NCBI RefSeq assembly: GCF_947077775.1
Contig: NZ_CAMTTE010000001.1
Location: 2,136,501-2,200,500 of the forward strand
Direction of reading: 5' to 3'
Source of the DNA: Salinibacter pepae
GTDB taxonomy: Bacteria; Bacteroidota; Rhodothermia; Rhodothermales; Salinibacteraceae
DNA: 64,000 nt
The notes beneath the pieces were generated by a model. The model was not told the DNA's origin and searched no databases. It worked only from the letters and a program-made list of their open reading frames with translations. Of the stretch, positions 1 through 64,000 are shown one piece after another (position 1 is the first letter of the stretch; every line of letters begins with the position of its first letter). Position numbers and translations under genes: made by a program.

Positions 1-1
1 C

Positions 2-1768
2 CTTCTGTTTGATGTCTACGCGGACTGGGTCCGCCAGGGAGACCCGCTGTGGACGACGGTACTGGAAAATTTGGTGCCGATCCTCCTGGCCCTGGCGCTT
101 CCCTACGTCGGGTGGAGGCCTCTTCAAAGCCCATCCGGTGCTCCCTACCTACCGGACGTGGCGAAATACGCGTTGGTGGGAAGTCTTGGGCTGGGGCTTC
201 TTGCTGGGCTCGTGGTGGGAGTGCAGGTCCTGCAGGAAGAAATCAAGCCTGCCGTCATCGTTCTGCAACTAACCACAGTCGGTGGAATCGCGGGCCTCTG
301 CGTAGGATACAGTACCGCCCAGTTGAAGGAAGCCACACGCGACGCGCAGGACGACCGCAATCGGCTCGAAAATCTCTTGGACGGCCTTCCGGTTCCTGTC
401 GTCCACGGGCGGGTTGAGGGAGAAACGCTCAACATCCTGGCTGCCAACGCTGCGTTCGAGAGGGCGTTCGGCCATGACCCCGAGGAATCCATCGGGGAGA
501 ACCTGTACGACCTCATCCGTCCGGGGGACACGCAGCGGGGCACCGGAAGAATTAATCACCAGGCCCTGGACTCGGGGGCCTCAGAGACGTATTCCGTATA
601 CACGGACATCACCAAGCGGAAGCGGCGGGAGGAGCGGCTTCAGACGCTGTATGCTCGCCTTCAGCTTGCGCTCGACGTGTCGGACACGGGGACGTTTGAC
701 TGGGAAATCCAGGCCGACGAGGTGATCTGGGACGAGACCTCCGAGCGGCTTTTTGGGTATGAGCCTGGGGGGTTCCCAGGAACGTTTGCGGCCTGGGCCC
801 AGCGCGTTCATCCCGATGATCTTCCGGGTGTCCGGGAGGACATCGAGCAGGCAATCGATGCTCAAGAGGAGTTCAGGACGGAATTCCGGGCGCAGATCCC
901 CGGTGGTCAGCAACGGTGGATTGAAGGCCGCGGTATTGTCGAGTATGACGATAGAGGAGAGCCGATTCGGATGCTGGGGATCCACACCGACATCACCGAG
1001 CGAAAGAAGCGCGAACAGACGCTCCGTGAGGCAAAAGAAAGGGCAGAGGAGGCCGCCCGGCTCAAGTCCGCGATGCTGGCAAACATGAGCCACGAGATCC
1101 GCACGCCCCTCACCTCCATCACCGGCTTCTCGGAGGTGCTGGAACAGAACCTCAGTGGCCAGCACGGAGACTTCGCCACCAAGATACGCAAAAGCAGTGA
1201 GCGGCTTCAGCGGACGCTCGAGTCGGTGCTCCATCTCTCAAAACTGGAGTCCAGCGTCCACAAGCTCAAGCGGGAGGAGGTCTCGCTGAGGGCTGTCGTC
1301 GAGGACGTTACCGCAGCGCTCCGTGACGACCTCACTGAAAAATCCCTCGCTCTGCAAACTGAGATCCCGGACTCACCAGTCAGCGGCATCTCGAACGAGG
1401 ACGCCCTCCACCGAATCTGCCGAAACCTGCTAGAGAACGCGATTAAGTTTACGCCGGCGGGAGGCTGCGTGGGGATTCGCCTCCTGGATGAGGGCCGAAG
1501 CGCAACCCTTGAGATTGAGGACTCCGGGATCGGAATGGACCCGGAGAACGTGCCGGGGCTCTTTCAGGCCTTCAGACAAGAGTCGGAGGGGATGGCCCGT
1601 GAGTACGAGGGCAGCGGCCTGGGGCTGTCGATCGTGAAGCGGCTTACCGACGAGCTTGGGGGCGAGGTCGATGTCGAGACCGAAAAGGGCGAGGGCACCT
1701 GCTTTGCCGTAACGCTTCCCCTGACCGACGACGCGCACGAGCGCTCCGACGAGACCGTAGGTGGCTGA
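2..1768 (+). CDS. PAS-domain sensor histidine kinase (5' end outside window)
   Basis: Membrane-linked signal-transduction kinase. The frame is open from base 2; the first usable start in the window is a TTG at 71, but coding continues upstream, so the N-terminus is missing. Hydrophobic stretches (VPILLALALPYVGW, then a Gly/Leu/Val-rich pair of helices) precede two PAS/PAC units, each ending near a 'DITKRK' or 'DITERKK' motif. A HisKA dimerisation helix follows with the phospho-acceptor His in MSHEIRTPLTSITGF, then a HATPase_c domain with N box (ENAIKFTP), G1 (DSGIGMDPE) and G2 (GSGLGLSIVKRL). No receiver domain is attached and no response regulator gene is adjacent. The membrane-helix N-terminus followed by PAS and HisKA resembles haloarchaeal kinases, which would fit gene exchange in brines (inference). 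Ligand unknown. Confidence 0.93.
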   Translation, partial: LLFDVYADWVRQGDPLWTTVLENLVPILLALALPYVGWRPLQSPSGAPYLPDVAKYALVGSLGLGLLAGLVVGVQVLQEEIKPAVIVLQLTTVGGIAGLCVGYSTAQLKEATRDAQDDRNRLENLLDGLPVPVVHGRVEGETLNILAANAAFERAFGHDPEESIGENLYDLIRPGDTQRGTGRINHQALDSGASETYSVYTDITKRKRREERLQTLYARLQLALDVSDTGTFDWEIQADEVIWDETSERLFGYEPGGFPGTFAAWAQRVHPDDLPGVREDIEQAIDAQEEFRTEFRAQIPGGQQRWIEGRGIVEYDDRGEPIRMLGIHTDITERKKREQTLREAKERAEEAARLKSAMLANMSHEIRTPLTSITGFSEVLEQNLSGQHGDFATKIRKSSERLQRTLESVLHLSKLESSVHKLKREEVSLRAVVEDVTAALRDDLTEKSLALQTEIPDSPVSGISNEDALHRICRNLLENAIKFTPAGGCVGIRLLDEGRSATLEIEDSGIGMDPENVPGLFQAFRQESEGMAREYEGSGLGLSIVKRLTDELGGEVDVETEKGEGTCFAVTLPLTDDAHERSDETVGG

Positions 1769-1780
1769 GGGGGGGCGCCG

Positions 1781-2431
1781 TCAAAGCCCGAGCAGTTCCC
1801 CAAATTGCGTCCAGCCCAGGATGGTCGCGAGCGTGGACCACCCGATTCCCAGAAAGCAGAGCACCGAAATCACCGCGTGGGCCCACTTTCGGCCCGTCCA
1901 CACGAGCGTGCCGAGAAGGGCGACCAGGACCAGGTTGCCCGGGATCTCTTGGGGGTTGACGCTCCGCTCGGCAAACAGACTCGCGATCTGGCTGCTGATC
2001 TGGCTCGTGAGGATGAAGGCAATGAAGACCCCGAAGAACCACCGGCGGTGTGCCGTAGAAAAGTGAAATGCCCTCAGATCCAGTGGGGCCCGGGCCCCTA
2101 GCGACTCGACAGAGAATCCGCCGCCTGTCTCCGACCCAGGCGGTTCCCACCCCGGGTCGGGCAGCGCGAAGGCACAGGTCAGATACAAAAGCAGAAACGC
2201 GACAAGGTACGGGAGGAAAAACTCCGAGGTGGCTCCCTTCAGAAACGAAAACGAGTTCCACCAAAACTGAACGACAAGGAGAAACGCGGTGGCGGCCCAG
2301 AGAAGGGGCAGCCAGTGCCAGTTGACCGTCCGCCGGGGGCGAACCAGTTCGCGGAGGCTTTGGGCCAGGTCGGTCAGGCCGAGGCCGACGATAATCGAAA
2401 GCAGAGCGGCAATGTATTCGGGCTGACTCAT
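1781..2431 (-). CDS. Hypothetical multi-pass membrane protein
   Basis: 216-residue protein of unknown function. It starts MSQPEYIAALLSIIVGLGLT and has about six hydrophobic segments: residues 8-22, 40-56, 70-90, 128-146, 165-182 and 188-203. A short polar Gly/Pro-rich loop lies near residues 92-115. It converges with the histidine kinase gene, with only 12 bases between the two stop codons. A compact six-helix protein of this size with no cofactor or catalytic motif cannot be assigned. The start was chosen because the first helix follows it directly. Confidence 0.75.
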   Translation of the reverse strand: MSQPEYIAALLSIIVGLGLTDLAQSLRELVRPRRTVNWHWLPLLWAATAFLLVVQFWWNSFSFLKGATSEFFLPYLVAFLLLYLTCAFALPDPGWEPPGSETGGGFSVESLGARAPLDLRAFHFSTAHRRWFFGVFIAFILTSQISSQIASLFAERSVNPQEIPGNLVLVALLGTLVWTGRKWAHAVISVLCFLGIGWSTLATILGWTQFGELLGL

Positions 2432-3363
2432 GGTCGGAGGGACGGTCTGGCCGAGATCGGTCTGTGCGAGACAGGTTTGGGGAGGCGTTGGGCATCCGAA
2501 GTCGAACGCCGCATACGTGAGCTGCTAGGTACGTGAGCCGCTAGGAGAGAGGCGCGTTCCTTTGGACGGGGCCACGTAGACGCCGGTGGGCACGAATCGG
2601 TGAACACGAACCGATGAACACGAAGACGAAAGGTCTCCTGGGCGCAGCGCCGTTGCGGTCGGTAGCGAGCGTGGACGGGGCCTGGGGGGCGGACGAGTTT
2701 TAGGGGGGCGCCTCCGTCTTAACCGAGACCTGCACGGGGGCATTCCCTCGTGGACCCCTCTCGTCGCGGCCTGGAGGTCCCCCTCACGGCCGGAAACAGT
2801 CCCTGCGCCACGACGGGGGCCGGCACGGAGCCCAGCCGGACCGGGCAGGAGACCCTCTCCGGACCGCCTGGCCTCGGACCGACGGGAGAACGGCCGCCGG
2901 GCCCGACCGGACGCTATCAGGCCCGATAGGATGCCATCAGGCCCGATAGGATGCCATCAGGCCCGACAGGAACGAGAACCCACGCGGGGGAGGCAGCTCT
3001 CGGGACGGACGCCGTTCCCCGAACGCCTCCTGTTGAAGAGTGGCCCTTCAGAACTGAAAAGCGGGCCTTCAGATTCCCCCGAGGGCAGGCCCCCGAAAAG
3101 AAATGCCCCGAAAAGAAATGCCCCGAGACGAGCAGGTCCCCGAGACGAGCAGGTCATCGGGCGAAGAGGGCCCATCCGTCGCGCCAGCGGGCCCACTTGT
3201 CGCACGCACCGGACCGCCCAGGGGTATTTTCAGTCCAAGCATGTGCGCAGACGCGGAGCCGCACATGCAGAAGGCACACGTAGAAGCGTGAGCGTCGAGG
3301 GAACGCTTCCCCCTCGGGAAGCGCCCCTTCGTTTTCTTTGACAAGCATCTTTAGCCCGGACCC
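2432..3363. other. Intergenic stretch rich in short tandem duplications
   Basis: No supportable gene: the open frames here overlap on both strands, are Arg/Pro-rich and have no family-like motifs. The stretch carries several small tandem duplications (20-bp units near 2911, a 15-bp pair near 3090 and a 17-bp pair near 3125). Confidence 0.6.
2911..2970. repeat. Three tandem 20-bp units
   Basis: Three consecutive 20-bp units at 2911, 2931 and 2951, sharing the core atcaggcccgatagg; a degenerate half-unit (gcccgaccgg) precedes them. The core is close to a palindrome (ATC-GGCC-GAT). There are no spacers, so this is a minisatellite rather than a CRISPR array. Confidence 0.85.
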
Positions 3364-3501
3364 ATGCAGACAGCACGCCGCTCTCAGACGACCGACCGAC
3401 CTCGGAAACGCCACGACCGCAAGCGGGACGCGTCCAATTTCGACGACTACATGCTCGCCGTGGTCTCGGTGGCGCTGGTGGGATTTCTCATCGCGCTCTA
3501 G
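3364..3501 (+). CDS. Small single-helix membrane peptide
   Basis: A 45-codon frame (ATG 3364, TAG 3499-3501). The first ~28 residues are strongly basic (many Arg, Lys, His), followed by FDDYMLAVVSVALVGFLIAL, one C-terminal membrane helix. The basic tail and terminal helix are typical of small bacterial membrane proteins. No clear Shine-Dalgarno sequence is visible, but those are weak in this phylum. Function unknown; it could be a chance frame. Confidence 0.45.
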   Translation: MQTARRSQTTDRPRKRHDRKRDASNFDDYMLAVVSVALVGFLIAL

Positions 3502-3640
3502 TCCCGTCGTGCTTTAGCACCATTGCGCTCGGGGCGCGCTGCGACCGCGTTGCGCTGCGGCGCCCGGCCTGCCAGGCTGCACGCCAGGCCAGCAGGCGCG
3601 CTCCGGAGGCGGTCTCGAGACTCGAGAGGAGCGCCCGCTC

Positions 3641-4228
3641 ATGACGGCCGCCGCCAGCCAAGGATACATCCACTACGAGAAGGGCTCGCTCGTCATGTAC
3701 GCCCTGAAGGAGTACCTCGGGGAGGAGACGGTCAACCGCGTGCTTCGGGAGTTCCTGCGGGCCAACCAATACCAGTCGCCCCCCTTCGTGACCTCCGAGG
3801 CGCTGGTCGAGCGGTTCGAGGCGGCCGCCCCCGACTCGCTGAAGGGCTTCGTGGGCGACCTCTTCCGCAAGATCACGCTTTACGACAACCGCGCCACCGG
3901 CGCTACCTACAGGGAAACGGCGGATGGACGGTACCGCGTGACCCTCACGGTCGAGGCCCGCAAGCAGCAGGCCGACAGCATCGGGGCGTCCCCCACGGAG
4001 GCGCCGATGGACCTGCCGGTGGAAATTGGCGTCTTCGCCGAGGAGAGCGACGTGGGCGCCGAGGACCAGCGGACGCTCTACCGGCAGACGCACCGGCTTA
4101 CGAGCGGGACGCAAGAAATCACCGTGACGGTGGACGAGAAGCCGGCGCGGGCCGGCGTCGACCCCTTCACGCTACTCATCGATCGGGAAACCGAGGACAA
4201 CATGACGACCGTCACCCGGGCTGAGTGA
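3641..4228 (+). pseudogene. C-terminal remnant of an M1-family aminopeptidase-like protein
   Basis: The 195-residue frame begins in the middle of a recognisable gluzincin (M1) segment: YIHYEKGSLVMYALKEYLG, then 'NRVLREFLRANQYQSPPFVTSEALVERFEAAAPDS'-type helices. This is the part that follows the HExxH...E zinc site in M1 peptidases fused to or encoded beside ABC-2 permeases. The zinc-binding HExxH motif is absent and nothing similar is readable upstream (3502-3640), so the catalytic half has been lost. The rest is a beta-rich tail ending in a conserved-looking DPFTLLIDR. It is most simply a decayed gene; a short protein made from the ATG at 3641 would not be a peptidase. Confidence 0.7.
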
Positions 4229-4326
4229 CGTCCCCTCCGGTGTTGGCGTGGGGCCGGGCCTGCGTCCCGCTCGGGGGGGCGGCATTGTGGCTGGCTGCCG
4301 GCCTCCCGGGCGCAGCGCCGCCGCAA

Positions 4327-7197
4327 TCAGTAGCGAATTCGAACGGAGACCGTGGCCCGCCGGCCCGGCAGGGAGCGGGTCCACCGCGAGACCGACCCGT
4401 CCGGGTGTGGCTCCAGTCCCCAGTCGGCCACGTTCCGGCGGCCCAGCACGTTGGCGACGCCGATCCGGCCCTCGACGCCGACCCCGGCCCAGGAGCGGGA
4501 GATGCGCACGCCGGCATCGAGCGTGTATCGGGGCGGCAGCCGATGGGTCTCGGGCCGATCCAGCTGGCGCTCGTCCCAGGCCGCCCCGAGGTCGTCGGGC
4601 GTCAGGTACGCGTAGTAGGCCCGCCGGTAGCCCCAGCGGCGGCCCCACACGCCCTCGCCGGTCGCCTCCAGCGCCAGGCCGGCGCCCAGGGGCACCTCGG
4701 CGGTGAGGGCAAGGCGGTGCGGGTCGGTCCACGGCACTAAGACCTGCCGACCGCCGAAGCGCCCCGGGAAGGTACGCTCGGCCCGGCTGTAGGCGTAGCG
4801 CAGCGACCCGGTGAGGGGCGTCCCCTCGTAGGCGACCTCCAGCCCGCCGCCATGCGCAAATCCGTGGCTGGGGGCGATGAACCGCGATGGGTCCGTCGGG
4901 GCGGCCGGCGCCGTAGGGGCGCCGCGCAGGGCCGGATAGTCGATGGCGAGCAGGTGGGGCTGCCACTTCCGGTAGCCCTCCACGTCGATCTGCCAGCGGG
5001 GCGCGGGCGCCCACGTCAGGTCGGCCGCGAGGTGGTAGGTGCGGGGCGGCGTGAGCGGGTCGGTGAGGGGGAGCCACATCCGCGTCGTAGGCACGACCGC
5101 CGTGGCGCCGTCGCGGATCAGGTCAAACTGTGTGGTGAACTGTCGGTAGAGGCCGCCCCGCACGCTCAGGCCCACCGTGCCTAGCCCCCCAATGGACCGG
5201 TCGTAGCGGAGCGCGCCCCGCGGCTCGGCGAACACGGTCCCCTGCCCGGGGCGGCTCGTCAGCCGGAGCCCCCCGTCGAGCTGCAGGTGGGCCCCGAGGC
5301 CAATCGTCATCTCGGCCGCGGTCGTGAGCCGGCTCGTGTGGGCCCGGTGCTGAAGCTGCGGGGCAAACGCGTTCCCGATGCGGACGCGGCTCCGCTGATG
5401 CGTAAGGCCGCCGGACCACACGAGGCCCCAGCGAGGACCGAGGGCCACGTCAACCTCTCCCTCCAAAAGAACGTCCGTGACCGCGCTTGTGCCCTCCTCC
5501 CCACGGGCGGCCTGGCGCGCCGCGGCCACCCCTGCCTCCGAGCGAAGCGACGAGGGCGAGGTGAACTGGACCTCGCCCACCTCCGAGGCGGCCGTGCCCC
5601 GGTAGTGGCTCACGCCGGCCTGCAAAGTTGCGGTCGTGCGGCCGGAGACCGGCGCCTGGTAGCGGGCCTGCGCGACCGTATTCGACCAGTCCTGCTCGTC
5701 GCGGGTTGGCAGCTTGAAGGGGGAGGAGTCGAGGGAGAAGTCGTCCCCCTCCTCGCCGGTTTGCCCGAGGTCCGTACCGATGGGCTGGCCCAGCACGAGG
5801 TCGGCCCCGAGGGTGCTGCGGCCGTGGTAGGCGGACAGGTCGAGCCGTGTGGCGGGGCCGAGGTCGAAGCGGAGCGCGCCGTGCAGGTCGTAGAAGCCGG
5901 CGCTCGGCTGGGTGCGGGCGCCCAGCGACCCGCCGGCGAGGGAGGTGTCGGCGGACACCTGCGCCGCCGCGAGCATGGGGTCGAGCGTCGACCACCGGTC
6001 GATGAGGTCGTGGAGCCCGGCGTCCTGGTACACGTCCCACACGCTCGTGCGGCCGGCCACCATGGCCGAGACGGGCGTGTCGCCCAGCGTCGCACTGCCC
6101 TGCAGCCGGGCGCCCAGGCTGCGCGAGTCGGCGCGAACGGTGCCGTACTGCCCGCCCGGATCCGAAGGGGCCGGAAGGTCGTGGGTGAGTTCGAGGGTGC
6201 CGGACAGGGCGTTCCCGCGGAGGGCCCCGAAGCCGGCCTTCCGGGCCGTGAGGCCCTCTAGCGCCAGCGGGCTGAAGGCGCCGAGGAGGCGACCTGCACT
6301 CGCCGGATTGCGCACGGGCATGCCGTCGAGGCGGAGCGTATGCCCGCCGGCCGGGCCGCCCTGGATGTGCAGGTCGGCGTAGGGCGCGGACGCAGTCACG
6401 CCGAGAACGGACCCGGCGGCGCCGAGCACGTCGGGCACCTCGGTCGCCCCGCCGGCCCGGAGCGGCGCCGCCGGCACGCGGTCCGCCTCGCGCCGGGCCG
6501 ACGGCAGGCCGTAGCGGTCGGCGTCGATGAAAAGCGAGTCGGCCGCGATGGGCGAGGGGGCAAGGACGGCCTCGTGGCGGGCGGTATCGTTGGGGGGCAC
6601 GTAGACGGTCGCCTCGTGGCGGCGGTAGCCGAGGTGGCTGACCACGACCGTGTGGGGGCCGGGCAGGAGACCGGACACGTGAAACCGGCCGGTCGAGTCG
6701 GTGACCGTTCCGCGAAATTCTTGGGCGTCCGGCAGGCGGACGTGCGCGTCGGGGAGGAGGCGCCCGGCCTCCCCGTCCCGGACGATCCCGGCCAGCCGCC
6801 CCACCCGTGGCGGCCGCCGGACGGGCGAGCGAAGGACGTAGGTGCCCTGGGAGGTCCGGACGTAGTCGACGGGGTGCCCGGCCAGCAGGCAGCGGAGGAG
6901 GGCCTCCGGGGGCGACGTGTCCGTGACGCAGGAGGCCCGCCGCCCTGACACGAGGGACGCGTCGTACACGAGGCTAATGCCGGTCGCCGTGGCCATCTGC
7001 TCCAGCGCCTGCTCCAGCGGGGCATCCTGAATGCCTAGGGCGGCAGGTTTCCCCGTGCTGGGCTGCGCCACTGCGCGTCCCCCAGACAGAAGGGGGCCCC
7101 CGAGCAATAGCACGACCAGGAGCGCGGTCGCCGGAAGCGAGTGCGGCGCGTTTGGCGTGGCGCCTGGAGCTGTCATGGCGGCCGGAGCGGAATGCAA
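4327..7197 (-). CDS. STN-domain TonB-dependent outer-membrane receptor
   Basis: 956-residue outer-membrane receptor. The signal peptide (hydrophobic ATALLVVLLLGGPLL, cleavage after AVAQ) is cleaner if translation starts at the second Met (7176). An STN (secretin/TonB N-terminal) signalling domain follows (about 50-125: LGIQDAPLEQALEQMATATG), then a carboxypeptidase-regulatory-like domain (about 130-205), a plug (about 235-330, 'DLHIQGG...LRLDGMPVRNPAS') and a long beta barrel ending in an aromatic residue (VRIRY). The STN domain plus the upstream sigma/FecR pair indicate FecA-type trans-envelope signalling: bound substrate is sensed through FecR, which frees the sigma factor. The ligand is not evident. 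It is the last gene of the apparent minus-strand operon sigma-FecR-receptor, 56 bases after fecR. Confidence 0.92.
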   Translation of the reverse strand: MHSAPAAMTAPGATPNAPHSLPATALLVVLLLGGPLLSGGRAVAQPSTGKPAALGIQDAPLEQALEQMATATGISLVYDASLVSGRRASCVTDTSPPEALLRCLLAGHPVDYVRTSQGTYVLRSPVRRPPRVGRLAGIVRDGEAGRLLPDAHVRLPDAQEFRGTVTDSTGRFHVSGLLPGPHTVVVSHLGYRRHEATVYVPPNDTARHEAVLAPSPIAADSLFIDADRYGLPSARREADRVPAAPLRAGGATEVPDVLGAAGSVLGVTASAPYADLHIQGGPAGGHTLRLDGMPVRNPASAGRLLGAFSPLALEGLTARKAGFGALRGNALSGTLELTHDLPAPSDPGGQYGTVRADSRSLGARLQGSATLGDTPVSAMVAGRTSVWDVYQDAGLHDLIDRWSTLDPMLAAAQVSADTSLAGGSLGARTQPSAGFYDLHGALRFDLGPATRLDLSAYHGRSTLGADLVLGQPIGTDLGQTGEEGDDFSLDSSPFKLPTRDEQDWSNTVAQARYQAPVSGRTTATLQAGVSHYRGTAASEVGEVQFTSPSSLRSEAGVAAARQAARGEEGTSAVTDVLLEGEVDVALGPRWGLVWSGGLTHQRSRVRIGNAFAPQLQHRAHTSRLTTAAEMTIGLGAHLQLDGGLRLTSRPGQGTVFAEPRGALRYDRSIGGLGTVGLSVRGGLYRQFTTQFDLIRDGATAVVPTTRMWLPLTDPLTPPRTYHLAADLTWAPAPRWQIDVEGYRKWQPHLLAIDYPALRGAPTAPAAPTDPSRFIAPSHGFAHGGGLEVAYEGTPLTGSLRYAYSRAERTFPGRFGGRQVLVPWTDPHRLALTAEVPLGAGLALEATGEGVWGRRWGYRRAYYAYLTPDDLGAAWDERQLDRPETHRLPPRYTLDAGVRISRSWAGVGVEGRIGVANVLGRRNVADWGLEPHPDGSVSRWTRSLPGRRATVSVRIRY

Positions 7198-7253
7198 ACC
7201 AGAGGCGAGAACGTGGCCGGACCGAACTGACCGATCCGGAGCCCGACCCGGAA

Positions 7254-8375
7254 TTACCGACCTGCCGGGGCCGCGAAGAGCTCAAACCCGCGGCTCGTGG
7301 GGCGGTAGTTTAGATTGCGGGCCGTACAGAGGTCGTGAAGAATGGTTTCCAGATCCGGCGCCTCCGGGTAGTAGAGGGAGACCGGCGCCCGGGTCTCCTC
7401 CACGGAGTCGTGGAGGCGCAGGGTGGCGTCGAAGCGGCGCTCCAGGTCCTGAAGCACCGACGTGAGCGGCCGGGCCTGGGCCGCAAACCCCCCGTTTCGC
7501 CAGGCGAGGGCGTACTTGGGGGCGGCCGGTTCCGGAGGCGTGGGCGTGGCATCGGGGCCGGCCACCTGGCTTTTCGCCCCGGGCTCGGACAGCACCACGC
7601 GCCTCTCCGGCCGTGTCCGGGCGGCTACCTCGACGCGGCCCGCGACGAGCGTTACCTCGGTCGCCGCTGCGGGGTCGGCCGAGCGGGGGGCGGCCGAGCG
7701 GGCGTCGTCCCGATCGGCGTTTTCGGGCCGAGCGTTCCCGGGGCGGGCGCGGACGTTGAACCGAGTGCCCGTGACGGCCACCTCCGCACTGGCGGTTTCG
7801 ATGAGGAAGGGGCGGTCCCCGTCCTCGACCTCGAAGAACGCCTCCCCGCCCAGCTCCACGGCGCGGCGGGCAGCGTCCACGAACGGCCAGGACTGAAAGC
7901 CCCGCCGGTAGGTGAGCGTGGTGCCGCTGTTGAGGTGGGCGGTCGACCCGTCCGGCAGGGCCGCCGTGCGCTGCTGCCCGGGCGGGGCCGTGATCGTGAC
8001 CGGCTGCCGCCACAGCCAAAGGCCCCCGGCCAGCACGAGGGTCGCGACGGCCAGCCCCATGGCCACCCGCCACGAGTGGGCGCGGCGCGACCGGCGGGCC
8101 GGGCGCTGCCGGCGCCGCGACTTTGGGGCCGCTTCTGTCTGTTCCGTCTGGGGGGCGGTGCCGGAAGCAGTGCCGTTTGCCGGGGTCGCGTCCAGCTCGG
8201 GATGCGCCTCCGTGAGGGCGTCCCACGCCGCGTCGGGGTCTGCCTCCTCGGTGGCGGGGGCATCCGCGCCGCCCAGCAGCTCCCAGACTGCACCGAGGCT
8301 CGACCGCCCCTCGGGCGACTCCTCCTGGAGGCGCTCTTCTAAGAAGTCGGGAAGGGAGGGGGTATCATTGCTCAT
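7254..8375 (-). CDS. fecR: FecR-type anti-sigma factor
   Basis: 373-residue inner-membrane regulator. The cytoplasmic N-terminal part is acidic and short of motifs. A basic run (RRRQRPARRSRR) precedes a single membrane helix at about 102-122 (VAMGLAVATLVLAGGLWLW). The periplasmic FecR domain follows, with GGEAFFEVEDGDRPFLIET and VTGTRFNVRA motifs, and a C-terminal DUF4974-like region (LTSVLQDLERRFDATLRL) that contacts the receptor's STN domain in this family. An Asn/Arg/Asp/Ala-rich insert near 215-235 breaks the FecR domain. Its start overlaps the sigma-factor stop by 11 bases, so the two are translationally coupled. Confidence 0.93.
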   Translation of the reverse strand: MSNDTPSLPDFLEERLQEESPEGRSSLGAVWELLGGADAPATEEADPDAAWDALTEAHPELDATPANGTASGTAPQTEQTEAAPKSRRRQRPARRSRRAHSWRVAMGLAVATLVLAGGLWLWRQPVTITAPPGQQRTAALPDGSTAHLNSGTTLTYRRGFQSWPFVDAARRAVELGGEAFFEVEDGDRPFLIETASAEVAVTGTRFNVRARPGNARPENADRDDARSAAPRSADPAAATEVTLVAGRVEVAARTRPERRVVLSEPGAKSQVAGPDATPTPPEPAAPKYALAWRNGGFAAQARPLTSVLQDLERRFDATLRLHDSVEETRAPVSLYYPEAPDLETILHDLCTARNLNYRPTSRGFELFAAPAGR

Positions 8376-8949
8376 CGCGGCCTAGCAGGTCGGGTTCGTA
8401 GTCGTTGACGCGGCCTCGCAGGTGCTTCAGGGCCCGGACGATGTGGTTGTTCACCGTGCGGGGGGAGATGCCCATCACGTCGGCCGCCTCCTCGTGGCTC
8501 AGGCCCTCGAAGCGGGTCAGCACGAGGGCCTCGCGCTGCCGCCCCGTCAGTTCGCCGATCCACTGCCAGAGCCGGTCCTCGAGCTGGTCGGCATCGGCCT
8601 GGTCGTCGGGGCGGGCCGGCGAGGCCGGCTGGGCGGCCGTCTTGTCGCGCACGGCCGGCTCCTTCTCGTCCCGGGTGCGCCGGTTGCGCTCGTGGTTGTA
8701 TGCCCGGTTGCGGGCGATGCGGTAGAGGTACGCTTCCAGTGACTGGCCCGGGCTCAGGGACTCCCGCGCCTCCCACAAGCGAATGAACGTGTCCTGGGCC
8801 ACGTCCTGGGCCGCCTCCGCCGACGACGTGATCGACCGGACGTACCGAAAAACCGGCTCGTACATCGCGTCGAAGAGCGCGGCGTAGGCCTCCCGGTCCG
8901 ACGCCTTGAGGCGGCGGCACCACTCCTCGAATGGAGGCGTGTCGGGCAT
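8365..8949 (-). CDS. ECF RNA polymerase sigma factor
   Basis: 194-residue ECF sigma factor of the Bacteroidota FecI-like/RpoE group. Region 2 lies at about residues 20-85 (VFRYVRSITSSAEAAQDVAQDTFIRLWE), followed by an acidic and polar linker and region 4 at about 125-180 (LTGRQREALVLTRFEGLSHE, ISPRTVNNHIVRAL), a helix-turn-helix for the -35 element. It heads the operon with FecR and the TonB receptor and should direct transcription of the receptor once FecR is triggered. The regulon is probably only this locus. Confidence 0.95.
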   Translation of the reverse strand: MPDTPPFEEWCRRLKASDREAYAALFDAMYEPVFRYVRSITSSAEAAQDVAQDTFIRLWEARESLSPGQSLEAYLYRIARNRAYNHERNRRTRDEKEPAVRDKTAAQPASPARPDDQADADQLEDRLWQWIGELTGRQREALVLTRFEGLSHEEAADVMGISPRTVNNHIVRALKHLRGRVNDYEPDLLGRDEQ

Positions 8950-9107
8950 GGGAACGAGAATACGGATTCGTGTTGCTCCGGCCCCGCGTAGGGTTCAACA
9001 CGCGTCGGCCCGCCGGTGACCACCGCACCTGAATGCTTTCGAACGGCCGCTTCCCGGGAAAAGGCTCTCGCAAGCGGCCGGAGGGGCGGCCAGACAGGCC
9101 GCAAGAG

Positions 9108-11147
9108 CTACCGCTCGATCCAGACGTTTCGGTAGGCGTCGACGCGGGCCCGCCAGCCGGGCGGCACGACGATGGTCGTGTCGTACTGGTGCAGCACGGC
9201 GGGGCCCTCAAGCGTGTGCCCGTGGTGCAGGGCCGTGCGGGCGTAGGCGGTCGTCTCCGTCGGGCCGCCGGGCGAAAAACAGACCGGGCGGGTGCCGATT
9301 TCGGCGTCCCGCAGGGGCAGGTCGGTCTCGGGCTCGCGGGGAAGGGGCGGGGGCGAGACGGGCACCGTCCCGCGGGCCCGCAGGGCGACGGCCTCGACCG
9401 GGGCCTCCGGGGCGGCGTGGCCGTAGCGCCGGCGGTGGCGGTCGTGGAAGGCCTCGGCGACGCCGCCCAAAGCCGGTGCCGTGACGGGGGAGGCCAGGGG
9501 CACGGTCACCTCGTAGCTCTGGCCCACGTAGCGCAGGTCGAGCTCGAAGGCGACCTCGGGCGTGCCATGGCCCTCCAGGACGGACTCGATGTCCTCAGCC
9601 AGGGCGCTGGCGGCGCGCTGGATTGAGGCGGGATCGTCCTGGAGCGCGCCAACGGGGGTCAAGAGTGCCCGGGAGGCGTCATGGGTCACGTCGGCCATGA
9701 GCAGGCCGAGCGCGCTGAGCGCGCCGGGCGCGGGGGGCACCAGCACGCGGGGCATGCCGAGCGCCTCCGCCAGGGCCGCCGCGTGGAGGGGGCCGGCCCC
9801 GCCGAACGGAACGAGCGTGTAGTCCCGCGGGTCGTGGCCCCGCTCCACCGACACGCGCCGAAGGGCCCGCTCCATCGTCGCGTTGGCGACCCGCAGGACG
9901 CCGAGGGCGGTCTCCTCCAGCGATCGGCCCAGCGTTTCGCCGAGGCGCCCCACTGCGCTGCGGGCGGCCTCCGGGGCCATGTCGAGGGCATCGGTGCCGC
10001 CGAGCACGCGGTCGGGGTCGAGGCGGCCTAGCGTGAGGTGCGCGTCGGTGACCGTCGGCCGGGTGCCGCCGCGCCCGTAGCAGACCGGCCCCGGCTCGGC
10101 CCCCGCGCTCTCCGGGCCTACCCGCAGGCTGCCGCCGGCGTCGACGTGGGCGATGCTGCCGCCCCCGGCCCCGACGGTGTGAATATCGGTGGCGGGGAGG
10201 CGAAGCGGGAGGCCGGCGATCGTATGCTCGGTGGCGCGGGGCACCGCCCCGTCGCAGAGGGCCACGTCGGCGCTCGTGCCGCCCATGTCGAGGGTCATCA
10301 CGCGAGGCGCCTCGCCCAGGGCGCGCCGGGCCACCCCGAGGGCGCCGACCACCCCGCCGGCCGGGCCACTCAGGGCCAGGCGGGCGGCCTGCTCGCCGGC
10401 GGGCCCCGGTCCAATCGTGCCGCCGCTCGACTGCATGACGCGAACCGGCCGCTCGCTCAGTTCGTCGCCGAGACGCGTCAGGTAGCGCTCCACCCTAGGG
10501 CGGACGTACGCGTTGGCGACCGTCGTAGCCGTGCGCTCGTACTCCCGGTGCTCAGGCAAGAGGGCGCTGCTTCGGGTCACCGGGACCTCCTCGGGCAGCT
10601 CGTCTCGAAGGAGCTCGGCGGCCCGCTTCTCGTGCTCGGGGTTCCGGTAGGAGAAAAGAAACGCGAGGGCGACGCTCTGGACGTCCTGTTCCTCGAGAAC
10701 GCGGGCCACGCGGCGCACGGCCGCCTCGTCCAGCGGGGTGAGGATGTCCCCCTCGGCACTGATGCGCTCCGGCACTTCGTGGCGCCGGGCGGCCGGCACC
10801 AGGGGATCGGGCCGCGTCGGCGTCAGGTCGTAGAGGTCGGGCCGGTCCTGCCGCCCGATGGCGAGCACGTCGGCGAAGCCCTCCGTGGTCACCAGCGCCG
10901 CCTTCGCGCCTTGCCGCTCCAAAAGCGCGTTCGTCGCCGTCGTGGTGCCGTGGGCGATGGGCGCCGCGGGGGGCACGTCGAGCCGACCGAGCCCCGTGCC
11001 GACGGCCTCGTGTTGGGGGTCGGTGGTCGGGACCTTGCGCACCTCCAGGCCCGCCCCGGTCGCCACGACGAAGTCGGTGAACGTGCCGCCGACGTCGATC
11101 CCCACCTCAGAAAGGCCGTCTGTATCGGAGGCGCCGGAAGCAGGCAT
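9108..11147 (-). CDS. hyuA: HyuA-type hydantoinase/oxoprolinase subunit
   Basis: N-methylhydantoinase A / 5-oxoprolinase-like protein that uses ATP to open a hydantoin or oxoproline ring. The ASKHA nucleotide-binding fold begins with VGIDVGGTFTDFVV, has 'AHGTTTATNALLERQGAKAAL' early, 'VMTLDMGGTSADVAL' in the middle and 'VPFGGAGPLHAAALAE' near the start of the C-terminal third. The start is placed at ATG 11147 because it sits 15 codons before the conserved motif; an upstream in-frame start at 11210 would add 21 residues without family resemblance. HyuA normally works with HyuB; none lies downstream (the sigma operon begins 160 bases away), so the partner must be elsewhere or absent. It is divergent from fic with the operator cluster between them. 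Confidence 0.93.
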   Translation of the reverse strand: MPASGASDTDGLSEVGIDVGGTFTDFVVATGAGLEVRKVPTTDPQHEAVGTGLGRLDVPPAAPIAHGTTTATNALLERQGAKAALVTTEGFADVLAIGRQDRPDLYDLTPTRPDPLVPAARRHEVPERISAEGDILTPLDEAAVRRVARVLEEQDVQSVALAFLFSYRNPEHEKRAAELLRDELPEEVPVTRSSALLPEHREYERTATTVANAYVRPRVERYLTRLGDELSERPVRVMQSSGGTIGPGPAGEQAARLALSGPAGGVVGALGVARRALGEAPRVMTLDMGGTSADVALCDGAVPRATEHTIAGLPLRLPATDIHTVGAGGGSIAHVDAGGSLRVGPESAGAEPGPVCYGRGGTRPTVTDAHLTLGRLDPDRVLGGTDALDMAPEAARSAVGRLGETLGRSLEETALGVLRVANATMERALRRVSVERGHDPRDYTLVPFGGAGPLHAAALAEALGMPRVLVPPAPGALSALGLLMADVTHDASRALLTPVGALQDDPASIQRAASALAEDIESVLEGHGTPEVAFELDLRYVGQSYEVTVPLASPVTAPALGGVAEAFHDRHRRRYGHAAPEAPVEAVALRARGTVPVSPPPLPREPETDLPLRDAEIGTRPVCFSPGGPTETTAYARTALHHGHTLEGPAVLHQYDTTIVVPPGWRARVDAYRNVWIER

Positions 11148-11420
11148 CGGGGATGCAGGAATGATGCGGTGGCGTGGGGATGCCCAAAAGACGGAGGCGC
11201 CCCGACACAATCAACCGCCGTGCGCCGCCGAGCTTGTGGCTGCGCCTGCGGAATTTCCTGCGTGCCGGGGCGCTCGATGTCCACCTCAAAGAAACCACAC
11301 GGGGTAGTGACAATTGTTGTCACCACGTAGTGACAATAGTAGTAACAATAGAAGCGACCGGTCGTCTTTTCAATTCTCTCTCCCATGAAGTCGTTTGAAG
11401 AAAGGGGCCTTCCTGCCCTA
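11057..11420. repeat. Copy A of the hyuA-fic junction repeat
   Basis: Contains the first ~30 codons of hyuA, the whole divergent promoter region and the first ~12 codons of fic. A second near-identical copy lies at 17044-17413 and a short piece at 14290-14370. Copy A is the parental one because both flanking genes are intact here. Confidence 0.9.
11307..11348. promoter_or_regulatory. GTGACAA palindrome and direct half-sites upstream of fic (copy A)
   Basis: Perfect palindrome gtgacaattgttgtcac (GTGACAA-N3-TTGTCAC) at 11307-11323, followed by half-sites GTGACAA at 11330 and GTAACAA at 11342, 12 bases apart. It sits 60-80 bases before the fic start and about 160 bases before hyuA. The winged-helix tail of the Fic protein makes autoregulation the simplest guess; no regulator is proven. 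Confidence 0.7.
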
Positions 11421-12440
11421 TCGCTCGACCATGATCTGATGCGATCGGTGGGCCGGCTCCATGAGTATCGGGGACGGGAACAGCTATACACGCAGCAAGC
11501 CCGCCAGTCGCTCGACACCTTGAGGGAGGTGGCAGTCGTCCGGAGCGCCGAGTCCTCAAATCGAATTGAAGGGGTAGAGGCGGCACCAGAGCGCATCAAG
11601 AAACTGATGGACGAAAGCGCGGCTCCGGAGACGCGCTCTGAGCAGGCTATCGCGGGCTACCGGGATGTTTTGAATACCATCCACACTCGTCACGAAGACA
11701 TCGAGCTTTCGAGTGGCGTTGTCCGACAGTTTCATCGGGACCTGTTCAAATACACCAGCAGACGCGGTGGGGACTGGAAGTCGGCCGGTAACGACATCAT
11801 CGAACAGCATCCGGACGGCAGGGAGGTGGTCCGGTTCAAAACCGTGTCGCCACACCGAACGCCCGACTACATGAAGACGCTTCACGACCGGTTTGGTCGG
11901 GCCTGGGCGGAGAAAGAGGTGGATTCACTGCTGCTCATTGCAGCGTATGTTCTGGACTTTCTGTGCATCCATCCCTTTCGAGATGGCAATGGCCGGATGG
12001 CCCGACTTCTGACACTTCTGCTCCTTTACAGGGCCGATTACGGGGTAGGGCAGTACATCAGTGTGGAAAAGCTCGTTGAGGACAGCCGGGAAAGTTACTA
12101 TGACACGCTGCATCGCTCGTCCCAGGGGTGGCACGAGGGAAACCACAATCTTCGGCCCTGGACGGACTATTTTCTCGGAACGCTCCTAGCGGCCTACGAA
12201 GAGTTTGAGGATCGGGTCGGCGAACTTCGCACCCAGCGGGGGGCGAAGACGCAGCGGATTCTCGATGCGGTCAAGGAGCTGCCCGACGGATTCAAGACGC
12301 GGGACGTAGAAGAGCTCTGTCCCAGCGTGAGCCGATCGCTCATTCGGAAGGTGTTCAACGAACTCAAGGAGCAGAGGAGGATCAAAGCCGAAGGCAGAGG
12401 ACCTGCTGCCGTTTGGCGCAAGATCGGGGAGTACGGATAG
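11385..12440 (+). CDS. fic: Fic-domain protein (probable AMP-transferase) with DNA-binding C-terminus
   Basis: 351 residues. The Fic core motif is complete: HPFRDGNGRMAR at residues 196-207, giving the catalytic His and the nucleotide-binding GNGR. An N-terminal inhibitory motif SSNRIEG at 57-63 supplies the Glu that blocks productive ATP binding, as in class II (self-inhibited) Fic proteins. Residues ~285-345 (RILDAVKELPDGFKTRDVEE then a recognition-helix-like LIRKVFNELKEQRR) form a winged-helix-like domain, common in Fic proteins that regulate their own gene. The start at 11385 follows the GTGACAA operator cluster. A pseudocopy of the 5' end occurs at 17378. The cellular target is unknown. 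Confidence 0.92.
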   Translation: MKSFEERGLPALSLDHDLMRSVGRLHEYRGREQLYTQQARQSLDTLREVAVVRSAESSNRIEGVEAAPERIKKLMDESAAPETRSEQAIAGYRDVLNTIHTRHEDIELSSGVVRQFHRDLFKYTSRRGGDWKSAGNDIIEQHPDGREVVRFKTVSPHRTPDYMKTLHDRFGRAWAEKEVDSLLLIAAYVLDFLCIHPFRDGNGRMARLLTLLLLYRADYGVGQYISVEKLVEDSRESYYDTLHRSSQGWHEGNHNLRPWTDYFLGTLLAAYEEFEDRVGELRTQRGAKTQRILDAVKELPDGFKTRDVEELCPSVSRSLIRKVFNELKEQRRIKAEGRGPAAVWRKIGEYG

Positions 12441-12480
12441 GCATCCACTTCGAGAGGGCAAGCAGTTCGTGTCCTGGGGA

Positions 12481-12894
12481 CTACTTGCCCAGCATCTCCA
12501 CGAGGTCGAGGGGATGATAGGGCGTGAGGGTCGTCGATACAAAATCCGACTCGTTTCGAGTTGCAATTGCAGAAGCGCTGGCTGATGTCCCAGCAGCAGC
12601 AAGGTAACTGTCTTCAAAGTCATCGGTCCCAGGATTCTGAAGCGCCGTTCGTAGGGGTGAGCGTCCCATGGGAGCGAATCGCATCACGTCTGCCAGAAGG
12701 TCGAAGAGTGGGCGCGGATCGGTGTCTTCCCGCTCATGGGCCACGTACCAGCAGGTCGCGATTGATGTGGGTGCGACGAGACCATCGATGGTGTCGCGCT
12801 CGGCCGCAGCAATCAGCCGGACAGCCGTGCCGTGATAGGAACGGGACACAACGGCGGCATCGATGAGCACATTCGTGTCAAGTAGGACTGTCAT
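12481..12894 (-). CDS. PIN-domain toxin (VapC-like), copy 1
   Basis: 137-residue PIN-domain endoribonuclease. Acidic active-site residues are visible in LLDTNVLIDA (Asp6), in the DDFEDSYLAA helix near residue 93 and in ATRNESDF near residue 115. It lies 39 bases downstream of the ribbon-helix-helix-type antitoxin gene on the same strand, the usual antitoxin-first order. The target RNA cannot be told from sequence. The protein is identical to that at 30525-30938. Confidence 0.9.
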   Translation of the reverse strand: MTVLLDTNVLIDAAVVSRSYHGTAVRLIAAAERDTIDGLVAPTSIATCWYVAHEREDTDPRPLFDLLADVMRFAPMGRSPLRTALQNPGTDDFEDSYLAAAGTSASASAIATRNESDFVSTTLTPYHPLDLVEMLGK

Positions 12895-12933
12895 GTCAAC
12901 CCGGTCAGGTATCGGAGGCGAGGAGCATTCGGG

Positions 12934-13233
12934 CTACTTGTGTTTCTCGTGCATCGCGTCGACCCAGGCCTCCGTATCCTCATCAAGGTCAAGGTCCGTC
13001 TTCGCCGGACCGAGAGCGTCGACCATCTGTCGAGTGCGAGGCGGGAGATCGTCAGGAACGGCATTTTTACCGGATGCCGATTCCGCTCTGGAGTCGCCTC
13101 CGCTTGGATCGTGGAGCAAGAGTCGGAAGTAGTCTTCTACGATCTTGGAGACGGAGGTCCCCCGCTCTTCAGCTAACTGCTTGGCACGTTCCTTCAAACC
13201 GTCGTCGAGACGAAGAGTAAGCTTTGACTTCAT
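12934..13233 (-). CDS. DUF6364-like antitoxin, copy 1
   Basis: 99-residue antitoxin. The N-terminal MKSKLTLRLDDGLKERAKQL and the following 'GTSVSKIVEDYFRLLL' form a ribbon-helix-helix DNA-binding fold. The C-terminal half is acidic (KTDLDLDEDTEAWVDAMHEK), the part expected to wrap the PIN toxin. It probably represses its own promoter with the toxin as co-repressor. It is identical to the copy at 30978-31277. Assignment to the DUF6364 family is by resemblance. Confidence 0.85.
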   Translation of the reverse strand: MKSKLTLRLDDGLKERAKQLAEERGTSVSKIVEDYFRLLLHDPSGGDSRAESASGKNAVPDDLPPRTRQMVDALGPAKTDLDLDEDTEAWVDAMHEKHK

Positions 13234-13413
13234 TACTAGTTCTACCGGTATACGTCAACAAGTGCGCTTTTGTGACGTGCACCAGTTGCTTCGTTCTCTG
13301 TTCCTTCATCTGGGGCCCGTTCGGTGCTGCCGGGGTTCTGATTTCGGGGACAGCTCCAGCCGATCGTACGGGAATGAGTAACCGCTGGACCGAAGCGAAC
13401 GTCCGCAGCTTGG

Positions 13414-13472
13414 CTCGCCTTCTGCAGAAGGGCCTCCGTAGGGTCCTCGCCCGATTTGCTGGTTTCGCTCAA
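13414..13472 (-). pseudogene. 5' stub of a HEPN partner gene
   Basis: ATG at 13472 overlaps the stop of the MNT gene (ATGA arrangement, as in MntA/HepT operons). Only about 19 codons (MSETSKSGEDPTEALLQKA) remain before the sequence switches to the 1.02-kb repeat at 13413. A plausible HEPN N-terminus, but too short to be certain. Confidence 0.55.
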
Positions 13473-13804
13473 AGCACCACGCCCTCCCGCCGAGCTGCCC
13501 GAGGCAAAGGGCGGTCGCGTTCAAAATTCTCCTCGCTGAGGTGAAGAGGAGAAAGGGCCACGCCGTACTCGCTGGCAAGACGGATCACCAATTGGCTGGT
13601 GCGTTGGGCCTCCTCGTCTGGGTAAACCTTTCCACCAAGTACAATCATGAGGTCCACGTCGCTATCGGGACGGGCTTCCCCCCGGGCCTGAGAGCCATAG
13701 ACAATGAGTTTTTTTAGCCGATCGCCATAGATCTCTCCAAGAGCAGACTCTGCATCTGAAAGTGCCCTTCGGACCGGAGTAGAGAAGGGTGAGGAAGTAG
13801 GCAT
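13469..13804 (-). CDS. MNT-type nucleotidyltransferase (MntA-like antitoxin)
   Basis: 111-residue minimal nucleotidyltransferase. The signature GSQARGEARPDSDVDLMIVL carries the GSx(10)DxD metal-binding pattern. In MntA/HepT systems this enzyme AMPylates the HEPN toxin to neutralise it. The start was taken as the ATG at 13804 (MPTSSPFSTPVRRALSDAE) because the 14 residues before it are unlike the family. The HEPN gene that should follow is cut after ~19 codons by the VapBC-like module, so this antitoxin is probably an orphan. A TnpB-element left end sits immediately upstream (13873). Confidence 0.85.
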   Translation of the reverse strand: MPTSSPFSTPVRRALSDAESALGEIYGDRLKKLIVYGSQARGEARPDSDVDLMIVLGGKVYPDEEAQRTSQLVIRLASEYGVALSPLHLSEENFERDRPLPRAARREGVVL

Positions 13805-13872
13805 CAAGGAACAGACGACGATGATTTTCAACGCGTATACGTTCACGAATTGAACCGATTGGCGTTCTCAAC

Positions 13873-14049
13873 CTACAGTATCGGGAGAGCGCGAGAGGGC
13901 TTGGGAGCCGATTGCTTCGAGGAATCCCGGCTCTATGAAGCTGTTGCTCACGGAGTTGTCGCTCCTCCGGTGGTACCAACCTGTCGATTTCGAACCTGTC
14001 GGTCCCGAACCTGTCGGTTCGGAGACTCTCTCGCGGGACACAGTCGAAG
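13873..14049 (+). mobile_element. Internally deleted IS200/IS605-type (TnpB element) end
   Basis: Starts ctacagtatcgggagagcgc, matching the termini at 16127 (+) and 37084 (-). Its interior (gagttgtcgctcctccgg; aacctgtcggttcggagac) resembles the interior left end of the TnpB element at 36940-37010 read on the minus strand. It ends near cgaagtcaa, like RE termini of these elements. No tnpB remains: a non-autonomous relic. Confidence 0.6.
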
Positions 14050-14069
14050 TCAAATAGTCGAATCCAATT

Positions 14070-14285
14070 GAGGTGCGCCCGAAAAGTTGGACTGGTGGGA
14101 CGACTAAGAGAATGAGGTTGGATCGCAGCCTGCTTAGTTTCACCGCAAACCAACCAATCCAACGATACGCGCCATGGGTAATCGGACCTACAGCCGGAGA
14201 GTTCAAGCTTCAGGTTGTTCTTGAGGCGCTCCAGTCAGATGGAACCGACGCGGAGGTTGCCCGAGCCTACGACATCCATCCAGTG
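14070..14285 (+). pseudogene. IS3-family left end and broken orfA
   Basis: An IS3-like terminus (tgaggtgcgcccgaaaag) is followed by a start MGNRTYSR at 14174. One extra base then shifts the frame into FKLQVVLEALQSDGTDAEVA, the standard OrfA helix-turn-helix of IS3 transposases. The element ends abruptly at about 14285, fused to a fragment of the hyuA-fic junction repeat. It is distinct from the IS3 element at 31460. Confidence 0.75.
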
Positions 14286-14289
14286 GCGC

Positions 14290-14370
14290 ACGATGTCCGC
14301 CTCAGAGAAACCACGCGAGGCAGTGACAATCGTTGTCACCACGTAGTGACAAAAGTGGTGACAATGGGGC
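14290..14370. promoter_or_regulatory. GTGACAA operator, copy B (orphan)
   Basis: Partial copy of the hyuA-fic junction: gtgacaatcgttgtcac palindrome at 14323-14339 and GTGACAA half-sites at 14346 and 14358, keeping the 12-base spacing. Several bases differ from copy A, all outside the half-sites. No fic follows, so it controls nothing recognisable. Confidence 0.75.
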
Positions 14371-14478
14371 AGGGGTATTCTCTGAAAACCGCCGCTCTTC
14401 TTCGATGAGAAGTGTTTCTCGAAGGGGGGCTACGTCGTGCAAGACCTGCCGATCAGGGATCTTACCCAGTCAGGAATC

Positions 14479-14732
14479 TCATTCCCTGGGGTTTTCGATT
14501 GCTCTGCGTGCCACTTTGGGGAACTGAGACACGTCGCTGACGAGATCTTCTGCGGCCTGGATCTCGAAGACGAAAAACGCGTCGTAGTCGGCTCGATTGC
14601 GATCTGTCTCAGCCTGGGTGAGGACTTCTCTGATCCCTTCTGAGGTACGACCAGTTCGAACAAAGTGATGACTGAAGCGAGACAGAATCTCTGCGTAGGA
14701 GGTGTGCTCGTCTCCTTTAATCAGAAGGGTTC
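14479..14732 (-). pseudogene. 3' fragment of a HEPN-domain toxin gene
   Basis: Reading the minus strand from about 14732 gives IKGDEHTSYAEILSRFSHHF, then 'TGRTSEGIREVLTQAETDRNRADYDAFF', then an acidic helix and stop at 14479-14481. The 'KHFVKTG...RADY' pattern is that of HEPN-domain proteins. An in-frame stop lies just upstream (near 14740), so the N-terminal half is gone. It could be the displaced 3' part of the HEPN gene whose 5' stub is at 13472, or belong to another pair. Confidence 0.55.
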
Positions 14733-14997
14733 AGTTAGCGCTTCTACACGTGGTCAAGGGGCTTTCTTGGACGAGGATCATGACGGCGAGTCTGCTTCTG
14801 AGCAAGCTTGATGGTCAACTGGGCAGCGCAACCCGAGGCGGGAAGGAGCGAGCCTGGACGGCTTCTCGCTTGTCCTTCTTCTCCCAAACGCCTGTTTGAT
14901 CCCTGTCGTGTCGGCGCATCTGAGGACCAGGTAGCGGGAGGGAGGCCGCCCCATCGGCGCAGCCCTAGAGACACAGCCGACAGGAAGGCCCTCTGTC

Positions 14998-15471
14998 CTA
15001 CCGGTCGGAGATCAGCCGCTCGTCGACCGGAAACGGCTCGGCCTGGCCGATCTCGATGTTGTCGAAGGCCTCATGCAGAGGATTGAGGAGATAGTTGTAG
15101 CTGTAGGGCACCGCGACAGAGGGAACCCTGAGAACCGCCGACTCCTCGCGGGAGACCCACCGATCACCGACACGTTGCGACCGAGAGGAAGGAGGATGCC
15201 GGTCCCACCCGTCCGGCAGGTCCTCCGCTTCTAGCTTGGAGAGTTGTCCCTGTGGGATCCCCACCCGAAAGAACACGTAGCGCCGGAGCTGATCGTAGCG
15301 TTCCAATCCGGTCATCGTCTCGACGAGCGCCAGCGGCAGGCTCTCGGCAGTGTACACGACAGATATCCCCGGACTGTTGAACCGCCCCCCGTATTGGCGC
15401 GCTCCCTCTCCGCTGAAGGCCGACCCCGAATACTGCTCCTTCGTGAGGCGCCAAACCGTCAGATCAGCCAT
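14998..15471 (-). CDS. RES-domain toxin
   Basis: 157-residue RES-family protein (NAD-degrading or ADP-ribosyltransferase-like toxin). The family's start is clear (TVWRLTKEQYSGSAFSGEGA, then 'RFNSPGISVVYTAES'), with conserved Arg/Ser and Tyr/Glu pairs (GGRFNS; VYTAESLPLALVE). In well-studied members such as MbcT the toxin depletes NAD+. It lies 52 bases downstream of the Xre/DUF2384-type antitoxin on the same strand, the classical order for RES-Xre modules. Complete and apparently functional. Confidence 0.93.
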   Translation of the reverse strand: MADLTVWRLTKEQYSGSAFSGEGARQYGGRFNSPGISVVYTAESLPLALVETMTGLERYDQLRRYVFFRVGIPQGQLSKLEAEDLPDGWDRHPPSSRSQRVGDRWVSREESAVLRVPSVAVPYSYNYLLNPLHEAFDNIEIGQAEPFPVDERLISDR

Positions 15472-15523
15472 CCGTCAATACCAGCCGCTGGCGGAGGCAA
15501 GGCGAACTAGAGAAGACAAGGAC

Positions 15524-15952
15524 CTAGGTCGGAACCCCGTGTTCGATGCGGCCAAGAAGGCGTTCGACCTCCCGGGCGCCCGGCTCCAGCCGGGCAATCT
15601 CAAGGGGAACCTCTCCGCCCAGGCGCATCTGCGGGCGTTTCAGCCAGGAGCGGGCCTCCTCTTCACTCTCGAAAACACTGGTGGACTTCCGGAAAAGGCG
15701 CGCGATGCGGTAGAGGCGCTCAGATTCAACTGGGGTGAGGCTGCCGCTTTCGCCGCGGCGCTTCAAGGTGCGAGGCGAGATGCCGAGAAGGGTGGCCATC
15801 TCCTCGGTGTCAACCCCGAGTCGCTCTTGGATCTCGCCTATGAGCCTCGCAGGAAGGCCCTCATCGATTGATTCGAGCAAGCCGGAGAGGCCTGCGGCCT
15901 GGAGGTCTTCAAACGACTCAACGGGGCGGGGCGGGGTCGAAGGAGTGGGCAT
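15524..15952 (-). CDS. Xre/MbcA/ParS-type antitoxin of RES toxin
   Basis: Antitoxin of a RES-Xre pair. Residues around 'EIQERLGVDTEEMATLLGIS' and PRTLKRRGESGSLTPVESER match the helix-turn-helix of the Xre-like part, and the C-terminal half (LFRKSTSVFESEEEARSWLKR, 'GGEVPLEIARLEPGAREVERLLGRIEHG') matches the DUF2384 toxin-binding domain. The start was set at the ATG 15952; an in-frame start at 15982 would add ten residues of no clear value. It binds the RES active-site cleft and probably represses the operon. Confidence 0.92.
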   Translation of the reverse strand: MPTPSTPPRPVESFEDLQAAGLSGLLESIDEGLPARLIGEIQERLGVDTEEMATLLGISPRTLKRRGESGSLTPVESERLYRIARLFRKSTSVFESEEEARSWLKRPQMRLGGEVPLEIARLEPGAREVERLLGRIEHGVPT

Positions 15953-16126
15953 TGGGAGGAGGACAGGCTTGCAGTTTGTCATCGATCAGGCGACATGTTG
16001 TCTTCATGCTGGCCTGTTCCTTACAAGAGGGAGGAAGGCAGTGTTGCAGTCGCTCCTGCCTGCAGCCCGAAAACTGGAGGCCTCTGGGCTGGTCATTCTC
16101 AGAACGGCTTGTCCTATAGGTGTATC

Positions 16127-16466
16127 CTGTAGTATCGGGAGAGCGCGAGAGGGCAATAGGACTCCCGGCTTCAGCCGGCCTGCAGGGGACCCCTCTCGCA
16201 AAACATAATCGAAGTTTGTACATCGGAGCAGGTGCAGCCAGCTAAAGCTAAGCGGCTGTATTGTCTTACTGGTAGGGTCAGCCCGAACCGTTCTGGGTAG
16301 CAGGTAGCACCTGTGGCGTCCAAGAACGCTTGGAGCTGTTGCTCCGGAAGAGCCGGGTAAGACCTGAATGGGCGATGTGTCATCGCCAGTGTACCCGCGG
16401 GCACCGCTCGCCCGATGGTAGAATCTCTCGCGAAGCGACAGCCGGATTAGCCGGAGGAGAAGTCAA
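16127..16466 (+). mobile_element. 340-bp non-autonomous TnpB-type element (PATE-like)
   Basis: Left end ctgtagtatcgggagagcgc, almost identical to the end at 13873. The right end has a small hairpin (ccggattagccgg) followed by aggagaagtcaa, matching the RE of the TnpB element at 35439 (ccggctaaagccgg ... gaagtcaa in the opposite orientation). There is no transposase or tnpB. Its last bases supply the stop codon of the UPF0175 gene, so insertion trimmed that gene. Confidence 0.6.
16270..16466 (+). ncRNA. Omega-RNA-like 3' end without tnpB
   Basis: The last ~200 bases of the element above include gccgggtaagacctg and a gaatctc...hairpin...gaagtcaa ending, resembling the omega-RNA/RE region of the TnpB element at 35.4-35.6 kb. 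In TnpB systems the guide is the flank just past the RE; here that would be tctgctgctccctcgtc, i.e. the 3' end of the UPF0175 gene. Inference from resemblance only. Confidence 0.35.
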
Positions 16467-16756
16467 TCTGCTGCTCCCTCGTCGTGAGAGCTGTCCCCCC
16501 TAGCATAGCGAAGGTCCTCCGCCAGTTCGTCGGGGCCGTAGTGCCGCTCGACACCTCGCTCGCCCAGCAGCCGGCCAAACGCATGCTTACTCATTTCGGC
16601 GAACTCACGGGCCTTTCCAAAAGAGAGCATGTCTTCACGGTACAGAGAGATGGCCAACTCGCGCTGGAGCTCTTCTTTTTTCCGGCCCTCGGGTAGGGCC
16701 AGTGCGTCGGCGACCGAACGAGGAATCGAGAGCTGAACGTCCTTTGAGGGAGTCAC
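16463..16756 (-). CDS. UPF0175-family protein (antitoxin-like)
   Basis: 97-residue UPF0175 protein. The family pattern is clear: 'LSIPRSVADALALPEGRKKEELQRELAISLYREDMLSFGKAREFAEMSKHAF', a small helix-turn-helix-like fold usually paired with a DUF3368 PIN toxin. The family residues stop at 'RLLGERGVERHYGPDELAEDL' and the tail (SSHDEGAAD) ends exactly in the right end of the inserted TnpB-type element. No PIN gene follows, so the toxin was probably lost or displaced by that insertion. Confidence 0.8.
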   Translation of the reverse strand: MTPSKDVQLSIPRSVADALALPEGRKKEELQRELAISLYREDMLSFGKAREFAEMSKHAFGRLLGERGVERHYGPDELAEDLRYARGDSSHDEGAAD

Positions 16757-17043
16757 TACTCAAGGGTTGTAAGGGGGATCAAGAGTTGTAGGGAAAATCT
16801 CTTTTCTGAACGGGGCTGGTCGAAGCTGGTTCTGTACCCAAAAACCGGGCAATTTACCGCTTTTGCTCTCCAGTGGTCTTGCCCCGCCACCTCGGTGGGC
16901 CGCCATCGGACGTGTTCTGTGTGGCATCGTTCTGTGCGCGGAAGAATTCTTACAGGATCATGCCCAAGACTTACGGTAGAATGTGCTTCTGCGCGGTAGA
17001 GAACGCTTCCACATAAGAGAACGCTTCCACATACAGATGGGAT
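16757..17043. other. Intergenic stretch
   Basis: No gene seen. A perfect 18-bp tandem pair agagaacgcttccacata lies at about 16997-17033, just before the hyuA-fic repeat copy. Confidence 0.5.
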
Positions 17044-17413
17044 CGGTCGCCACGACGAAGTCAGTGAACATGCCGCCGACGTCGACCCCCACCCCAGAAG
17101 GGCCGTCTGTATCGGAGGCGCCGGAAGCAGGCATCGGGGATGCAGGAATGATGCGGTGGCGTGGGGATGCTCAAAAGACGGAGGGCCCCGACACAATCAC
17201 CCGCCGTGCGCCGCCGAGCTTGTGGCTGCGCCTGTGGAATTCCCTGCGTGCCGGGGCGCTCGACCTTCGCCTCAAAGAAACCACACGGGGTAGTGACAAT
17301 TGTTGTCACCACGTAGTGACAATAGTAGTGACAATAGGAGCGACCGGTCGTCTTTCCCCCTCAATTCTCCCCCTCCCATGAAGTCGTTTGAAGAGAGGGG
17401 CCTTCCTGCCCTA
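17044..17413. repeat. Copy C of the hyuA-fic junction repeat
   Basis: Direct repeat of 11057-11420 with scattered substitutions and a ~6-base length difference in the fic leader. It keeps 5' hyuA codons (minus strand), the operator (palindrome 17293-17309; half-sites 17316 and 17328, 12 bases apart) and a fic start at 17378 that runs only about 12 codons (MKSFEERGLPAL) before homology ends. The second half-site here is GTGACAA rather than the GTAACAA of copy A. Confidence 0.9.
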
Positions 17414-19179
17414 CAGTCCCAGGTCCACCAGGCCACTGGCGTGCAGAGCTCTTCCGGCCAGGCACGTGCGTCTGCACATGCGTTTTGGAGGGGCCCGCCA
17501 GCGTGAGACGAAGCTGCCAGCATGAGACGCGTTTTTGGTGGCGCTGCCTCACCACTGGCGACGAGCCCCAAATGGCAGCCAGCGCAGCGACTGCGGCCTG
17601 ATATGCGGTGCCTGAGAGGCATGACCGTAGGGCCAAGAGCCTTTCTGGCGGGTGGAACCGCGGCACAGAAAGCGAGATGATAAGCCGCCGGCCTGACGTC
17701 CTAGGCCTGGCCGGTTCTGTGGCCGTCGCAGGCCAGAGGGATAGGAGGAGCCCGGAGGCCCGGCGAGCCCAGCTGAGGCTTGTGGCACAGTGCCGAGTGC
17801 AGTCCGGTAGGGGCTGGACAAACGCAAGAACGGCCCGTCTTGGACGTGGCCCCGGGAAGACGTCTTGGCTCTCGGCGGGAGAAAAGAAGAGATCAGAAGC
17901 GCCAATGTACCTGTTGTCCAAACTGCGGCTGCGCCCCAGACGATTGCCGGCGCAGACAGCACACTAGAGGTCCAAAACATGCGGGGAGGGTGAGGGTGCA
18001 GTTCAAATCGAATAGCGCTCAGGCCGGGCGGGATTGGAAGCGGCCGCCAGGTGGGATACCACCAGAAGAGATACCACCAGGTGGACTGATACCAGAAAGG
18101 ATGTCATCAGGAGGGATATCCTGCGTTCTCGCTCGCCTGCGACGATTACTGTCTCACGTGTACTGCCTCACGCATGCGGCGGCTCTGCTGCGCTAACCAT
18201 GCAGGGTGATCGTGCAAGGTAAGCATGCAAGGTGAGCCTATAAGGTGAGCCTACAAGGTGATTACCTGTGAGTCGCTGCGTCTTGACCAGCGCGGTTGCC
18301 GCTCGCCGTTTCCAGCCGGCCCTGATTTTCGGCGCGTGCGGTGGGCTGGGGTGCCCTGCTGCCAGGGCAGCTCCGTCAAGAAAGCCGAAACGAGCTTGCT
18401 CCGACGGCCGCGTGCCATGGCAGACGGGCAGGAAGAGGAAAGCAGCGCCGCCTGCCGTGACCGACGGCCTCTGTGACTGACGGCCTCTATGGCCCCTGGC
18501 CCTGCCCCAATCGGTCGGGACCGGCTGGTAAGGTTTGGAGCATCCGGCGATGCGCTGCTTTCTGCGGGCCCAGTATGCCAAAAAGGCAACCTTAATATGC
18601 CACGAGAGGGCGACTCCAGCATTGGAAGCCCTTTGACCTGCAGGTAGTACAAAAACAACTAGTCTCCACGCCTCGCAACTTCAAGACAGGGATGCCGCAG
18701 GCCCGGCAGCCGTGACGAAACTTTCCATCTTTAGGAAGAGCCGGCATGGGTCCCTCCAGATCACCGCATGGTGGCCCGTGTGATCCTTCCGCGTAGGCCA
18801 GGTTTTGAGACCTCCCCACGAGGAGGAAGCTTCGAGGGGAGCGGTCAGAGCTTCGACAGCCAGAGCTTCGGTAGTTGGAGCTTCTGGAAGTAGTGCAGAT
18901 TACCTGCATCGGCCGCGTCGCCTTGACCCACTGCCCGTGGCCTGTTTGACAACTCAAGAGATCCGCGGGTGAGATTTGCGCCTACCCGAACATGGATTCG
19001 ACCCATCGGGGTCTCTGCGCGGACACCTGCGAGGAATGGTCTGCTGGCAGTCGGTATCTGAACACGAGCGAGTCCTTTTAGCGGAGAGCTGGCCGTCCGG
19101 TCGACAAGTTTCTCGGCCGAGAGCCTTCGCTCGACAGGGAACCGACTGCCTAACAGGCACGCCCCCTGGCCCCAACGCC
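17414..19179. other. Long non-coding accessory stretch
   Basis: About 1.77 kb with no convincing gene: open frames overlap on both strands and are Arg/Ser/Pro-rich. It contains two blocks of degenerate tandem repeats (around 18040-18120 and 18199-18265). It may be decayed insertion-element or gene DNA; nothing in it was recognised. Confidence 0.5.
18199..18265. repeat. Degenerate ~16-bp tandem repeats
   Basis: Four or five head-to-tail units built on gcaaggt(g/a)agcct/atgca, drifting in sequence. An upstream block at 18040-18120 repeats gataccaccag-like units of ~15 bp. Too short and spacer-free for CRISPR. Confidence 0.6.
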
Positions 19180-19977
19180 TCACTCGCCGTTTCTGAGGGG
19201 GAGCGGAGCACCGCCGCCCCGCCGGATGACCAGTTTGATGCCGTTGCCGTTCATCTCGGCGCTCACCGGCATGTTCGTCTGCAGGCTGTTCCCGCTCCCA
19301 TTCTGCAGGACGTTCATGTCCAGCCCCTCGGTGGCGGTTTCCATCAAAAACCGGTTCTCACTGCCGGTCTGTAGCAGGTTCATTGCATTGCCGGAGCCGT
19401 TCAGGCGGATGCCCGCCGCGTTGTTGCTGCCGAACTGCGTGATGCTCGTCTGATTCTCGCTACCGCTGTGGACGGCCACCGCTCGGTTTCCCTGTCCTGG
19501 ACCACTCGGACTGAACGTGCGGACGGCTCCAAAGACATTGGTTGCGGAGAGGTCCTCCTGCAGGCCGCCGTCGAAGACAGTGGGGACCACCCTGTCGTCG
19601 CCCTGTGTAATTACAATCTCGTTGTCGTTGCCCAGTTGGGACGCGGAGGCCTCGTTGCCGGTGCCAACCTGACGGATCCGGGCGTCGTTGCCGCTGCCAT
19701 CCTGGAAGATGGCGGCGCTGTTGCCGTCGGTCGGCGTCAGGCCGGGCGCGCCCGCCGGAATTAGATCGGTCACGTCGCCGACGGCGTCTCCGACCTGCAC
19801 GACGAGCACCTCTGACTGGGAGGCGCCCTTGACGTCGGGCGTGGTCTCCGCCCCGACCTGTTCCTCCACCTGGGCCGCCGCCGGACCCGCGGCCAGCACC
19901 CCAAGAGTCAACAGCAGGGTCGTGAGGAGCATGATCCCGGAACGAAGCGGATCGAAGGAGGGGCGGTGCCGACGCAT
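19180..19977 (-). CDS. Curlin-repeat protein (curli subunit-like)
   Basis: 265 residues with an N-terminal signal peptide (SGIMLLTTLLLTLGVLAAGP, cleavage after AAAQ). From about residue 85 it carries curlin-type repeats of the Sx(5)QxGxxNxA form, e.g. AAIFQDGSGNDARIRQVGTG and SGSENQTSITQFGSNNAAGI, ending in a non-repeat tail. The ~45 residues after the signal peptide lack repeats and contain VVQVGDAVGDVTDLI. It shares this layout with the protein at 23890-24720, so the two are paralogues, probably minor or capping subunits secreted through the CsgG channel. Its own promoter is likely: the next upstream gene is a pseudogene. Confidence 0.85.
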   Translation of the reverse strand: MRRHRPSFDPLRSGIMLLTTLLLTLGVLAAGPAAAQVEEQVGAETTPDVKGASQSEVLVVQVGDAVGDVTDLIPAGAPGLTPTDGNSAAIFQDGSGNDARIRQVGTGNEASASQLGNDNEIVITQGDDRVVPTVFDGGLQEDLSATNVFGAVRTFSPSGPGQGNRAVAVHSGSENQTSITQFGSNNAAGIRLNGSGNAMNLLQTGSENRFLMETATEGLDMNVLQNGSGNSLQTNMPVSAEMNGNGIKLVIRRGGGAPLPLRNGE

Positions 19978-20048
19978 GATGTCAGAAGGGGATGATGAGA
20001 ATGTGTGCGCGTCTACCGCCGACGAAGGCGACGGTTAGGGGCTGGTCG

Positions 20049-20246
20049 TTACTCCTGGGTGATCGTCGCGGTGTTGCCGGAGCCGTTTTGGGTAGTTAAT
20101 CGGGCGATGCGGGCGTCGTCGTTGTCGCCGTACTGGGCGATGGAGGTATCACTGTTCTAGCCTGCCGCGACGCCGACGGAAAGCAGGAAAGACAAGGTGG
20201 CCATCAGGGCCTGCAGGACAATCGAGACCGACAGAGAAAAGAACAT
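20049..20246 (-). pseudogene. Miniature curlin gene with an in-frame TAG
   Basis: ATG 20246 opens a signal-peptide-like start (MFFSLSVSIVLQALMATLSF...) that meets TAG at 20157-20159 (codon 30). The same frame then continues for 35 codons with curlin repeats (SDTSIAQYGDNDDARIARL; NGSGNTATITQE) to a stop at 20049. Frame agreement across the stop shows one short gene broken by a nonsense change, unless amber is read through. It lies between a curlin gene and tRNA-Asn. Confidence 0.7.
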
Positions 20247-20295
20247 GGCGTCTGGTCAGTTGTGAGCCGGATTTGAGAAAGACCCTTTTCAACAG

Positions 20296-20367
20296 CTGTG
20301 AGGGGCGGACTCGAACCGCCAGCGATCTGGTTAACAGCCAGACATTCTGCCGTTGAATTACCCCACA
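20296..20367 (-). tRNA. tRNA-Asn (GTT)
   Basis: 72 nt, full cloverleaf on the minus strand: acceptor TGTGGGG/CCTCACA (one G-T), D stem ATTC/GAAT, anticodon stem TCTGG/CCAGA closing loop CTGTTAA with anticodon GTT, five-base variable loop, T arm GGCGG-TTCGAGT-CCGCC. Discriminator G; CCA is not encoded. It lies between curlin genes and is an authentic elongator tRNA by structure. Confidence 0.93.
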
Positions 20368-20421
20368 GGGTTGCACCAGGGGCGTGGGCCCCGGTGCTGA
20401 TATCGTAGAAGTGAAGTCGAG

Positions 20422-21492
20422 TTACTGCTGGGTGACGGTAGTCGTGCTCGCGCCGTTCTGATCGACGTTCGCGATATCGCCACTCCCGAACTGGTCAATG
20501 TCGGCGAAGGCACCGCCAGCCTGCTCCACTCTCGACAGGTTGTTGTTCCCCAACTGGTCGAGGAGAAGCTCAGCGCCCTCTCCCTGCAAAGTTACATCGC
20601 GGGTGCTTCCGAAGCCCTGAAGCTCGTTGCCGTTACCATCCTGGACGATGTTGGCCATGGCGTTGTCGCCCTGATCGAGACGGACAACGTTGCTGTTGCC
20701 ATCCTGGTCAGCGGTGAGTGAAGCGCCGTCCTCCTGGTCGACAGCACGGGCTCCATTCCGGCCAATTACTTTATTCGCGTTACCGTCCTGGTCAACGTCA
20801 GCCGTGGCAGGACCGTACTCGTCACGAGCACCTCCATTCTGATCCAAGCGCGCGATGTTGTTTCGGCCATTCTGGTAAAGGTCGGCAACTGCCCCATTTC
20901 CAGGAGAGCCGCCCGTTTGCGTGAGTACACCAATGTTTCCACGTCCATTCTGGGTCGCATCCGCATCCATACTGAAGGTACCAGTCTGGCTCACGGTAGC
21001 TCGGTTGTCCGCCCCTGTCTGGTTGACATCAGCATCGGAACCAGTTGTGCTCTGCTGGGTCACGTCAGCGCTATTCAAAACACCATCAGCGCCTCCCACA
21101 TTGGTCTGATTGACCACAGCATCGACGCTAGCGACATCAAGCTGATCGACCTCCGCGAAGTTGTTGCCTGCCTGCGTCACATCTGCGTCAGCGTCAAGGT
21201 TTCTCGACAGCGACTGCGTGACAGTCGCCTCAGTCCCACCCAGGGTTTGTGTTACAGTGGCAGTGGCAACCCCGTCGCCTGCAGTCTGACCAATAGTAGC
21301 GCTGTTGCTACCGCCGGACTGCATCACGGTAGCGTCGATGTCAGCGCTACCATTGTTGGTCTGCGTAACGTCTGCAGTGCTGTTATCTCCATCTTGCGTG
21401 ACATCAGACTCACTCTGCTGTGCGAACGCCATCCCCGCCGAAAAGACGAGGGTGAGCGCAAAGGTGGTCGTGATCTTAGCAAAGTATCTCAT
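20422..21492 (-). CDS. Large curlin-repeat protein (major curli subunit candidate)
   Basis: 356 residues from ATG 21492, which gives a clean signal peptide (MRYFAKITTTFALTLVFSAG, cleavage after AFAQ); a longer in-frame start would only add a basic leader. The mature chain is almost entirely repeats of the VTQxGxxNxA type (DVTQDGDNSTADVTQTNNGS; RNNIARLDQNGG; NVDQNGASTTTVTQQ), about 15 units, rich in Asn, Gln, Gly, Asp and low in hydrophobics, as for CsgA-like amyloid subunits. A C-terminal TTTVTQQ end matches the terminal-repeat style of curlins. The signal peptide closely resembles that of the protein at 24926, suggesting duplication. Confidence 0.88.
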   Translation of the reverse strand: MRYFAKITTTFALTLVFSAGMAFAQQSESDVTQDGDNSTADVTQTNNGSADIDATVMQSGGSNSATIGQTAGDGVATATVTQTLGGTEATVTQSLSRNLDADADVTQAGNNFAEVDQLDVASVDAVVNQTNVGGADGVLNSADVTQQSTTGSDADVNQTGADNRATVSQTGTFSMDADATQNGRGNIGVLTQTGGSPGNGAVADLYQNGRNNIARLDQNGGARDEYGPATADVDQDGNANKVIGRNGARAVDQEDGASLTADQDGNSNVVRLDQGDNAMANIVQDGNGNELQGFGSTRDVTLQGEGAELLLDQLGNNNLSRVEQAGGAFADIDQFGSGDIANVDQNGASTTTVTQQ

Positions 21493-22512
21493 GGATCGAG
21501 AAAAATTAGTTTTAGGAAGACAAATTTGGGAGCACGCCCGGAGGATCCGGCGGATCGTCCCGATTCTTCGCTCACCCAACTAAGGGGCGGGCCGTTTTCC
21601 CAGCTTCGTACGCAAGTCACAAGCACCCTGCGTTTCTGGAAGAACAAATCCGATAAAAAGAGACCGTGAGTACTAAATATCAGGCTCACGGACAGTCATC
21701 TTGAAGATGATCAATGGGGGGCGACAAAAATCCCGGTTTGGGGCCCTTGAAGGCGGATTTTGGGGTGCAGAGACCGCCAACGAGTCCTTCACTGAGAAGG
21801 GAATTGCGGCCGCTGTGAGCGAATTTCGTCGGATCCCCTGTTTGATATCTAAATCCGCTGGAGCACCAATTTGACAAGTAGATTTTCCATCGGATCGTGT
21901 ATGTGAGGCTGGGCAAGGGGCGGTTCAGACTGCAGTAGGAGACTGGTTTAAGAGCCCGGAAGATTACATGCTCCAGAAGAACATACCTCATCCGTCGCTC
22001 TACCCCTAGATGCCTGTGTTGCCTGTAGTGCTCTCGATTCGGTACGGATGTGCTCTACCGACCACTGACCGTTCGTAGAGAGGACTCGGAGGCAGGCACA
22101 CGCGCTCCGACAGCACCATTTGCTCTGGACCCTCCTCGAGGAGCTGATCCAGACGAATTCGGGGGATCGTCATCGGTCGCCGGGCGGGCGATAGTGGCAC
22201 CACTCTGTTCGAGACGGAAGGACCCGTTGCGGAACGATCGGGCGGAGCCTGTGCAACACTAGGGTTTGCCGGGGGGCTCCACGCTGTCCGGATCCTTGCA
22301 GCGGGGCCCCAGAGTCGACCCGGCGACGGTTGGGCTACTCGGCTTCCCGAGACGGTACGAAAGATGTGGTTCGGGTACTGTGGAGCGACGATGAGAGGCC
22401 CCGACGAAGCGACGGTGGACCGACGGGGACGGTTCAAGAGGCCCCTATTCGAGAAGCGGCCAGAGAGGAGGCGTGCCGGGCTTGCGGCACGAGACCCGAG
22501 ACAAAGAGATTA
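21493..22512. other. Intergenic stretch between curlin and lipoprotein genes
   Basis: About 1 kb with no supportable gene. The first 90 bases would hold the promoter of the downstream curlin gene. Short frames on either strand are low-complexity and family-less. Confidence 0.5.
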
Positions 22513-22534
22513 GGCCCACGTCATCGGGTGGGCC
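22513..22534 (-). terminator. Hairpin downstream of the lipoprotein gene
   Basis: GGCCCAC/GTGGGCC inverted repeat with a short loop, followed by a T run on the plus strand (ATTTTT) and a weaker taatctcttt on the minus strand. Positioned about 70 bases past the stop of the minus-strand gene at 22602, so it probably ends that transcript. Confidence 0.55.
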
Positions 22535-22601
22535 ATTTTTGGGGTTGGGGGTGGGCCACTGGAAAGACGTGTACGGGCGTGGTCGGTGCGCCGGCGATCC
22601 G

Positions 22602-23279
22602 TCAATTCGAGCCGCTGGGTTCGATGAAGGTGTCCGAGACCTCCACCGACTGCGCGTCCGACCGAACATACTTCCGGAAGCCGCCGAGCTCGGCCTCCCC
22701 CTCCGCGAGGCTATCGCGCGCCGCCTCGAACCGGAACGTGCCGTCGTCGGCCGTCTCGATCTCGAAGAACACCTTGTAGCGGCCGATCGGCCCCTCCCCC
22801 ACGTTTTCCGCCCGGTACTCCACGTCGACGAAGATGCTGTCGGCCCCGGTGCTGTCGCGGTTGATGGGGTCGTTGAACCAGTTCGTGACCTGGGCGGACA
22901 GGGAGTCGGCCTCGGTGCCGTTCTCCGGCTCGAGGAGGATGGAGGCGTTGGTCGTCTGGCCCTCCTCCACCCGCACCGTGACCGACCGCGAGCCGAAGTC
23001 GTTCTTCGTGGCGGTCACCGTGTAGTTGCCGGTGGGGATGTTGTCGAGGGAGAAGGTGCCGTCCTCGCCGGTGAGGACCGACTGGGTGGGCGGACCGGTG
23101 GTGACGTTGGCGCGGGGAATGGGGGCGTTGGTCTCGGCGGACTCAACGGTTCCGGTCAGCGTGCCGCGGGTCTCGGGGCCGACGGTCTCGTCGTCGCAGC
23201 CCACCAGGGCGCCAGCCACGAGAAGCAGGGCAGCAAGCAGGAAAGACCGTCCAGATACTCGAACATTTGGGAGCCACAT
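22602..23279 (-). CDS. Lipoprotein with carboxypeptidase-regulatory-like domain
   Basis: 225-residue predicted lipoprotein: basic start, hydrophobic FLLAALLLVAGALVGC with a lipobox and Cys28. A carboxypeptidase-regulatory-like (Ig-like) domain follows at about residues 38-115 (GTLTGTVESAETNAPIPRAN...GEDGTFSLDNIPTGNYTVTA), then a beta-rich C-terminal half (VFFEIETADDGTFRFEAARD) resembling FxLYD-type sandwich domains. It lies within the curli locus on the same strand. It may be an outer-membrane anchor or accessory factor for the fibres, but this is context only. Confidence 0.82.
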   Translation of the reverse strand: MWLPNVRVSGRSFLLAALLLVAGALVGCDDETVGPETRGTLTGTVESAETNAPIPRANVTTGPPTQSVLTGEDGTFSLDNIPTGNYTVTATKNDFGSRSVTVRVEEGQTTNASILLEPENGTEADSLSAQVTNWFNDPINRDSTGADSIFVDVEYRAENVGEGPIGRYKVFFEIETADDGTFRFEAARDSLAEGEAELGGFRKYVRSDAQSVEVSDTFIEPSGSN

Positions 23280-23411
23280 GCAGCAGAACGGAGGGGCCTT
23301 GGTGAAGAGAAGAGCAGCTCAGCGACGTGTCCCGGGGCGGATTACGTCCGCAGGGGGTACTGCCTAGCGCAAGACGTGTGCCGAGTCGCCCGCAGGACCG
23401 GCGGGCGCGGA

Positions 23412-23828
23412 CTACGGAATTGTGCGCCGGACGCGGACGCTGTCGATTAGCGTTTCGGCCCGGCGCACGCGGAGGTGTAGGGTGAGGGTGTCACCGGACT
23501 GGACGTTAACCTGGGTCGTCGAGAGGGTGTCGGCCTGGCCGGGGCCCGTTGCGAAGGCGCCGGACTGGGTAGTCTGCGTGGTGCCGGCCGTGCCGCTGCG
23601 GCGGAGGGCCAGTTCGTAGCGCAGCGTGTCAGCCGGCACGTCCGCGTTCACGAACACGCTCTGCACGCGCATCTGGTTGCCGATGCGCTCGGTGTGGATC
23701 TGGGCGCCGGTGCTGTCGTCCGGTGTGGTCGCGCCTTCACCTGAGGAATCCGCCGTGAAGCTGAGTCCACACAGGAGGATGAGCGTGAGGACTTCCAAGG
23801 GGCCTCCGGCTGAAGGTGCGCTGTGCAC
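23412..23828 (-). CDS. csgH: CsgC/CsgH-like curli assembly protein
   Basis: Periplasmic Ig-like protein; in the CsgC/CsgH family these hold curlins soluble and block premature amyloid formation. After a hydrophobic segment (LTLILLCGLSFT), the domain reads QMRVQSVFVNADVPADTLRY, 'YELALRRSGTAGTTQTTQSGAF', then alternating strands ending RVRRAETLIDSVRVRR; the 'YELxxRxSGxxGxxxxxQSGxF' pattern is that of CsgH. The start is uncertain: GTG 23828 is used here; TTG 23798, preceded at close range by GGAGG, is a good alternative. The long in-frame extension to 23948 overlaps the neighbouring curlin gene and is unlikely. Confidence 0.7.
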   Translation of the reverse strand: MHSAPSAGGPLEVLTLILLCGLSFTADSSGEGATTPDDSTGAQIHTERIGNQMRVQSVFVNADVPADTLRYELALRRSGTAGTTQTTQSGAFATGPGQADTLSTTQVNVQSGDTLTLHLRVRRAETLIDSVRVRRTIP

Positions 23829-23889
23829 GTCTCGACGGGCTGGACTGGAGATGGGGGGGAGGAGAACGCTGCGAGCGTGTGCCCTAATT

Positions 23890-24720
23890 TCAAGAGCCGA
23901 GGTCAGCGGGAAGGGGTGTGCCTCGGAGAACGACCATCTCGATGCCATTCCCGTTCATCTGCACGTCGACGGGGATGTTCGTCTCCAGGCTGTTGCCGTT
24001 TCCATTCTGAACGACATTCGTGCGGAGGGACAGGCCTTCCGGATCGAGGTCCTGTGTGTCCATCAGGAAACGGTTCGCGTCCCCATTCTGGATCAGGTTC
24101 ACGGTTTGGTTCCCCACGAGGCGGATGCCGGCCGCGTTTCTCGAGCCGAGCTGCGTGATGCTCGTTCGGCTTTTACTACCGCTGTGCACGGCCACGGCCA
24201 AGTTGTCGCTCCCCGAGCCGGTGGGGCTGACGTCCTGGGCCTTATCAAATACCTCGCCAGCAGACGCGCCCTCAGAGAAGCCGTCGCTGAATGACGGATC
24301 GCCGCCGCCCTGCGTGATCACCGTCTTGTTGCGGTCGCCAACCTGCGCGGCTGAGGCCCGGTTGTTCGTGCCGACCTGCTCGATGGTCGCGGCGTTCTGG
24401 TTTCCGTCCTGAACGATGACCGCGCTGTTTCCTGCAACGTCGGGGAGACGAGGCACCGAGACCCCGAGGCCCATCGTCAAGTTCTCCACCTCCGTTCGAC
24501 TCACGCCGCCTTCGTCCTGGACCACGAAGATTTGGGACTGCGTGGCGCTCTCGACCTGTTCGGTCGTGGATTCGACCTGCTCGACCTGTGCCGGTTGGGC
24601 CTGCACTCCGACCGGGCCGAGGGCCCCTGCGCCGAGCAGGCAGACCGCCAGGCCGAGGAGGACCAGGAGGCTCGCCGACCGGCGAGTCGCCGAAGAAACG
24701 GACGGCAGAACGAAGCGCAT
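23890..24720 (-). CDS. Curlin-repeat protein (paralogue of 19180 protein)
   Basis: 276 residues from ATG 24720; upstream in-frame codons read through the tRNA-like gene and are rejected. Signal peptide hydrophobic core LLVLLGLAVCLLGAGAL, then a repeat-poor segment (QVEQVESTTEQVESATQSQ) with tandem Val-Glu-Ser/Thr units and VVQDEGGVSRTEVENLTMGL. Curlin repeats start near residue 105 (SAVIVQDGNQNAATIEQVGT; NNRASAAQVGDRNKTVITQG) and a non-repeat tail ends MNGNGIEMVVLRG, nearly matching MNGNGIKLVIRRG in the 19180 protein. A likely minor subunit (CsgB-like nucleator?), role inferred only. Confidence 0.87.
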   Translation of the reverse strand: MRFVLPSVSSATRRSASLLVLLGLAVCLLGAGALGPVGVQAQPAQVEQVESTTEQVESATQSQIFVVQDEGGVSRTEVENLTMGLGVSVPRLPDVAGNSAVIVQDGNQNAATIEQVGTNNRASAAQVGDRNKTVITQGGGDPSFSDGFSEGASAGEVFDKAQDVSPTGSGSDNLAVAVHSGSKSRTSITQLGSRNAAGIRLVGNQTVNLIQNGDANRFLMDTQDLDPEGLSLRTNVVQNGNGNSLETNIPVDVQMNGNGIEMVVLRGTPLPADLGS

Positions 24721-24786
24721 GGAGAGTAGCAACCGTGTGGAGTAGCTGATTCTCGTCTCGAAGAACAGGTGTGACTGGTCTAACTG

Positions 24787-24860
24787 CTGTGGGGGGCGGA
24801 CTCGAACCGCCGGCCTCCAGGCCGAAGGGCCCGGCGTTCTGCCGGTTGAACTACCCCACA
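24787..24860 (-). tRNA. tRNA-like gene with no normal anticodon loop
   Basis: 74 nt on the minus strand with perfect acceptor (TGTGGGG/CCCCACA), D stem (GTTC/GAAC) and T arm (GGCGG-TTCGAGT-CCGCC), nearly identical to tRNA-Asn at 20296 in these parts. The anticodon arm instead reads CCGGGCC-CTTC-GGCCTGG: a 7-bp stem (one G-T) with a four-base loop, or a 5-bp stem with an 8-base loop lacking T33. If forced to a 7-base loop the triplet would be TTC (Glu), but the fit is poor. Possibly a decayed tRNA-Asn copy or a tRNA-like RNA. Confidence 0.6.
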
Positions 24861-24925
24861 GAACAGCACTGAGGACATAGGATCCCCGAATGCTGCGGTT
24901 GAAACCCACTTCGGCTCAGTAAGGC

Positions 24926-25789
24926 TTACTCAGCCTGCTGCGTTACATTAGCAGTGTTTCCGCTACCATCGACATCGATCTGCGTGAAGTTATTTGAAGA
25001 GGACGCAGGGTCGCCGGGGAATCGCGCACCTTGTGTGACATCGACGGTGTTAGTTCCGCCGTCAATATCGACGAACGCTCGATTATTGAATGCCGTGAAG
25101 TTCCCCTGGAGCGCGTCCACAGTATTTCCACTGCCGTCAATTTCGACGTCCAAGATTTGGGGATTAAGATCGAAGCCTGAAGTTGCAGACTTCTGAAAAA
25201 ACTCCACGGTGTTGTCGCTTCCGCTAATGTCGAAGTCAGCCTTGGACTGCTGTTGTTCAGCAACAAGCTCAATTCGGTTTCTATCACCGACGATATCTGC
25301 GTACAGCTTTCCTCCCTGTTGGCTAGTCACTCCGCCATCAGGATTCCCGAGGAAGTTATCATCTCCCTCCATCCTGACGTCCAGAAAAGACTCGAATATC
25401 TTTTCGTTTCCTCCCTGGGCTACTCCCACGTAGTTACGATCGCCAATCTGATCAATTTCTGCTTCAGCTCGGAAGTCGAAAGCTCCGAAGGAGCCACCTT
25501 GGGTTGGGAGCCGGACAGTATTATTGTCCCCATCCTGCAGAACATCGGCGATGTTACCATCATCTCCCGACTGATCTACCAAGCCAAGATTACCGGATCC
25601 AAGCTGCTCAAACTGAGCGAAGTTATCGTCGCTCTGTTGATCAATTTGAGCAAAGTTATTGGCGTCGTCTGGATCTACATCACCCGGTGCCTGATCTATA
25701 AACGGTCCCTCCTGTTGCCCAAACGCCACCCCCGCCGTAAAGACGAAGGCGAGGGCAAACGTCGCGGTAATTCTGAGAAGTTGTCTCAT
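24926..25789 (-). CDS. Curlin-like repeat protein
   Basis: 287 residues from ATG 25789, giving the signal peptide MRQLLRITATFALAFVFTAG with cleavage after AFGQ; the GTG at 25906 would add an unconvincing leader. The mature chain has imperfect Asn/Gln/Asp/Gly repeats (NNFAQIDQQSDDNFAQFEQL; GSGNLGLVDQSGDDGNIADV; GSGNTANVTQQAE), many in a 'D-x-D-G-x-x-N-T-V' variant richer in acidic residues than the 20422 protein. It fits a curli subunit adapted to high salt. It lies downstream of csgE-csgF-csgG on the same strand, with a 970-bp gap between. Confidence 0.83.
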   Translation of the reverse strand: MRQLLRITATFALAFVFTAGVAFGQQEGPFIDQAPGDVDPDDANNFAQIDQQSDDNFAQFEQLGSGNLGLVDQSGDDGNIADVLQDGDNNTVRLPTQGGSFGAFDFRAEAEIDQIGDRNYVGVAQGGNEKIFESFLDVRMEGDDNFLGNPDGGVTSQQGGKLYADIVGDRNRIELVAEQQQSKADFDISGSDNTVEFFQKSATSGFDLNPQILDVEIDGSGNTVDALQGNFTAFNNRAFVDIDGGTNTVDVTQGARFPGDPASSSNNFTQIDVDGSGNTANVTQQAE

Positions 25790-26758
25790 GGGTGTAGGCG
25801 TGATTGCGTTCAAGAGAACGAAGTCGCGTGGTGAAGCACCGGGCACGGCGATGTGCCCGGCGCGAAACCCTGCAGCGCCCATGAGATACCGGTGCAGTGT
25901 CTTCACTCGCGTGAAGGCGCTACAGGGCGCTCGGAGGCCGGAGTCCGCTCATCCCGGCAATTTTGCTTTGAGACACTGCACCAAATGACTTCAGTTCACA
26001 ATCAACGAAAGCGCTCCCATCCCCACGTCATACTGAGCACGGGACGGGGGTGCATTTGGGGATTGTGCGGCCCCGTCTTTCGGAAATATAGCCTCGTGCT
26101 GATAAAGAACACCCAGCACGGGCGTGGCCTTTCCAACGGATGATGAAGGCGGCGCATGCCGACTGTGCGGCCGCTTCGGTGGTGGAGAGAGGAAAAAGAG
26201 GAAGGAGTCTGGGGACATATTCCCCCAGACTGGTGGTTGAGGGGCTCTCCCTGAAGAGATGCGTGGAGGAGCAAGTCGGGAGTCAGTATATTACGAGATG
26301 GGCATTTTTGGGAGTGGCCGACGGAAGCAGACTGCTCCATACGCCAAAAGTGGAGTCCCAACTGTCCTCGGGCCCAGCGTTCGGAACGACGAGGTCGAAG
26401 TGCGGCCTTTTGCTGCTAGCGCCCTGCCGCACGAGAAAACGGCTGCGGTTGGGGCGGTCTGCGTGACGACGGCCAACACCCCCATGCGCGGCAGATCGGG
26501 CTGCCGGAGGGCCGTGCGGCGATTGGCCGGTACTCACACGGGGGAGCCTACAAGAATTGGTTCCCGAGGGGATCGGGCCGCGTGCACGACAGCCCCAATA
26601 TCTCTCAAGACGCGTTACGCCGCGGACCGTCGATCGCCGTGGACCGTCGATCTATGTAGGTCGGACTGCGGCCTGCGGCGCGACTCTTGGGAGATCGGTG
26701 GACGGCCGACCATCGACCGCGAAGCAGAGCGTTGCGCGGCGGCCTGCCGACCCACCCG
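25790..26758. other. Intergenic gap between csgG and the curlin genes
   Basis: Nearly 1 kb with no gene of recognisable family. It has a direct repeat cggaccgtcgatc near 26626/26642. It must contain the promoter of the 24926 curlin gene. Confidence 0.5.
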
Positions 26759-28126
26759 TCAGAAGTAGTACGTAATGCCGGCGCTGCCGCCCCAAAGGCT
26801 GTCGTTGAAGCTGCCCACGTCCTCGTTGTCCAGGGCGTCGTCCGCCGTGTAGCGCACGTCGAAGGCGGCGCTCAGCCCTAAGTCCGCGCTCACCATATAC
26901 TCTACGCCGAAACTGCCCCCGCCGAGGATCGAGGCAGTGTCGGTGAGGCGGTAGGGCTCGGGAAACTGCGTCACCACCCCGCCGGTCGCCCGCAGGAACG
27001 GCGTAAACCGGGCGCGCGGCGCAAAGTAGTACGTAAGGTCCAGCTCCGACGCGAGCACCAGTTCTCCAAAGTCACCGGCCGCACTGACGCGGCCGACGGT
27101 GTTGGTGAGCCCCAAGGCCCAGCGCGGCGACAGCGGCTGCCGGAGGGCCAGGGTGCCGGACGGGTTGAACGAGGAGCCCTGCACGTCCCCTTGCAGAATG
27201 TTGCCACCGCCGCCCACTTCCAGGCCGAAGCCGGAGCGGTTATCCGGTTGCAGCAGGCGGTCGAAGTAGTCGCGCCGGGTGGCCCGCTCTCTGCCCTCCT
27301 CGTAGCGCTCGATCACGTTCCGCGCCGCCGCCGTGTCCGCTGGAGAGAAGAGGCCGTCGCGCATGCCCTCAATGGTCAGTTGGCGCACCGCGGCGTCGAT
27401 GGCCTCCGTCACGGCGAGGGTCTTCGGCTCGTTGTACGAGATGCCGGCCTCCGCCTCCAGAAACAGGTTTGGCGCGACGAAGCGGGTGGCGTTTCCCTGC
27501 AATTGCTGCGAGATGATGGTTTTGGTGGTGTGGACGGTCTTCAGCACCTCGCCCGTCTGGGTGGACACGGCGCGCAGGTAAACCGTGACTTGATTCCGGC
27601 GGTACTCCCCGGAGCCTCCAATGGAGAAGAGCCGGAAGCCCCCCCCACCGGAGATCACGTTCGAGTCGAACCCGATGATGCCGCCCTCCAGCAGGATGCC
27701 GGCGAAGAGGAGGGGGGAGAGCGACTGGGCCTGGTTGCCCTCGTACTGCTGGCGGATGGAGCGGATGATGTCCCGCTCCTGGGTGAGGTTCGAGAGCCCT
27801 TTCCGCTCGATGGGCCGGAACCAGTCGGAGTCCGCGAGGGCGTCCATCAGGATGGCGGTCCCCCCCTGCGTGACGGCCCGGGAAAAGGTGGAGCCGCGCT
27901 CTTTGCGCTTGTACTGGCCCGTCTGGTCGCGAAACTGGTACACGGCGGTTACGACCGGACTGGCCGGCTGGGGGAGCGTCGTCATCGAGTCGTGGACGGT
28001 ACTCTCGATGCCCGGGTGGGCATCCCGCGTCTCAAACGCGGGATCCATGGAGGCGCACCCTCCCAGGAGGAGGACCGTGCCGGCAAGAAACGCAACGAGC
28101 GTGACAGGGAAAAGTCGGCGGTGCAT
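26759..28126 (-). CDS. csgG: CsgG curli secretion channel with extra C-terminal barrel-like domain
   Basis: Outer-membrane lipoprotein that forms the curlin export pore. From ATG 28126: hydrophobic LFPVTLVAFLAGTVLLLGGC with lipobox and Cys24, then the CsgG domain (VVTAVYQFRDQTGQYKRKER; LFAGILLEGGIIGFDSNVIS; QVTVYLRAVSTQTGEVLKTV; FLEAEAGISYNEPKTLAVTE). E. coli CsgG is 277 residues; here the CsgG-like part ends near residue ~290 and about 165 residues follow: a glycine-rich linker and amphipathic strands typical of an eight-strand OmpA/OmpW-like barrel (FGLEVGGGGNILQGDV ... GSAGITYYF), ending in Phe as outer-membrane barrels do. It is followed (3') by curlin genes and preceded by csgF. Confidence 0.9.
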   Translation of the reverse strand: MHRRLFPVTLVAFLAGTVLLLGGCASMDPAFETRDAHPGIESTVHDSMTTLPQPASPVVTAVYQFRDQTGQYKRKERGSTFSRAVTQGGTAILMDALADSDWFRPIERKGLSNLTQERDIIRSIRQQYEGNQAQSLSPLLFAGILLEGGIIGFDSNVISGGGGFRLFSIGGSGEYRRNQVTVYLRAVSTQTGEVLKTVHTTKTIISQQLQGNATRFVAPNLFLEAEAGISYNEPKTLAVTEAIDAAVRQLTIEGMRDGLFSPADTAAARNVIERYEEGRERATRRDYFDRLLQPDNRSGFGLEVGGGGNILQGDVQGSSFNPSGTLALRQPLSPRWALGLTNTVGRVSAAGDFGELVLASELDLTYYFAPRARFTPFLRATGGVVTQFPEPYRLTDTASILGGGSFGVEYMVSADLGLSAAFDVRYTADDALDNEDVGSFNDSLWGGSAGITYYF

Positions 28127-28417
28127 CGGTGAGCGGGTAAAGAGGGGCAAGGCGTACAGCAACTGTGGAAGCGGGTATTGCGCCGCGTGCGGAAGGCGAT
28201 AGGGCCACAAAGGCACCTTTAGGCACGCGTGTCTACGTGGGGCAAATAACGGACCAGGACTCCCATTCCCAAGATGCAGGAGAGAGCGTTGGCCTGCACG
28301 CGAGGGAACCCGCCCCAGCCAACGCGGCATGCGCGCCGGGAGACACCCTCCCAAAAAGAGATTGGAATCGTTCAGGCAGGAGGATGCCTCCGTTGGTCGA
28401 GCGATCCGCTTTAGGGG

Positions 28418-28858
28418 TCAGAACCGGGGCACTTCTACGGTCGTGCTCTCGCCGGACTGCTTATTGAACACACGGATGTTGATGCCGCTCGGCCCGGGCG
28501 TCACGTCCACGGTGAACCGCTCGAAGTCAAACGACCCCTCCTGCGTGAGATCGATGTCCCCAAATCGGTTCTGGATAACTTCCCGGGACAGCTGATTCAG
28601 CACCTGGCGCTGCAGGCGCTGCTCAAAGTTCTGGAGCGGGTCGTCGCGAAAGCGGTCGAAGCCGCCGCCCCCTTCAAACGGGTTCTGGTTGTTAGCCGTG
28701 TTGAGGAGGTACTGCGTGTTGCCCGGGGAGCCGCCGAAGACCGGGTTGATCGGTTGATAGACGAATTCCTGTGCCTGAGCCGCAGAGGGCCCACCGAGGC
28801 AGAGGCCGAGCAGAACGGAGGCGAAGAGCATTCCCAGGAGGCGCGGGTAGAACGTCAT
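28418..28858 (-). CDS. csgF: CsgF curli nucleation/secretion accessory protein
   Basis: 146 residues with a signal peptide (hydrophobic LLGMLFASVLLGLCLGG, cleavage before QEFVYQPINPVFGG). The mature N-terminus VYQPINPVFGGSPGNTQYLL matches the CsgF segment that plugs into the CsgG pore, and the C-terminal part carries the family's 'GDIDLTQEGSFDFERFTVDVTPGPSGINIRVFNK' beta region. CsgF couples secretion to nucleation by CsgB at the cell surface. It lies 80 bases downstream of csgE and 291 bases upstream of csgG. Confidence 0.93.
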   Translation of the reverse strand: MTFYPRLLGMLFASVLLGLCLGGPSAAQAQEFVYQPINPVFGGSPGNTQYLLNTANNQNPFEGGGGFDRFRDDPLQNFEQRLQRQVLNQLSREVIQNRFGDIDLTQEGSFDFERFTVDVTPGPSGINIRVFNKQSGESTTVEVPRF

Positions 28859-28938
28859 GGGAGGCGAGGGGTCAATGCGCGGTGGATGCTAGAAGGGAAG
28901 AAGAGCACTTCGTCCGGAGGGTGAACGTCCCCCGAGAG

Positions 28939-29697
28939 TCAGTATACCTCTCGGGGCTCATAGAATTCCTGGAGGTAGTACCGCGTTCGGGCCGCAGCCT
29001 GCCGGGCTGCCTTTCGGATCCGTTGGTATTCCGGGCGAAGCTGGGCCTGGAAGAGAGTGGTCCCCTCCACGGAGACCTGAACCTTGGACCCAAACTGAGG
29101 GAGGGGCTGCTCGTCGATGCGGATCGTGAAGCTGGATACGTCCTCCGGCTCGGTCCAGTGGTCGTTGAACGCGTCCTGAAAGTCCCGACCAATTACCGAG
29201 TGGGTCCGGTCGATAATGAGGCCGGCGACCGAAATTCCCTTCTTCACCCCAGTCGACGTTGCCCCGGCCGACTTTGTCCCGGCCGATTTCGCTCCGGCCG
29301 ATGCTGCCCCAGTCGGCGTACCACCCGAGGGTGAAACAGGTCGGTTCCGTGCCGCTTCCCGCGTGGAAGAACTTGCCGACGAGGGAGCCGACTCGGATGT
29401 AGGATCGTCTTCGTCTGTCACAAGCTCGGCTTCCGCGGCAGGGGCCGGTTCGCTGGCCTCAGCTGCAGCAATGGGAGCACCCGCCTCCTCCTCCGCCCGC
29501 ACGACGAGCGTGTCAAGTTGTTTTTCGTAAACTACGACCACCGGATCGGCGTCCGCAACGTAGACTGTGTCGTCGTGCACCGGAACCGTGTTGTTGTGCG
29601 CCGGTGGTGCGACGTTCGGTGACGCGTTTATGGAGGCAGCTCCTCCGATCCACGAGAGAAGCAGGAGGCCGAGCACAAGTGCTGACGGTCGTTTCAC
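28939..29697 (-). CDS. csgE: CsgE periplasmic curli adaptor with long linker
   Basis: The C-terminal ~95 residues are a CsgE domain (GLIIDRTHSVIGRDFQDAFN; ... SSFTIRIDEQPLPQFGSKVQ; 'YQRIRKAARQAAARTRYYLQEF'), the adaptor that caps the CsgG ring on its periplasmic side. The start is set at GTG 29697 because it gives a signal peptide at once (KRPSALVLGLLLLSWIGGAA); an in-frame GTG at 29820 is the longer alternative. Between the signal and CsgE domains is a ~130-residue acidic and Ala/Ser/Thr-rich linker with a tandem GAKSAGTKSAGATS stretch; E. coli CsgE is about 129 residues in all, so this linker is extra. First gene of csgEFG. Confidence 0.88.
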   Translation of the reverse strand: MKRPSALVLGLLLLSWIGGAASINASPNVAPPAHNNTVPVHDDTVYVADADPVVVVYEKQLDTLVVRAEEEAGAPIAAAEASEPAPAAEAELVTDEDDPTSESAPSSASSSTREAARNRPVSPSGGTPTGAASAGAKSAGTKSAGATSTGVKKGISVAGLIIDRTHSVIGRDFQDAFNDHWTEPEDVSSFTIRIDEQPLPQFGSKVQVSVEGTTLFQAQLRPEYQRIRKAARQAAARTRYYLQEFYEPREVY

Positions 29698-29820
29698 CGG
29701 CACAGCAGGCGTATTACTGACGAATGCTTTGCTGTAGGTACCATATCGGTTTTCGACTTTCGGGTCCAAAGCAATTCGGAGAACACCCTTCCAGTTCCCG
29801 ATCTTTGTCTTCACGGCCAC

Positions 29821-30264
29821 GATTGGTAAAATAATACCGAGTATGGTAATCTAAAAGATCAGCTATCTAAACCAGTTTCGGTTGAGACGGGAAGCTGCTG
29901 GAACATACGCGCTGGGCTTGGCCGGGCTGCCACTACGCCCGTAACCACTGCGCCCGCAGCCGCTGCGCCTACAAGTTACCCGGTCAGCCAAGTTGCCCGC
30001 TAAGCGCCCAGTTGTCCCGGGACGGTCCCGAAAAGACGCCAAAAAGACGACTCCAAGGAGGCGACCCCAAGGAGACGACACAGATGAACCGACACCGATG
30101 AGCATGCTCTACGACGGCGCATACTGTGCAAAACGGCACAGCTCACTTCCAGCAGTTCTCACGGAGGGGCGGAAGACACGGCGCTTTGCCAAATGCCATC
30201 CTTGGATGGCATCTCGCACATCCTAATCTGCGTGCTTTATCACTGTGGAAGTGAAAATCGACAA
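29821..30264. other. Intergenic stretch upstream of csgE
   Basis: No gene seen. AT-rich at 29820-29880, a likely promoter for csgEFG on the minus strand. A repeated cgcccgtaac/cgcccgcagc/cgc run at ~29935-29970 yields a spurious Arg/Ser/Gly-rich frame. Confidence 0.5.
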
Positions 30265-30440
30265 TTACGGTATTGAGTAGAGCGCGGTGAGCTGAGCTAG
30301 AGCAGGCTCAGAGATTGTTCTTTCGCATAGAACCACACGTTGACGTGACAGCGCGGGTCGCCTATGGGCCTAAGGCTGTGCAGAATAGGACGTATCGTGC
30401 GGAATAGGATGTGTCGCGAGGAATCCGGTCCAGGAAGGCA
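30265..30440. repeat. Inverted repeat, left copy (TnpB-element end type)
   Basis: Starts ttacggtattgagtagagcg, the LE motif of the 37.08-kb element, and runs through gagctgagctagagc ... gaatccggtccagg. It matches 35108-35263 in inverted orientation with scattered mismatches and one small indel. Its inner end abuts the duplicated VapBC-like module. Confidence 0.85.
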
Positions 30441-30524
30441 GAGGACCTGCTGCCGCTTGGCGCAAGATCGGGGAGTACGGATAGGCATCCACTTCGAGAG
30501 GGCAAGCAGTTCGTGTCCTGGGGA

Positions 30525-30938
30525 CTACTTGCCCAGCATCTCCACGAGGTCGAGGGGATGATAGGGCGTGAGGGTCGTCGATACAAAATCCGACTCGTTT
30601 CGAGTTGCAATTGCAGAAGCGCTGGCTGATGTCCCAGCAGCAGCAAGGTAACTGTCTTCAAAGTCATCGGTCCCAGGATTCTGAAGCGCCGTTCGTAGGG
30701 GTGAGCGTCCCATGGGAGCGAATCGCATCACGTCTGCCAGAAGGTCGAAGAGTGGGCGCGGATCGGTGTCTTCCCGCTCATGGGCCACGTACCAGCAGGT
30801 CGCGATTGATGTGGGTGCGACGAGACCATCGATGGTGTCGCGCTCGGCCGCAGCAATCAGCCGGACAGCCGTGCCGTGATAGGAACGGGACACAACGGCG
30901 GCATCGATGAGCACATTCGTGTCAAGTAGGACTGTCAT
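30525..30938 (-). CDS. PIN-domain toxin (VapC-like), copy 2
   Basis: Identical in all 137 residues to the copy at 12481-12894, with the same acidic PIN residues (Asp6 in LLDTNVLID, the DDFEDSY helix and NESDF). The antitoxin gene precedes it at the same 39-base spacing. Two identical systems in one chromosome give no new specificity; each antitoxin can neutralise the other toxin. Its flanks are transposon ends, so it sits on probably mobile DNA. Confidence 0.9.
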   Translation of the reverse strand: MTVLLDTNVLIDAAVVSRSYHGTAVRLIAAAERDTIDGLVAPTSIATCWYVAHEREDTDPRPLFDLLADVMRFAPMGRSPLRTALQNPGTDDFEDSYLAAAGTSASASAIATRNESDFVSTTLTPYHPLDLVEMLGK

Positions 30939-30977
30939 GTCAACCCGGTCAGGTATCGGAGGCGAGGAGCATTCGGG

Positions 30978-31277
30978 CTACTTGTGTTTCTCGTGCATCG
31001 CGTCGACCCAGGCCTCCGTATCCTCATCAAGGTCAAGGTCCGTCTTCGCCGGACCGAGAGCGTCGACCATCTGTCGAGTGCGAGGCGGGAGATCGTCAGG
31101 AACGGCATTTTTACCGGATGCCGATTCCGCTCTGGAGTCGCCTCCGCTTGGATCGTGGAGCAAGAGTCGGAAGTAGTCTTCTACGATCTTGGAGACGGAG
31201 GTCCCCCGCTCTTCAGCTAACTGCTTGGCACGTTCCTTCAAACCGTCGTCGAGACGAAGAGTAAGCTTTGACTTCAT
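30978..31277 (-). CDS. DUF6364-like antitoxin, copy 2
   Basis: Identical to the 12934-13233 protein: N-terminal ribbon-helix-helix (KSKLTLRLDDGLKERAKQL) and acidic C-terminus that should occupy the PIN toxin. About 180 bases of shared upstream sequence precede it, so the promoter was copied too. Confidence 0.85.
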   Translation of the reverse strand: MKSKLTLRLDDGLKERAKQLAEERGTSVSKIVEDYFRLLLHDPSGGDSRAESASGKNAVPDDLPPRTRQMVDALGPAKTDLDLDEDTEAWVDAMHEKHK

Positions 31278-31516
31278 TACTAGTTCTACCGGTATACGTC
31301 AACAAGTGCGCTTTTGTGACGTGCACCAGTTGCTTCGTTCTCTGTTCCTTCATCTGGGGCCCGTTCGGTGCTGCCGGGGTTCTGATTTCGGGGACAGCTC
31401 CAGCCGATCGTACGGGAATGAGTAACCGCTGGACCGAAGCGAACGTCCGCAGCTTGGTTTGGACCTGACCCGTGTTGGTGGACGTTTCTTCACTTTCGAA
31501 CCAACAGGTATTTACC

Positions 31517-31783
31517 ATGCCAAGAACCCGTCCACCATACCCACAGAAGTTTAGGGATCAAATCGTGGAACTGGCGCGAAACGGACGAACGCCATCGGAT
31601 CTGGCTGAGGAGTTTGAACCAACCGCGACAACGACCTCGGGCTGGCTGAACCAAGCCGATCGAGACGAGGGCAAAAGCGCCGAGGGCCTTTCCAGCGACG
31701 AACGGGAAGAGCTTCGCGAGCTCCGCAAGAAGTTGCGTGAGCCAAAGCAGGAGCGGGATATCCTGGCAAAAGCGACGGCCTAA
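31517..31783 (+). CDS. IS3-family transposase OrfA
   Basis: 88 residues, MPRTRPPYPQKFRDQIVELA..., an N-terminal helix-turn-helix (TPSDLAEEFEPTATTTSGWL) that binds the IS ends, followed by a leucine-zipper-like helix (DEREELRELRKKLREPKQER) and DILAKATA, the usual OrfA end. In most IS3 elements OrfA shifts -1 into OrfB; here both frames are the same and a TAA separates them, so the fusion transposase needs more than a simple -1 shift, or this copy has drifted. Confidence 0.88.
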   Translation: MPRTRPPYPQKFRDQIVELARNGRTPSDLAEEFEPTATTTSGWLNQADRDEGKSAEGLSSDEREELRELRKKLREPKQERDILAKATA

Positions 31784-31864
31784 TCCCAAGAGGGAAAAAG
31801 GCGATGTACCGCCAAAATCTTCCGGTTCATATACTTCTGCCAGGCCGAATTTCCAATCAGCGCG

Positions 31865-32716
31865 ATGTGTCGTGTCCTCGGTGTCAGCCGGAGTGGATAC
31901 TACGCATGGCGAAAACGCCTGCCCTCGAAGCGAGACCAAAAAGACGCGATGTTGACCAAACGAATCAGACAGATCCATGAGAACTCGCGAGGAACGTACG
32001 GGTCGCCTCGTGTCCACGCCGCTTTGCAGGCCGAAGGCGTCCGCGTCGCGAAAAAGCGCGTCGCTCGGCTCATGAAAGAGGCCGGCCTGCGAGGCGTAAG
32101 CCGTCGAAAACGGCCCTCTACGACCGTTTCTGGCGACACAGGGCGCCCCGTTCCCGACCTCGTGGATCGAGACTTTACCGCTTCTGGTCCCGACGAGCTC
32201 TGGGTGGCAAATATCACCTACGTGCCGACCCAGGAAGGCTATCTGTACCTGGCCGTCGTGATCGACGCCTACAGCAGGAAAGTTGTCGGCTGGGAGATGG
32301 CCGACCACCTGCGGAGTGAACTGGTGCTGGAGGCTCTGAACATGGCTGCCCGGCAACGAGAACCTGAGGAGACGGTCCATCACTCCGACCAGGGCTCACA
32401 GTATACATCAATCGCCTTCGGAGAGCGGCGGGAGGCCGAAGGGGTGCGTCCCTCAATGGGTTCGCGAGGCGACTGCTACGACAATGCGATGTGCGAGTCC
32501 TTCTTCGCAACACTCGAATGTGAGCTGATCGAGCGGGACACGCTCGCCAGCCAGTCGGAGGCTCGCCTCTCGGTCTTCGAGTTCATTGAGGGCTCCTGCA
32601 CCCCCGAGCGCCTGCATTCCGGGATCGGTTACCAGTCGCCGAATCGCTACGAAGAGGAGTACCATTCACGAGACCATTCTCAAACCGAGGAACCTCATTC
32701 ACTTGTCGCGGCGTGA
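31865..32716 (+). CDS. IS3-family transposase OrfB (DDE catalytic subunit)
   Basis: 283 residues from ATG 31865; the frame is open from 31784 and upstream codons (KIFRFIYFCQAEFPISA) are family-like, so the true start or fusion point is earlier. HTH_21 region (SRGTYGSPRVHAALQAEGVR) then the rve DDE core: first Asp in 'DELWVANITYVPTQEGYLYLAVVIDAYSRKVVGW', second in HHSDQGSQYTS, Glu in CYDNAMCESFFATLECELI. The C-terminal TPERLHSGIGYQSPNRYEEE is standard. Apparently catalytically complete. Confidence 0.92.
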   Translation: MCRVLGVSRSGYYAWRKRLPSKRDQKDAMLTKRIRQIHENSRGTYGSPRVHAALQAEGVRVAKKRVARLMKEAGLRGVSRRKRPSTTVSGDTGRPVPDLVDRDFTASGPDELWVANITYVPTQEGYLYLAVVIDAYSRKVVGWEMADHLRSELVLEALNMAARQREPEETVHHSDQGSQYTSIAFGERREAEGVRPSMGSRGDCYDNAMCESFFATLECELIERDTLASQSEARLSVFEFIEGSCTPERLHSGIGYQSPNRYEEEYHSRDHSQTEEPHSLVAA

Positions 32717-32898
32717 AAGCCGCGCACTGTCCACTTTATCGGGGGAGCTCCACATCGTCTGGGACTGTCCCTTCGAGAGCCAGTAGCCTTGGCAATCCAC
32801 AAAACGCCAGTGCCACTTCGCCACAGTCGACCACAGATCACCCGCTCGACGCGCTAAGGCATCAAGCTGATCTGTCCTGCCTAATTTGAGTTTGCGAG

Positions 32899-34101
32899 CT
32901 AGCTACCGGACAGTTTTGCTTTCAAACGAATGAGGCTGTTGCATCACCGGAATCGAACCGGAAGGTTGAAGGTGACCATGCCTTTGGCCAACCGACCCGT
33001 TCCGATGAGCAACAGCCTCTCTCTTCAAGATAGGATCGAGACCTTGATTGGCCAAACGCTTCTGCCGTTGCGGAAAACTCGGCACCGAAACTTGGCCCGT
33101 CTGCTGACTGGGCTCTACCAAGCGGAGCACGTCCACCTCTCGGCGATGGCCGACGAGTTGCCCGGACTGGCACAACAGACCAGCAAGACGCGTCGAATGC
33201 GGCGTTTTTTGAACAACGAGGAGGTCGAGCCGGATCGATGGTACCGCCCAGTGGCTCAAAGGCTTCTTCGTGAGGCCTCCGAGAGCGGCCGGTTGCGTAT
33301 TTTGGTCGACCGATTGGAACTGAGCGGCAAGCGGCGCCTGTTGGTCGGGGCGCTGGCATATCGCCGTCGGGCGCTGCCCCTCTGGTGGCGCGTAGAGCGG
33401 CAGACCGGTGCCACCAGAGCAGAGCTGCAGGCCAAGCTTCTTGGAAGAGTTGGCCGAGCTTGTGCCGCCGGAGGCCGAAGCGGTTCTGATTGGGGATGGA
33501 GAGTTCCATTCGGTTGATCTGCTGGAGAAGGCCAAACAAGAAGGCTGGGCCTACTGCGTGCGTTTGCATGCGGACACCTACGTGCGAACCGACGGAGAGC
33601 GGCCGTGGAGGGAGTGCCGGACGCTCGATCCGGCGGAAGGAGAGCGCCGATACGTCGAAGACGTTCGAATTGCGAAGAGCCGTGACTTCGGCCCAGTCAA
33701 TCTGGTCTGCCATTGGGCCGAAGGAGAAGAGGAGCCGTGGCGGCTCGTGACGAACCTCTCGCCTCGCTTCTCGGTCGTGCGTCTCTACCAGAGGCGCATG
33801 TGGATCGAAGAACTGTTCGGGGATTGGCAGGAGGAACGGTTCCACTTGCATCAAACTCGTCTTTACGCACCGGAAACGCTCTCGCGATTGGTTCTGGGAC
33901 TGAGTCTGGTCTACGTCTGGCTGGTAGCGGTGGCCAGCTACGTCGCCGGGGCGAGGCTGGCGCCCGCTCGTGGACCGGACTGGTCGTCGAGACCGGAGTT
34001 ATCTGGCAATTGGGCTTCGGTGGATCAGAAGGTGTCTTCGGAACCGAGAGCCGCCTCAAATGCGATTGTTACCCTACTTCTGAAAACTGTCCGGTGGCTA
34101 G
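32899..34101 (+). mobile_element. IS4-family insertion sequence with 9-bp target duplication
   Basis: 1203 bp bounded by 19-bp inverted repeats differing at one base: left ctagctaccggacagtttt, right (inverted) ctagccaccggacagtttt. Flanking direct repeats gtttgcgag at 32890-32898 and 34102-34110 are the target duplication. It is inserted in the start of a tnpB gene. Confidence 0.95.
32978..34083 (+). pseudogene. IS4-family transposase, two frameshifts
   Basis: Starts MPLANRPVPMSNSLSLQDRI and carries IS4-type features in three reading frames: N-terminal part and first Asp region (SGRLRILVDRLELSGKRRLL) to ~33435; then frame switch to 'SFLEELAELVPPEAEAVLIGDGEFHSVDLL' with the second Asp and the YREK-like YQRRMWIEELF; then at ~33958 another switch to VDRTGRRDRSYLAIGLRWIR ending LLPYF-TGA at 34081-34083, exactly at the right inverted repeat. 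The natural stop position shows the original reading. Not functional without repair of both shifts; could be moved in trans. Confidence 0.9.
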
Positions 34102-34227
34102 GTTTGCGAGTCAGATACATACGCTGGATTGATCTCTTCGGACCCGCGAGAAGAGTCCGTGTATGTCCCGGCTAAAGCGCGGGACCTTTACTGCGCTGCG
34201 GAGCGAGTGCTTTTAGAGTGCTCTTCT

Positions 34228-35107
34228 GTGGAGTCGGAGGTAGGCGCGTTCAAATCCCTGCAGATCACCCTCTGGCTGCAAACAGTCAGAAGGCCGTTTC
34301 CCACCTTCGCTCACCCGAACCGCCCGCATAGATTTCTCCGTAGGTCGGCTCTCCATGGATCCTCGAAGGCCAAGTGCCTCACTTTTGTATTCACGTCCCT
34401 ACAACCTGGCCCCATTCAGGGCCTTTCCTCTCCCTGTGCTTGAGTCAAGTGCAGGCTTTTATCTTCGGAGGACCCTACCCCCTACCTCCCACCGTGATCC
34501 CAACACCGCAGCACCGGGCATTTCGGGTCGTCTCGTAAATTACTTGTGTCGGATTCACTGCCTATCTTCGCCAGTGCCAGCATATTTAAGCTGTTTCGAG
34601 GCTACTACATAGGCTCCGTCAACACTCCCTTCGAGGATTCCCTTCTGGTTCAGGCATTGGCAGATCTAGGTGCCTTTCCATCCTGAGGAGTGTATCCTGA
34701 GTTAGCAGGCTCATTGGTCTCCGCTGGACGTAGGTTCTGCCTCCCAAGATGTCCCTTGTACCTCGCAGATTGGCGGGGCTATCACGGCCAGGACGCTGAA
34801 GCATGATTCCGGCCCTGCGCCTCCAGCACGAGAGGAGGCCATCTGTTGGGCTCTGCAATCCAGGCCCTCCAGTGTCCGTGCGCACCTCCCTTGGGGTCCC
34901 GGCATGAGCAGATAAAACGCTGCTGTGTGATGACAGTGGCGCATTCCACCCTCACGGGACATATCTTCTCCAAGGGCTTCCATCTCTGAAGTGGCTTCAG
35001 TGCGGGGTGAGTTTTCCCGATGGGACCGAAGCAGTTGCTTTGGAATAACCTTGTCCAGCCATCGCCAAGAGGAGCGGCCCCAAGGCTTGCCACTGGCCCC
35101 GTCTCCC
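34228..35107. other. Unassigned 880-bp stretch in the transposon zone
   Basis: No recognisable gene. A 148-codon frame on the minus strand (35157-34711) is mostly transposon-end sequence and low-complexity. It may be decayed cargo between the two TnpB elements. Confidence 0.5.
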
Positions 35108-35263
35108 CCTTCCTGGACCGGATTCCTCACGACACGTCCTATTCCGCGCCGCCCCAAGCCCGTAGGGCGACCCGCGCTGTCATGTCAACGTGTGGTTCTG
35201 TGCGAAAGAACAGTCTCTGAGTCTGCTCTAGCTCAGCTCACCGTGCTCTACTCAATACTGTAG
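35108..35263. repeat. Inverted repeat, right copy
   Basis: Mirror of 30265-30440, beginning ctacagtattgagtagagca on the minus strand and ending gaatccggtccaggaagg. Together the two copies bracket a 5-kb block holding the VapBC copy, IS3, IS4 and a TnpB remnant. Confidence 0.85.
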
Positions 35264-35438
35264 GCTCTCCGGAGTGAACCAAAAGCTCCCCCTTCCGTCG
35301 GAGTGGAGGCCGCTGTTCCTTGGGCCTGAGAGTGATAGCTCCCCCGTCTCCTTCTTCAGGCTCAACGCTTATTTTGAGAGCAGTCCCCGAATCAATACCG
35401 AGGTGATCTCGGACCTCTTTCGGAATGACAATTCGACC
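35238..35438 (-). pseudogene. AbrB/MazE-type antitoxin remnant
   Basis: Residues GRIVIPKEVRDHLGIDSGTA, then 'LKISVEPEEGDGGAITLRPKEQ' and a basic tail: a SpoVT/AbrB swapped-hairpin DNA-binding domain, as in VapB/MazE antitoxins. The N-terminal codons are displaced by the TnpB element (junction at 35438/35439) and the C-terminal ~15 codons come from the inverted-repeat end at 35263. No toxin partner remains. Confidence 0.75.
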
Positions 35439-35640
35439 TTGACTTCTCCCCCGGCTAAAGCCGGGAGATTCTTCATGGGCTTCTCTGCCCTTATCCCACG
35501 GGTCTGCCCGCCTGCCCACAAGAGCCTTTCGGCTCTGTGCAGGTCTTACCAGCGGTCGCCGGGTTACACCGTTGCGGTTCAGAGCCTGTCGGCTCGGTTC
35601 GCATGTGCGGACGATACCGCACTCCGGTGGGCGAAGCCAT
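35439..35640 (-). ncRNA. Candidate omega-RNA (reRNA) of the TnpB element
   Basis: By position (3' end of tnpB overlapping the right end) this segment should be the guide-RNA scaffold of the TnpB nuclease, with several stem-loops (including the terminal ccggctttagccgg). The guide would be the first ~16-20 bases past 35439 on the minus strand, ggtcgaattgtcattcc, i.e. the AbrB gene itself. Known for TnpB systems; not tested here. Confidence 0.5.
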
Positions 35641-36777
35641 CTCGCCAGCTACCTGGGTTGCCCCAGGATACCTCTCGTTCAGAATATTTCGTGCTCCTAC
35701 CACGTCTCGATGTGCCTCAAATGAGCACTGCGGGCAGTTGAAGTCTCTGCCATTTGGCTTATGCCTGTGCTCGCAACTCGGACACGTCTGTGAGGTGTAG
35801 GCTTCCGAGGCCCGCTCAACGGTCATTCCGCAAAGGTGGGCCTTGTAGGTGAGCATGTGCTCGAACTTCGAGTGTGCCCACTGGTGTAGGCGTTGGTTCA
35901 TTCGGTCTCCGTACTTGATCCGCTCTCGGATTCCCGTGAGATCACCGACTACAACTGTTCCTGTCCGTCTCTCGTGGAGGACATTTACCAGCCGCGTCGT
36001 GACCTTGTGCAGTAAATCCTCGATCTGATTGCGGACCTTCTGTAGTTGCCGGTCCTTGGCTCTGGTGAGCCGCTTCCAACGCCTGCTTCCTTTCTCTTTG
36101 TGGTCGATTTTCGACCGCAGGTTGCTCAACATTCGGTTGTGTTGCCTGCGGAGAGAGCGAAGCCGTCCGCCGTGGACACTGATGTTCTCTCCGTCTTCGA
36201 CATAGACAGTCGCAAGGTGTCGTTCTCCGAGGTCTACGCCTGCCTTCTTAGAGCCCTTCGGCTCTTGATCTTCAGAGCCCTTCGGCTCTTGATCTTCTTC
36301 GACCTCGTACTGACACCGAAGCTCGTACTGATCGCCGTCCCATCCAATCTCGACTCGTTTCGGTTCCTGGCCTGAAGGTCAGTTAATCAACACCGGGTCG
36401 TTGCCACGTCCATTAGACAGACGAAGCACGCCGTCATCTCGAAGCCGGATCGCAGAGGACTTCCACTGGACCTTGAAATGCCGCTTCTGCTTGTAGGGTG
36501 GGCGGAGGCCCTCATAATTGCCGTTTTGTCGCTTCTTGCGCCAACTCTGGAGACTGTCGTAGAAACTGTCTGCCACTGCTTGAGCCGACTGGCTATGCAG
36601 CCCGTCGAAGCCCTTGCAGTACATCTTCTGGGCTTGCCCTTTCGAGAGCCAGTAGCCTTGGCGGTCTACAAAGCGCCAGTGCCACTTCGCCACAGTCGAC
36701 CACAGTTTTCCTGCCCGCCGAGCAAGACGGTCGAGTTGGTCTGTTTTGCCCAATTTGAGCTTTCGGGTCAGATACAT
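35491..36777 (-). pseudogene. tnpB: TnpB RNA-guided nuclease gene with one in-frame TGA
   Basis: 428 codons from ATG 36777 (MYLTRKLKLGKTDQLDRLAR). The frame is continuous except for TGA at 36379-36381 after NDPVLIN. Downstream, still in the same frame, are the RuvC-like motif KKAGVDLGERHLATVYVEDG, the second motif VVVGDLTGIRERI, the zinc finger CPSCEHR...CPQCSFEAHRDVVGARNI and a tail overlapping the right end. A 24-base duplication gives tandem EDQEPKGS near residue 150. The full catalytic set makes this TnpB-like; the single stop suggests recent inactivation, readthrough, or split translation from the later ATG at 36132. Confidence 0.85.
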
Positions 36778-37220
36778 GTGAAATACAAAAACCCTCGCAG
36801 CACTCGGCAGGTGGAACTGGGCTCATAGTAGGCCCGGCTGCCGATTGCTCACGAGGGCAATCAACACAATAGCACTATGATTTCGGAGTTCCACATCCGC
36901 AGTCAAAGACATAGGCTCAAACCGGAAGTGTTTCCGGCTCAGCTCGTTCGCCGGACGAGAAGAGTCCCCGAACCGACAGGTTCATATGTCCCCAGGAGCG
37001 ACAGCTCCATAAAGCGCGGGACCTTTACTGCGCTGCGGAGCGAGTGCTTTTAGAGTGCTCTTCTCGCGCTCTACTCAATACTGTAACGCGTGAGGCGGGG
37101 CGGAGGGTAGATTCTACGCACCCATGTGGAGGCCGCGTGCCTGTGGCGCGTTGGAACGGCTCTTGTGGCGTTAGGGAGAATGCAAATCCAAACTCCCTTC
37201 ACGATTCCGGCCGTCACGCC

Positions 37221-37586
37221 ATGTTTTCCGTCGGTCAGACCATCGTCCTCGGGCTTGCCGGCTTCATCTACGTCGTCGGCGCCGCCTTTCTGCTCGGGGG
37301 ACGCGCCGTGTTGAACAGCCGGGAACAACGCCCCTCCGGCGGAGACGGCGGCCAGGTCGTGCGCCCCGGAACCATCAACGGAGCGCCCCACTTCGTTCCG
37401 GCCCTGAACATTCCTGTCTCGGGTAATGGCACCGCCAGTCCCAATGCCCGCTCCGCAACGGGAGGCACGGCCTCGAAGGAGGCCTTGTCCCCAGGCGGAC
37501 GCATGCACCCGGCCCGCGGCCGGGCCCACTCGGGCACGGCAAGCGGCGCCCCGACCTCGCTTCGCGCCCCCCTCTGCCTGAACTGA
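37221..37586 (+). CDS. Hypothetical single-helix membrane protein
   Basis: 121 codons from ATG 37221: MFSVGQTIVLGLAGFIYVVG then 'AAFLLGGRAVLN', one N-terminal membrane helix, followed by ~80 residues rich in Gly, Pro, Ala, Ser and Arg with no motif. Just past the transposon zone and before the exopolysaccharide genes. It could be a small real membrane protein with a disordered tail or a chance frame; weakly supported. Confidence 0.35.
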   Translation: MFSVGQTIVLGLAGFIYVVGAAFLLGGRAVLNSREQRPSGGDGGQVVRPGTINGAPHFVPALNIPVSGNGTASPNARSATGGTASKEALSPGGRMHPARGRAHSGTASGAPTSLRAPLCLN

Positions 37587-37999
37587 CAGGCCCACATCGC
37601 ATACAAGAACGTTGAGATCAAAGCAGGCCAAGGCCGAAGCAGGAGACAAGTCTTGCAGAACAAAAGCCAGGGCCCCCGGCCGACCGTCCCTGGAGCCCCG
37701 TTCCGTTTCCTGTAGGTGAAACGTTCGGATCGTCGCATCGGGACTGCAATGCTCCAAAAGATCAGCGCCGGTAGGCCGTTTGATGACGAATAGGCGCGAA
37801 GACGTGTGCACACTGTGGAGTGCGGTTCGTGTTACAATTGTAAATTGGCAAACTGTAGAATGCTCGGTGCGGGGGCGCCGGGGCGCTCTCCTGCCTTGCT
37901 CGGGGCGACCGGGCATTATCGCGACCGGGCCTTGCCCGAACGCCGGAAAACAGCGTGCAGACGCTCGTCTCTCCAGAACGAATCCTCCTACCTTCGTAG
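37587..37999. other. Intergenic stretch upstream of the Wzc-like kinase
   Basis: No gene seen; contains an AT-richer patch at 37830-37860 (gttacaattgtaaattggc) that may hold the promoter of the exopolysaccharide locus. Confidence 0.5.
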
Positions 38000-40462
38000 A
38001 TGGCTCACCTTCAGCGGCGCGATCCAGACCAGAACGGCCAGGGGGATATCGTCCGCTCATGGGAGGGGGGCACCAACGGTGCGGCTGGACCGTCCTCAGA
38101 AAGACAGGGCATCAAGGGGCAGATTGAGGAGCTGCTCGATCTGCTGCGGCGCCGGAAGTGGTTCATCGTTCTGGTGTGTCTCACGGCGGTGGCGGGGGCC
38201 GCGCTGTACACGTACACACAGGTGCCCGTCTACCGGACGAGCAGCCTCGTGCTCGTGGAGAAGGGGCAGCAGTCCGGTACCGAGTCCGCGATTGGTGCGC
38301 AGGCGCAGGGAAGCGGTTTGCTGCCGAGCAGCTCTTCGCTTCGGAACGAGCTGATGTTTCTCCGCAACTCTCAGGCCCTGCGAGAACGGGTGGCCGAGCG
38401 CCTTCTGGAGCAGGGCGAGGCGCGTCGTGTCTTGTCGTCGCAGGGGGTCTCGCCGTTTGGCAGGCTCATGGATCGGGCGTGGGCGTGGTCTGGCCAGGGG
38501 ACCGGGGGCGCGGAGGGGGGCGCCTCCGAAGACGACCCGTCGCCTGCGGACCCCACGCAGCTGTCGCCCGCCTCCGTCGCCCCGGCCCTCGCCGGGCGCG
38601 TCCGGTTCAGCCGGGCCGGGGCGGAGACAAACGTGATTCAGATTGTCGCCCAGGACGAAACCCCGCCGGTGGCGCAGCGCCTCGCCAACCTGTTCACGGA
38701 GGCGTACATCGAGCTGACCCAGAAGTCGAGCCGCGAGCGGGTCAAGGCGTCCCGCACGTTCTTGGAGCAGCGGTCCCAAGAGCTCGAACGGGAGCTCGAG
38801 ACGATTGAGCAGCGGATCCAGCGGTTCCAGCGCAGCGAGGACGCCGTGAGTCTCGACCAACGGCAGGGCTCCCTGACGGAACGCATCGCGAGCACCGAGT
38901 CGTCGCTGGAGCAGGCCCGCATCGAGCTGCGGATGGAGCAGTCCTCGTTAGAATCCCTCCGGGAGGAGCTGGAGTCCATCCAGCCGGGCCAACTGTCCGA
39001 TCAGCTGGCCTCGACGGTCGACCAGGAGATTTCGTCGCTGCAGTCGGAGATCGCCAAGCTCGAGCTGTCGAAGCAACAGCTGGAGCTTCAGTCCGGGGCG
39101 CCGACCCCCGCCGACAGTGCCCAGGCTGCCCAGATTGACCGGCGGATTCAGAAGCTTCGGGCCCGCATCCAACGGCTTTCGGACCGGTACGTGGAGGAGC
39201 TGATGGGAGGGGGCCTGAGTCCCAAGCAGGGAGCGCAGCGGATCAACGAGCTCAAGCGCCGGATCGCGGAGAAGAAGATTCAGATCACGGGCCTGAACTC
39301 CCGGATCGACGTGCTCTCCGAACGGCTTTCGGAGTACGAGCAGGAGCTGAACGCAATTCCCGGCAAATCGATGACCCTGGCCCAGCTCCGCCGCGACCAG
39401 AAGTATGCGGAGCAGATGTACGGATTCGTGACCAAGCAGCTCCAGCAGGTTCGGGTGCGGGAGAAGTCCGAGCTGGGCTACGCCACGCAAATTTCGGAGG
39501 CGGACATGCCGGGCATCCCGGTCCGGCCCCAGCCCCAGCGCAACCTGATTCTGGGGCTGATGCTCGGCCTGCTCGGGGGCGGCGGGCTGGCCCTGCTCCG
39601 GGACAAGATGGACAACCGGCTGTACAAGCCCGACCAAATTCGCGACCTGGGCTACCACGGCATCGGGGTGATTCCGAACCTGACGCCACTCATCGAGGAT
39701 CAGATGGGCGGGCAGGCGACGGTCGAGCGGGACGGGCACCAGCTGGAGACGGGCCTGATTGCGGCACTGAAGCCGTACTCCGCGGCCACAGAGGCGTACC
39801 GCAAGGTCTGGACGAACCTGCAGCTCGGCCGGCCCGACGGGGAAAGCGGGACCGTTTTGGTGACCAGTCCGGGGAGCGGGGACGGCAAGTCCCTGACGGC
39901 GGCAAACCTGGCGGCTATTATCGCCCAGGCGGGCCACGCGACGCTTCTGGTGGACGGGGACCTGCGCCGTCCCCGGCTGCACGAGATCTTCGACGTCTCG
40001 CGGGCGCCCGGGCTTACAGAGACGCTCCAGAATGATCTTGAGGAGCACGCAATGAAGCGGCCGCTGGACGAGAATTTATGCGTGCTTCCGGCGGGGACGA
40101 AGGTCGAGAGCCCCACGAAGGTGCTCGGGTCGGCCCGCTTCCGCGAGTTTCTGGGGGAGGCCCAGCAGTACTTCGACCACGTTATCGTGGACTCCTCGCC
40201 CGTGCTGGCGACGGCGGACGGGCCGATGCTCTCGGACCTGTGCGACACGACCCTCTGCGTGGCCCGGGCCGGCGCGACGACCGAAGACGAATTGCACGAC
40301 ACCCTTGAGGTGCTTGGAGAGGTGGGGGCGGACGTGGCCGGCGTGGTCTTTAACGGCTTTGATATCTCGATGGCATACGGATACAAGTACCGCTACCGCC
40401 ACTACGGCCAGTATGGCCCCTACGACCAGTACCGTTCGCTTCCGGAAGACACGTCTGCGTAG
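38000..40462 (+). CDS. Wzc-like polysaccharide co-polymerase / tyrosine autokinase
   Basis: 820 residues controlling chain length and export of the surface polysaccharide. N-terminal membrane helix ~53-72 (WFIVLVCLTAVAGAALYTYT) after an acidic start, a Wzz-type periplasmic part, about 250 residues of coiled coil (~265-475), and a second helix ~512-532 (NLILGLMLGLLGGGGLALLR) preceded by a GNVR-like proline motif PVRPQPQR. The cytoplasmic BY-kinase has Walker A SPGSGDGKS, Walker A' LLVDGDLRRPR and Walker B HVIVDSSPVLATADG. The last ~25 residues are a cluster of about nine tyrosines, the autophosphorylation tail. It heads the locus, 80 bases before the SLBB gene; no phosphatase gene is adjacent. 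Confidence 0.95.
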   Translation: MAHLQRRDPDQNGQGDIVRSWEGGTNGAAGPSSERQGIKGQIEELLDLLRRRKWFIVLVCLTAVAGAALYTYTQVPVYRTSSLVLVEKGQQSGTESAIGAQAQGSGLLPSSSSLRNELMFLRNSQALRERVAERLLEQGEARRVLSSQGVSPFGRLMDRAWAWSGQGTGGAEGGASEDDPSPADPTQLSPASVAPALAGRVRFSRAGAETNVIQIVAQDETPPVAQRLANLFTEAYIELTQKSSRERVKASRTFLEQRSQELERELETIEQRIQRFQRSEDAVSLDQRQGSLTERIASTESSLEQARIELRMEQSSLESLREELESIQPGQLSDQLASTVDQEISSLQSEIAKLELSKQQLELQSGAPTPADSAQAAQIDRRIQKLRARIQRLSDRYVEELMGGGLSPKQGAQRINELKRRIAEKKIQITGLNSRIDVLSERLSEYEQELNAIPGKSMTLAQLRRDQKYAEQMYGFVTKQLQQVRVREKSELGYATQISEADMPGIPVRPQPQRNLILGLMLGLLGGGGLALLRDKMDNRLYKPDQIRDLGYHGIGVIPNLTPLIEDQMGGQATVERDGHQLETGLIAALKPYSAATEAYRKVWTNLQLGRPDGESGTVLVTSPGSGDGKSLTAANLAAIIAQAGHATLLVDGDLRRPRLHEIFDVSRAPGLTETLQNDLEEHAMKRPLDENLCVLPAGTKVESPTKVLGSARFREFLGEAQQYFDHVIVDSSPVLATADGPMLSDLCDTTLCVARAGATTEDELHDTLEVLGEVGADVAGVVFNGFDISMAYGYKYRYRHYGQYGPYDQYRSLPEDTSA

Positions 40463-40539
40463 CGACGGCGAGCGTCCGGCATTTCACCCCTCGGGGCCGA
40501 ACACGTGTCAATGTCTCCTCCCTTGATCTCTTCTCTGCG

Positions 40540-41025
40540 ATGACCTCCATGCGTGCCCGCTGTGCAACTGGACTCGCCCTGTGCCTGATGCTGGCCGTAG
40601 GGCCGGCGTGGGCCCAGCAAGAGACGGGGGGTATGCAATCCGGGGGCACGGCATACTATACGTTTGCGCGCCCGGGCCAGAACACCATCGAGGTGCTCGT
40701 GCTTGGGGGACAGTCTGGAATTTACGAGGTGGGGGAGAATATCAACATGGGTCAACTCGTCGCCCTGGCTGGTGGTGGAAGAGGCGGTGGCCGGACAAAC
40801 GTGACAGTGCGACACTTCCGCCTTAAAGACGGAAAGCGGAGGAAAATCCTCGATCAAGACCTTGACGAATTTACCGAGCGTGCGCAGTACCCGTCGTTAC
40901 AGGATGGAGATGTAATCCGGCTCGAAACTAGTCAGGGATGGGGCTGGCGCGAGGTGCTTCAGATTACGACCGCTGTCACCTCTCTGACCTTCACCGTCCT
41001 GCGCATCTTCGATATTGGGCGGTAG
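40540..41025 (+). CDS. SLBB-like export protein (short Wza relative)
   Basis: 161 residues with a signal peptide (ATGLALCLMLAVGPAWAQ). The mature part contains the soluble ligand-binding beta-grasp pattern IEVLVLGGQSGIYEVGENIN, LVALAGG and LQDGDVIRLETS, and a short C-terminal hydrophobic strand (TTAVTSLTFTVLRIF). Wza proteins have several SLBB units and a poly-export domain; this one has a single SLBB-like unit and no export domain, so it may be an accessory of an outer-membrane pore encoded elsewhere. It directly follows the Wzc-like gene, as expected for the pair. Confidence 0.7.
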   Translation: MTSMRARCATGLALCLMLAVGPAWAQQETGGMQSGGTAYYTFARPGQNTIEVLVLGGQSGIYEVGENINMGQLVALAGGGRGGGRTNVTVRHFRLKDGKRRKILDQDLDEFTERAQYPSLQDGDVIRLETSQGWGWREVLQITTAVTSLTFTVLRIFDIGR

Positions 41026-41137
41026 ACGAGAGGACGGGAACCCGGAAGGCGGCGGCCCGCTGGATGGCTTTTTGAGCGACACTCCGGGACGCGGTGAGAG
41101 GGCCGCCGCGTGCCGGCACCGGTTTTATGCGCCCCTG

Positions 41138-41169
41138 AGTCACAGGGCTCTTTGCAGAGCCGTGTGACT
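41138..41169. terminator. Strong hairpin before fcl
   Basis: AGTCACA-G-GGCTC / GAGCC-G-TGTGACT around a six-base loop: 12 base pairs with one mismatch. No T run follows, so Rho-independent termination is doubtful; it may be an RNA processing or stability element between the SLBB and fcl genes. Confidence 0.5.
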
Positions 41170-41290
41170 GACGTAGCGAAGCTGTGTCTTTGCGTTCCGT
41201 AAGAAGGCAGGATCCGTCCCTTTAGAATAGCCGTGCGCTATGTCCCGTGACCTCTCGGCCAGCACATCACTCGCATAACGCCTCATCGAA

Positions 41291-42277
41291 ATGCACCTGA
41301 CGAATTCCGACGCCAAGATTTACGTGGCCGGCCACCGCGGCATGGTGGGGGCGGCGATTTGGGACGAGCTGGAGGCGGCCGGCTACCAGAACCTGGTGGG
41401 CCGTTCGTCGGCGGAGCTCGATCTGCGGGACCCGCAGGCGACCCGGGCGTTTTTCGAGGCAGAAGAGCCGGACTTCGTGGTGCTGGCGGCGGCGCGGGTC
41501 GGGGGCATTCTCGCCAACGACCGCTACCCGGCCGACTTCATCGGGGACAACCTCGCGATCGAACAGTCGGTCATCCGCGCGGCCCACGAGACCAGCGTCG
41601 AGCGGCTGATCTTCCTCGGGTCGACGTGCATCTACCCGAAACGCGCCGACCAGCCGATGCCCGAGGAGTCCCTTTTGACGGGCCCGCTGGAGCCGACGAA
41701 CCAGTGGTACGCGGTCGCCAAGATCGCGGGGCACAAGCTCTGTGAGGCCTTCTGCAGGCAGCACGGGGACGACATGCTCACCCTGATGCCGACGAACCTG
41801 TACGGCCCCGGCGACGACTTTGACCTGGAGACGAGCCACGTCCTGCCGGCGCTGCTCCGGAAGGCCCACGAGGCGAAAGGGGCCCGGTCGGATGGCTCCG
41901 ACGCTCCGGTGACCCTATGGGGCTCCGGCGAGCCGAGGCGGGAGTTCCTCTACGTGGAGGACCTGGCGGATGCGGTTCGGTTTGTGCTGGAGACCCCCGA
42001 GGAAGAGATCCGTGAGGTCGCCGCGGACGGAATGCTGAACGTGGGGGTGGGGGAGGACCTCTCGATCAACGAGCTCATGGCGCTGATCCAGGGGGTGGTC
42101 GGCCACGAGGGGGCCGTCGAACACGACCGCTCGAAGCCGGACGGGACGCCGCGGAAGCTGGTGGACACCAGCCGGATGGACGCCCTCGGCTGGACCGCCG
42201 ACACGAGCCTGCGGGCGGGCATCGAGAAGACCTATAACTGGTATCGCGAGCACGAAGAAGAGCTTATTGCGGCGTAG
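41291..42277 (+). CDS. fcl: GDP-L-fucose synthase
   Basis: 328-residue epimerase-reductase making GDP-L-fucose from GDP-4-keto-6-deoxymannose. NAD(P)-binding [13 protein letters not shown] at residues ~15-27, a conserved '[13 protein letters not shown]', the catalytic Ser in LGSTCIYPK and Tyr-x3-Lys in YAVAKIAG. C-terminal features ([32 protein letters not shown]) match the family. It lies just upstream of gmd, so together they make the fucose donor from GDP-mannose. The order fcl then gmd is the reverse of the enzymatic order. Confidence 0.97.
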
Positions 42278-42374
42278 AAGTTCATTGCGGCATGGCGCTT
42301 GTGCCGGCTTAGCGAATCCCGCACTCCATCATCCGCACTCCACTACATTTTCCTACACGCGGCCGACACGTCGA

Positions 42375-43508
42375 ATGCCCCCTGACAACGAGATCACGAG
42401 CAAGATTCCGGAGGACCGGCCCGGCGCCCGCGGGGAGGTGCCCGTGGCGCTGATTACCGGCATCACCGGGCAGGACGGCTCCTACCTCGCGGAGCTGCTT
42501 CTAAAGAAGGGCTACGAGGTGCACGGGCTCAAGCGGCGGTCGAGCCAGTTCAACACCGGCCGGATCGATCACCTCTACGAAGATCCGCATAAGGAGGACG
42601 TCCGCCTGTTTTTGCACTACGGCGACCTGACTGACTCCTCGAACCTGATCCGGGTCGTGCAGGAGACCCGGCCGGATGAGATTTACAACCTGGCGGCCCA
42701 GAGCCACGTCCAGGTTTCCTTCGACAGCCCGGAATACACCGCCGACGTCGACGCCTTGGGCGCCCTGCGCCTACTGGAGGCGATCCGGATTCTGGACCTC
42801 GAAGACAAGACCCGGTTCTACCAGGCCTCCACCTCGGAGCTCTACGGCAAGGTCCAGGAGGTGCCCCAAACCGAGGAGACGCCTTTCTACCCGCGGAGCC
42901 CGTACGCCGCAGCGAAGCTCTACGCCTACTGGATCACGATCAACTACCGGGAGGCCTACGGCATCCATGCCTCGAACGGAATCCTGTTTAACCACGAGAG
43001 CCCGCGGCGGGGGGAAACGTTTGTCACGCGGAAGATCACGCGGGCGGCGGCCCGGATTGAGGCGGGCCTGCAGGAGCAAACCTACCTCGGTAACCTCGAC
43101 GCCGAGCGGGACTGGGGGCACGCCCGGGACTACGTGGAGGGGATGTGGCGGATGCTTCAACAGGAGGGGCCGGGCGACTACGTCCTGGCGACCGGGCGGA
43201 CGACGACGGTGCGCGCCTTCTGCGAGATGGCGTTCGAGGCGGCGGGCATCGAGCTCGCGTGGGAGGGGACCGGTGAAGACGAGGTCGGCTACGACGCGGA
43301 GACCGGGCAGCCGGTCGTGGAGGTCGACCCGCGGTACTACCGCCCGACGGAGGTGCACCAGCTCTTGGGCGAGGCGGAGAAGGCGCGGGAAGAGCTCGGC
43401 TGGGCGCCCTCGACGAGCCTCGAAGCGATGGCCGAGGAGATGGTCGAATCCGACCTGGAGACGGCGCGCGAGGAGATTACCGTTCAAAATCATCAGCAAA
43501 CGCGTTGA
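42375..43508 (+). CDS. gmd: GDP-mannose 4,6-dehydratase
   Basis: 377-residue SDR dehydratase producing GDP-4-keto-6-deoxymannose. The start is placed at ATG 42375 ([20 protein letters not shown]); an upstream in-frame start at 42267 overlaps the end of fcl and is unlikely. NAD-binding [20 protein letters not shown], the '[16 protein letters not shown]' tetramer motif, catalytic Thr/Ser-Glu in [10 protein letters not shown] and Tyr-x3-Lys in [10 protein letters not shown]. Gmd can also feed GDP-rhamnose synthesis, but with fcl adjacent fucose is most likely. Confidence 0.97.
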
Positions 43509-43555
43509 CGTGCAGCGTTCCAACCTTTGCTGGTCATGCAGATCGTAAGACATCC

Positions 43556-43801
43556 ATGCGCATTACTGTTCGGATTTCTGACGATCTCGGCGAAGACGTG
43601 AAGCGTCGTGCCGACAACGTGAGAAGATACGTTGAGGAGGCCCTGATGGAAAAAATTCAGCGGGAAGAGCGGCGCCGGGCCCGCCAAGAGATCTTGGACA
43701 TGGCCGGGGGAGAGTCGGTCGACCCTGCCTTGCATGATCGAAATCAGCAGACGCGAGAGAACGAAGACCGGCACGGAGACGCCCAGTTTGCCAGGCAGTA
43801 G
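43556..43801 (+). CDS. Ribbon-helix-helix antitoxin-like protein (orphan)
   Basis: 81 residues from ATG 43556: MRITVRISDDLGEDVKRRAD, then 'NVRRYVEEALMEKIQREERRRARQEILDMAGG', a ribbon-helix-helix DNA-binding protein of VapB/ParD style with a basic/acidic helix to the end. Type II antitoxins usually precede a PIN or RelE toxin by a few bases; downstream (43802-44052) no toxin frame can be seen, so it seems an orphan. The in-frame start at 43505 adds unlike residues. Confidence 0.7.
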   Translation: MRITVRISDDLGEDVKRRADNVRRYVEEALMEKIQREERRRARQEILDMAGGESVDPALHDRNQQTRENEDRHGDAQFARQ

Positions 43802-44052
43802 CTTTGTGACCGGAAAGGATCGCCAGTCTCCGGAACGCGCCGATTCCCACAAGGGACGGTCCTTCGGGTCCCGCAACCACGTTCGGAATCAGTATCTTCC
43901 GCTTCGGTCGCAACGCGGGCTAGTGTCGTCTGCAACGTCGAGGAACCGCCCGTTCTCGGCTTGTTCGGCAGACAGCGAGGAAAACACGAGCCGAAAAAGA
44001 AAACTTACGTGCACACCGAGTAGCGAACGACGACACGACGCCAAATGCACAC

Positions 44053-45354
44053 ATGACCCACCCCGAGACGGGCGAGGCCCCGTCCATCCTGTTCATCAAC
44101 CAGCACTACTGGCCGGACTGTGCGGCGACGGCCCTGATGCTGACGGACCTGGCCGAGTATTTGGCCGAGCAGGGGGTCAATGTGCATGTCCTCTGCAGCC
44201 GGGGGCACTACCTCTCCGGCGCGATGGAGGTGCCGGCGGAGGAAACCCACAACGGCGTCCACATCCACCGTGTGCGGGCCACGGCCCTTGGGCGCGAGAC
44301 GACGCTCGGTCGGCTGACGGACTACGCCAGCTTCTTCGCCAATACTCTGCGCCGAGTGCTGACGGGCCCCGCCTACGACTACATCATCCCGCTCACCACG
44401 CCGCCCCTCCTGCCGCTCGTCGGGGCGATTGCACGGCGGGTGCGCGGACAGGCCTACGGCATCTGGTCGATGGACCTGCACCCGGACGCCGAGGTGGCCG
44501 CGGGCATGTTCGCGGAGGACGGCCTCCCGGCCCGCATGCTGCACGCCCTCAACAACGCCGGGTACCGGCACGCCGACTTCGTAGTGGACCTGGGGACCTA
44601 CATGAAGCGCCGGCTCCGAGACAAGGGCGTGGCGGGCGACCGGCTCCACACCATCCCGGTGTGGAACCGCAAAGACGACGTGACCCCGCTCCCCCACGCC
44701 GACAACCCCCTGCGCACTGAGTTGGGGCTGGACGACACGTTTGTGGTGATGTACTCCGGCAACGCTGGGGTGGCCCACCGCTTCGAGGAGGTGCTGGCGA
44801 CGATGAAGCGGCTCGACGGGCACCCGGACATCGAGTTCGTGTTCGTCGGGGAGGGGCCGAAGAAGGACCGCATCCAGGCGTTTGCCGACCGGCATGCCCT
44901 CTCGAATTTCCGCTACCTGCCCTACTTCCCCCGCGAAGACCTCGAGCACTCGCTCCCGATGGCGGACGTGCACCTGATGACGCTCCGGGAGGAGATGGCG
45001 GGCATCGCCGTGCCGGGGAAGCTCTACGGCATCATGGCCGCCGGGCGGCCCGCCCTGATGGTGGGGCCGGAGGCCTCCGAGCCGGGCGAGACGATTCAGA
45101 TTTCAGGCGCCGGCCGTGTCGTGGATCCGTCGCAGACCGACACCCCCGCGCAGGCGCTCCATGACACCCTGCTGTCGCTGTACCGGGACGACGCACTGCG
45201 CACCGAGCTGGGCCGAAATGGCCGCGAGGCGTTTCTGGAGCACTTTGAACGGGAGGTGTGCTGCCGAAAGTGGGCGTCTCTTTTCGATCGTCGTCTGAAC
45301 GGGGGTTCGGAGGTGGGCGCCTCCCCTCAGAAAGAAGCCGTGGTTGGATCGTGA
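44053..45354 (+). CDS. GT4-family glycosyltransferase (WcaI-like)
   Basis: 433-residue retaining glycosyltransferase. The N-terminal ILFINQHYWPDCAATALMLTDLAEYLAEQG and 'GRLTDYASFFANTL' follow the WcaI (colanic acid) subfamily, as does 'GIWSMDLHPDAEVAAGMF'. The nucleotide-sugar site is EFVFVGEGPKKDRIQAFA, with PGKLYGIMAAGRP as the GT4 nucleotide-binding/Ex7E region. Likely transfers one sugar to the lipid-linked repeat unit; donor unknown, GDP-fucose being available in the locus. Confidence 0.9.
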   Translation: MTHPETGEAPSILFINQHYWPDCAATALMLTDLAEYLAEQGVNVHVLCSRGHYLSGAMEVPAEETHNGVHIHRVRATALGRETTLGRLTDYASFFANTLRRVLTGPAYDYIIPLTTPPLLPLVGAIARRVRGQAYGIWSMDLHPDAEVAAGMFAEDGLPARMLHALNNAGYRHADFVVDLGTYMKRRLRDKGVAGDRLHTIPVWNRKDDVTPLPHADNPLRTELGLDDTFVVMYSGNAGVAHRFEEVLATMKRLDGHPDIEFVFVGEGPKKDRIQAFADRHALSNFRYLPYFPREDLEHSLPMADVHLMTLREEMAGIAVPGKLYGIMAAGRPALMVGPEASEPGETIQISGAGRVVDPSQTDTPAQALHDTLLSLYRDDALRTELGRNGREAFLEHFEREVCCRKWASLFDRRLNGGSEVGASPQKEAVVGS

Positions 45355-45638
45355 GAACGGGGGTGGACCGCGGACGGCAGACGGCGGACCGCCGTCTTCG
45401 CTCGTTCAGAACCGGACGCCACCGTTCGAAAATTCCCGATCGAATCCGGCGATGACGCCGCTTCAGATCACTCCCTCTTGAACCAGGCAGCCAACCCACC
45501 GCTGCCCGCCGACTGCCGTCTTAACGACCGCCTACCATCGTCCGAATACGGTCCCCACAAGGTATTCGTGCGGCAACGTCATGGACGCAGGCCCGTACGC
45601 AACGAGAGCGCTCTGTTGCACAAGATGAGAGGAGTCCG

Positions 45639-45875
45639 ATGGCTGAAATTGCAGATCGTATTGAGGTGCAGCCGGAGGTGCACCACGGAAAGCCGGTGAT
45701 TGCCGGGACCCGCGTCCCCGTGCACATGGTCCTCGGTCTCCTTGGAAAGGGCGTAGCGATTGAGGACATTCTGACTGACTACTACGACCATCTCACGCGG
45801 GAGGACGTATTGGCATGCATCCGGTATGCAAGCTCGGTGATTGAGGACGAAGAAGTATATGCCAGGAGGGCGTAG
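45639..45875 (+). CDS. DUF433 antitoxin
   Basis: 78 residues: MAEIADRIEVQPEVHHGKPV then 'IAGTRVPVHMVLGLLGKGVAIEDILTDYYDHLTREDVLACIRYASSV'. The P-x-[IV]-x-G-T-R-[IV]-x-V pattern is that of DUF433, a small helix-turn-helix antitoxin. Its stop codon is followed at once by the start of the DUF5615 toxin gene (45876), so they are translated together. Family members bind DNA and the toxin partner. Confidence 0.93.
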   Translation: MAEIADRIEVQPEVHHGKPVIAGTRVPVHMVLGLLGKGVAIEDILTDYYDHLTREDVLACIRYASSVIEDEEVYARRA

Positions 45876-46262
45876 ATGGAAAGTGATCGAACCGTGCCCG
45901 AGGGGCCGTTCCTTGCGGACGAGTGCACCTTTACGCAAACGGTCCGGCGAATGGAGGAGGCCGGGTGCAACGTGACGCGGATCCAAGACCTTGGGCTGTC
46001 CGGCGCGTCGGATGCCAAGGTCCTTCAGAAAGCGAAAGCGCTCGGGGCCGTTTTGGTGACGACGGACAGAGGGTTTGGCGACATTCGGACGTACCCGCCC
46101 TCCTCCCACCATGGGATCATTCTCCTCAAAGTGATCCCCGATCCAGAGCAGGTGCGAGCCGTCCATCGCACACTGGAGACACTTTTGACCTCGGAAACCA
46201 GCTTTGAAGGCTCGCTCTTCGTCGTCGATGCACAGAAGTACCGCAAGCGGACGACGCCGTAG
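45876..46262 (+). CDS. DUF5615 PIN-like toxin
   Basis: 128 residues, a reduced PIN-like nuclease domain. Conserved acidic residues are in FLADECTFTQTVRRM (DE) and LVTTDRGFGDIRTY (TTDRGF, Asp and Asp), with 'HHGIILLKVIPDPEQVRAVHRTLETLL' as the last strand-helix. Usual DUF433-DUF5615 gene order with zero spacing. Specificity unknown. Confidence 0.92.
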   Translation: MESDRTVPEGPFLADECTFTQTVRRMEEAGCNVTRIQDLGLSGASDAKVLQKAKALGAVLVTTDRGFGDIRTYPPSSHHGIILLKVIPDPEQVRAVHRTLETLLTSETSFEGSLFVVDAQKYRKRTTP

Positions 46263-46602
46263 CCTCGTCCGCGGAGCTCACGAGACTCTCAGCAATCACC
46301 GCTGACCGCCGTCCCGCTTCCGCTCCATCAAACCAACGCAGAGCCCCGCGCCGCCCCGTGATCGGCCGTCCGATGCCCGCTTGTCAGCGCCCCGACAGGT
46401 TCCGATCGAGTTTGCAGACAATCTCCGATCCGGCGAACAACTCACGAGTCTGGCGACAACCAGACCGCTGTCCGCTGCGCTGGGAGTGCCAACGACCGAG
46501 TGCTCTTGGGGTGACCGCTGACGGCCGTCAAACTCCCGCGGTCGGCTGTCCGCCGTCCATAATGCATCTCGAAGGAGTCTGTAAAATCGGGCGGACGATC
46601 AG

Positions 46603-47048
46603 ATGGTCTACAAATTCGAAGATTTAGAAGTGTGGACCCGCGCCCTGGACTACAGTGACCAGGTGCACGACATCGCCGAACAGCGTCCGAAGCATGAGCG
46701 CTACAACCTCGCCGACCAGATGACCCGCGCCGCCAACAGTATCGCACTAAACGTGGCAGTCTAAAACTACTTCCTCGCTTCGCTCAGGGCGCGGAGGGCT
46801 CAACGGAGCTTAGTGACGCTGAGCAGGACCGCTTCCTTCGAATCGCCGTCCGTTCTCTGCTTGAGACGGTCGCCTGTCTTCATCTCGTGAAGCGGCGAGA
46901 ATATCTCGACAACGTGGACCTGCTCCGCAACGCCTATGAGGAAAGCGAGTCTCTCTTCGCCAAACTGCAGGCGTTTCGCGCCTCCCTGGACACCGACTCC
47001 TCCGTTCGAGAGCCGTCAGTCGAATATGACGACGAGGCTCCATTTTAG
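46603..47048 (+). pseudogene. Four-helix-bundle (S23-like) protein gene disrupted by a small insertion
   Basis: ATG 46603 reads MVYKFEDLEVWTRALDYSDQ to 'RAANSIALNVAV' and a stop at 46764. Removing about 30 bases after 46760 (tctaaaactacttcctcgcttcgctcaggg) restores the family sequence: ...ALNVAEG then 'LSDAEQDRFLRIAVRSLLETVACLHLVKRREYLDN', ending at TAG 47046-47048. Such proteins, also encoded in 23S rRNA insertions, are frequent in capsule loci of this phylum, but their role is unknown. Confidence 0.85.
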
Positions 47049-47151
47049 CCTCCATCTGCTGAATCCGGCGACAAACGGACCGCGGTCGGCGGACGGCGGT
47101 CGGCCGTCCTCCTTTCTGAAATCTGTCTCCAGACATCGACGCTGCCGCTAA

Positions 47152-48954
47152 ATGAACACATTCAGCGACCTCCTCAAGTACCTGCGCATCTACCGCCGCT
47201 ACCTCGGTCGGCGGATGTACTTCATCTTTGTCCTGACGCTGGGATCGGCGTTGGCGTCGGCCTTCGGCATTACACTGCTCCTGCCCCTGCTTCGCGCTTC
47301 GCAGTCGGGCGGTGAGGGGATGGAAGACATGAGTACCGCCGAGCAGTACCTGCAGGCCATGCTGGAGGCGATGGGCATCGCCGACTCAATGGTCGGCATT
47401 CTGGCGTTTATCGCGGTCGTATTCGTCGCGAAAGGAGTCCTCCAGTTTGCAAAAGGGGGCTATCAGGGCTACCTACGGGCCCAGCTCCTGCGGGAACTCA
47501 AGACGCAGCTTTTCGACGCGTACAGCGGGATGGACTACCGCCATTACATCCGCAAGAACACGGGGCACTTCATCAATGTCATCAACGGGCAGGTCAATCG
47601 GTTCTTTGCGTCGTTCAAGAGCTTTGTCGACTTCCTGACGCAAGTCGTGACGACGGCGAGCTACTTTGGTTCTGCGTTTGTCGTCTCGTGGACATTCGCG
47701 AGTATGGCACTGGGGGTCGGGCTCGTGCTCCTTTTCTGCTTCAAGTACCTGAATGCGTACGTGCGGCGGCTCTCGCGCCGGCAGTCCGACGAGATGAGCG
47801 AGCTCAACAAGCTCCTCGTGCAGGCCCTGCAGGGCCTCAAGTACATCGTCTCCACGAACCAGATTGCCCATCTGCGCAGCGGGGTCGTCGACAGCGTAGA
47901 TCGGCTCACCGGGTACATCTTTCGGCAGAACGTGGCGCAGGCGTTCACACGGGCGGTCCGAGAACCGGCCTCGGTTCTCCTCATCGTGGGCCTCATCATT
48001 CTACAAGTGGCCGTCTTTAACGACCCGATCGCGCCCATCTTCGTGGCGCTCCTGCTCTTTCACCGCGGCATGCAGGCAATGATGTCGGTGCAAGGGGCGT
48101 GGCAAAGCACCATGAACAAGATTGGAGCCGTGGAGATGGTGGACGGCGAGTTCGATACGGTCCTGTCGCACCAGGAAGACCGGGACGGCCGCGTCCTCCG
48201 CGCCCTGTCGGAGGGCATCGACTTCGAAGGCGTGCACTTTGCCTACAACGAAGACGACGGCGACGTGCTACACGACGTGAACGTTACCGTGCCCGCGAAT
48301 GAGACGGTGGCGCTCGTCGGAGAGTCCGGGGCGGGGAAGTCGACGCTCGTCGACATGATGACGCTGATGCTCTCGCCCCAGGCCGGCACGATTCGCGTCG
48401 ACGGCATCCCCGACGACGAGGTGGACCTCGCCGCGTGGCGCGACCAGATTGGCTACGTCTCCCAAGAGACGGTCGTATTCGACGACACGGTGGCCAACAA
48501 CATCAGCCTCTGGCAGGGGGACATTGAGGAAGACCCGGCCCTGCGGGAACGCGTCATCCACGCCGCCGAACGGGCCCACGCGCATCACTTCATTCAGGAC
48601 TTGCCGAACGGATACCAGACGCAGGTCGGGGACCGCGGTGTACGCCTCTCCGGCGGGCAGCAGCAGCGCCTCTTCGTGGCGCGGGAGCTCTTCAAGGAGC
48701 CGAACCTGCTGCTGCTCGACGAGGCGACGAGTGACCTGGACACGGCCTCGGAGCAGCACATCCAGAACAGCGTCGACGCCCTGCAGGGGGAGGTGACGGT
48801 CGTGATCATCGCGCACCGGCTCTCGACGGTGAAAAACGCGGACCGCGTCTATGTGCTCGACGACGGACGGGTCATTGAGTCCGGCACCTACCACGAGCTG
48901 CGGCACCGGGAGGAGGGGGCCTTCCGCGAGATGGTGGAGATGCAGAGCTTGTAG
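47152..48954 (+). CDS. MsbA-like ABC exporter (fused permease and ATPase)
   Basis: 600 residues, half-transporter working as a homodimer. About six membrane helices in the first ~330 residues, starting MYFIFVLTLGSALASAFG. The ATPase has Walker A VGESGAGKSTLVDM, Q-loop DQIGYVSQETVVF, signature LSGGQQQRLFVARE, Walker B NLLLLDEATSDLD and H-loop IIAHRLSTVKNAD. It could flip lipid-linked oligosaccharide, in place of or beside a Wzx flippase; no Wzx is visible in the window. Substrate is inferred from the surrounding glycan genes. Confidence 0.95.
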   Translation: MNTFSDLLKYLRIYRRYLGRRMYFIFVLTLGSALASAFGITLLLPLLRASQSGGEGMEDMSTAEQYLQAMLEAMGIADSMVGILAFIAVVFVAKGVLQFAKGGYQGYLRAQLLRELKTQLFDAYSGMDYRHYIRKNTGHFINVINGQVNRFFASFKSFVDFLTQVVTTASYFGSAFVVSWTFASMALGVGLVLLFCFKYLNAYVRRLSRRQSDEMSELNKLLVQALQGLKYIVSTNQIAHLRSGVVDSVDRLTGYIFRQNVAQAFTRAVREPASVLLIVGLIILQVAVFNDPIAPIFVALLLFHRGMQAMMSVQGAWQSTMNKIGAVEMVDGEFDTVLSHQEDRDGRVLRALSEGIDFEGVHFAYNEDDGDVLHDVNVTVPANETVALVGESGAGKSTLVDMMTLMLSPQAGTIRVDGIPDDEVDLAAWRDQIGYVSQETVVFDDTVANNISLWQGDIEEDPALRERVIHAAERAHAHHFIQDLPNGYQTQVGDRGVRLSGGQQQRLFVARELFKEPNLLLLDEATSDLDTASEQHIQNSVDALQGEVTVVIIAHRLSTVKNADRVYVLDDGRVIESGTYHELRHREEGAFREMVEMQSL

Positions 48955-49470
48955 CAGTACATGTCTAAGGCTCCACGTTGAATGAGAATAGGGCTAAGAC
49001 AATCGACGGTCGTACACATCTTGATTACTCACAGTTTTTCGGCACATCATGAGAAGGCATTGTTCTCGCTGGTGGACAGGGGACGTGCCTGCACCCCACC
49101 ACAGAAGCCTTGTCGAAGCAGCTGATGCCAGACCGCAGCAAACCAATAATCTAATACCAGTTCTTGTTATTAAAAATGTACTGCAAGTAGAGTCAAAAAA
49201 GTTAATGAAACGCTAATAAATTAGCAGGTAAAACTGTTTATTGTCCAAATAAAAAATCCAATCTACTTTTGGGTCAATATCGAAGTTGTTCATTATAATT
49301 GTAGAAGTATAACTTAAGAGTTAAAATTGTAAGCCAAAAACACAAAAAATTAAATATAAATACGTTTGGAAAAGTGTTTTGTTCCAAGCACGTATACGTA
49401 CGGACGATTAAAAACATGCCACACTTGTCAACTCAATGTTTCTATTAGAAAAATTCGATACTACGAAAGT
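48955..49470. other. AT-rich spacer before the sulfotransferase
   Basis: No gene seen. From about 49140 the DNA becomes distinctly AT-rich (runs of a and t, 49150-49440), unlike the GC-rich neighbours, marking the left edge of an apparently acquired gene block. Confidence 0.6.
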
Positions 49471-50248
49471 ATGCGTATCTTTCGGTACCTAAAACGGTAC
49501 ATCAAACCACGTTTACCAGGACGACTCTTATTTACACACGTTCCCAAGACTGGAGGAACGTCTGTCGATCTTTCGATCCGGAGCGCGTATCGTATTCCCA
49601 AGCCGGAACCCGATTACGAGGCCGTACGAGCGGCATGTATTGATTTGATGTCAGACGGAAGTTTAGAAGCGACGGGTGAGTCGGCAAAGGTTCTCTGTCA
49701 CTACGCCCTTCAGAAAGAATGGTCTTACATAGCCGGGCACTTTCCAACCCGTTCCGAAACTTTGGCGCTTGCAAAAAAAGGGATACACGCTCGCGACGAT
49801 CGTTCGCGACCCGGTAGAGCGTTTCATTAGCAACTATATCTACCACTACATCCGACTGTGGGAGCTTGGATTAGAAGAACCGCCCCCCGTTGAAGACGTG
49901 ACCGATCAATTCCGGAGGCGCTTCTACGACGACATTCAGAACGACGTGCGTTTTCAGGGGTCTGCGTATCAGAGGTTCTTTGGTGGCGCCTCCGCGAAGG
50001 ACGTAATCAAACGAATGAGTCGCTACGACATTGTCGGCGTAACGCACAGTCTAACCGATATGGAAGAGGATTTTCGGGCTCACGGGTTCAAAGTTCGTAT
50101 TGGTCATGCGAACAAAACCAGCAAGCTTGACACATTTTCCAGTCGGAGGCAGGCCCTAAACAATCTATTTGAAGACCCCAAGTTACTGTCGAAAATACGA
50201 GAACGTACACAGTTGGATAAACGCGTCTTCAATCATTTTGATAACTGA
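49471..50248 (+). pseudogene. Sulfotransferase gene with frameshift in an A7 run
   Basis: From ATG 49471: MRIFRYLKRYIKPRLPGRLL, then the 5'-phosphosulfate loop FTHVPKTGGTSVDLSIRSAY. At the aaaaaaa run (about 49771-49777) the frame switches; the other frame continues YTLATIVRDPVERFISNYIY, the 3'-phosphate-binding motif, and a complete C-terminal half to the stop at 50248. Homopolymer slippage, either in the genome or as transcriptional slippage, is the natural explanation; a sequencing error is possible. If restored, it would transfer sulfate from PAPS to a sugar hydroxyl. Confidence 0.85.
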
Positions 50249-50332
50249 TAATATTCCTCAAAGTACAGCGCAATAGTTGTTCCGATTACGACGAATAAAA
50301 ACTGACACTGTTAAATACTGGTGCCTCTTTAG

Positions 50333-51259
50333 ATGTCCCCTCCTCTAATCTCTATTGTAACACCAAGTTATAACCAGGCTGAATACCTTGAGGAAACAAT
50401 TCGATCGGTGCAGGAACAGGATTATCCACACGTCGAGCACATCGTTATTGATGGCGACAGTGACGATGACAGCGCCGATATCCTGCGTGCCTACGACGAC
50501 AATCTCGCGTATTGGGTGAGCGAGCCAGACCGGGGACAAAGCCATGCCATCAACAAGGGACTTGAGCAGGCCACAGGGGATATCCTTGCTTACCTGAACA
50601 GTGATGACTTCTATCTTCCGGGCACTTTTGAAGCCGTCGCCGAGCTGTACCGTGAGTCCCCAGAGGCAGGGCTGCTACACGGGCGTTGCCGATACGTTAA
50701 TGAGCAGGGAGAAAAAGTTGGCTCGCAGTACGGTCAGTTCGAGAGCGTTGCCGATCTGCTTGATCTGTGGGAAGTGTGGTGGAGCGAGCAACAAGTGGTT
50801 CAGCCCGAGGTGTTCTGGACGCGGGATGTCTATGAGAGGGTTGGGGGCTTCCGAGAGGATCTGAACTACGTTATGGATTACGACTACTGGCTGCGTACGC
50901 TGCTGGAAGGATTTGACTTAGTGCGCGTCGATCGAGAGTTTACCGCCTTTCGATTTCAGCCCAACCAGAAGTCTGAAGAGAGCGAGGCGGTTGCAAGTGA
51001 GCTTCTCAACTGTGTCAGACCATACCTCTGGGGAAAAGCCTCTTTGCCTCTGCCAACGCGAATATATTTACAGGGACAGTGGTTGCATCACGCATGCTTC
51101 CTGCCGGCAGTGGAGCGCTCCTTGGAAAAAGGACAGTCAAAGCATCAGCGATGGAAGATGCTTCTGCGTCTGACTGCCCAGCATCCCCAAATCGTCTTTT
51201 CCCGGGGGGTTCGCCATAGACTGTACAGCATTCTGACCTCCATCACATCTAAATCCTGA
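50333..51259 (+). CDS. GT2-family glycosyltransferase
   Basis: 308 residues, inverting GT-A enzyme. 'PLISIVTPSYNQAEYLEETI' start, donor-binding DGDSDD and the metal-binding DxD-like LNSDDFYLPGTF, and acceptor-side acidic DYDYWLR. Subfamily resembles WcaA-like transferases in polysaccharide loci. Acts on the cytoplasmic side of the membrane on the growing repeat unit; sugar unknown. Confidence 0.93.
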   Translation: MSPPLISIVTPSYNQAEYLEETIRSVQEQDYPHVEHIVIDGDSDDDSADILRAYDDNLAYWVSEPDRGQSHAINKGLEQATGDILAYLNSDDFYLPGTFEAVAELYRESPEAGLLHGRCRYVNEQGEKVGSQYGQFESVADLLDLWEVWWSEQQVVQPEVFWTRDVYERVGGFREDLNYVMDYDYWLRTLLEGFDLVRVDREFTAFRFQPNQKSEESEAVASELLNCVRPYLWGKASLPLPTRIYLQGQWLHHACFLPAVERSLEKGQSKHQRWKMLLRLTAQHPQIVFSRGVRHRLYSILTSITSKS

Positions 51260-51289
51260 TGTTGGCAAGGTAATAATCCGACCTTTTCA

Positions 51290-52078
51290 ATGACGACGAT
51301 TTTCTTGCATATCCATAAGACGGGCGGGACCTCTCTGAGTCATGCGTTGCGGTGGGGGACACAGTTTGCAAGACGCCATTGGACGGAGCCCGGTGATTCC
51401 TGGGCAAAATCGTACCAAGACCTCTCAGAGAAAGAGCGCGAACAAGTTGACTTGCTGCAGGGGCATTTTCTCTACGGAATACATGAGCATTGTCCAGGTC
51501 CAGCTACGTATATCGCGATGGTGCGTCACCCAGTAGAGCGTATCATATCGTCTTATTACTATACAATCGACACATTTCCTGACACCTACATACAAGAGAT
51601 GACCTTGGAAGCTTTTGCCGCTGGCGAGAGCATCCATCGGGAGTGTAATGCTCAGGCTCGCCGTATCGCGGGCGTCAGCAAAGACGAGGCTGAATCAGTA
51701 AGCAGTGAGGGACTATTTGATCGAGCCATTCACAATATTGAGGATCATTTTGCCTGTGTCGGGTTGCTGAAGCGTTTCGACGAAAGCCTCATGCTCATGC
51801 GTCATCTTCTCGAATGGTCTTTTTATCCGCTATACCTGCGCGAAAAGGAGACGACCGATCGACCCCGCGGAAACGATATTCCATCATCGACGCGGGAAGC
51901 CATCCGCAGATCCAACGAGGTCGACATGCGCTTATATGATTTTGTTGTGAGTCGCTTCGATGAGCAGATAAAGTCTCAGCCTCGTATCGAGCGTGACGTG
52001 AGCCGATTCCGCAAACTCAATTGTCTCTATCAAAAGATCGCACCTTGGTTTGTGGAGCAGTATCGCCGCCTTCGTTGA
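51290..52078 (+). CDS. Sulfotransferase family protein
   Basis: 262 residues. PAPS 5'-phosphosulfate loop at the N-terminus (FLHIHKTGGTSLSHALRWGT) and 3'-phosphate motif MVRHPVERIISSYYY at residues ~76-90. The remainder is all-alpha/beta with 'CVGLLKRFDESLMLMRHLLEW'. Likely adds sulfate to the exopolysaccharide; with the frameshifted gene at 49471 it makes two sulfotransferases in the locus. Complete and intact. Confidence 0.9.
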   Translation: MTTIFLHIHKTGGTSLSHALRWGTQFARRHWTEPGDSWAKSYQDLSEKEREQVDLLQGHFLYGIHEHCPGPATYIAMVRHPVERIISSYYYTIDTFPDTYIQEMTLEAFAAGESIHRECNAQARRIAGVSKDEAESVSSEGLFDRAIHNIEDHFACVGLLKRFDESLMLMRHLLEWSFYPLYLREKETTDRPRGNDIPSSTREAIRRSNEVDMRLYDFVVSRFDEQIKSQPRIERDVSRFRKLNCLYQKIAPWFVEQYRRLR

Positions 52079-52101
52079 CGTAACCAAATGTTACCCTCTC
52101 G

Positions 52102-52992
52102 ATGGGAATTGGGGCGCTACTACTCAAACTCCGACAGACTTTCGAGCACGGCGTACGCGCAGCATACTATCGCGACATTGTGCGCCATCGGATCACCTCG
52201 ACTGAGCCGATTCGAGATCTTACAGACACTACCTGCGAGATCCACGTGCTCACGTCGTCCGACGACTGGCTCAACCTGCTCTGGGCGCTCAAGAGTTTCT
52301 ACTGGGCCTCGGGGCGCCAATACGCGCTCTGCATCCACGATGACGGCTCTCTGGAAGATGACCATAGAGCCACGCTGCAGGAGCATTTCCCGGACGCAAG
52401 TCTCATTGAGCGCGAAGCGGCCGACGCCCGAGTAATCCCTTCCCTTGACGAATACCCGAAGGCAAAAGCCTTTCGGCAAGAGAATCACTTGGCGCCGAAG
52501 CTATTCGACTTCCGTGCGTATCTGGAAAGTGACCGAATGCTCCTGCTCGACAGTGACGTACTGTTCTTCGACGAGCCGACCGAGCTGCTCCGGCGCATTG
52601 AGGATCCAACGTACCAGAAAAACAGCGTCAACCGGGATATGGATACGGCGTATACGGTGGACCCGGTGGACGTCCATGCACAGTTTGGATTTGAACCAGT
52701 GCCGCAGTTTAATTCCGGGCTCGGTCTCATCCACCGCGATTCGCTCCGGCTCGACTGGATCGAAGTGTTTCTTGAATTGCCGGACATCCGAAGCCACTTT
52801 TGGCGGATCGAGCAGACGCTTTTCGCGCTCTGTAGCTCGCGGTACGGTGTGGAGCTGCTGCCGGAGTCGTATGATGTTCACCTCGGAAAAGGCATTCGGG
52901 GTCCTGTACGGCACTACGTGGGGGCTGTGCGACATTTGATGTATGACGAAGGAATTCGTCGGCTAGTTGGTAGTAATATGCTGCAACGGTAA
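52102..52992 (+). CDS. Putative nucleotide-diphospho-sugar glycosyltransferase
   Basis: 296 residues, GT-A-like. A core of CEIHVLTSSDDWLNLLWALK, then the metal-binding motif RMLLLDSDVLFFDEPTELLR (DSD) and QFNSGLGLIHRDSLRLDWIE, as in GT8/GT-related 'nucleotide-diphospho-sugar transferases'. The C-terminus 'LGKGIRGPVRHYVGAVRHLM' carries a conserved His near the end. Starts ATG 52102, 23 bases after the sulfotransferase. Exact family (GT8 or GT77-like) uncertain. Confidence 0.82.
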   Translation: MGIGALLLKLRQTFEHGVRAAYYRDIVRHRITSTEPIRDLTDTTCEIHVLTSSDDWLNLLWALKSFYWASGRQYALCIHDDGSLEDDHRATLQEHFPDASLIEREAADARVIPSLDEYPKAKAFRQENHLAPKLFDFRAYLESDRMLLLDSDVLFFDEPTELLRRIEDPTYQKNSVNRDMDTAYTVDPVDVHAQFGFEPVPQFNSGLGLIHRDSLRLDWIEVFLELPDIRSHFWRIEQTLFALCSSRYGVELLPESYDVHLGKGIRGPVRHYVGAVRHLMYDEGIRRLVGSNMLQR

Positions 52993-53054
52993 AATGGCCT
53001 CTCGCACATCTTTTGTACATGATCTTTCGTCCATGATAGGCATCGAGAAGTAGC

Positions 53055-54131
53055 ATGCGTCGTATTCTCATGATGCCGGACTACCGGTCTGATAATCCCT
53101 ACCAGCAACTGCTGGCAGATGGGCTGCTGGAGCAGGGCAAACAAGTTAAATTCCCAAAAGGGTACCGGCGCGTGCTTCCCGTTACCCGTGCATCTCTGGA
53201 CCATGCGCCCATTGACGTGCTTCATCTGCACTGGCCCGGCCCGTACCTCAAAGGACAAACTTGGGCTGTGAAGGTCGTCTACGCGGTGAAATTGCTCGTG
53301 GATTTGTTCTGCGTCAGGCAACAGGGCATCCGCATCGTGTGGACCGTGCACAATAAGGTTTCCCACGATACCGATGTCCCCGAACTAGAACTGTGGGTCC
53401 GACGAGGCGTGGCCCGACTGGCCGATCGGTTAATCGTGCACGACGAGGCGACGCGCCGTGAGGTCGCCAAGACGTACCGCATTCCGGCCGCGAAGATACA
53501 CGTGATCCCCCACGGGCACTATCGCGACGTGTACGGTGATTCCGTCCCGAAAGCGGAGGCGCGAGAGGCGTTGGACGTGCCCCAGATGGGCCGGGTTTTT
53601 CTCAATTTCGGCATGCTCCGCCCGTACAAGGGGATCGAAACCTTGCTTGACGTGTGGCCGGTCTACCAGCGCGATCATCCAGCAGACACGCTGCTCATCG
53701 CCGGTAAACCGGCCGATCTGGAATACGAGGAGGCCCTTCGGTCACAGGTCCAAGCCTGCCCAAATGCGATTCTCGAAGCCCGATTTATCCCCGACGAAGA
53801 CGTCCATCTTTACTTCAGTGCTGCCGATGTAATGGTCCTCCCGTTTCGGCAGATTACTACATCCGGCAGCATGCTGCTGGCAATGTCCTACGGCACCCCC
53901 ATTATCGCGCCGCGCATGGCCAGCCTTGAGAAAACGCTTCAACCTGCCACCGATCTGTTATACGAAGAGGAAAACTTGTTGTCAACGCTCCGTAGGAGCC
54001 AGCATGTAAACATTGAAGCACTGGCACAGAAGACAAAGGAGGCCTGCGATCGGCTGTCGTGGGATCGGATAAGTGGTCAGACGTGGGGTGTCTACGCGGA
54101 GGCCGCTCAGAAAGAACTGGTTTCAGCTTAA
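53055..54131 (+). CDS. GT4-family glycosyltransferase
   Basis: 358-residue GT-B enzyme. N-terminal half 'DVLHLHWPGPYLKGQTWAV' with the HWPG motif common to GT4 acting on GDP-sugars in capsule loci; linker VIPHGHYRDVYGD; C-terminal half FLNFGMLRPYKGIETLLDVW (nucleotide site) and VMVLPFRQITTSGSMLLAMS with the acidic/serine GT4 signature. Complete. Likely part of repeat-unit assembly. Confidence 0.92.
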   Translation: MRRILMMPDYRSDNPYQQLLADGLLEQGKQVKFPKGYRRVLPVTRASLDHAPIDVLHLHWPGPYLKGQTWAVKVVYAVKLLVDLFCVRQQGIRIVWTVHNKVSHDTDVPELELWVRRGVARLADRLIVHDEATRREVAKTYRIPAAKIHVIPHGHYRDVYGDSVPKAEAREALDVPQMGRVFLNFGMLRPYKGIETLLDVWPVYQRDHPADTLLIAGKPADLEYEEALRSQVQACPNAILEARFIPDEDVHLYFSAADVMVLPFRQITTSGSMLLAMSYGTPIIAPRMASLEKTLQPATDLLYEEENLLSTLRRSQHVNIEALAQKTKEACDRLSWDRISGQTWGVYAEAAQKELVSA

Positions 54132-54402
54132 GGAAGCGATAGCAAGAGACGACCCGAAGGGAATGTTTCTCTATCCAGTGATTGAACCCCTCGTCAGCGC
54201 CCTCATCGCCTGTTAAAACGCCGAACAGTGAGGCAGGGTGCCGTCAAAAGCGCGTTTGCACAGATGTAACCGCGTACGAAGATGATCATGTAGGATGACG
54301 GTCGCGACCGTCGGTAGCCGATGAGTCGCCACACAGTAAAATATTTGGCAAGAAAAACCTACCTCAAAGCACGTATCCTATTGTGATGACTTAGCGAGGT
54401 CT

Positions 54403-55152
54403 ATGTTGAATTTTATCGTCCCTCTCAAAAGCCCCGAGGTCTCTAGAGACTGGGAGGTTACGTCTCGGCTCTGCAATCGAACACTCTACTCAATTTGCCG
54501 GCAGACATGTCCGAGGTTTAGGGTAGTGCTGGTGTGCAATGAACGACCGGTCAACTGTTACCAGCACGAAAATCTGGAGGTTATCGAAGGCAGTTTTCCA
54601 GTACCTGACGAGGAATTGGGAAACATGGATGATAAGTTCAGGAAGCTGCGACGTGGTGCCCTACGACTTAAAGGTATCATGAGGAATGAAGAGTATTTCA
54701 TGGCTGTCGATGCCGATGACCTTGTGCATCGGGGCTTAGCCAAAAAAGTAAACTCTGATGCATGCGAAAATGGATGGTACTTTCCGTATGGCTATATTTA
54801 CCCAAACAATAGTTATTTTGTTTTCGTAAAAAATGAGTTTTATAAGTATTGCGGGACATCTTCAGTGGTAAAGTGCTATATTGAAGATATGCCTAATTCA
54901 GAGAAAGACTCAGGCTCGTTTTATCCTGGTGGTCACAGCAATATTGTAAAAAGGTATAACGACGCGGAAAGACCGCTCAAATCAATTGATTTTATTGGTG
55001 CGTGCTATACTGTAGACTCTGGCGAAAACCATTCTGGGGTATCCTGGAGAGGGTGGCATGGAAAAAAAAGATTCATAGAAAAAATGTTAAATATGAGGCC
55101 TATAATTTGGAATCAAATATCCCACAAGTTCGGGATGGGCTATTCTGAATAA
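54403..55152 (+). CDS. Glycosyltransferase (putative rhamnosyl/galactosyl type)
   Basis: 249 residues, AT-rich gene unlike its neighbours. Starts MLNFIVPLKSPEVSRDWEVT; the metal-binding stretch YFMAVDADDLVHRGLAKKV (DxDD) and 'SKFGPYPGGH'-like SGSFYPGGHSNIVKRYNDAE follow a GT-A fold, resembling the 'putative rhamnosyl transferase' family. The C-terminal HSGVSWRGWHGKKRF is conserved-looking. Codon use and GC suggest acquisition from a lower-GC donor. Sugar not assignable. Confidence 0.75.
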   Translation: MLNFIVPLKSPEVSRDWEVTSRLCNRTLYSICRQTCPRFRVVLVCNERPVNCYQHENLEVIEGSFPVPDEELGNMDDKFRKLRRGALRLKGIMRNEEYFMAVDADDLVHRGLAKKVNSDACENGWYFPYGYIYPNNSYFVFVKNEFYKYCGTSSVVKCYIEDMPNSEKDSGSFYPGGHSNIVKRYNDAERPLKSIDFIGACYTVDSGENHSGVSWRGWHGKKRFIEKMLNMRPIIWNQISHKFGMGYSE

Positions 55153-55608
55153 TAACTGTGCTGTTGATAGGGTGTGCTATCAAAAAATTACTAAAATACT
55201 TTCTTGTAGAAGCTCGATCGCTGAATCGAGGGGTCAGTGAATTTGAGTGCGGATCAGGTAACGAGGCAAAACATCAGTCGGGTCGTGGTTGCATGGACTA
55301 CAGTCTCCGGCATCTCAAGAATGTGTAATCCCAAATCAGCCGGCTAATCCTTGGAACCAGCCAACTATCCGTTTAACTACCAATGGATTCAGAAGCAGAC
55401 TGAAGCCTGGATCTTCCTCTTCCGCCTCTATAATCGAAGGAAGCGAATGGAAGCACCGTCCAACGAGTGACCCCAGAAGGCCCCTCACATGTTACCAGTA
55501 AAAGCCGCCCTCAAGCGAGTCACCCTTTCTACCAGACGTTTGGCGTTCGGCTTGCTGGGCACTTTGTTTATTTTCGTACTAACTGACACCTCCTGACTGA
55601 GAGATAAA
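55153..55608. other. Spacer between AT-rich glycan genes
   Basis: No intact gene. 55280-55440 has a weak frame (e.g. NYPFNYQWIQKQTEAWIFLF on one frame) that could be a decayed gene or transposase remnant, not assignable. Confidence 0.45.
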
Positions 55609-56508
55609 ATGACTGTAAAACAGCTACTAAAGAATATTCAAGGTGAAAAAGTATGGTACTGTCCAAATCCTGGCAATGCTGGTGATGCTTTGATTGCTGA
55701 AGGAACCTTTCAGATGCTTGAGAGATTAAACATCAAATATAACACAATACATAAAGATCAAAATGTCAACTTGAAAGGAGAAGTAGTTATTTATGGTGGT
55801 GGTGGATCATTCACTACGCGCTATGGTCACGTTAAGCAATTTATCGAAAAGCACAGAGGGCAAGCGAAAAGAATTATCGTTCTTCCTCAAAGCATACAGG
55901 GAAATAAAAACTTCATTTATAGCCTTGGAGGTAACGTCGATATATTTGCTCGTGAAAGGTATAGCTACGAGCATGCTAAAAAATCAAGCAAAAATGCAAA
56001 TGTATACATCGACCAAGATATGGCACTTAACATAGATGTGCAAAAAGTGATCAGTAAAGCAAAATGTGGAATACTTTGTATGTCATTGGAGTCATTTGTA
56101 AAAAAAATGGTAGGATACAAAAAGGGATTTTATGTACCCTTCAAGAAAAATATGAGTTTTTGCTACAACTACATTTCAAATTCCATAATAGACAACGATG
56201 ATGTGCTTAACTTCTACCGAAAAGATTCCGAGTCAATAATGGAAAAAGTGCCGGAAAATAACATAGATGTGTCTGATCTATTTACAACCGGAGTATTTAA
56301 TAAACATACGGCTCTAGCCTCAAGTTATTTCTTTTTAAAATTTGTAAACAGGTATAGTGTTATAAATACTGATAGGCTGCACGGCGCTATAGGGTCTATG
56401 TTGTTGAAAAAAGAGGTAAACTTTTATCCAAATGATTACCATAAGAGTGTTGGTGTATATGAGTATTCTATTGAAGGTGAGTATGATAAAATAAGTTGGC
56501 ACGGATAA
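55609..56508 (+). CDS. Polysaccharide pyruvyl transferase family protein
   Basis: 299 residues, very AT-rich. 'VWYCPNPGNAGDALIAEGTF' and YGGGGSFTTRYGHVKQFIEK are the hallmark N-terminal motifs of the PS_pyruv_trans family (NxGDxLI and GGG), with 'RIIVLPQSIQGNKNF' and the C-terminal VINTDRLHGAIGSMLLKKEV (RLHG). These enzymes add a ketal pyruvate from PEP to a sugar, giving an acidic polymer. Together with sulfation this would make the glycan strongly anionic. Clear sign of horizontal acquisition by base composition. Confidence 0.93.
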   Translation: MTVKQLLKNIQGEKVWYCPNPGNAGDALIAEGTFQMLERLNIKYNTIHKDQNVNLKGEVVIYGGGGSFTTRYGHVKQFIEKHRGQAKRIIVLPQSIQGNKNFIYSLGGNVDIFARERYSYEHAKKSSKNANVYIDQDMALNIDVQKVISKAKCGILCMSLESFVKKMVGYKKGFYVPFKKNMSFCYNYISNSIIDNDDVLNFYRKDSESIMEKVPENNIDVSDLFTTGVFNKHTALASSYFFLKFVNRYSVINTDRLHGAIGSMLLKKEVNFYPNDYHKSVGVYEYSIEGEYDKISWHG

Positions 56509-56531
56509 TTTACGAAGCTTAACTTTCAGGA

Positions 56532-57482
56532 ATGACTGAGGTGAGTGTTAGTATCCTAATTCCCTGCTACAACGCCGAGCAGTGGATTGGCGAGGCTATC
56601 GAGAGCGCGCTGGCACAGACATACCCCCACACGGAGGTGATCGTGTGGGATGATGGGTCCACCGACGGGAGTGCTGATGTCATCGCCTCGTACGAGCCGA
56701 ACATCACGTGGGGAAGCGGGCCCAACCGAGGCGGAGCAGCGGCGCGCAATGAACTGCTAGAGCGCGCCTCTGGATCGTGGATCCAGTATCTGGATGCCGA
56801 TGATTATCTGGAGTCTGACAAGCTCACCCAGCAGGTAGAGGATCTACAGGTTTCTCCGCAAGATGTGGATGTGTTGTACGGGCCGGTCACGATGCAGTAC
56901 GAGCAAGAAGAAGGAGTGCGAAAGGACGTGCTGCCGATTGAGTATCCAGACGATCCCTGGGCGTCGCTTGTGACGTGGGACCTTCCGCAAACGGGGGGGC
57001 CGCTCTGGCGAAAAGGGGCCATCATGGATGTTGGCGGATGGAAAGAGGATCAACCCGTATGTCAAGAGCACGAACTGTATCTGCGGCTGTTGATGGCTGA
57101 CAAGAACTTTGTGTACGCCGATTCCGGAGGGGCCGTATACCGTCAGTGGAGCGAGGAGACGGTGTGTCGACGGGACCAACCCAAAACGTATCGGCACCGA
57201 CTGGCCATCATGCGGCGGGCGGAGGAGTTTCTCATTGACCAGGACATGATGACCCCAGTGCGCCGCCGGGCGCTGAACCAGGCGTATTTGGAATGCAGCC
57301 GCATGGTCTGGCTTTTCGACCGGGACTGGGCCCGGTCAATAATTGCACATGTGGAAGCGATGAATGAAGGACAGTTTCAGCCCAGTGATCAGGTACCACG
57401 CTCGTATCGGTGGCTTTATCGGCTCTTTGGATTTAATACAGCTGAACGTGTGGCGGCCTGGAAACGAAAGTTGGTGTCGTAA
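56532..57482 (+). CDS. GT2-family glycosyltransferase
   Basis: 316 residues. 'VSVSILIPCYNAEQWIGEAI' start, donor region VIVWDDGSTDGSADVIASYE, DxD-type YLDADDYLESDKLTQQ and acceptor-side 'CQEHELYLRLLMADK' acidic motif. GC content returns to the local norm. Its stop overlaps the next start (taatga), so the pair is co-translated. Confidence 0.94.
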   Translation: MTEVSVSILIPCYNAEQWIGEAIESALAQTYPHTEVIVWDDGSTDGSADVIASYEPNITWGSGPNRGGAAARNELLERASGSWIQYLDADDYLESDKLTQQVEDLQVSPQDVDVLYGPVTMQYEQEEGVRKDVLPIEYPDDPWASLVTWDLPQTGGPLWRKGAIMDVGGWKEDQPVCQEHELYLRLLMADKNFVYADSGGAVYRQWSEETVCRRDQPKTYRHRLAIMRRAEEFLIDQDMMTPVRRRALNQAYLECSRMVWLFDRDWARSIIAHVEAMNEGQFQPSDQVPRSYRWLYRLFGFNTAERVAAWKRKLVS

Positions 57483-58393
57483 TGAGCAACGAGCAGCCTT
57501 TCTTTTCGGTTATGATTCCCGTATACAACCGGGCGGAGATGATCTCCGATACGCTGGAGTCCGTCTTCGATCAGGAATACGACGACTACGAGGTCATCGT
57601 CGTGGATGACGGCTCAACGGACGGTACCGTTGAGGTCGTGAAATCATACGGTGACCGGGTGACGCTCCTCCAGCAGGAAAACAGAGGCCCCGGGGCAGCT
57701 CGCAATACCGGTTTGGAGGAAGTGAAGGGCACGTATATAGCTTTTCTCGACAGCGATGATCGGTGGTTCCCCTGGACGCTGGCGGTGTACGACCAGGTAA
57801 TTCATGCCCACGATCATCCTGCTTTCCTTGCGGGGAAACCATTTCTGTTTTCGGAGCCCGACGAATTAGGTTCAGTCTCGAGAGAAAGCGTTGGCACAGA
57901 GTCCTTTTCGGACTACTTTGCCAGTGGGGATGAGTGGCGATGGTGGGGCGTTTCCTCCTTCGTAGTTCGTGGTGATGAGCTGCGGAAAGTGGGAGGGTTC
58001 GCAAATCGGCCGATCAATGCTGAGGATGCCGATCTAGCCCTGCGATTGGGAGAGGCTCCGGGCTTTGTTGATGTGAGGACGCCGGCGACGTTTGCGTATC
58101 GCCAGCATCAGAACAATCTGATGTCTTCAGTGGCAAAGAATGCGAAGGGGGGACGACACCTCGTTGAGCAGGAGATGCGGGGAAATTATCCCGGCGGAGA
58201 ACGCCGTGCCCTGGAGCGGTATCGAATACTTACACGACACATACGGCCCATAAGCCTCGCATGTCTTTGTGCCGGGAGGACAGACGAAGCTTGGGGCTTG
58301 TATCGGAATACGGCAGGCTGGAATTGGAAGCTGAACCGGTGGCGTTACCTGTTCGGGTTTCCGATGTACGCACTACGTGAACGTGTCCTATAA
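57482..58393 (+). CDS. GT2-family glycosyltransferase
   Basis: 303 residues. 'FFSVMIPVYNRAEMISDTLE' start, VIVVDDGSTDGTVEVVKSYG, 'NTGLEEVKGTYIAFLDSDDRWFPW' (DSDD), and the acceptor-side NAEDADLALRLGEAPG. Overlaps its upstream partner's stop and the downstream acyltransferase start by a few bases. One of several GT2 enzymes expected for a multi-sugar repeat unit. Confidence 0.94.
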   Translation: MSNEQPFFSVMIPVYNRAEMISDTLESVFDQEYDDYEVIVVDDGSTDGTVEVVKSYGDRVTLLQQENRGPGAARNTGLEEVKGTYIAFLDSDDRWFPWTLAVYDQVIHAHDHPAFLAGKPFLFSEPDELGSVSRESVGTESFSDYFASGDEWRWWGVSSFVVRGDELRKVGGFANRPINAEDADLALRLGEAPGFVDVRTPATFAYRQHQNNLMSSVAKNAKGGRHLVEQEMRGNYPGGERRALERYRILTRHIRPISLACLCAGRTDEAWGLYRNTAGWNWKLNRWRYLFGFPMYALRERVL

Positions 58394-58973
58394 CGGAGCC
58401 TCAAGAATATACGTGACACGATGGGCTGAGAAGGCACATACGGTCGTAAACGGGGTCTGTCGCAAGGCGCGAGCCTGGTGGCTGCGGCAGCGGGGTGTCG
58501 CCATGGGGCCGTCCTGTTGGATACAAGATGTGATGATCCCCCGCAACCCTGGAGGCATCCAGTTAGGTGCAGGGGTTATGCTCGATCGACAGGTCGTTCT
58601 TTTGGCCGTTGAGGGGAATCGAGAACGACCCTCAATTGTGATTCAGGACGACGCGTACGTCAATCGATTCACATTTATTGACGCGTCAGATCGCGTGGAG
58701 ATTGGTCCGAAGACGATGATTGGGCCGAACTGTTATATTACCGACCACGATCATGGAACGGCGACCGGGGATCAGGTTGGGGATCAGCCCCTTGTGAATG
58801 AACAGGTTCATGTTGGGAAAGACGTATGGATCGGGGCGGGTGCCATCGTGCTGAAAGGGGTTGAGGTTGGCGATCACGCGATCGTGGCCGCGGGGGCTGT
58901 CGTTACGGAATCAGTTCCCTCGTATGGAGTAGTGGCTGGAGTTCCCGCAGAGATTATACGAATCCGAGAGTAG
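58377..58973 (+). CDS. Left-handed beta-helix acyltransferase (WbbJ/WcaF-like)
   Basis: 198 residues. Hexapeptide-repeat acyltransferase: 'VEIGPKTMIGPNCYITDHDHGT', then NEQVHVGKDVWIGAGAIVLK and GVEVGDHAIVAAGAVVTESV with the [LIV]-GXXXX repeats and a catalytic His near DHDHGT. The GTG start at 58377 overlaps the previous gene by 17 bases; the next in-frame ATG (58503) would remove ~42 residues, so a start near 58377 is preferred. Probably O-acetylates a sugar of the repeat unit. Confidence 0.93.
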   Translation: MNVSYNGASRIYVTRWAEKAHTVVNGVCRKARAWWLRQRGVAMGPSCWIQDVMIPRNPGGIQLGAGVMLDRQVVLLAVEGNRERPSIVIQDDAYVNRFTFIDASDRVEIGPKTMIGPNCYITDHDHGTATGDQVGDQPLVNEQVHVGKDVWIGAGAIVLKGVEVGDHAIVAAGAVVTESVPSYGVVAGVPAEIIRIRE

Positions 58974-58980
58974 GATTTAG

Positions 58981-59838
58981 ATGCCCGACCACACGGTCCC
59001 CGTCTCCGCCATCATTCCAACCTGGCGGCGTCTTGCTCCGCTTCGCAAGACGCTCGACGTGCTTCGTTCCTGTGAGCCGTCTCCGGCGGAGATCCTCGTG
59101 CACGTGGATGCTGGTGATGACGACACTGCTCCCTGGCTGCGAGAGAATGCGACGGAAGTGCAGGTGCTCGAGAGTGATGAGCGAAGAGGCCCCGGTGGGG
59201 GCCGCAACCGCCTCATGGCGGCCTCAAGCCAGCCCTACGTGGCGAGCCTCGACGACGACTCGTATCCGCTGGACGCCGACTACTTCGCCCGTGTCGTGGA
59301 GGCGTTTGACCGGCATCCTGAAGCGGGAATGATTGCCGCCGTGATCACACTCCGTGAGGAAGACCCTGAGCCCATTCGAAATGAGGCCGAAGAGGTGGCT
59401 CTCTTTACAGGATGCGGGTGTATCTATCGGAGAAAAGCCTGGAGGGAGGTGAACGGATACATTCCCCGAGCCGTGGCGTACGGACTAGAAGAGGTGGATC
59501 TGGCGTTGCAGATGTTGGATGAGGGATGGAAAATTTTTCGGGACCACCGTCTGCGAGTCCGTCATGACACCAACCTTACGCACCACGACAATCCAGAGCA
59601 GACTGCAAGCACGATCGTAAATACGGCGGTGCTTCCGTACATTCGGTATCCAAAACGTTATTGGTTTTGGGGAGCGGCGCAGTACCTGAACAAAATTCGC
59701 TGGTTCATTGCTGCGGGACGAACAGAAGGAATCGGGCGGGGGATCCGGAATACCATCTCGAAGCTTTGGGAGTATCGCGGGCTGCGAAGCCCAGTAGACC
59801 CCGATACGCTTCAGAAATTTCGAGAACTGCGGGGGTAG
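58981..59838 (+). CDS. GT2-family glycosyltransferase
   Basis: 285 residues, eight bases after the acyltransferase. 'VPVSAIIPTWRRLAPLRKTL' start, HVDAGDDDTAPWL, 'GGGRNRLMAASSQPYVASLDDDSYPLDADYF' (DDDS metal site) and GCGCIYRRKAWREVNGYIPR with a 'GLEEVDLALQML' acceptor motif. Resembles rhamnosyltransferase-type GT2 proteins. Confidence 0.93.
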   Translation: MPDHTVPVSAIIPTWRRLAPLRKTLDVLRSCEPSPAEILVHVDAGDDDTAPWLRENATEVQVLESDERRGPGGGRNRLMAASSQPYVASLDDDSYPLDADYFARVVEAFDRHPEAGMIAAVITLREEDPEPIRNEAEEVALFTGCGCIYRRKAWREVNGYIPRAVAYGLEEVDLALQMLDEGWKIFRDHRLRVRHDTNLTHHDNPEQTASTIVNTAVLPYIRYPKRYWFWGAAQYLNKIRWFIAAGRTEGIGRGIRNTISKLWEYRGLRSPVDPDTLQKFRELRG

Positions 59839-59859
59839 CCCCCGATAGAGTTGAATGAA

Positions 59860-61089
59860 ATGGCTGAACATGCATCCTGGCTCGTTGCCCAGATTGGAGC
59901 CCGCGAGCACTACGCCATTGCACGCGGTCTGCATCGGCACGGGCACCTTCAAGGACTGATCACGGACGCCTGGGTGGAGCCCACTTCCCTCCTCCGGTCC
60001 CTTCCCGGGCGCCCGTTTCAGAAGTTGACCGAGCGGTATCATTCCGACCTCCGAGGGGCAGACGTACATCACTTCACCCGTTCACTGCTCGGCTTCGAGG
60101 CATGGGTTCGCCTGCGGGGAACGACGGGTTGGGACCGCGTCATGCGTCGAAACCAATGGTTTCAGCGTCGGGCGGTGCCTGCTGTCCGGCGCCTCGCTGC
60201 CGAGGCGGATGATTCCCCGGTCATCTATGCCTACAGCTACGCCGCCCGTGCCCTTTTTGAAGAGGGGCAGGATCGAAATGCTCAAGCCGTGCTGGGACAG
60301 ATTAACGCGGGTCCGTATGAGGAGGACCTCGTGGCCGCGCAGCAGGAGCAGCATCCTGGCTTCGACGAGCAGTTCGTGCGGGCCCCGGCCCGCTACTGGG
60401 AACACTGGCGAGAGGAGTGCGAAATGGCCGACACCATTGTCGTTAATTCGGACTGGTCCCGCACGGCCCTCGACGAGGCCGGGATCGAGACGGACAAGGT
60501 CTCCGTCGTGCCGCTCATCTACGAGGCGGACCCGATTTCCGTCGACGAAGACGCTTATCCGAAGCAGTTTTCTGCGGAGCGCCCCCTGCGCGTTCTCTAT
60601 CTCGGGACCCTCACGCTGCGGAAGGGCATTGCTCCCCTGTTGGAGGCGGCGTCCCTGGTGGAGGACCGTCCCGTCGAGTGGTGGATCGTCGGCGACGGGC
60701 CCGTCACGATTCCGGAGCCCTATCGATCGCACGAGCAGATTCGATGGGTGGGGCAGGTGCCACGGAGTGAGGTGGATGCGTACTACCGGGACGCCGATGT
60801 CTTCATTCTGCCCACGATTTCGGATGGGTTCGCCTTGACCCAGCTGGAGGCGCAGGCCCAGGGGCTTCCGGTGATTGCCTCACAGCGGTGCGGAGATGTC
60901 GTCCGGCACGGGCAAAACGGGTTACGCCTGGGCGCCGTGACGCCCGAAGAGATTGCGGACGCGGTGGTCCAGTGCCTCAATCACCCGGATCGGCTGCGAG
61001 ACATGGCCGTACAGGCCACGAGCCGGGTGGCCGATTTTCGGGAGGAAGCCGTACTCCCGCAGCTCCTAAGTGTAGTTCAGGAGGGGTGA
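59860..61089 (+). CDS. GT4-family glycosyltransferase
   Basis: 409 residues from ATG 59860 (a TTG at 59851 would add three residues). GT-B enzyme: N-terminal acceptor half with 'WLVAQIGAREHYAIARGLHR', C-terminal nucleotide-sugar half PLRVLYLGTLTLRKGIAPLL, GDGPVTIPEPYRSHE, YRDADVFILPTISDGFALTQ and 'EAQAQGLPVIASQRCGD' (Ex7E). Complete. Confidence 0.93.
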   Translation: MAEHASWLVAQIGAREHYAIARGLHRHGHLQGLITDAWVEPTSLLRSLPGRPFQKLTERYHSDLRGADVHHFTRSLLGFEAWVRLRGTTGWDRVMRRNQWFQRRAVPAVRRLAAEADDSPVIYAYSYAARALFEEGQDRNAQAVLGQINAGPYEEDLVAAQQEQHPGFDEQFVRAPARYWEHWREECEMADTIVVNSDWSRTALDEAGIETDKVSVVPLIYEADPISVDEDAYPKQFSAERPLRVLYLGTLTLRKGIAPLLEAASLVEDRPVEWWIVGDGPVTIPEPYRSHEQIRWVGQVPRSEVDAYYRDADVFILPTISDGFALTQLEAQAQGLPVIASQRCGDVVRHGQNGLRLGAVTPEEIADAVVQCLNHPDRLRDMAVQATSRVADFREEAVLPQLLSVVQEG

Positions 61090-61334
61090 CGTGTCGGCAA
61101 AGAGGAATGCCAGCCCCTCACGGGTCCACGTCCTCCTGAGGCCGACGGCCGTCGGCAGAAGGATCTCTTTGAATGACGCAGAAGCGAGCCTGAGAGGCAT
61201 GCCGATTCTTTCCCTTTCCGCCTGATTCGAAGAAACTTTTGTCGTATAGAAAGGTCGAGAACTGGATTTTGAGATCACGGGGGTCCGCCAAAACTGAAGA
61301 CTGACCACCTACCAACACGGAACGGGCAAATGCT

Positions 61335-62792
61335 ATGAATAGAGCAGGTGGCAGCAGAACTCGGGCCCGGGCGCAGCGTCTCCAATCGGCGCCGAATACG
61401 CCGGACTGGGGCGCCACGGTCCTGTTCCTGGCAACGCTCTTTGTGACGGCCTTCTTCCTGGATGGCCGCTCCTCCTACGCGGTGGCGCATCGTGCCGCCA
61501 TCGGGGTTGGGATCGGACTCGGTGGGCTGACGCTCCTCGAGATGCGCCACTCCTGGAGACATCTCTTTCGGGCCGACCTGATGGCGATGGCGGCCCTGTA
61601 CTTCCTGACACTGTTCGAGTTTTGGTTTTCGCAGTCGGCGTTCGCAAATCAGATTACGGCCCCGCTCGTGCAGCAGGGGGCGGAGCTCGTGCTGTGGGGG
61701 TTCGGGGGACTGGCCCTGGGACGTCATTTCGTGCCCGGCCCCAGCCAGAAGGTCACGCGACTCATGCGGCAGCCCACCCCGCCCTCTTTGATCGTCGGGG
61801 TATTCTGGGTCTGCATGGGGATCGGATACCTGTACATGCTTCTGGCCGTGAACTTCAATCTTGTGGCCATGGTGGAGTATATGCTGGAGCCTCGGTTTGG
61901 TCGGCCCTGGGGACGAGGGCGGCTCGGAGGATGGTGGGCCCTGGTTCATGAACTCAGTTTGTTCAAGTATCTGGTTCCTCCACTCGCAGGAGTCGTTTTT
62001 GCCCGCCGTCAACGGTACTCTACCGGACAGACGCTTTCAGTCACCGGAGGGGCGCTCTTTGTTTTGTTCGACGGGTTTGCGAGTGGCACCCGGCACGTCT
62101 TCGGCATCTACCTTCTCACCTTCCTCGTCGGATACAGCTTTGCGCTGCCACATGGGAAATGGAAAAAGGCCGCGGTCGTGTCCGGAGCGGGGGCTCTCCT
62201 GATGTACTGGGCGACGAGCGTCATGCTGGCGTTCCGGGGCATCGGGCTCGGGGCGTACGTGGCCCTCGGCGGCAGCAGTCGGTATCTTGAGGGAAAATCG
62301 GGGCTCTTCATTGACTACAATCTGCGAAACATTTCCCAGTTGACGGAGGCCTTTCCGGAACCCTACGGTTACCTCGGGTGGGAAGTCCCGTACTGGGCGT
62401 TGGTTAAGCCCATTCCCCGCGCGTTGTGGCCGGGCAAGCCGACGGGACTGAGTACGGGAATTGAGGAGGCCCTGGGCGCTGAAGGGTTGACGCTGTCGAC
62501 GACCTTCGTTGGGGAGGCCTACATGGCCGGGGGAACGGTCGGCGTCGTTCTGATCGCCACGGTCCTCGGGATGCTCTGCAGCTGGTGGACGCAGCACCTG
62601 ACACGCCGAAACTCGGACTTGGGCATTCTCGTCTACGCGTCGGGCTTCTTTGCAATCGCCGTTGGAATGCGCAGCATGTTTTGGGTCACCACGGGCATGC
62701 TGCCCGCCGTGGCCGCCGTCGTGGGGGGAACGATTTTGCTCCGGCAGTACACCTCGTCTCGGCCCCAGCGTGCGGCCCGGGCCGTCCATTGA
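61335..62792 (+). CDS. Wzy-like O-antigen/capsule polymerase
   Basis: 485-residue integral membrane protein with about eleven hydrophobic helices (e.g. VLFLATLFVTAFFLDG; LFVLFDGFASGTRHVFGIYL; TVGVVLIATVLGMLCSW) and a long hydrophilic loop near residues ~330-380 (SSRYLEGKSGLFIDYNLRNI). This fits the oligosaccharide-repeat polymerase (Wzy/EpsG-like) fold that joins lipid-linked repeat units in the periplasm. With the Wzc-like kinase it forms the Wzx/Wzy-type pathway; the flippase is not seen in the window. Confidence 0.85.
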   Translation: MNRAGGSRTRARAQRLQSAPNTPDWGATVLFLATLFVTAFFLDGRSSYAVAHRAAIGVGIGLGGLTLLEMRHSWRHLFRADLMAMAALYFLTLFEFWFSQSAFANQITAPLVQQGAELVLWGFGGLALGRHFVPGPSQKVTRLMRQPTPPSLIVGVFWVCMGIGYLYMLLAVNFNLVAMVEYMLEPRFGRPWGRGRLGGWWALVHELSLFKYLVPPLAGVVFARRQRYSTGQTLSVTGGALFVLFDGFASGTRHVFGIYLLTFLVGYSFALPHGKWKKAAVVSGAGALLMYWATSVMLAFRGIGLGAYVALGGSSRYLEGKSGLFIDYNLRNISQLTEAFPEPYGYLGWEVPYWALVKPIPRALWPGKPTGLSTGIEEALGAEGLTLSTTFVGEAYMAGGTVGVVLIATVLGMLCSWWTQHLTRRNSDLGILVYASGFFAIAVGMRSMFWVTTGMLPAVAAVVGGTILLRQYTSSRPQRAARAVH

Positions 62793-63192
62793 ATCGGGGA
62801 GGCAGCGGCTCGGATGCAGTGCGAGAAGGCAATTGTGCCCGTTCTCTCCCCGCCACATCTCTGTGACAAGAATTCCAATGAGGCAGGCGCAGCGGAGGGC
62901 AATTGCATGAGCGCAAACCGTCGCTCCAAACTCGATTTGGAGCCCATACTTCCGGAAGGGGAAGCCTGCCCATTCGGTCGGATAGGTCCCACACGAGCGA
63001 AGCGACTGATGCAATAAATCAAGTTTGGGACGACAAACCAGAGGGCTTTTTTGTGTCTCCACTGCCAGAAAATGGATGTCTGAGCATCCGTCTGAATCTG
63101 CTAGCTATTGATGCGGTTGCCCTGAGGCGCAGCGTCGCCGTCAGAATGACCCGTGAGTGCGAACGTTTTTCTGGGTAAGAATCCCTCTCTCT
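62793..63192. other. Intergenic stretch
   Basis: No gene seen; short frames on both strands are family-less. Would hold the promoter of the last glycosyltransferase if it is not co-transcribed with the polymerase gene. Confidence 0.5.
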
Positions 63193-64000
63193 GTGAACGT
63201 TGATCGATCGCCGTCCACGTCGCCTCGGAACCTGCAGGCGAACGAGACGCCTCGATACAAAATGGGCGTCTTGTCCGTCGTGCCCTCCCCGTATCAGCGG
63301 GATTTGTTTGCGGCCCTGGCGGCGCGCCCGGAGGTCGACCTTGAAGTGTACTATCAGGAGGATGCCGTTCCCGAGTCTCCCTGGCCGGCGTATGAGTTGG
63401 CCCCCTACGAATCTGTGCTTTCGGGGTTTTGGCTAGGCTCGGGGCCGCGTCGCCTGTACATCAACTGGAACCTCCCCAACTTTCGGGCCTTCGACGTGGT
63501 CATTCTGAACACGAGCTACCTGTCGCTTGCCACGCAGTGGCTGATGCGTGCAGGACTGGGCGAGACGCCGTGGGTCGTGTGGGCCGAGCGACTGCGGGCA
63601 CAAGATTCGAAGATCAAGCGAGCGGCCCAGCGCCTGTTGACCGCACCCTTCGGGGGGGCCAGTGCGATTGCGGCCATCGGCACGCTCGCCCGTCGCCAGT
63701 ACCAGCAGCGGTTTCCGGATCAGCGGGTCGTGAACATTCCGTACCATTGCGACCTGAGTGCGTATCGGCGCGTCGCCGGGCAGTCGTCCTCCGGCGAGGG
63801 GGTCACCTTTCTGTTCTGTGGACAGATGATCCATCGGAAAGGGGTGGATCTTCTTCTGCGGGCCTTCGAGTCCCTCGTAGCAGACGGATTGGACGTTCGT
63901 CTCGTGCTAGTGGGGCGGGAGGCCGAGCTCCCAGAGATGATGGGGGACGTGGGGACGGCCGCGCGAGGACGCATCGCTTTCGAGGGGTTTCAGGATCCGG
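63193..64000 (+). CDS. GT4-family glycosyltransferase (3' end outside window)
   Basis: At least 269 residues, open to the window edge. The start is GTG 63193 or the in-frame ATG 63262 (MGVLSVVPSPYQRDLFAALA), the latter closer to the family's first beta strand. Core motifs LNTSYLSLATQWLMRA, WVVWAERLRAQDSKIKRAAQ, then TFLFCGQMIHRKGVDLLLRA as the nucleotide-sugar site. The C-terminal Ex7E region lies beyond the window. Likely completes the repeat-unit glycosyltransferases. Confidence 0.9.
   Translation, partial: MNVDRSPSTSPRNLQANETPRYKMGVLSVVPSPYQRDLFAALAARPEVDLEVYYQEDAVPESPWPAYELAPYESVLSGFWLGSGPRRLYINWNLPNFRAFDVVILNTSYLSLATQWLMRAGLGETPWVVWAERLRAQDSKIKRAAQRLLTAPFGGASAIAAIGTLARRQYQQRFPDQRVVNIPYHCDLSAYRRVAGQSSSGEGVTFLFCGQMIHRKGVDLLLRAFESLVADGLDVRLVLVGREAELPEMMGDVGTAARGRIAFEGFQDP

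What the first reader, a model, noticed from the sequence alone, without database searches (positions are those of the whole stretch)
24787..24860. tRNA-like gene lacking a normal anticodon loop
All arms fit a tRNA except the anticodon arm, which folds as a 7-bp stem with a CTTC tetraloop (or an 8-base loop without T33). Arms that differ most from tRNA-Asn are confined to the anticodon region, so it is either a decayed copy or an RNA that keeps the tRNA shape without decoding.
Basis: partly seen in the sequence, partly recalled or inferred. Interest (0 to 1): 0.6.

Follow-up and report, generated by a model that had tools for sequence, protein, structure and literature searches.

The report
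Non-decoding tRNA mimic in curli operon
In Salinibacter, a salt-loving bacterium, a stem-loop followed by a tRNA-shaped RNA sits between the two curlin (amyloid fibre) genes of the curli operon; in four of the six versions seen the RNA keeps the tRNA shape but can no longer read codons, so it probably serves as a cutting or protection point in the operon's messenger RNA.

Summary
Window 24787-24860 (-) scores as a tRNA (Rfam RF00005, 50.7 bits, lowest of 45 in the genome) but has an 8-nt anticodon loop, CCCTTCGG, which can close into a 7-bp stem with a CTTC tetraloop. It is not an isolated relic. It is the downstream half of a hairpin + tRNA element between the curlin A and curlin B genes of a curli operon. 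A second copy in the window (20296-20367) is a canonical tRNA-Asn(GTT). The same element lies between the curlin genes of two S. ruber plasmids, Salinivenus lutea, S. iranica and one further Salinibacter species, and was found in none of 15 curli operons of other Rhodothermales genera. Four of six distinct versions have non-decoding loops of 6, 7 or 8 nt. The two sisters that share the derived CC..UC.GG loop remain 71/74 identical in the tRNA part, while both flanks are at shuffled-sequence identity. Shape was therefore kept after decoding was lost. A separate tRNA-Asn is present elsewhere in the genome. Best reading: a cis-acting mRNA element, cut like a pre-tRNA (RNase P, RNase Z), that leaves curlin A mRNA with a protective 3' hairpin and separates it from curlin B. 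No expression data were available.

The parts
24787..24860 (-). tRNA-like RNA (u1): intact acceptor, D and T arms, non-decoding anticodon arm
   Evidence: RF00005 50.7 bits; ARAGORN tRNA-???; own model R1 112.2 bits together with the hairpin
24817..24834 (-). anticodon arm CCGGGCCCTTCGGCCTGG: 5-bp stem + 8-nt loop, or 7-bp stem + CTTC tetraloop
   Evidence: sequence; fold energies
24863..24896 (-). hairpin directly upstream of the tRNA-like RNA (sequence diverged, folds as 14 bp with one bulge); no T-run after it
   Evidence: position matches the conserved GCACC..GGTGC hairpin of the other elements
20296..20367 (-). paralogous element u2: canonical tRNA-Asn(GTT) between curlin A2 and curlin B2
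   Evidence: R1 118.5 bits
20373..20397 (-). upstream hairpin of u2, GCACCGGGGCCCACGCCCCTGGTGC
24926..25789 (-). curlin A1 (upstream neighbour; stop codon about 65 nt before the tRNA-like RNA)
   Evidence: PF07012 Curlin_rpt
23890..24720 (-). curlin B1 (downstream neighbour; start about 66 nt after the tRNA-like RNA)
   Evidence: PF07012; start set by signal peptide MRFVLPSV..
23412..23948 (-). csgH-like ORF
   Evidence: PF21112, 23.5 bits, below the curated cut-off of 27; 80% identical to annotated plasmid CsgH
26759..28354 (-). csgG (open reading frame; true start may be internal)
   Evidence: PF03783; 94% identical to pSR84
28418..28858 (-). csgF
   Evidence: PF10614; 99% identical to pSR84
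28939..29820 (-). csgE (open reading frame)
   Evidence: PF10627
20422..21492 (-). curlin A2 of the second unit
   Evidence: PF07012
19180..19977 (-). curlin B2 of the second unit
   Evidence: PF07012

Best explanation
The tRNA-like RNA and the hairpin before it are one cis-acting RNA element transcribed within the curli mRNA, between curlin A and curlin B. It descends from a tRNA-Asn gene. The tRNA fold is kept because the cell's tRNA-processing enzymes recognise it: RNase P cuts at its 5' end and RNase Z after the discriminator base. That splits the transcript, leaves curlin A mRNA ending in a GC-rich hairpin that blocks 3' exonucleases, and frees curlin B mRNA, so the two amyloid subunits can be made in different amounts. 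Decoding is not needed, because the genome has another tRNA-Asn, so the anticodon loop has drifted or been closed into a rigid hairpin. Shown: location and strand, conservation of hairpin + tRNA fold across five hosts, compensatory changes, loss of decoding features in four of six versions, conservation of the fold after that loss. Inferred: co-transcription, cleavage by RNase P and RNase Z, effect on mRNA stability and subunit ratio.
For: (1) Same place and strand, between the two curlin genes, in G000 (twice), plasmids pSR84 and pSR67, S. lutea and S. iranica, and directly after curlin A in G012, whose contig ends inside the element. R1 scores are 112-130 bits (93 for the contig-end copy), against at most 76 for any other tRNA in 114 Rhodothermales genomes. 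(2) Structure: 98.9% of pair cells form; four pairs have changes on both sides, in the D stem, anticodon stem and hairpin; 0 of 500 shuffles match the covariation score. (3) u1 and pSR84 share the non-decoding CC..UC.GG loop, yet are 71/74 identical in the tRNA; 60-nt flanks are 0.47-0.56 identical, against 0.49 for shuffled flanks. Curlin A there is 29% and B 53% identical in protein. (4) Hairpin 27/28 identical between pSR84 and lutea. (5) No promoter- or terminator-like match at either A-B junction. (6) A canonical tRNA-Asn is held elsewhere, 100% identical in nine genus members, so decoding by the element is dispensable. (7) The S. ruber M1 plasmid curli operon, which lacks the element, has a strong intrinsic terminator after curlin A, as if this junction needs a 3'-end device. 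(8) Precedents: RNase P cuts some bacterial mRNAs (PMC11143913) and the tRNA-like mascRNA downstream of the MALAT1 3'-end structure (PMC10869381).
Against: No transcript data: co-transcription and cleavage are untested. Two of six versions (u2, lutea) are still canonical tRNA-Asn and may simply decode. Only six distinct sequences, so covariation counts are small. Thermodynamic folding of pSR84 prefers an alternative to the D and anticodon arms; only acceptor and T arms are firm. RNase P would need little more than acceptor and T arm (general knowledge), so conservation of the D arm is not fully explained. S. iranica and G012 share the identical odd loop CAGTACC although the rest differs (8/56), which free drift does not predict.
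Confidence: 0.5

Rival explanations
1. Decaying passenger: a tRNA-Asn gene fell into the curli operon of an ancestor, was redundant, and is being lost; the tRNA shape persists only because decay is recent or by chance.
For: A redundant tRNA-Asn exists elsewhere in the genomes that carry the element; four of six copies have lost the anticodon; absent from 15 curli operons of other genera and from pSR66.
Against: u1 and pSR84 share the lost loop, so loss predates their split, yet 71/74 positions are conserved while flanks are at shuffled identity. Ten random substitutions outside the loop would keep all 21 pairs in 0.06% of trials, and pairs plus tertiary core in 0.006%. The non-tRNA hairpin is conserved too.
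Confidence: 0.2
2. The conserved block is a recombination anchor: curlin A cassettes are exchanged between lineages, and the hairpin-tRNA is kept as the shared 3' breakpoint, or as an integrase target.
For: Between S. lutea and S. iranica DNA identity is 91% up to the end of the curlin A signal peptide, is lost across mature curlin A, and resumes at the first base of the hairpin. tRNA and curlin B have discordant relationships: pSR84 tRNA nearest u1, curlin B nearest B2. S. ruber islands are often flanked by tRNAs (PMC6060240).
Against: An anchor needs sequence identity, not base pairing, but stems change in compensatory fashion and the u1 hairpin changed sequence while staying foldable. No integrase gene or duplicated attachment site was seen next to the element, though this was not searched systematically. 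It may hold in addition to the best explanation.
Confidence: 0.12
3. A processed, trans-acting tRNA-like small RNA: the mature ~74-nt RNA works as a regulator, decoy or aminoacyl donor outside translation, like tRNA-Other of Bacillus cereus.
For: Complete tRNA core (U8, A14, G18G19, TTCGAGT T loop) and G73 are kept. CCA is not encoded, but only 5 of 45 tRNA genes in this genome encode it, so CCA addition is normal. tRNA-Other is a precedent (PMC3399842).
Against: Does not explain the conserved upstream hairpin or the fixed place between curlin genes; loops vary, so there is no constant antisense or recognition sequence.
Confidence: 0.12
4. A tRNA that still decodes with an odd loop (8-nt loop frameshift suppressor, or a shifted anticodon), or in canonical copies a tRNA-Asn that supplies the Asn-rich curlins.
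For: u2 and lutea are canonical GTT tRNAs; curlin A is 8-9% Asn.
Against: Loops of 6, 7 and 8 nt among relatives, no U33 in four of six, AsnRS anticodon determinants GUU lost in the same four.
Confidence: 0.06

Closest known systems
MALAT1/mascRNA and NEAT1/menRNA 3'-end system (vertebrates)
   Same: tRNA-like RNA with no decoding role directly downstream of a 3'-end-protecting structure; RNase P excision defines the upstream 3' end (PMC10869381)
   Different: here in a bacterial protein-coding operon; GC hairpin rather than triple helix; cleavage not shown; no relation by descent
Pseudo-tRNA 'tRNA-Other' of Bacillus cereus
   Same: bacterial tRNA-like element outside translation, thought to be part of a larger RNA (PMC3399842)
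   Different: tRNA-Other has a Trp anticodon and lies beside a genomic island; the present element has varied non-decoding loops, an upstream hairpin and a fixed site between curlin genes
tRNA genes in mRNA operons and bacterial mRNAs cut by RNase P
   Same: tRNA or tRNA-like fold as the processing point of a polycistronic transcript (review PMC11143913, citing Li and Altman 2003, Alifano 1994)
   Different: those tRNAs decode, or the mRNA folds only resemble tRNA partly; here a former tRNA gene keeps its fold without decoding
Intrinsic terminator after a curlin gene (pSR66 of S. ruber M1, G065, G063, G076)
   Same: GC-rich hairpin soon after a curlin gene of the operon
   Different: the present hairpin has no T-run and is followed by the tRNA(-like) RNA

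Membership tests
tRNA (Rfam RF00005) by fold | cloverleaf with 7-bp acceptor, D, anticodon and T arms, and core bases U8, A14, G18G19, TTC loop | tested here: met
   50.7 bits over gathering 29; all tRNA stem pairs form in every version
Decoding tRNA | 7-nt anticodon loop with U33 | tested here: not met
   loop CCCTTCGG, 8 nt, C at 33
tRNA-Asn | anticodon GUU | tested here: not met
   absent in u1; present in u2 and lutea
Degenerate tRNA pseudogene | mutations scattered without regard to pairing | tested here: not met
   compensatory changes and 71/74 identity after loss of decoding
Intrinsic terminator | GC hairpin followed by a T-run | tested here: not met
   hairpin followed by AACCC/TTC and the tRNA; no terminator-like match at the A-B junction
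RNase P-processed mRNA boundary (mascRNA-like) | cleavage at the 5' end of the tRNA-like RNA | not testable with these tools
   needs RNA end mapping or in vitro cleavage
RNase P-processed mRNA boundary (mascRNA-like) | stable structure just upstream of the cut | tested here: met
   hairpin a few nt upstream in all six versions; protection itself untested
tRNA-Sec or allo-tRNA with extended acceptor | 8-bp acceptor branch as a special feature | tested here: not met
   C-1:G73 could pair, but 27 of 45 tRNA genes here could pair N-1 with N73, so not distinctive; no long variable arm
Pseudo-tRNA of the tRNA-Other type | does not associate with polysomes, poorly aminoacylated | not testable with these tools
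   needs experiments

The most novel reading that the evidence does not exclude
A bacterial counterpart of the MALAT1/mascRNA device: a former tRNA gene turned into a dedicated mRNA-processing cassette (protective hairpin + non-decoding tRNA mimic) that sets the ratio of two amyloid subunits and travels with exchangeable curlin cassettes on chromosomes and plasmids.
Probability: 0.35. Interest if true: 0.72.

Novelty: new variant of a known kind. Interest (0 to 1): 0.55.

Why it matters
It captures, within one genus, the change from a working tRNA gene to a non-decoding structural RNA, with canonical and non-decoding versions at the same operon position. If cleavage is confirmed, it would show that bacteria can recruit a tRNA mimic plus a hairpin to punctuate a protein-coding mRNA, as vertebrates do for MALAT1, and would suggest a way of setting curli subunit ratios.

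Tried and rejected
8-bp acceptor stem (C-1:G73) as a special feature: rejected, common in this genome. Missing CCA as a sign of a pseudogene: rejected, only 5 of 45 genes encode it. Origin as a recent copy of the host tRNA-Asn: rejected, only 48-51 of about 75 aligned positions match. The hairpin as a genome-wide repeat: rejected, the exact hairpin pattern occurs at the curli element and at single unrelated sites in two genomes. Wider distribution: no match near element level outside the genus in 114 Rhodothermales genomes; tRNAs near other curli operons are ordinary and not between curlin genes. Aneurinibacillus plasmid hit: an ordinary tRNA-Asn. Anticodon-loop Fisher tests overstate loop divergence for u1 versus pSR84, where the difference is one 2-nt indel; I rely on the flank comparison instead.

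Full report
What is there. On the minus strand at 24787-24860 lies a 74-nt sequence that Rfam scores as a complete tRNA (50.7 bits, gathering 29) and ARAGORN calls tRNA-???. It is the weakest of 45 tRNA hits in this 3.6-Mb genome. Acceptor (TGTGGGG/CCCCACA), D (GTTC/GAAC) and T (GGCGG/CCGCC) arms, U8, A14, G18G19 and the TTCGAGT T loop are intact. The anticodon arm is CCGGG-CCCTTCGG-CCTGG, an 8-nt loop with no U33. It can close to a 7-bp stem with a CTTC tetraloop; the cloverleaf with this arm is within 0.2 kcal/mol of the minimum.

Where it is. The minus strand carries a curli operon: csgE, csgF, csgG, curlin A1, [tRNA-like], curlin B1, csgH-like, a carboxypeptidase-regulatory-domain protein, then curlin A2, [tRNA-Asn GTT, 20296-20367], curlin B2. 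The nearby tRNA-Asn is thus the same element in a second curlin A-B pair, not an unrelated neighbour.

Relatives. The closest plasmid matches are S. ruber M8 pSR84 and RM158 pSR67, in unannotated sequence between the two curlin genes. Salinivenus lutea (G004) and S. iranica (G003) have it at the same place, and a further species (G012) has it directly after curlin A, where its contig ends. A covariance model of hairpin + tRNA scores these 112-130 bits (93 for the truncated copy); the next best match in 114 Rhodothermales genomes is an ordinary tRNA at 76 bits. In the genus the element follows curli: found in four of five curli-bearing genomes (the fifth, G011, is broken before the junction) and in none of the eight without a CsgF match. 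Curli operons of other genera lack it.

The upstream hairpin. Each copy is preceded a few nt upstream by a hairpin, usually GCACCGGGGG..CCCCCGGTGC then AACCC. Between pSR84 and S. lutea it is 27/28 identical. In the window's u1 copy the sequence has changed but still folds as 14 bp with one bulge. There is no T-run, so it is not a standard terminator.

Selection on shape. Over six sequences 98.9% of pair cells form, four pairs have changes on both sides, and sliding the partners removes the signal. The covariation sample is small. Stronger is the u1-pSR84 comparison. Their loops (CCCTTCGG and CCTCGG) differ by a 2-nt indel and share a state unlike tRNA-Asn, so decoding was lost before they split. 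Since then 71 of 74 tRNA positions stayed identical, while 60-nt flanks on both sides are at shuffled-sequence identity and curlin A and B are only 29% and 53% identical in protein. A transfer of DNA with breakpoints exactly at the tRNA ends could mimic this but seems unlikely. The host's separate tRNA-Asn is 100% identical in nine genus members, so decoding is redundant.

Loops. u2 and S. lutea: CTGTTAA (canonical Asn). S. iranica and G012: CAGTACC (no U33; the GUU anticodon lost). Plasmids: CCTCGG. u1: CCCTTCGG. The shared CAGTACC in two otherwise different copies is unexplained.

Mechanism. The most economical account is an mRNA processing and 3'-end element: the tRNA fold is cut by RNase P and RNase Z, leaving curlin A mRNA with a 3' hairpin and freeing curlin B mRNA. 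Supporting context: no promoter- or terminator-like match at the junctions, and a strong intrinsic terminator at the same junction in the S. ruber M1 plasmid operon that lacks the element. RNase P cutting of bacterial mRNAs and of mascRNA below the MALAT1 3' structure are precedents, and B. cereus tRNA-Other shows recruitment of a pseudo-tRNA. Cleavage, co-transcription and the effect on subunit ratio remain inferred.

A second layer. Curlin A looks exchangeable: between S. lutea and S. iranica identity is high up to the end of the signal peptide, absent over mature curlin A, and high again from the first base of the hairpin. The element may therefore also mark, or serve as, a recombination boundary.

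Verdict. A real, conserved, non-decoding tRNA-shaped RNA; a new variant of a known kind (pseudo-tRNA or tRNA-like processing element). No publication on it was found in the searches made, which cover open-licence papers only.

Noticed in passing
L060 8278-9168 vs L061 7931-8676: Mature curlin A appears swapped between S. lutea and S. iranica as a cassette, from the signal-peptide end to the first base of the hairpin, with about 90% DNA identity on both sides.
   Followed up: partly
L087 12320-12365: S. ruber M1 plasmid pSR66 curli operon lacks the element and has a strong intrinsic terminator after curlin A, with a ~1-kb gap to the next gene.
   Followed up: partly
20050-20250 (-): Between tRNA-Asn and curlin B2 there is what looks like a broken curlin-repeat fragment with internal stops (read from the sequence).
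   Followed up: no
26206-26231 (-): Hairpin AGTCTGGGGGAATATGTCCCCAGACT with a T-rich tail between csgG and curlin A1, possibly an attenuator.
   Followed up: no
L041/L061 and L040/L069: S. iranica and G012 share the exact odd loop CAGTACC although their elements differ elsewhere (8/56); convergence or exchange unexplained.
   Followed up: no
48001-60000: G+C falls to 0.50-0.54 against about 0.62 around it, a possible island.
   Followed up: no
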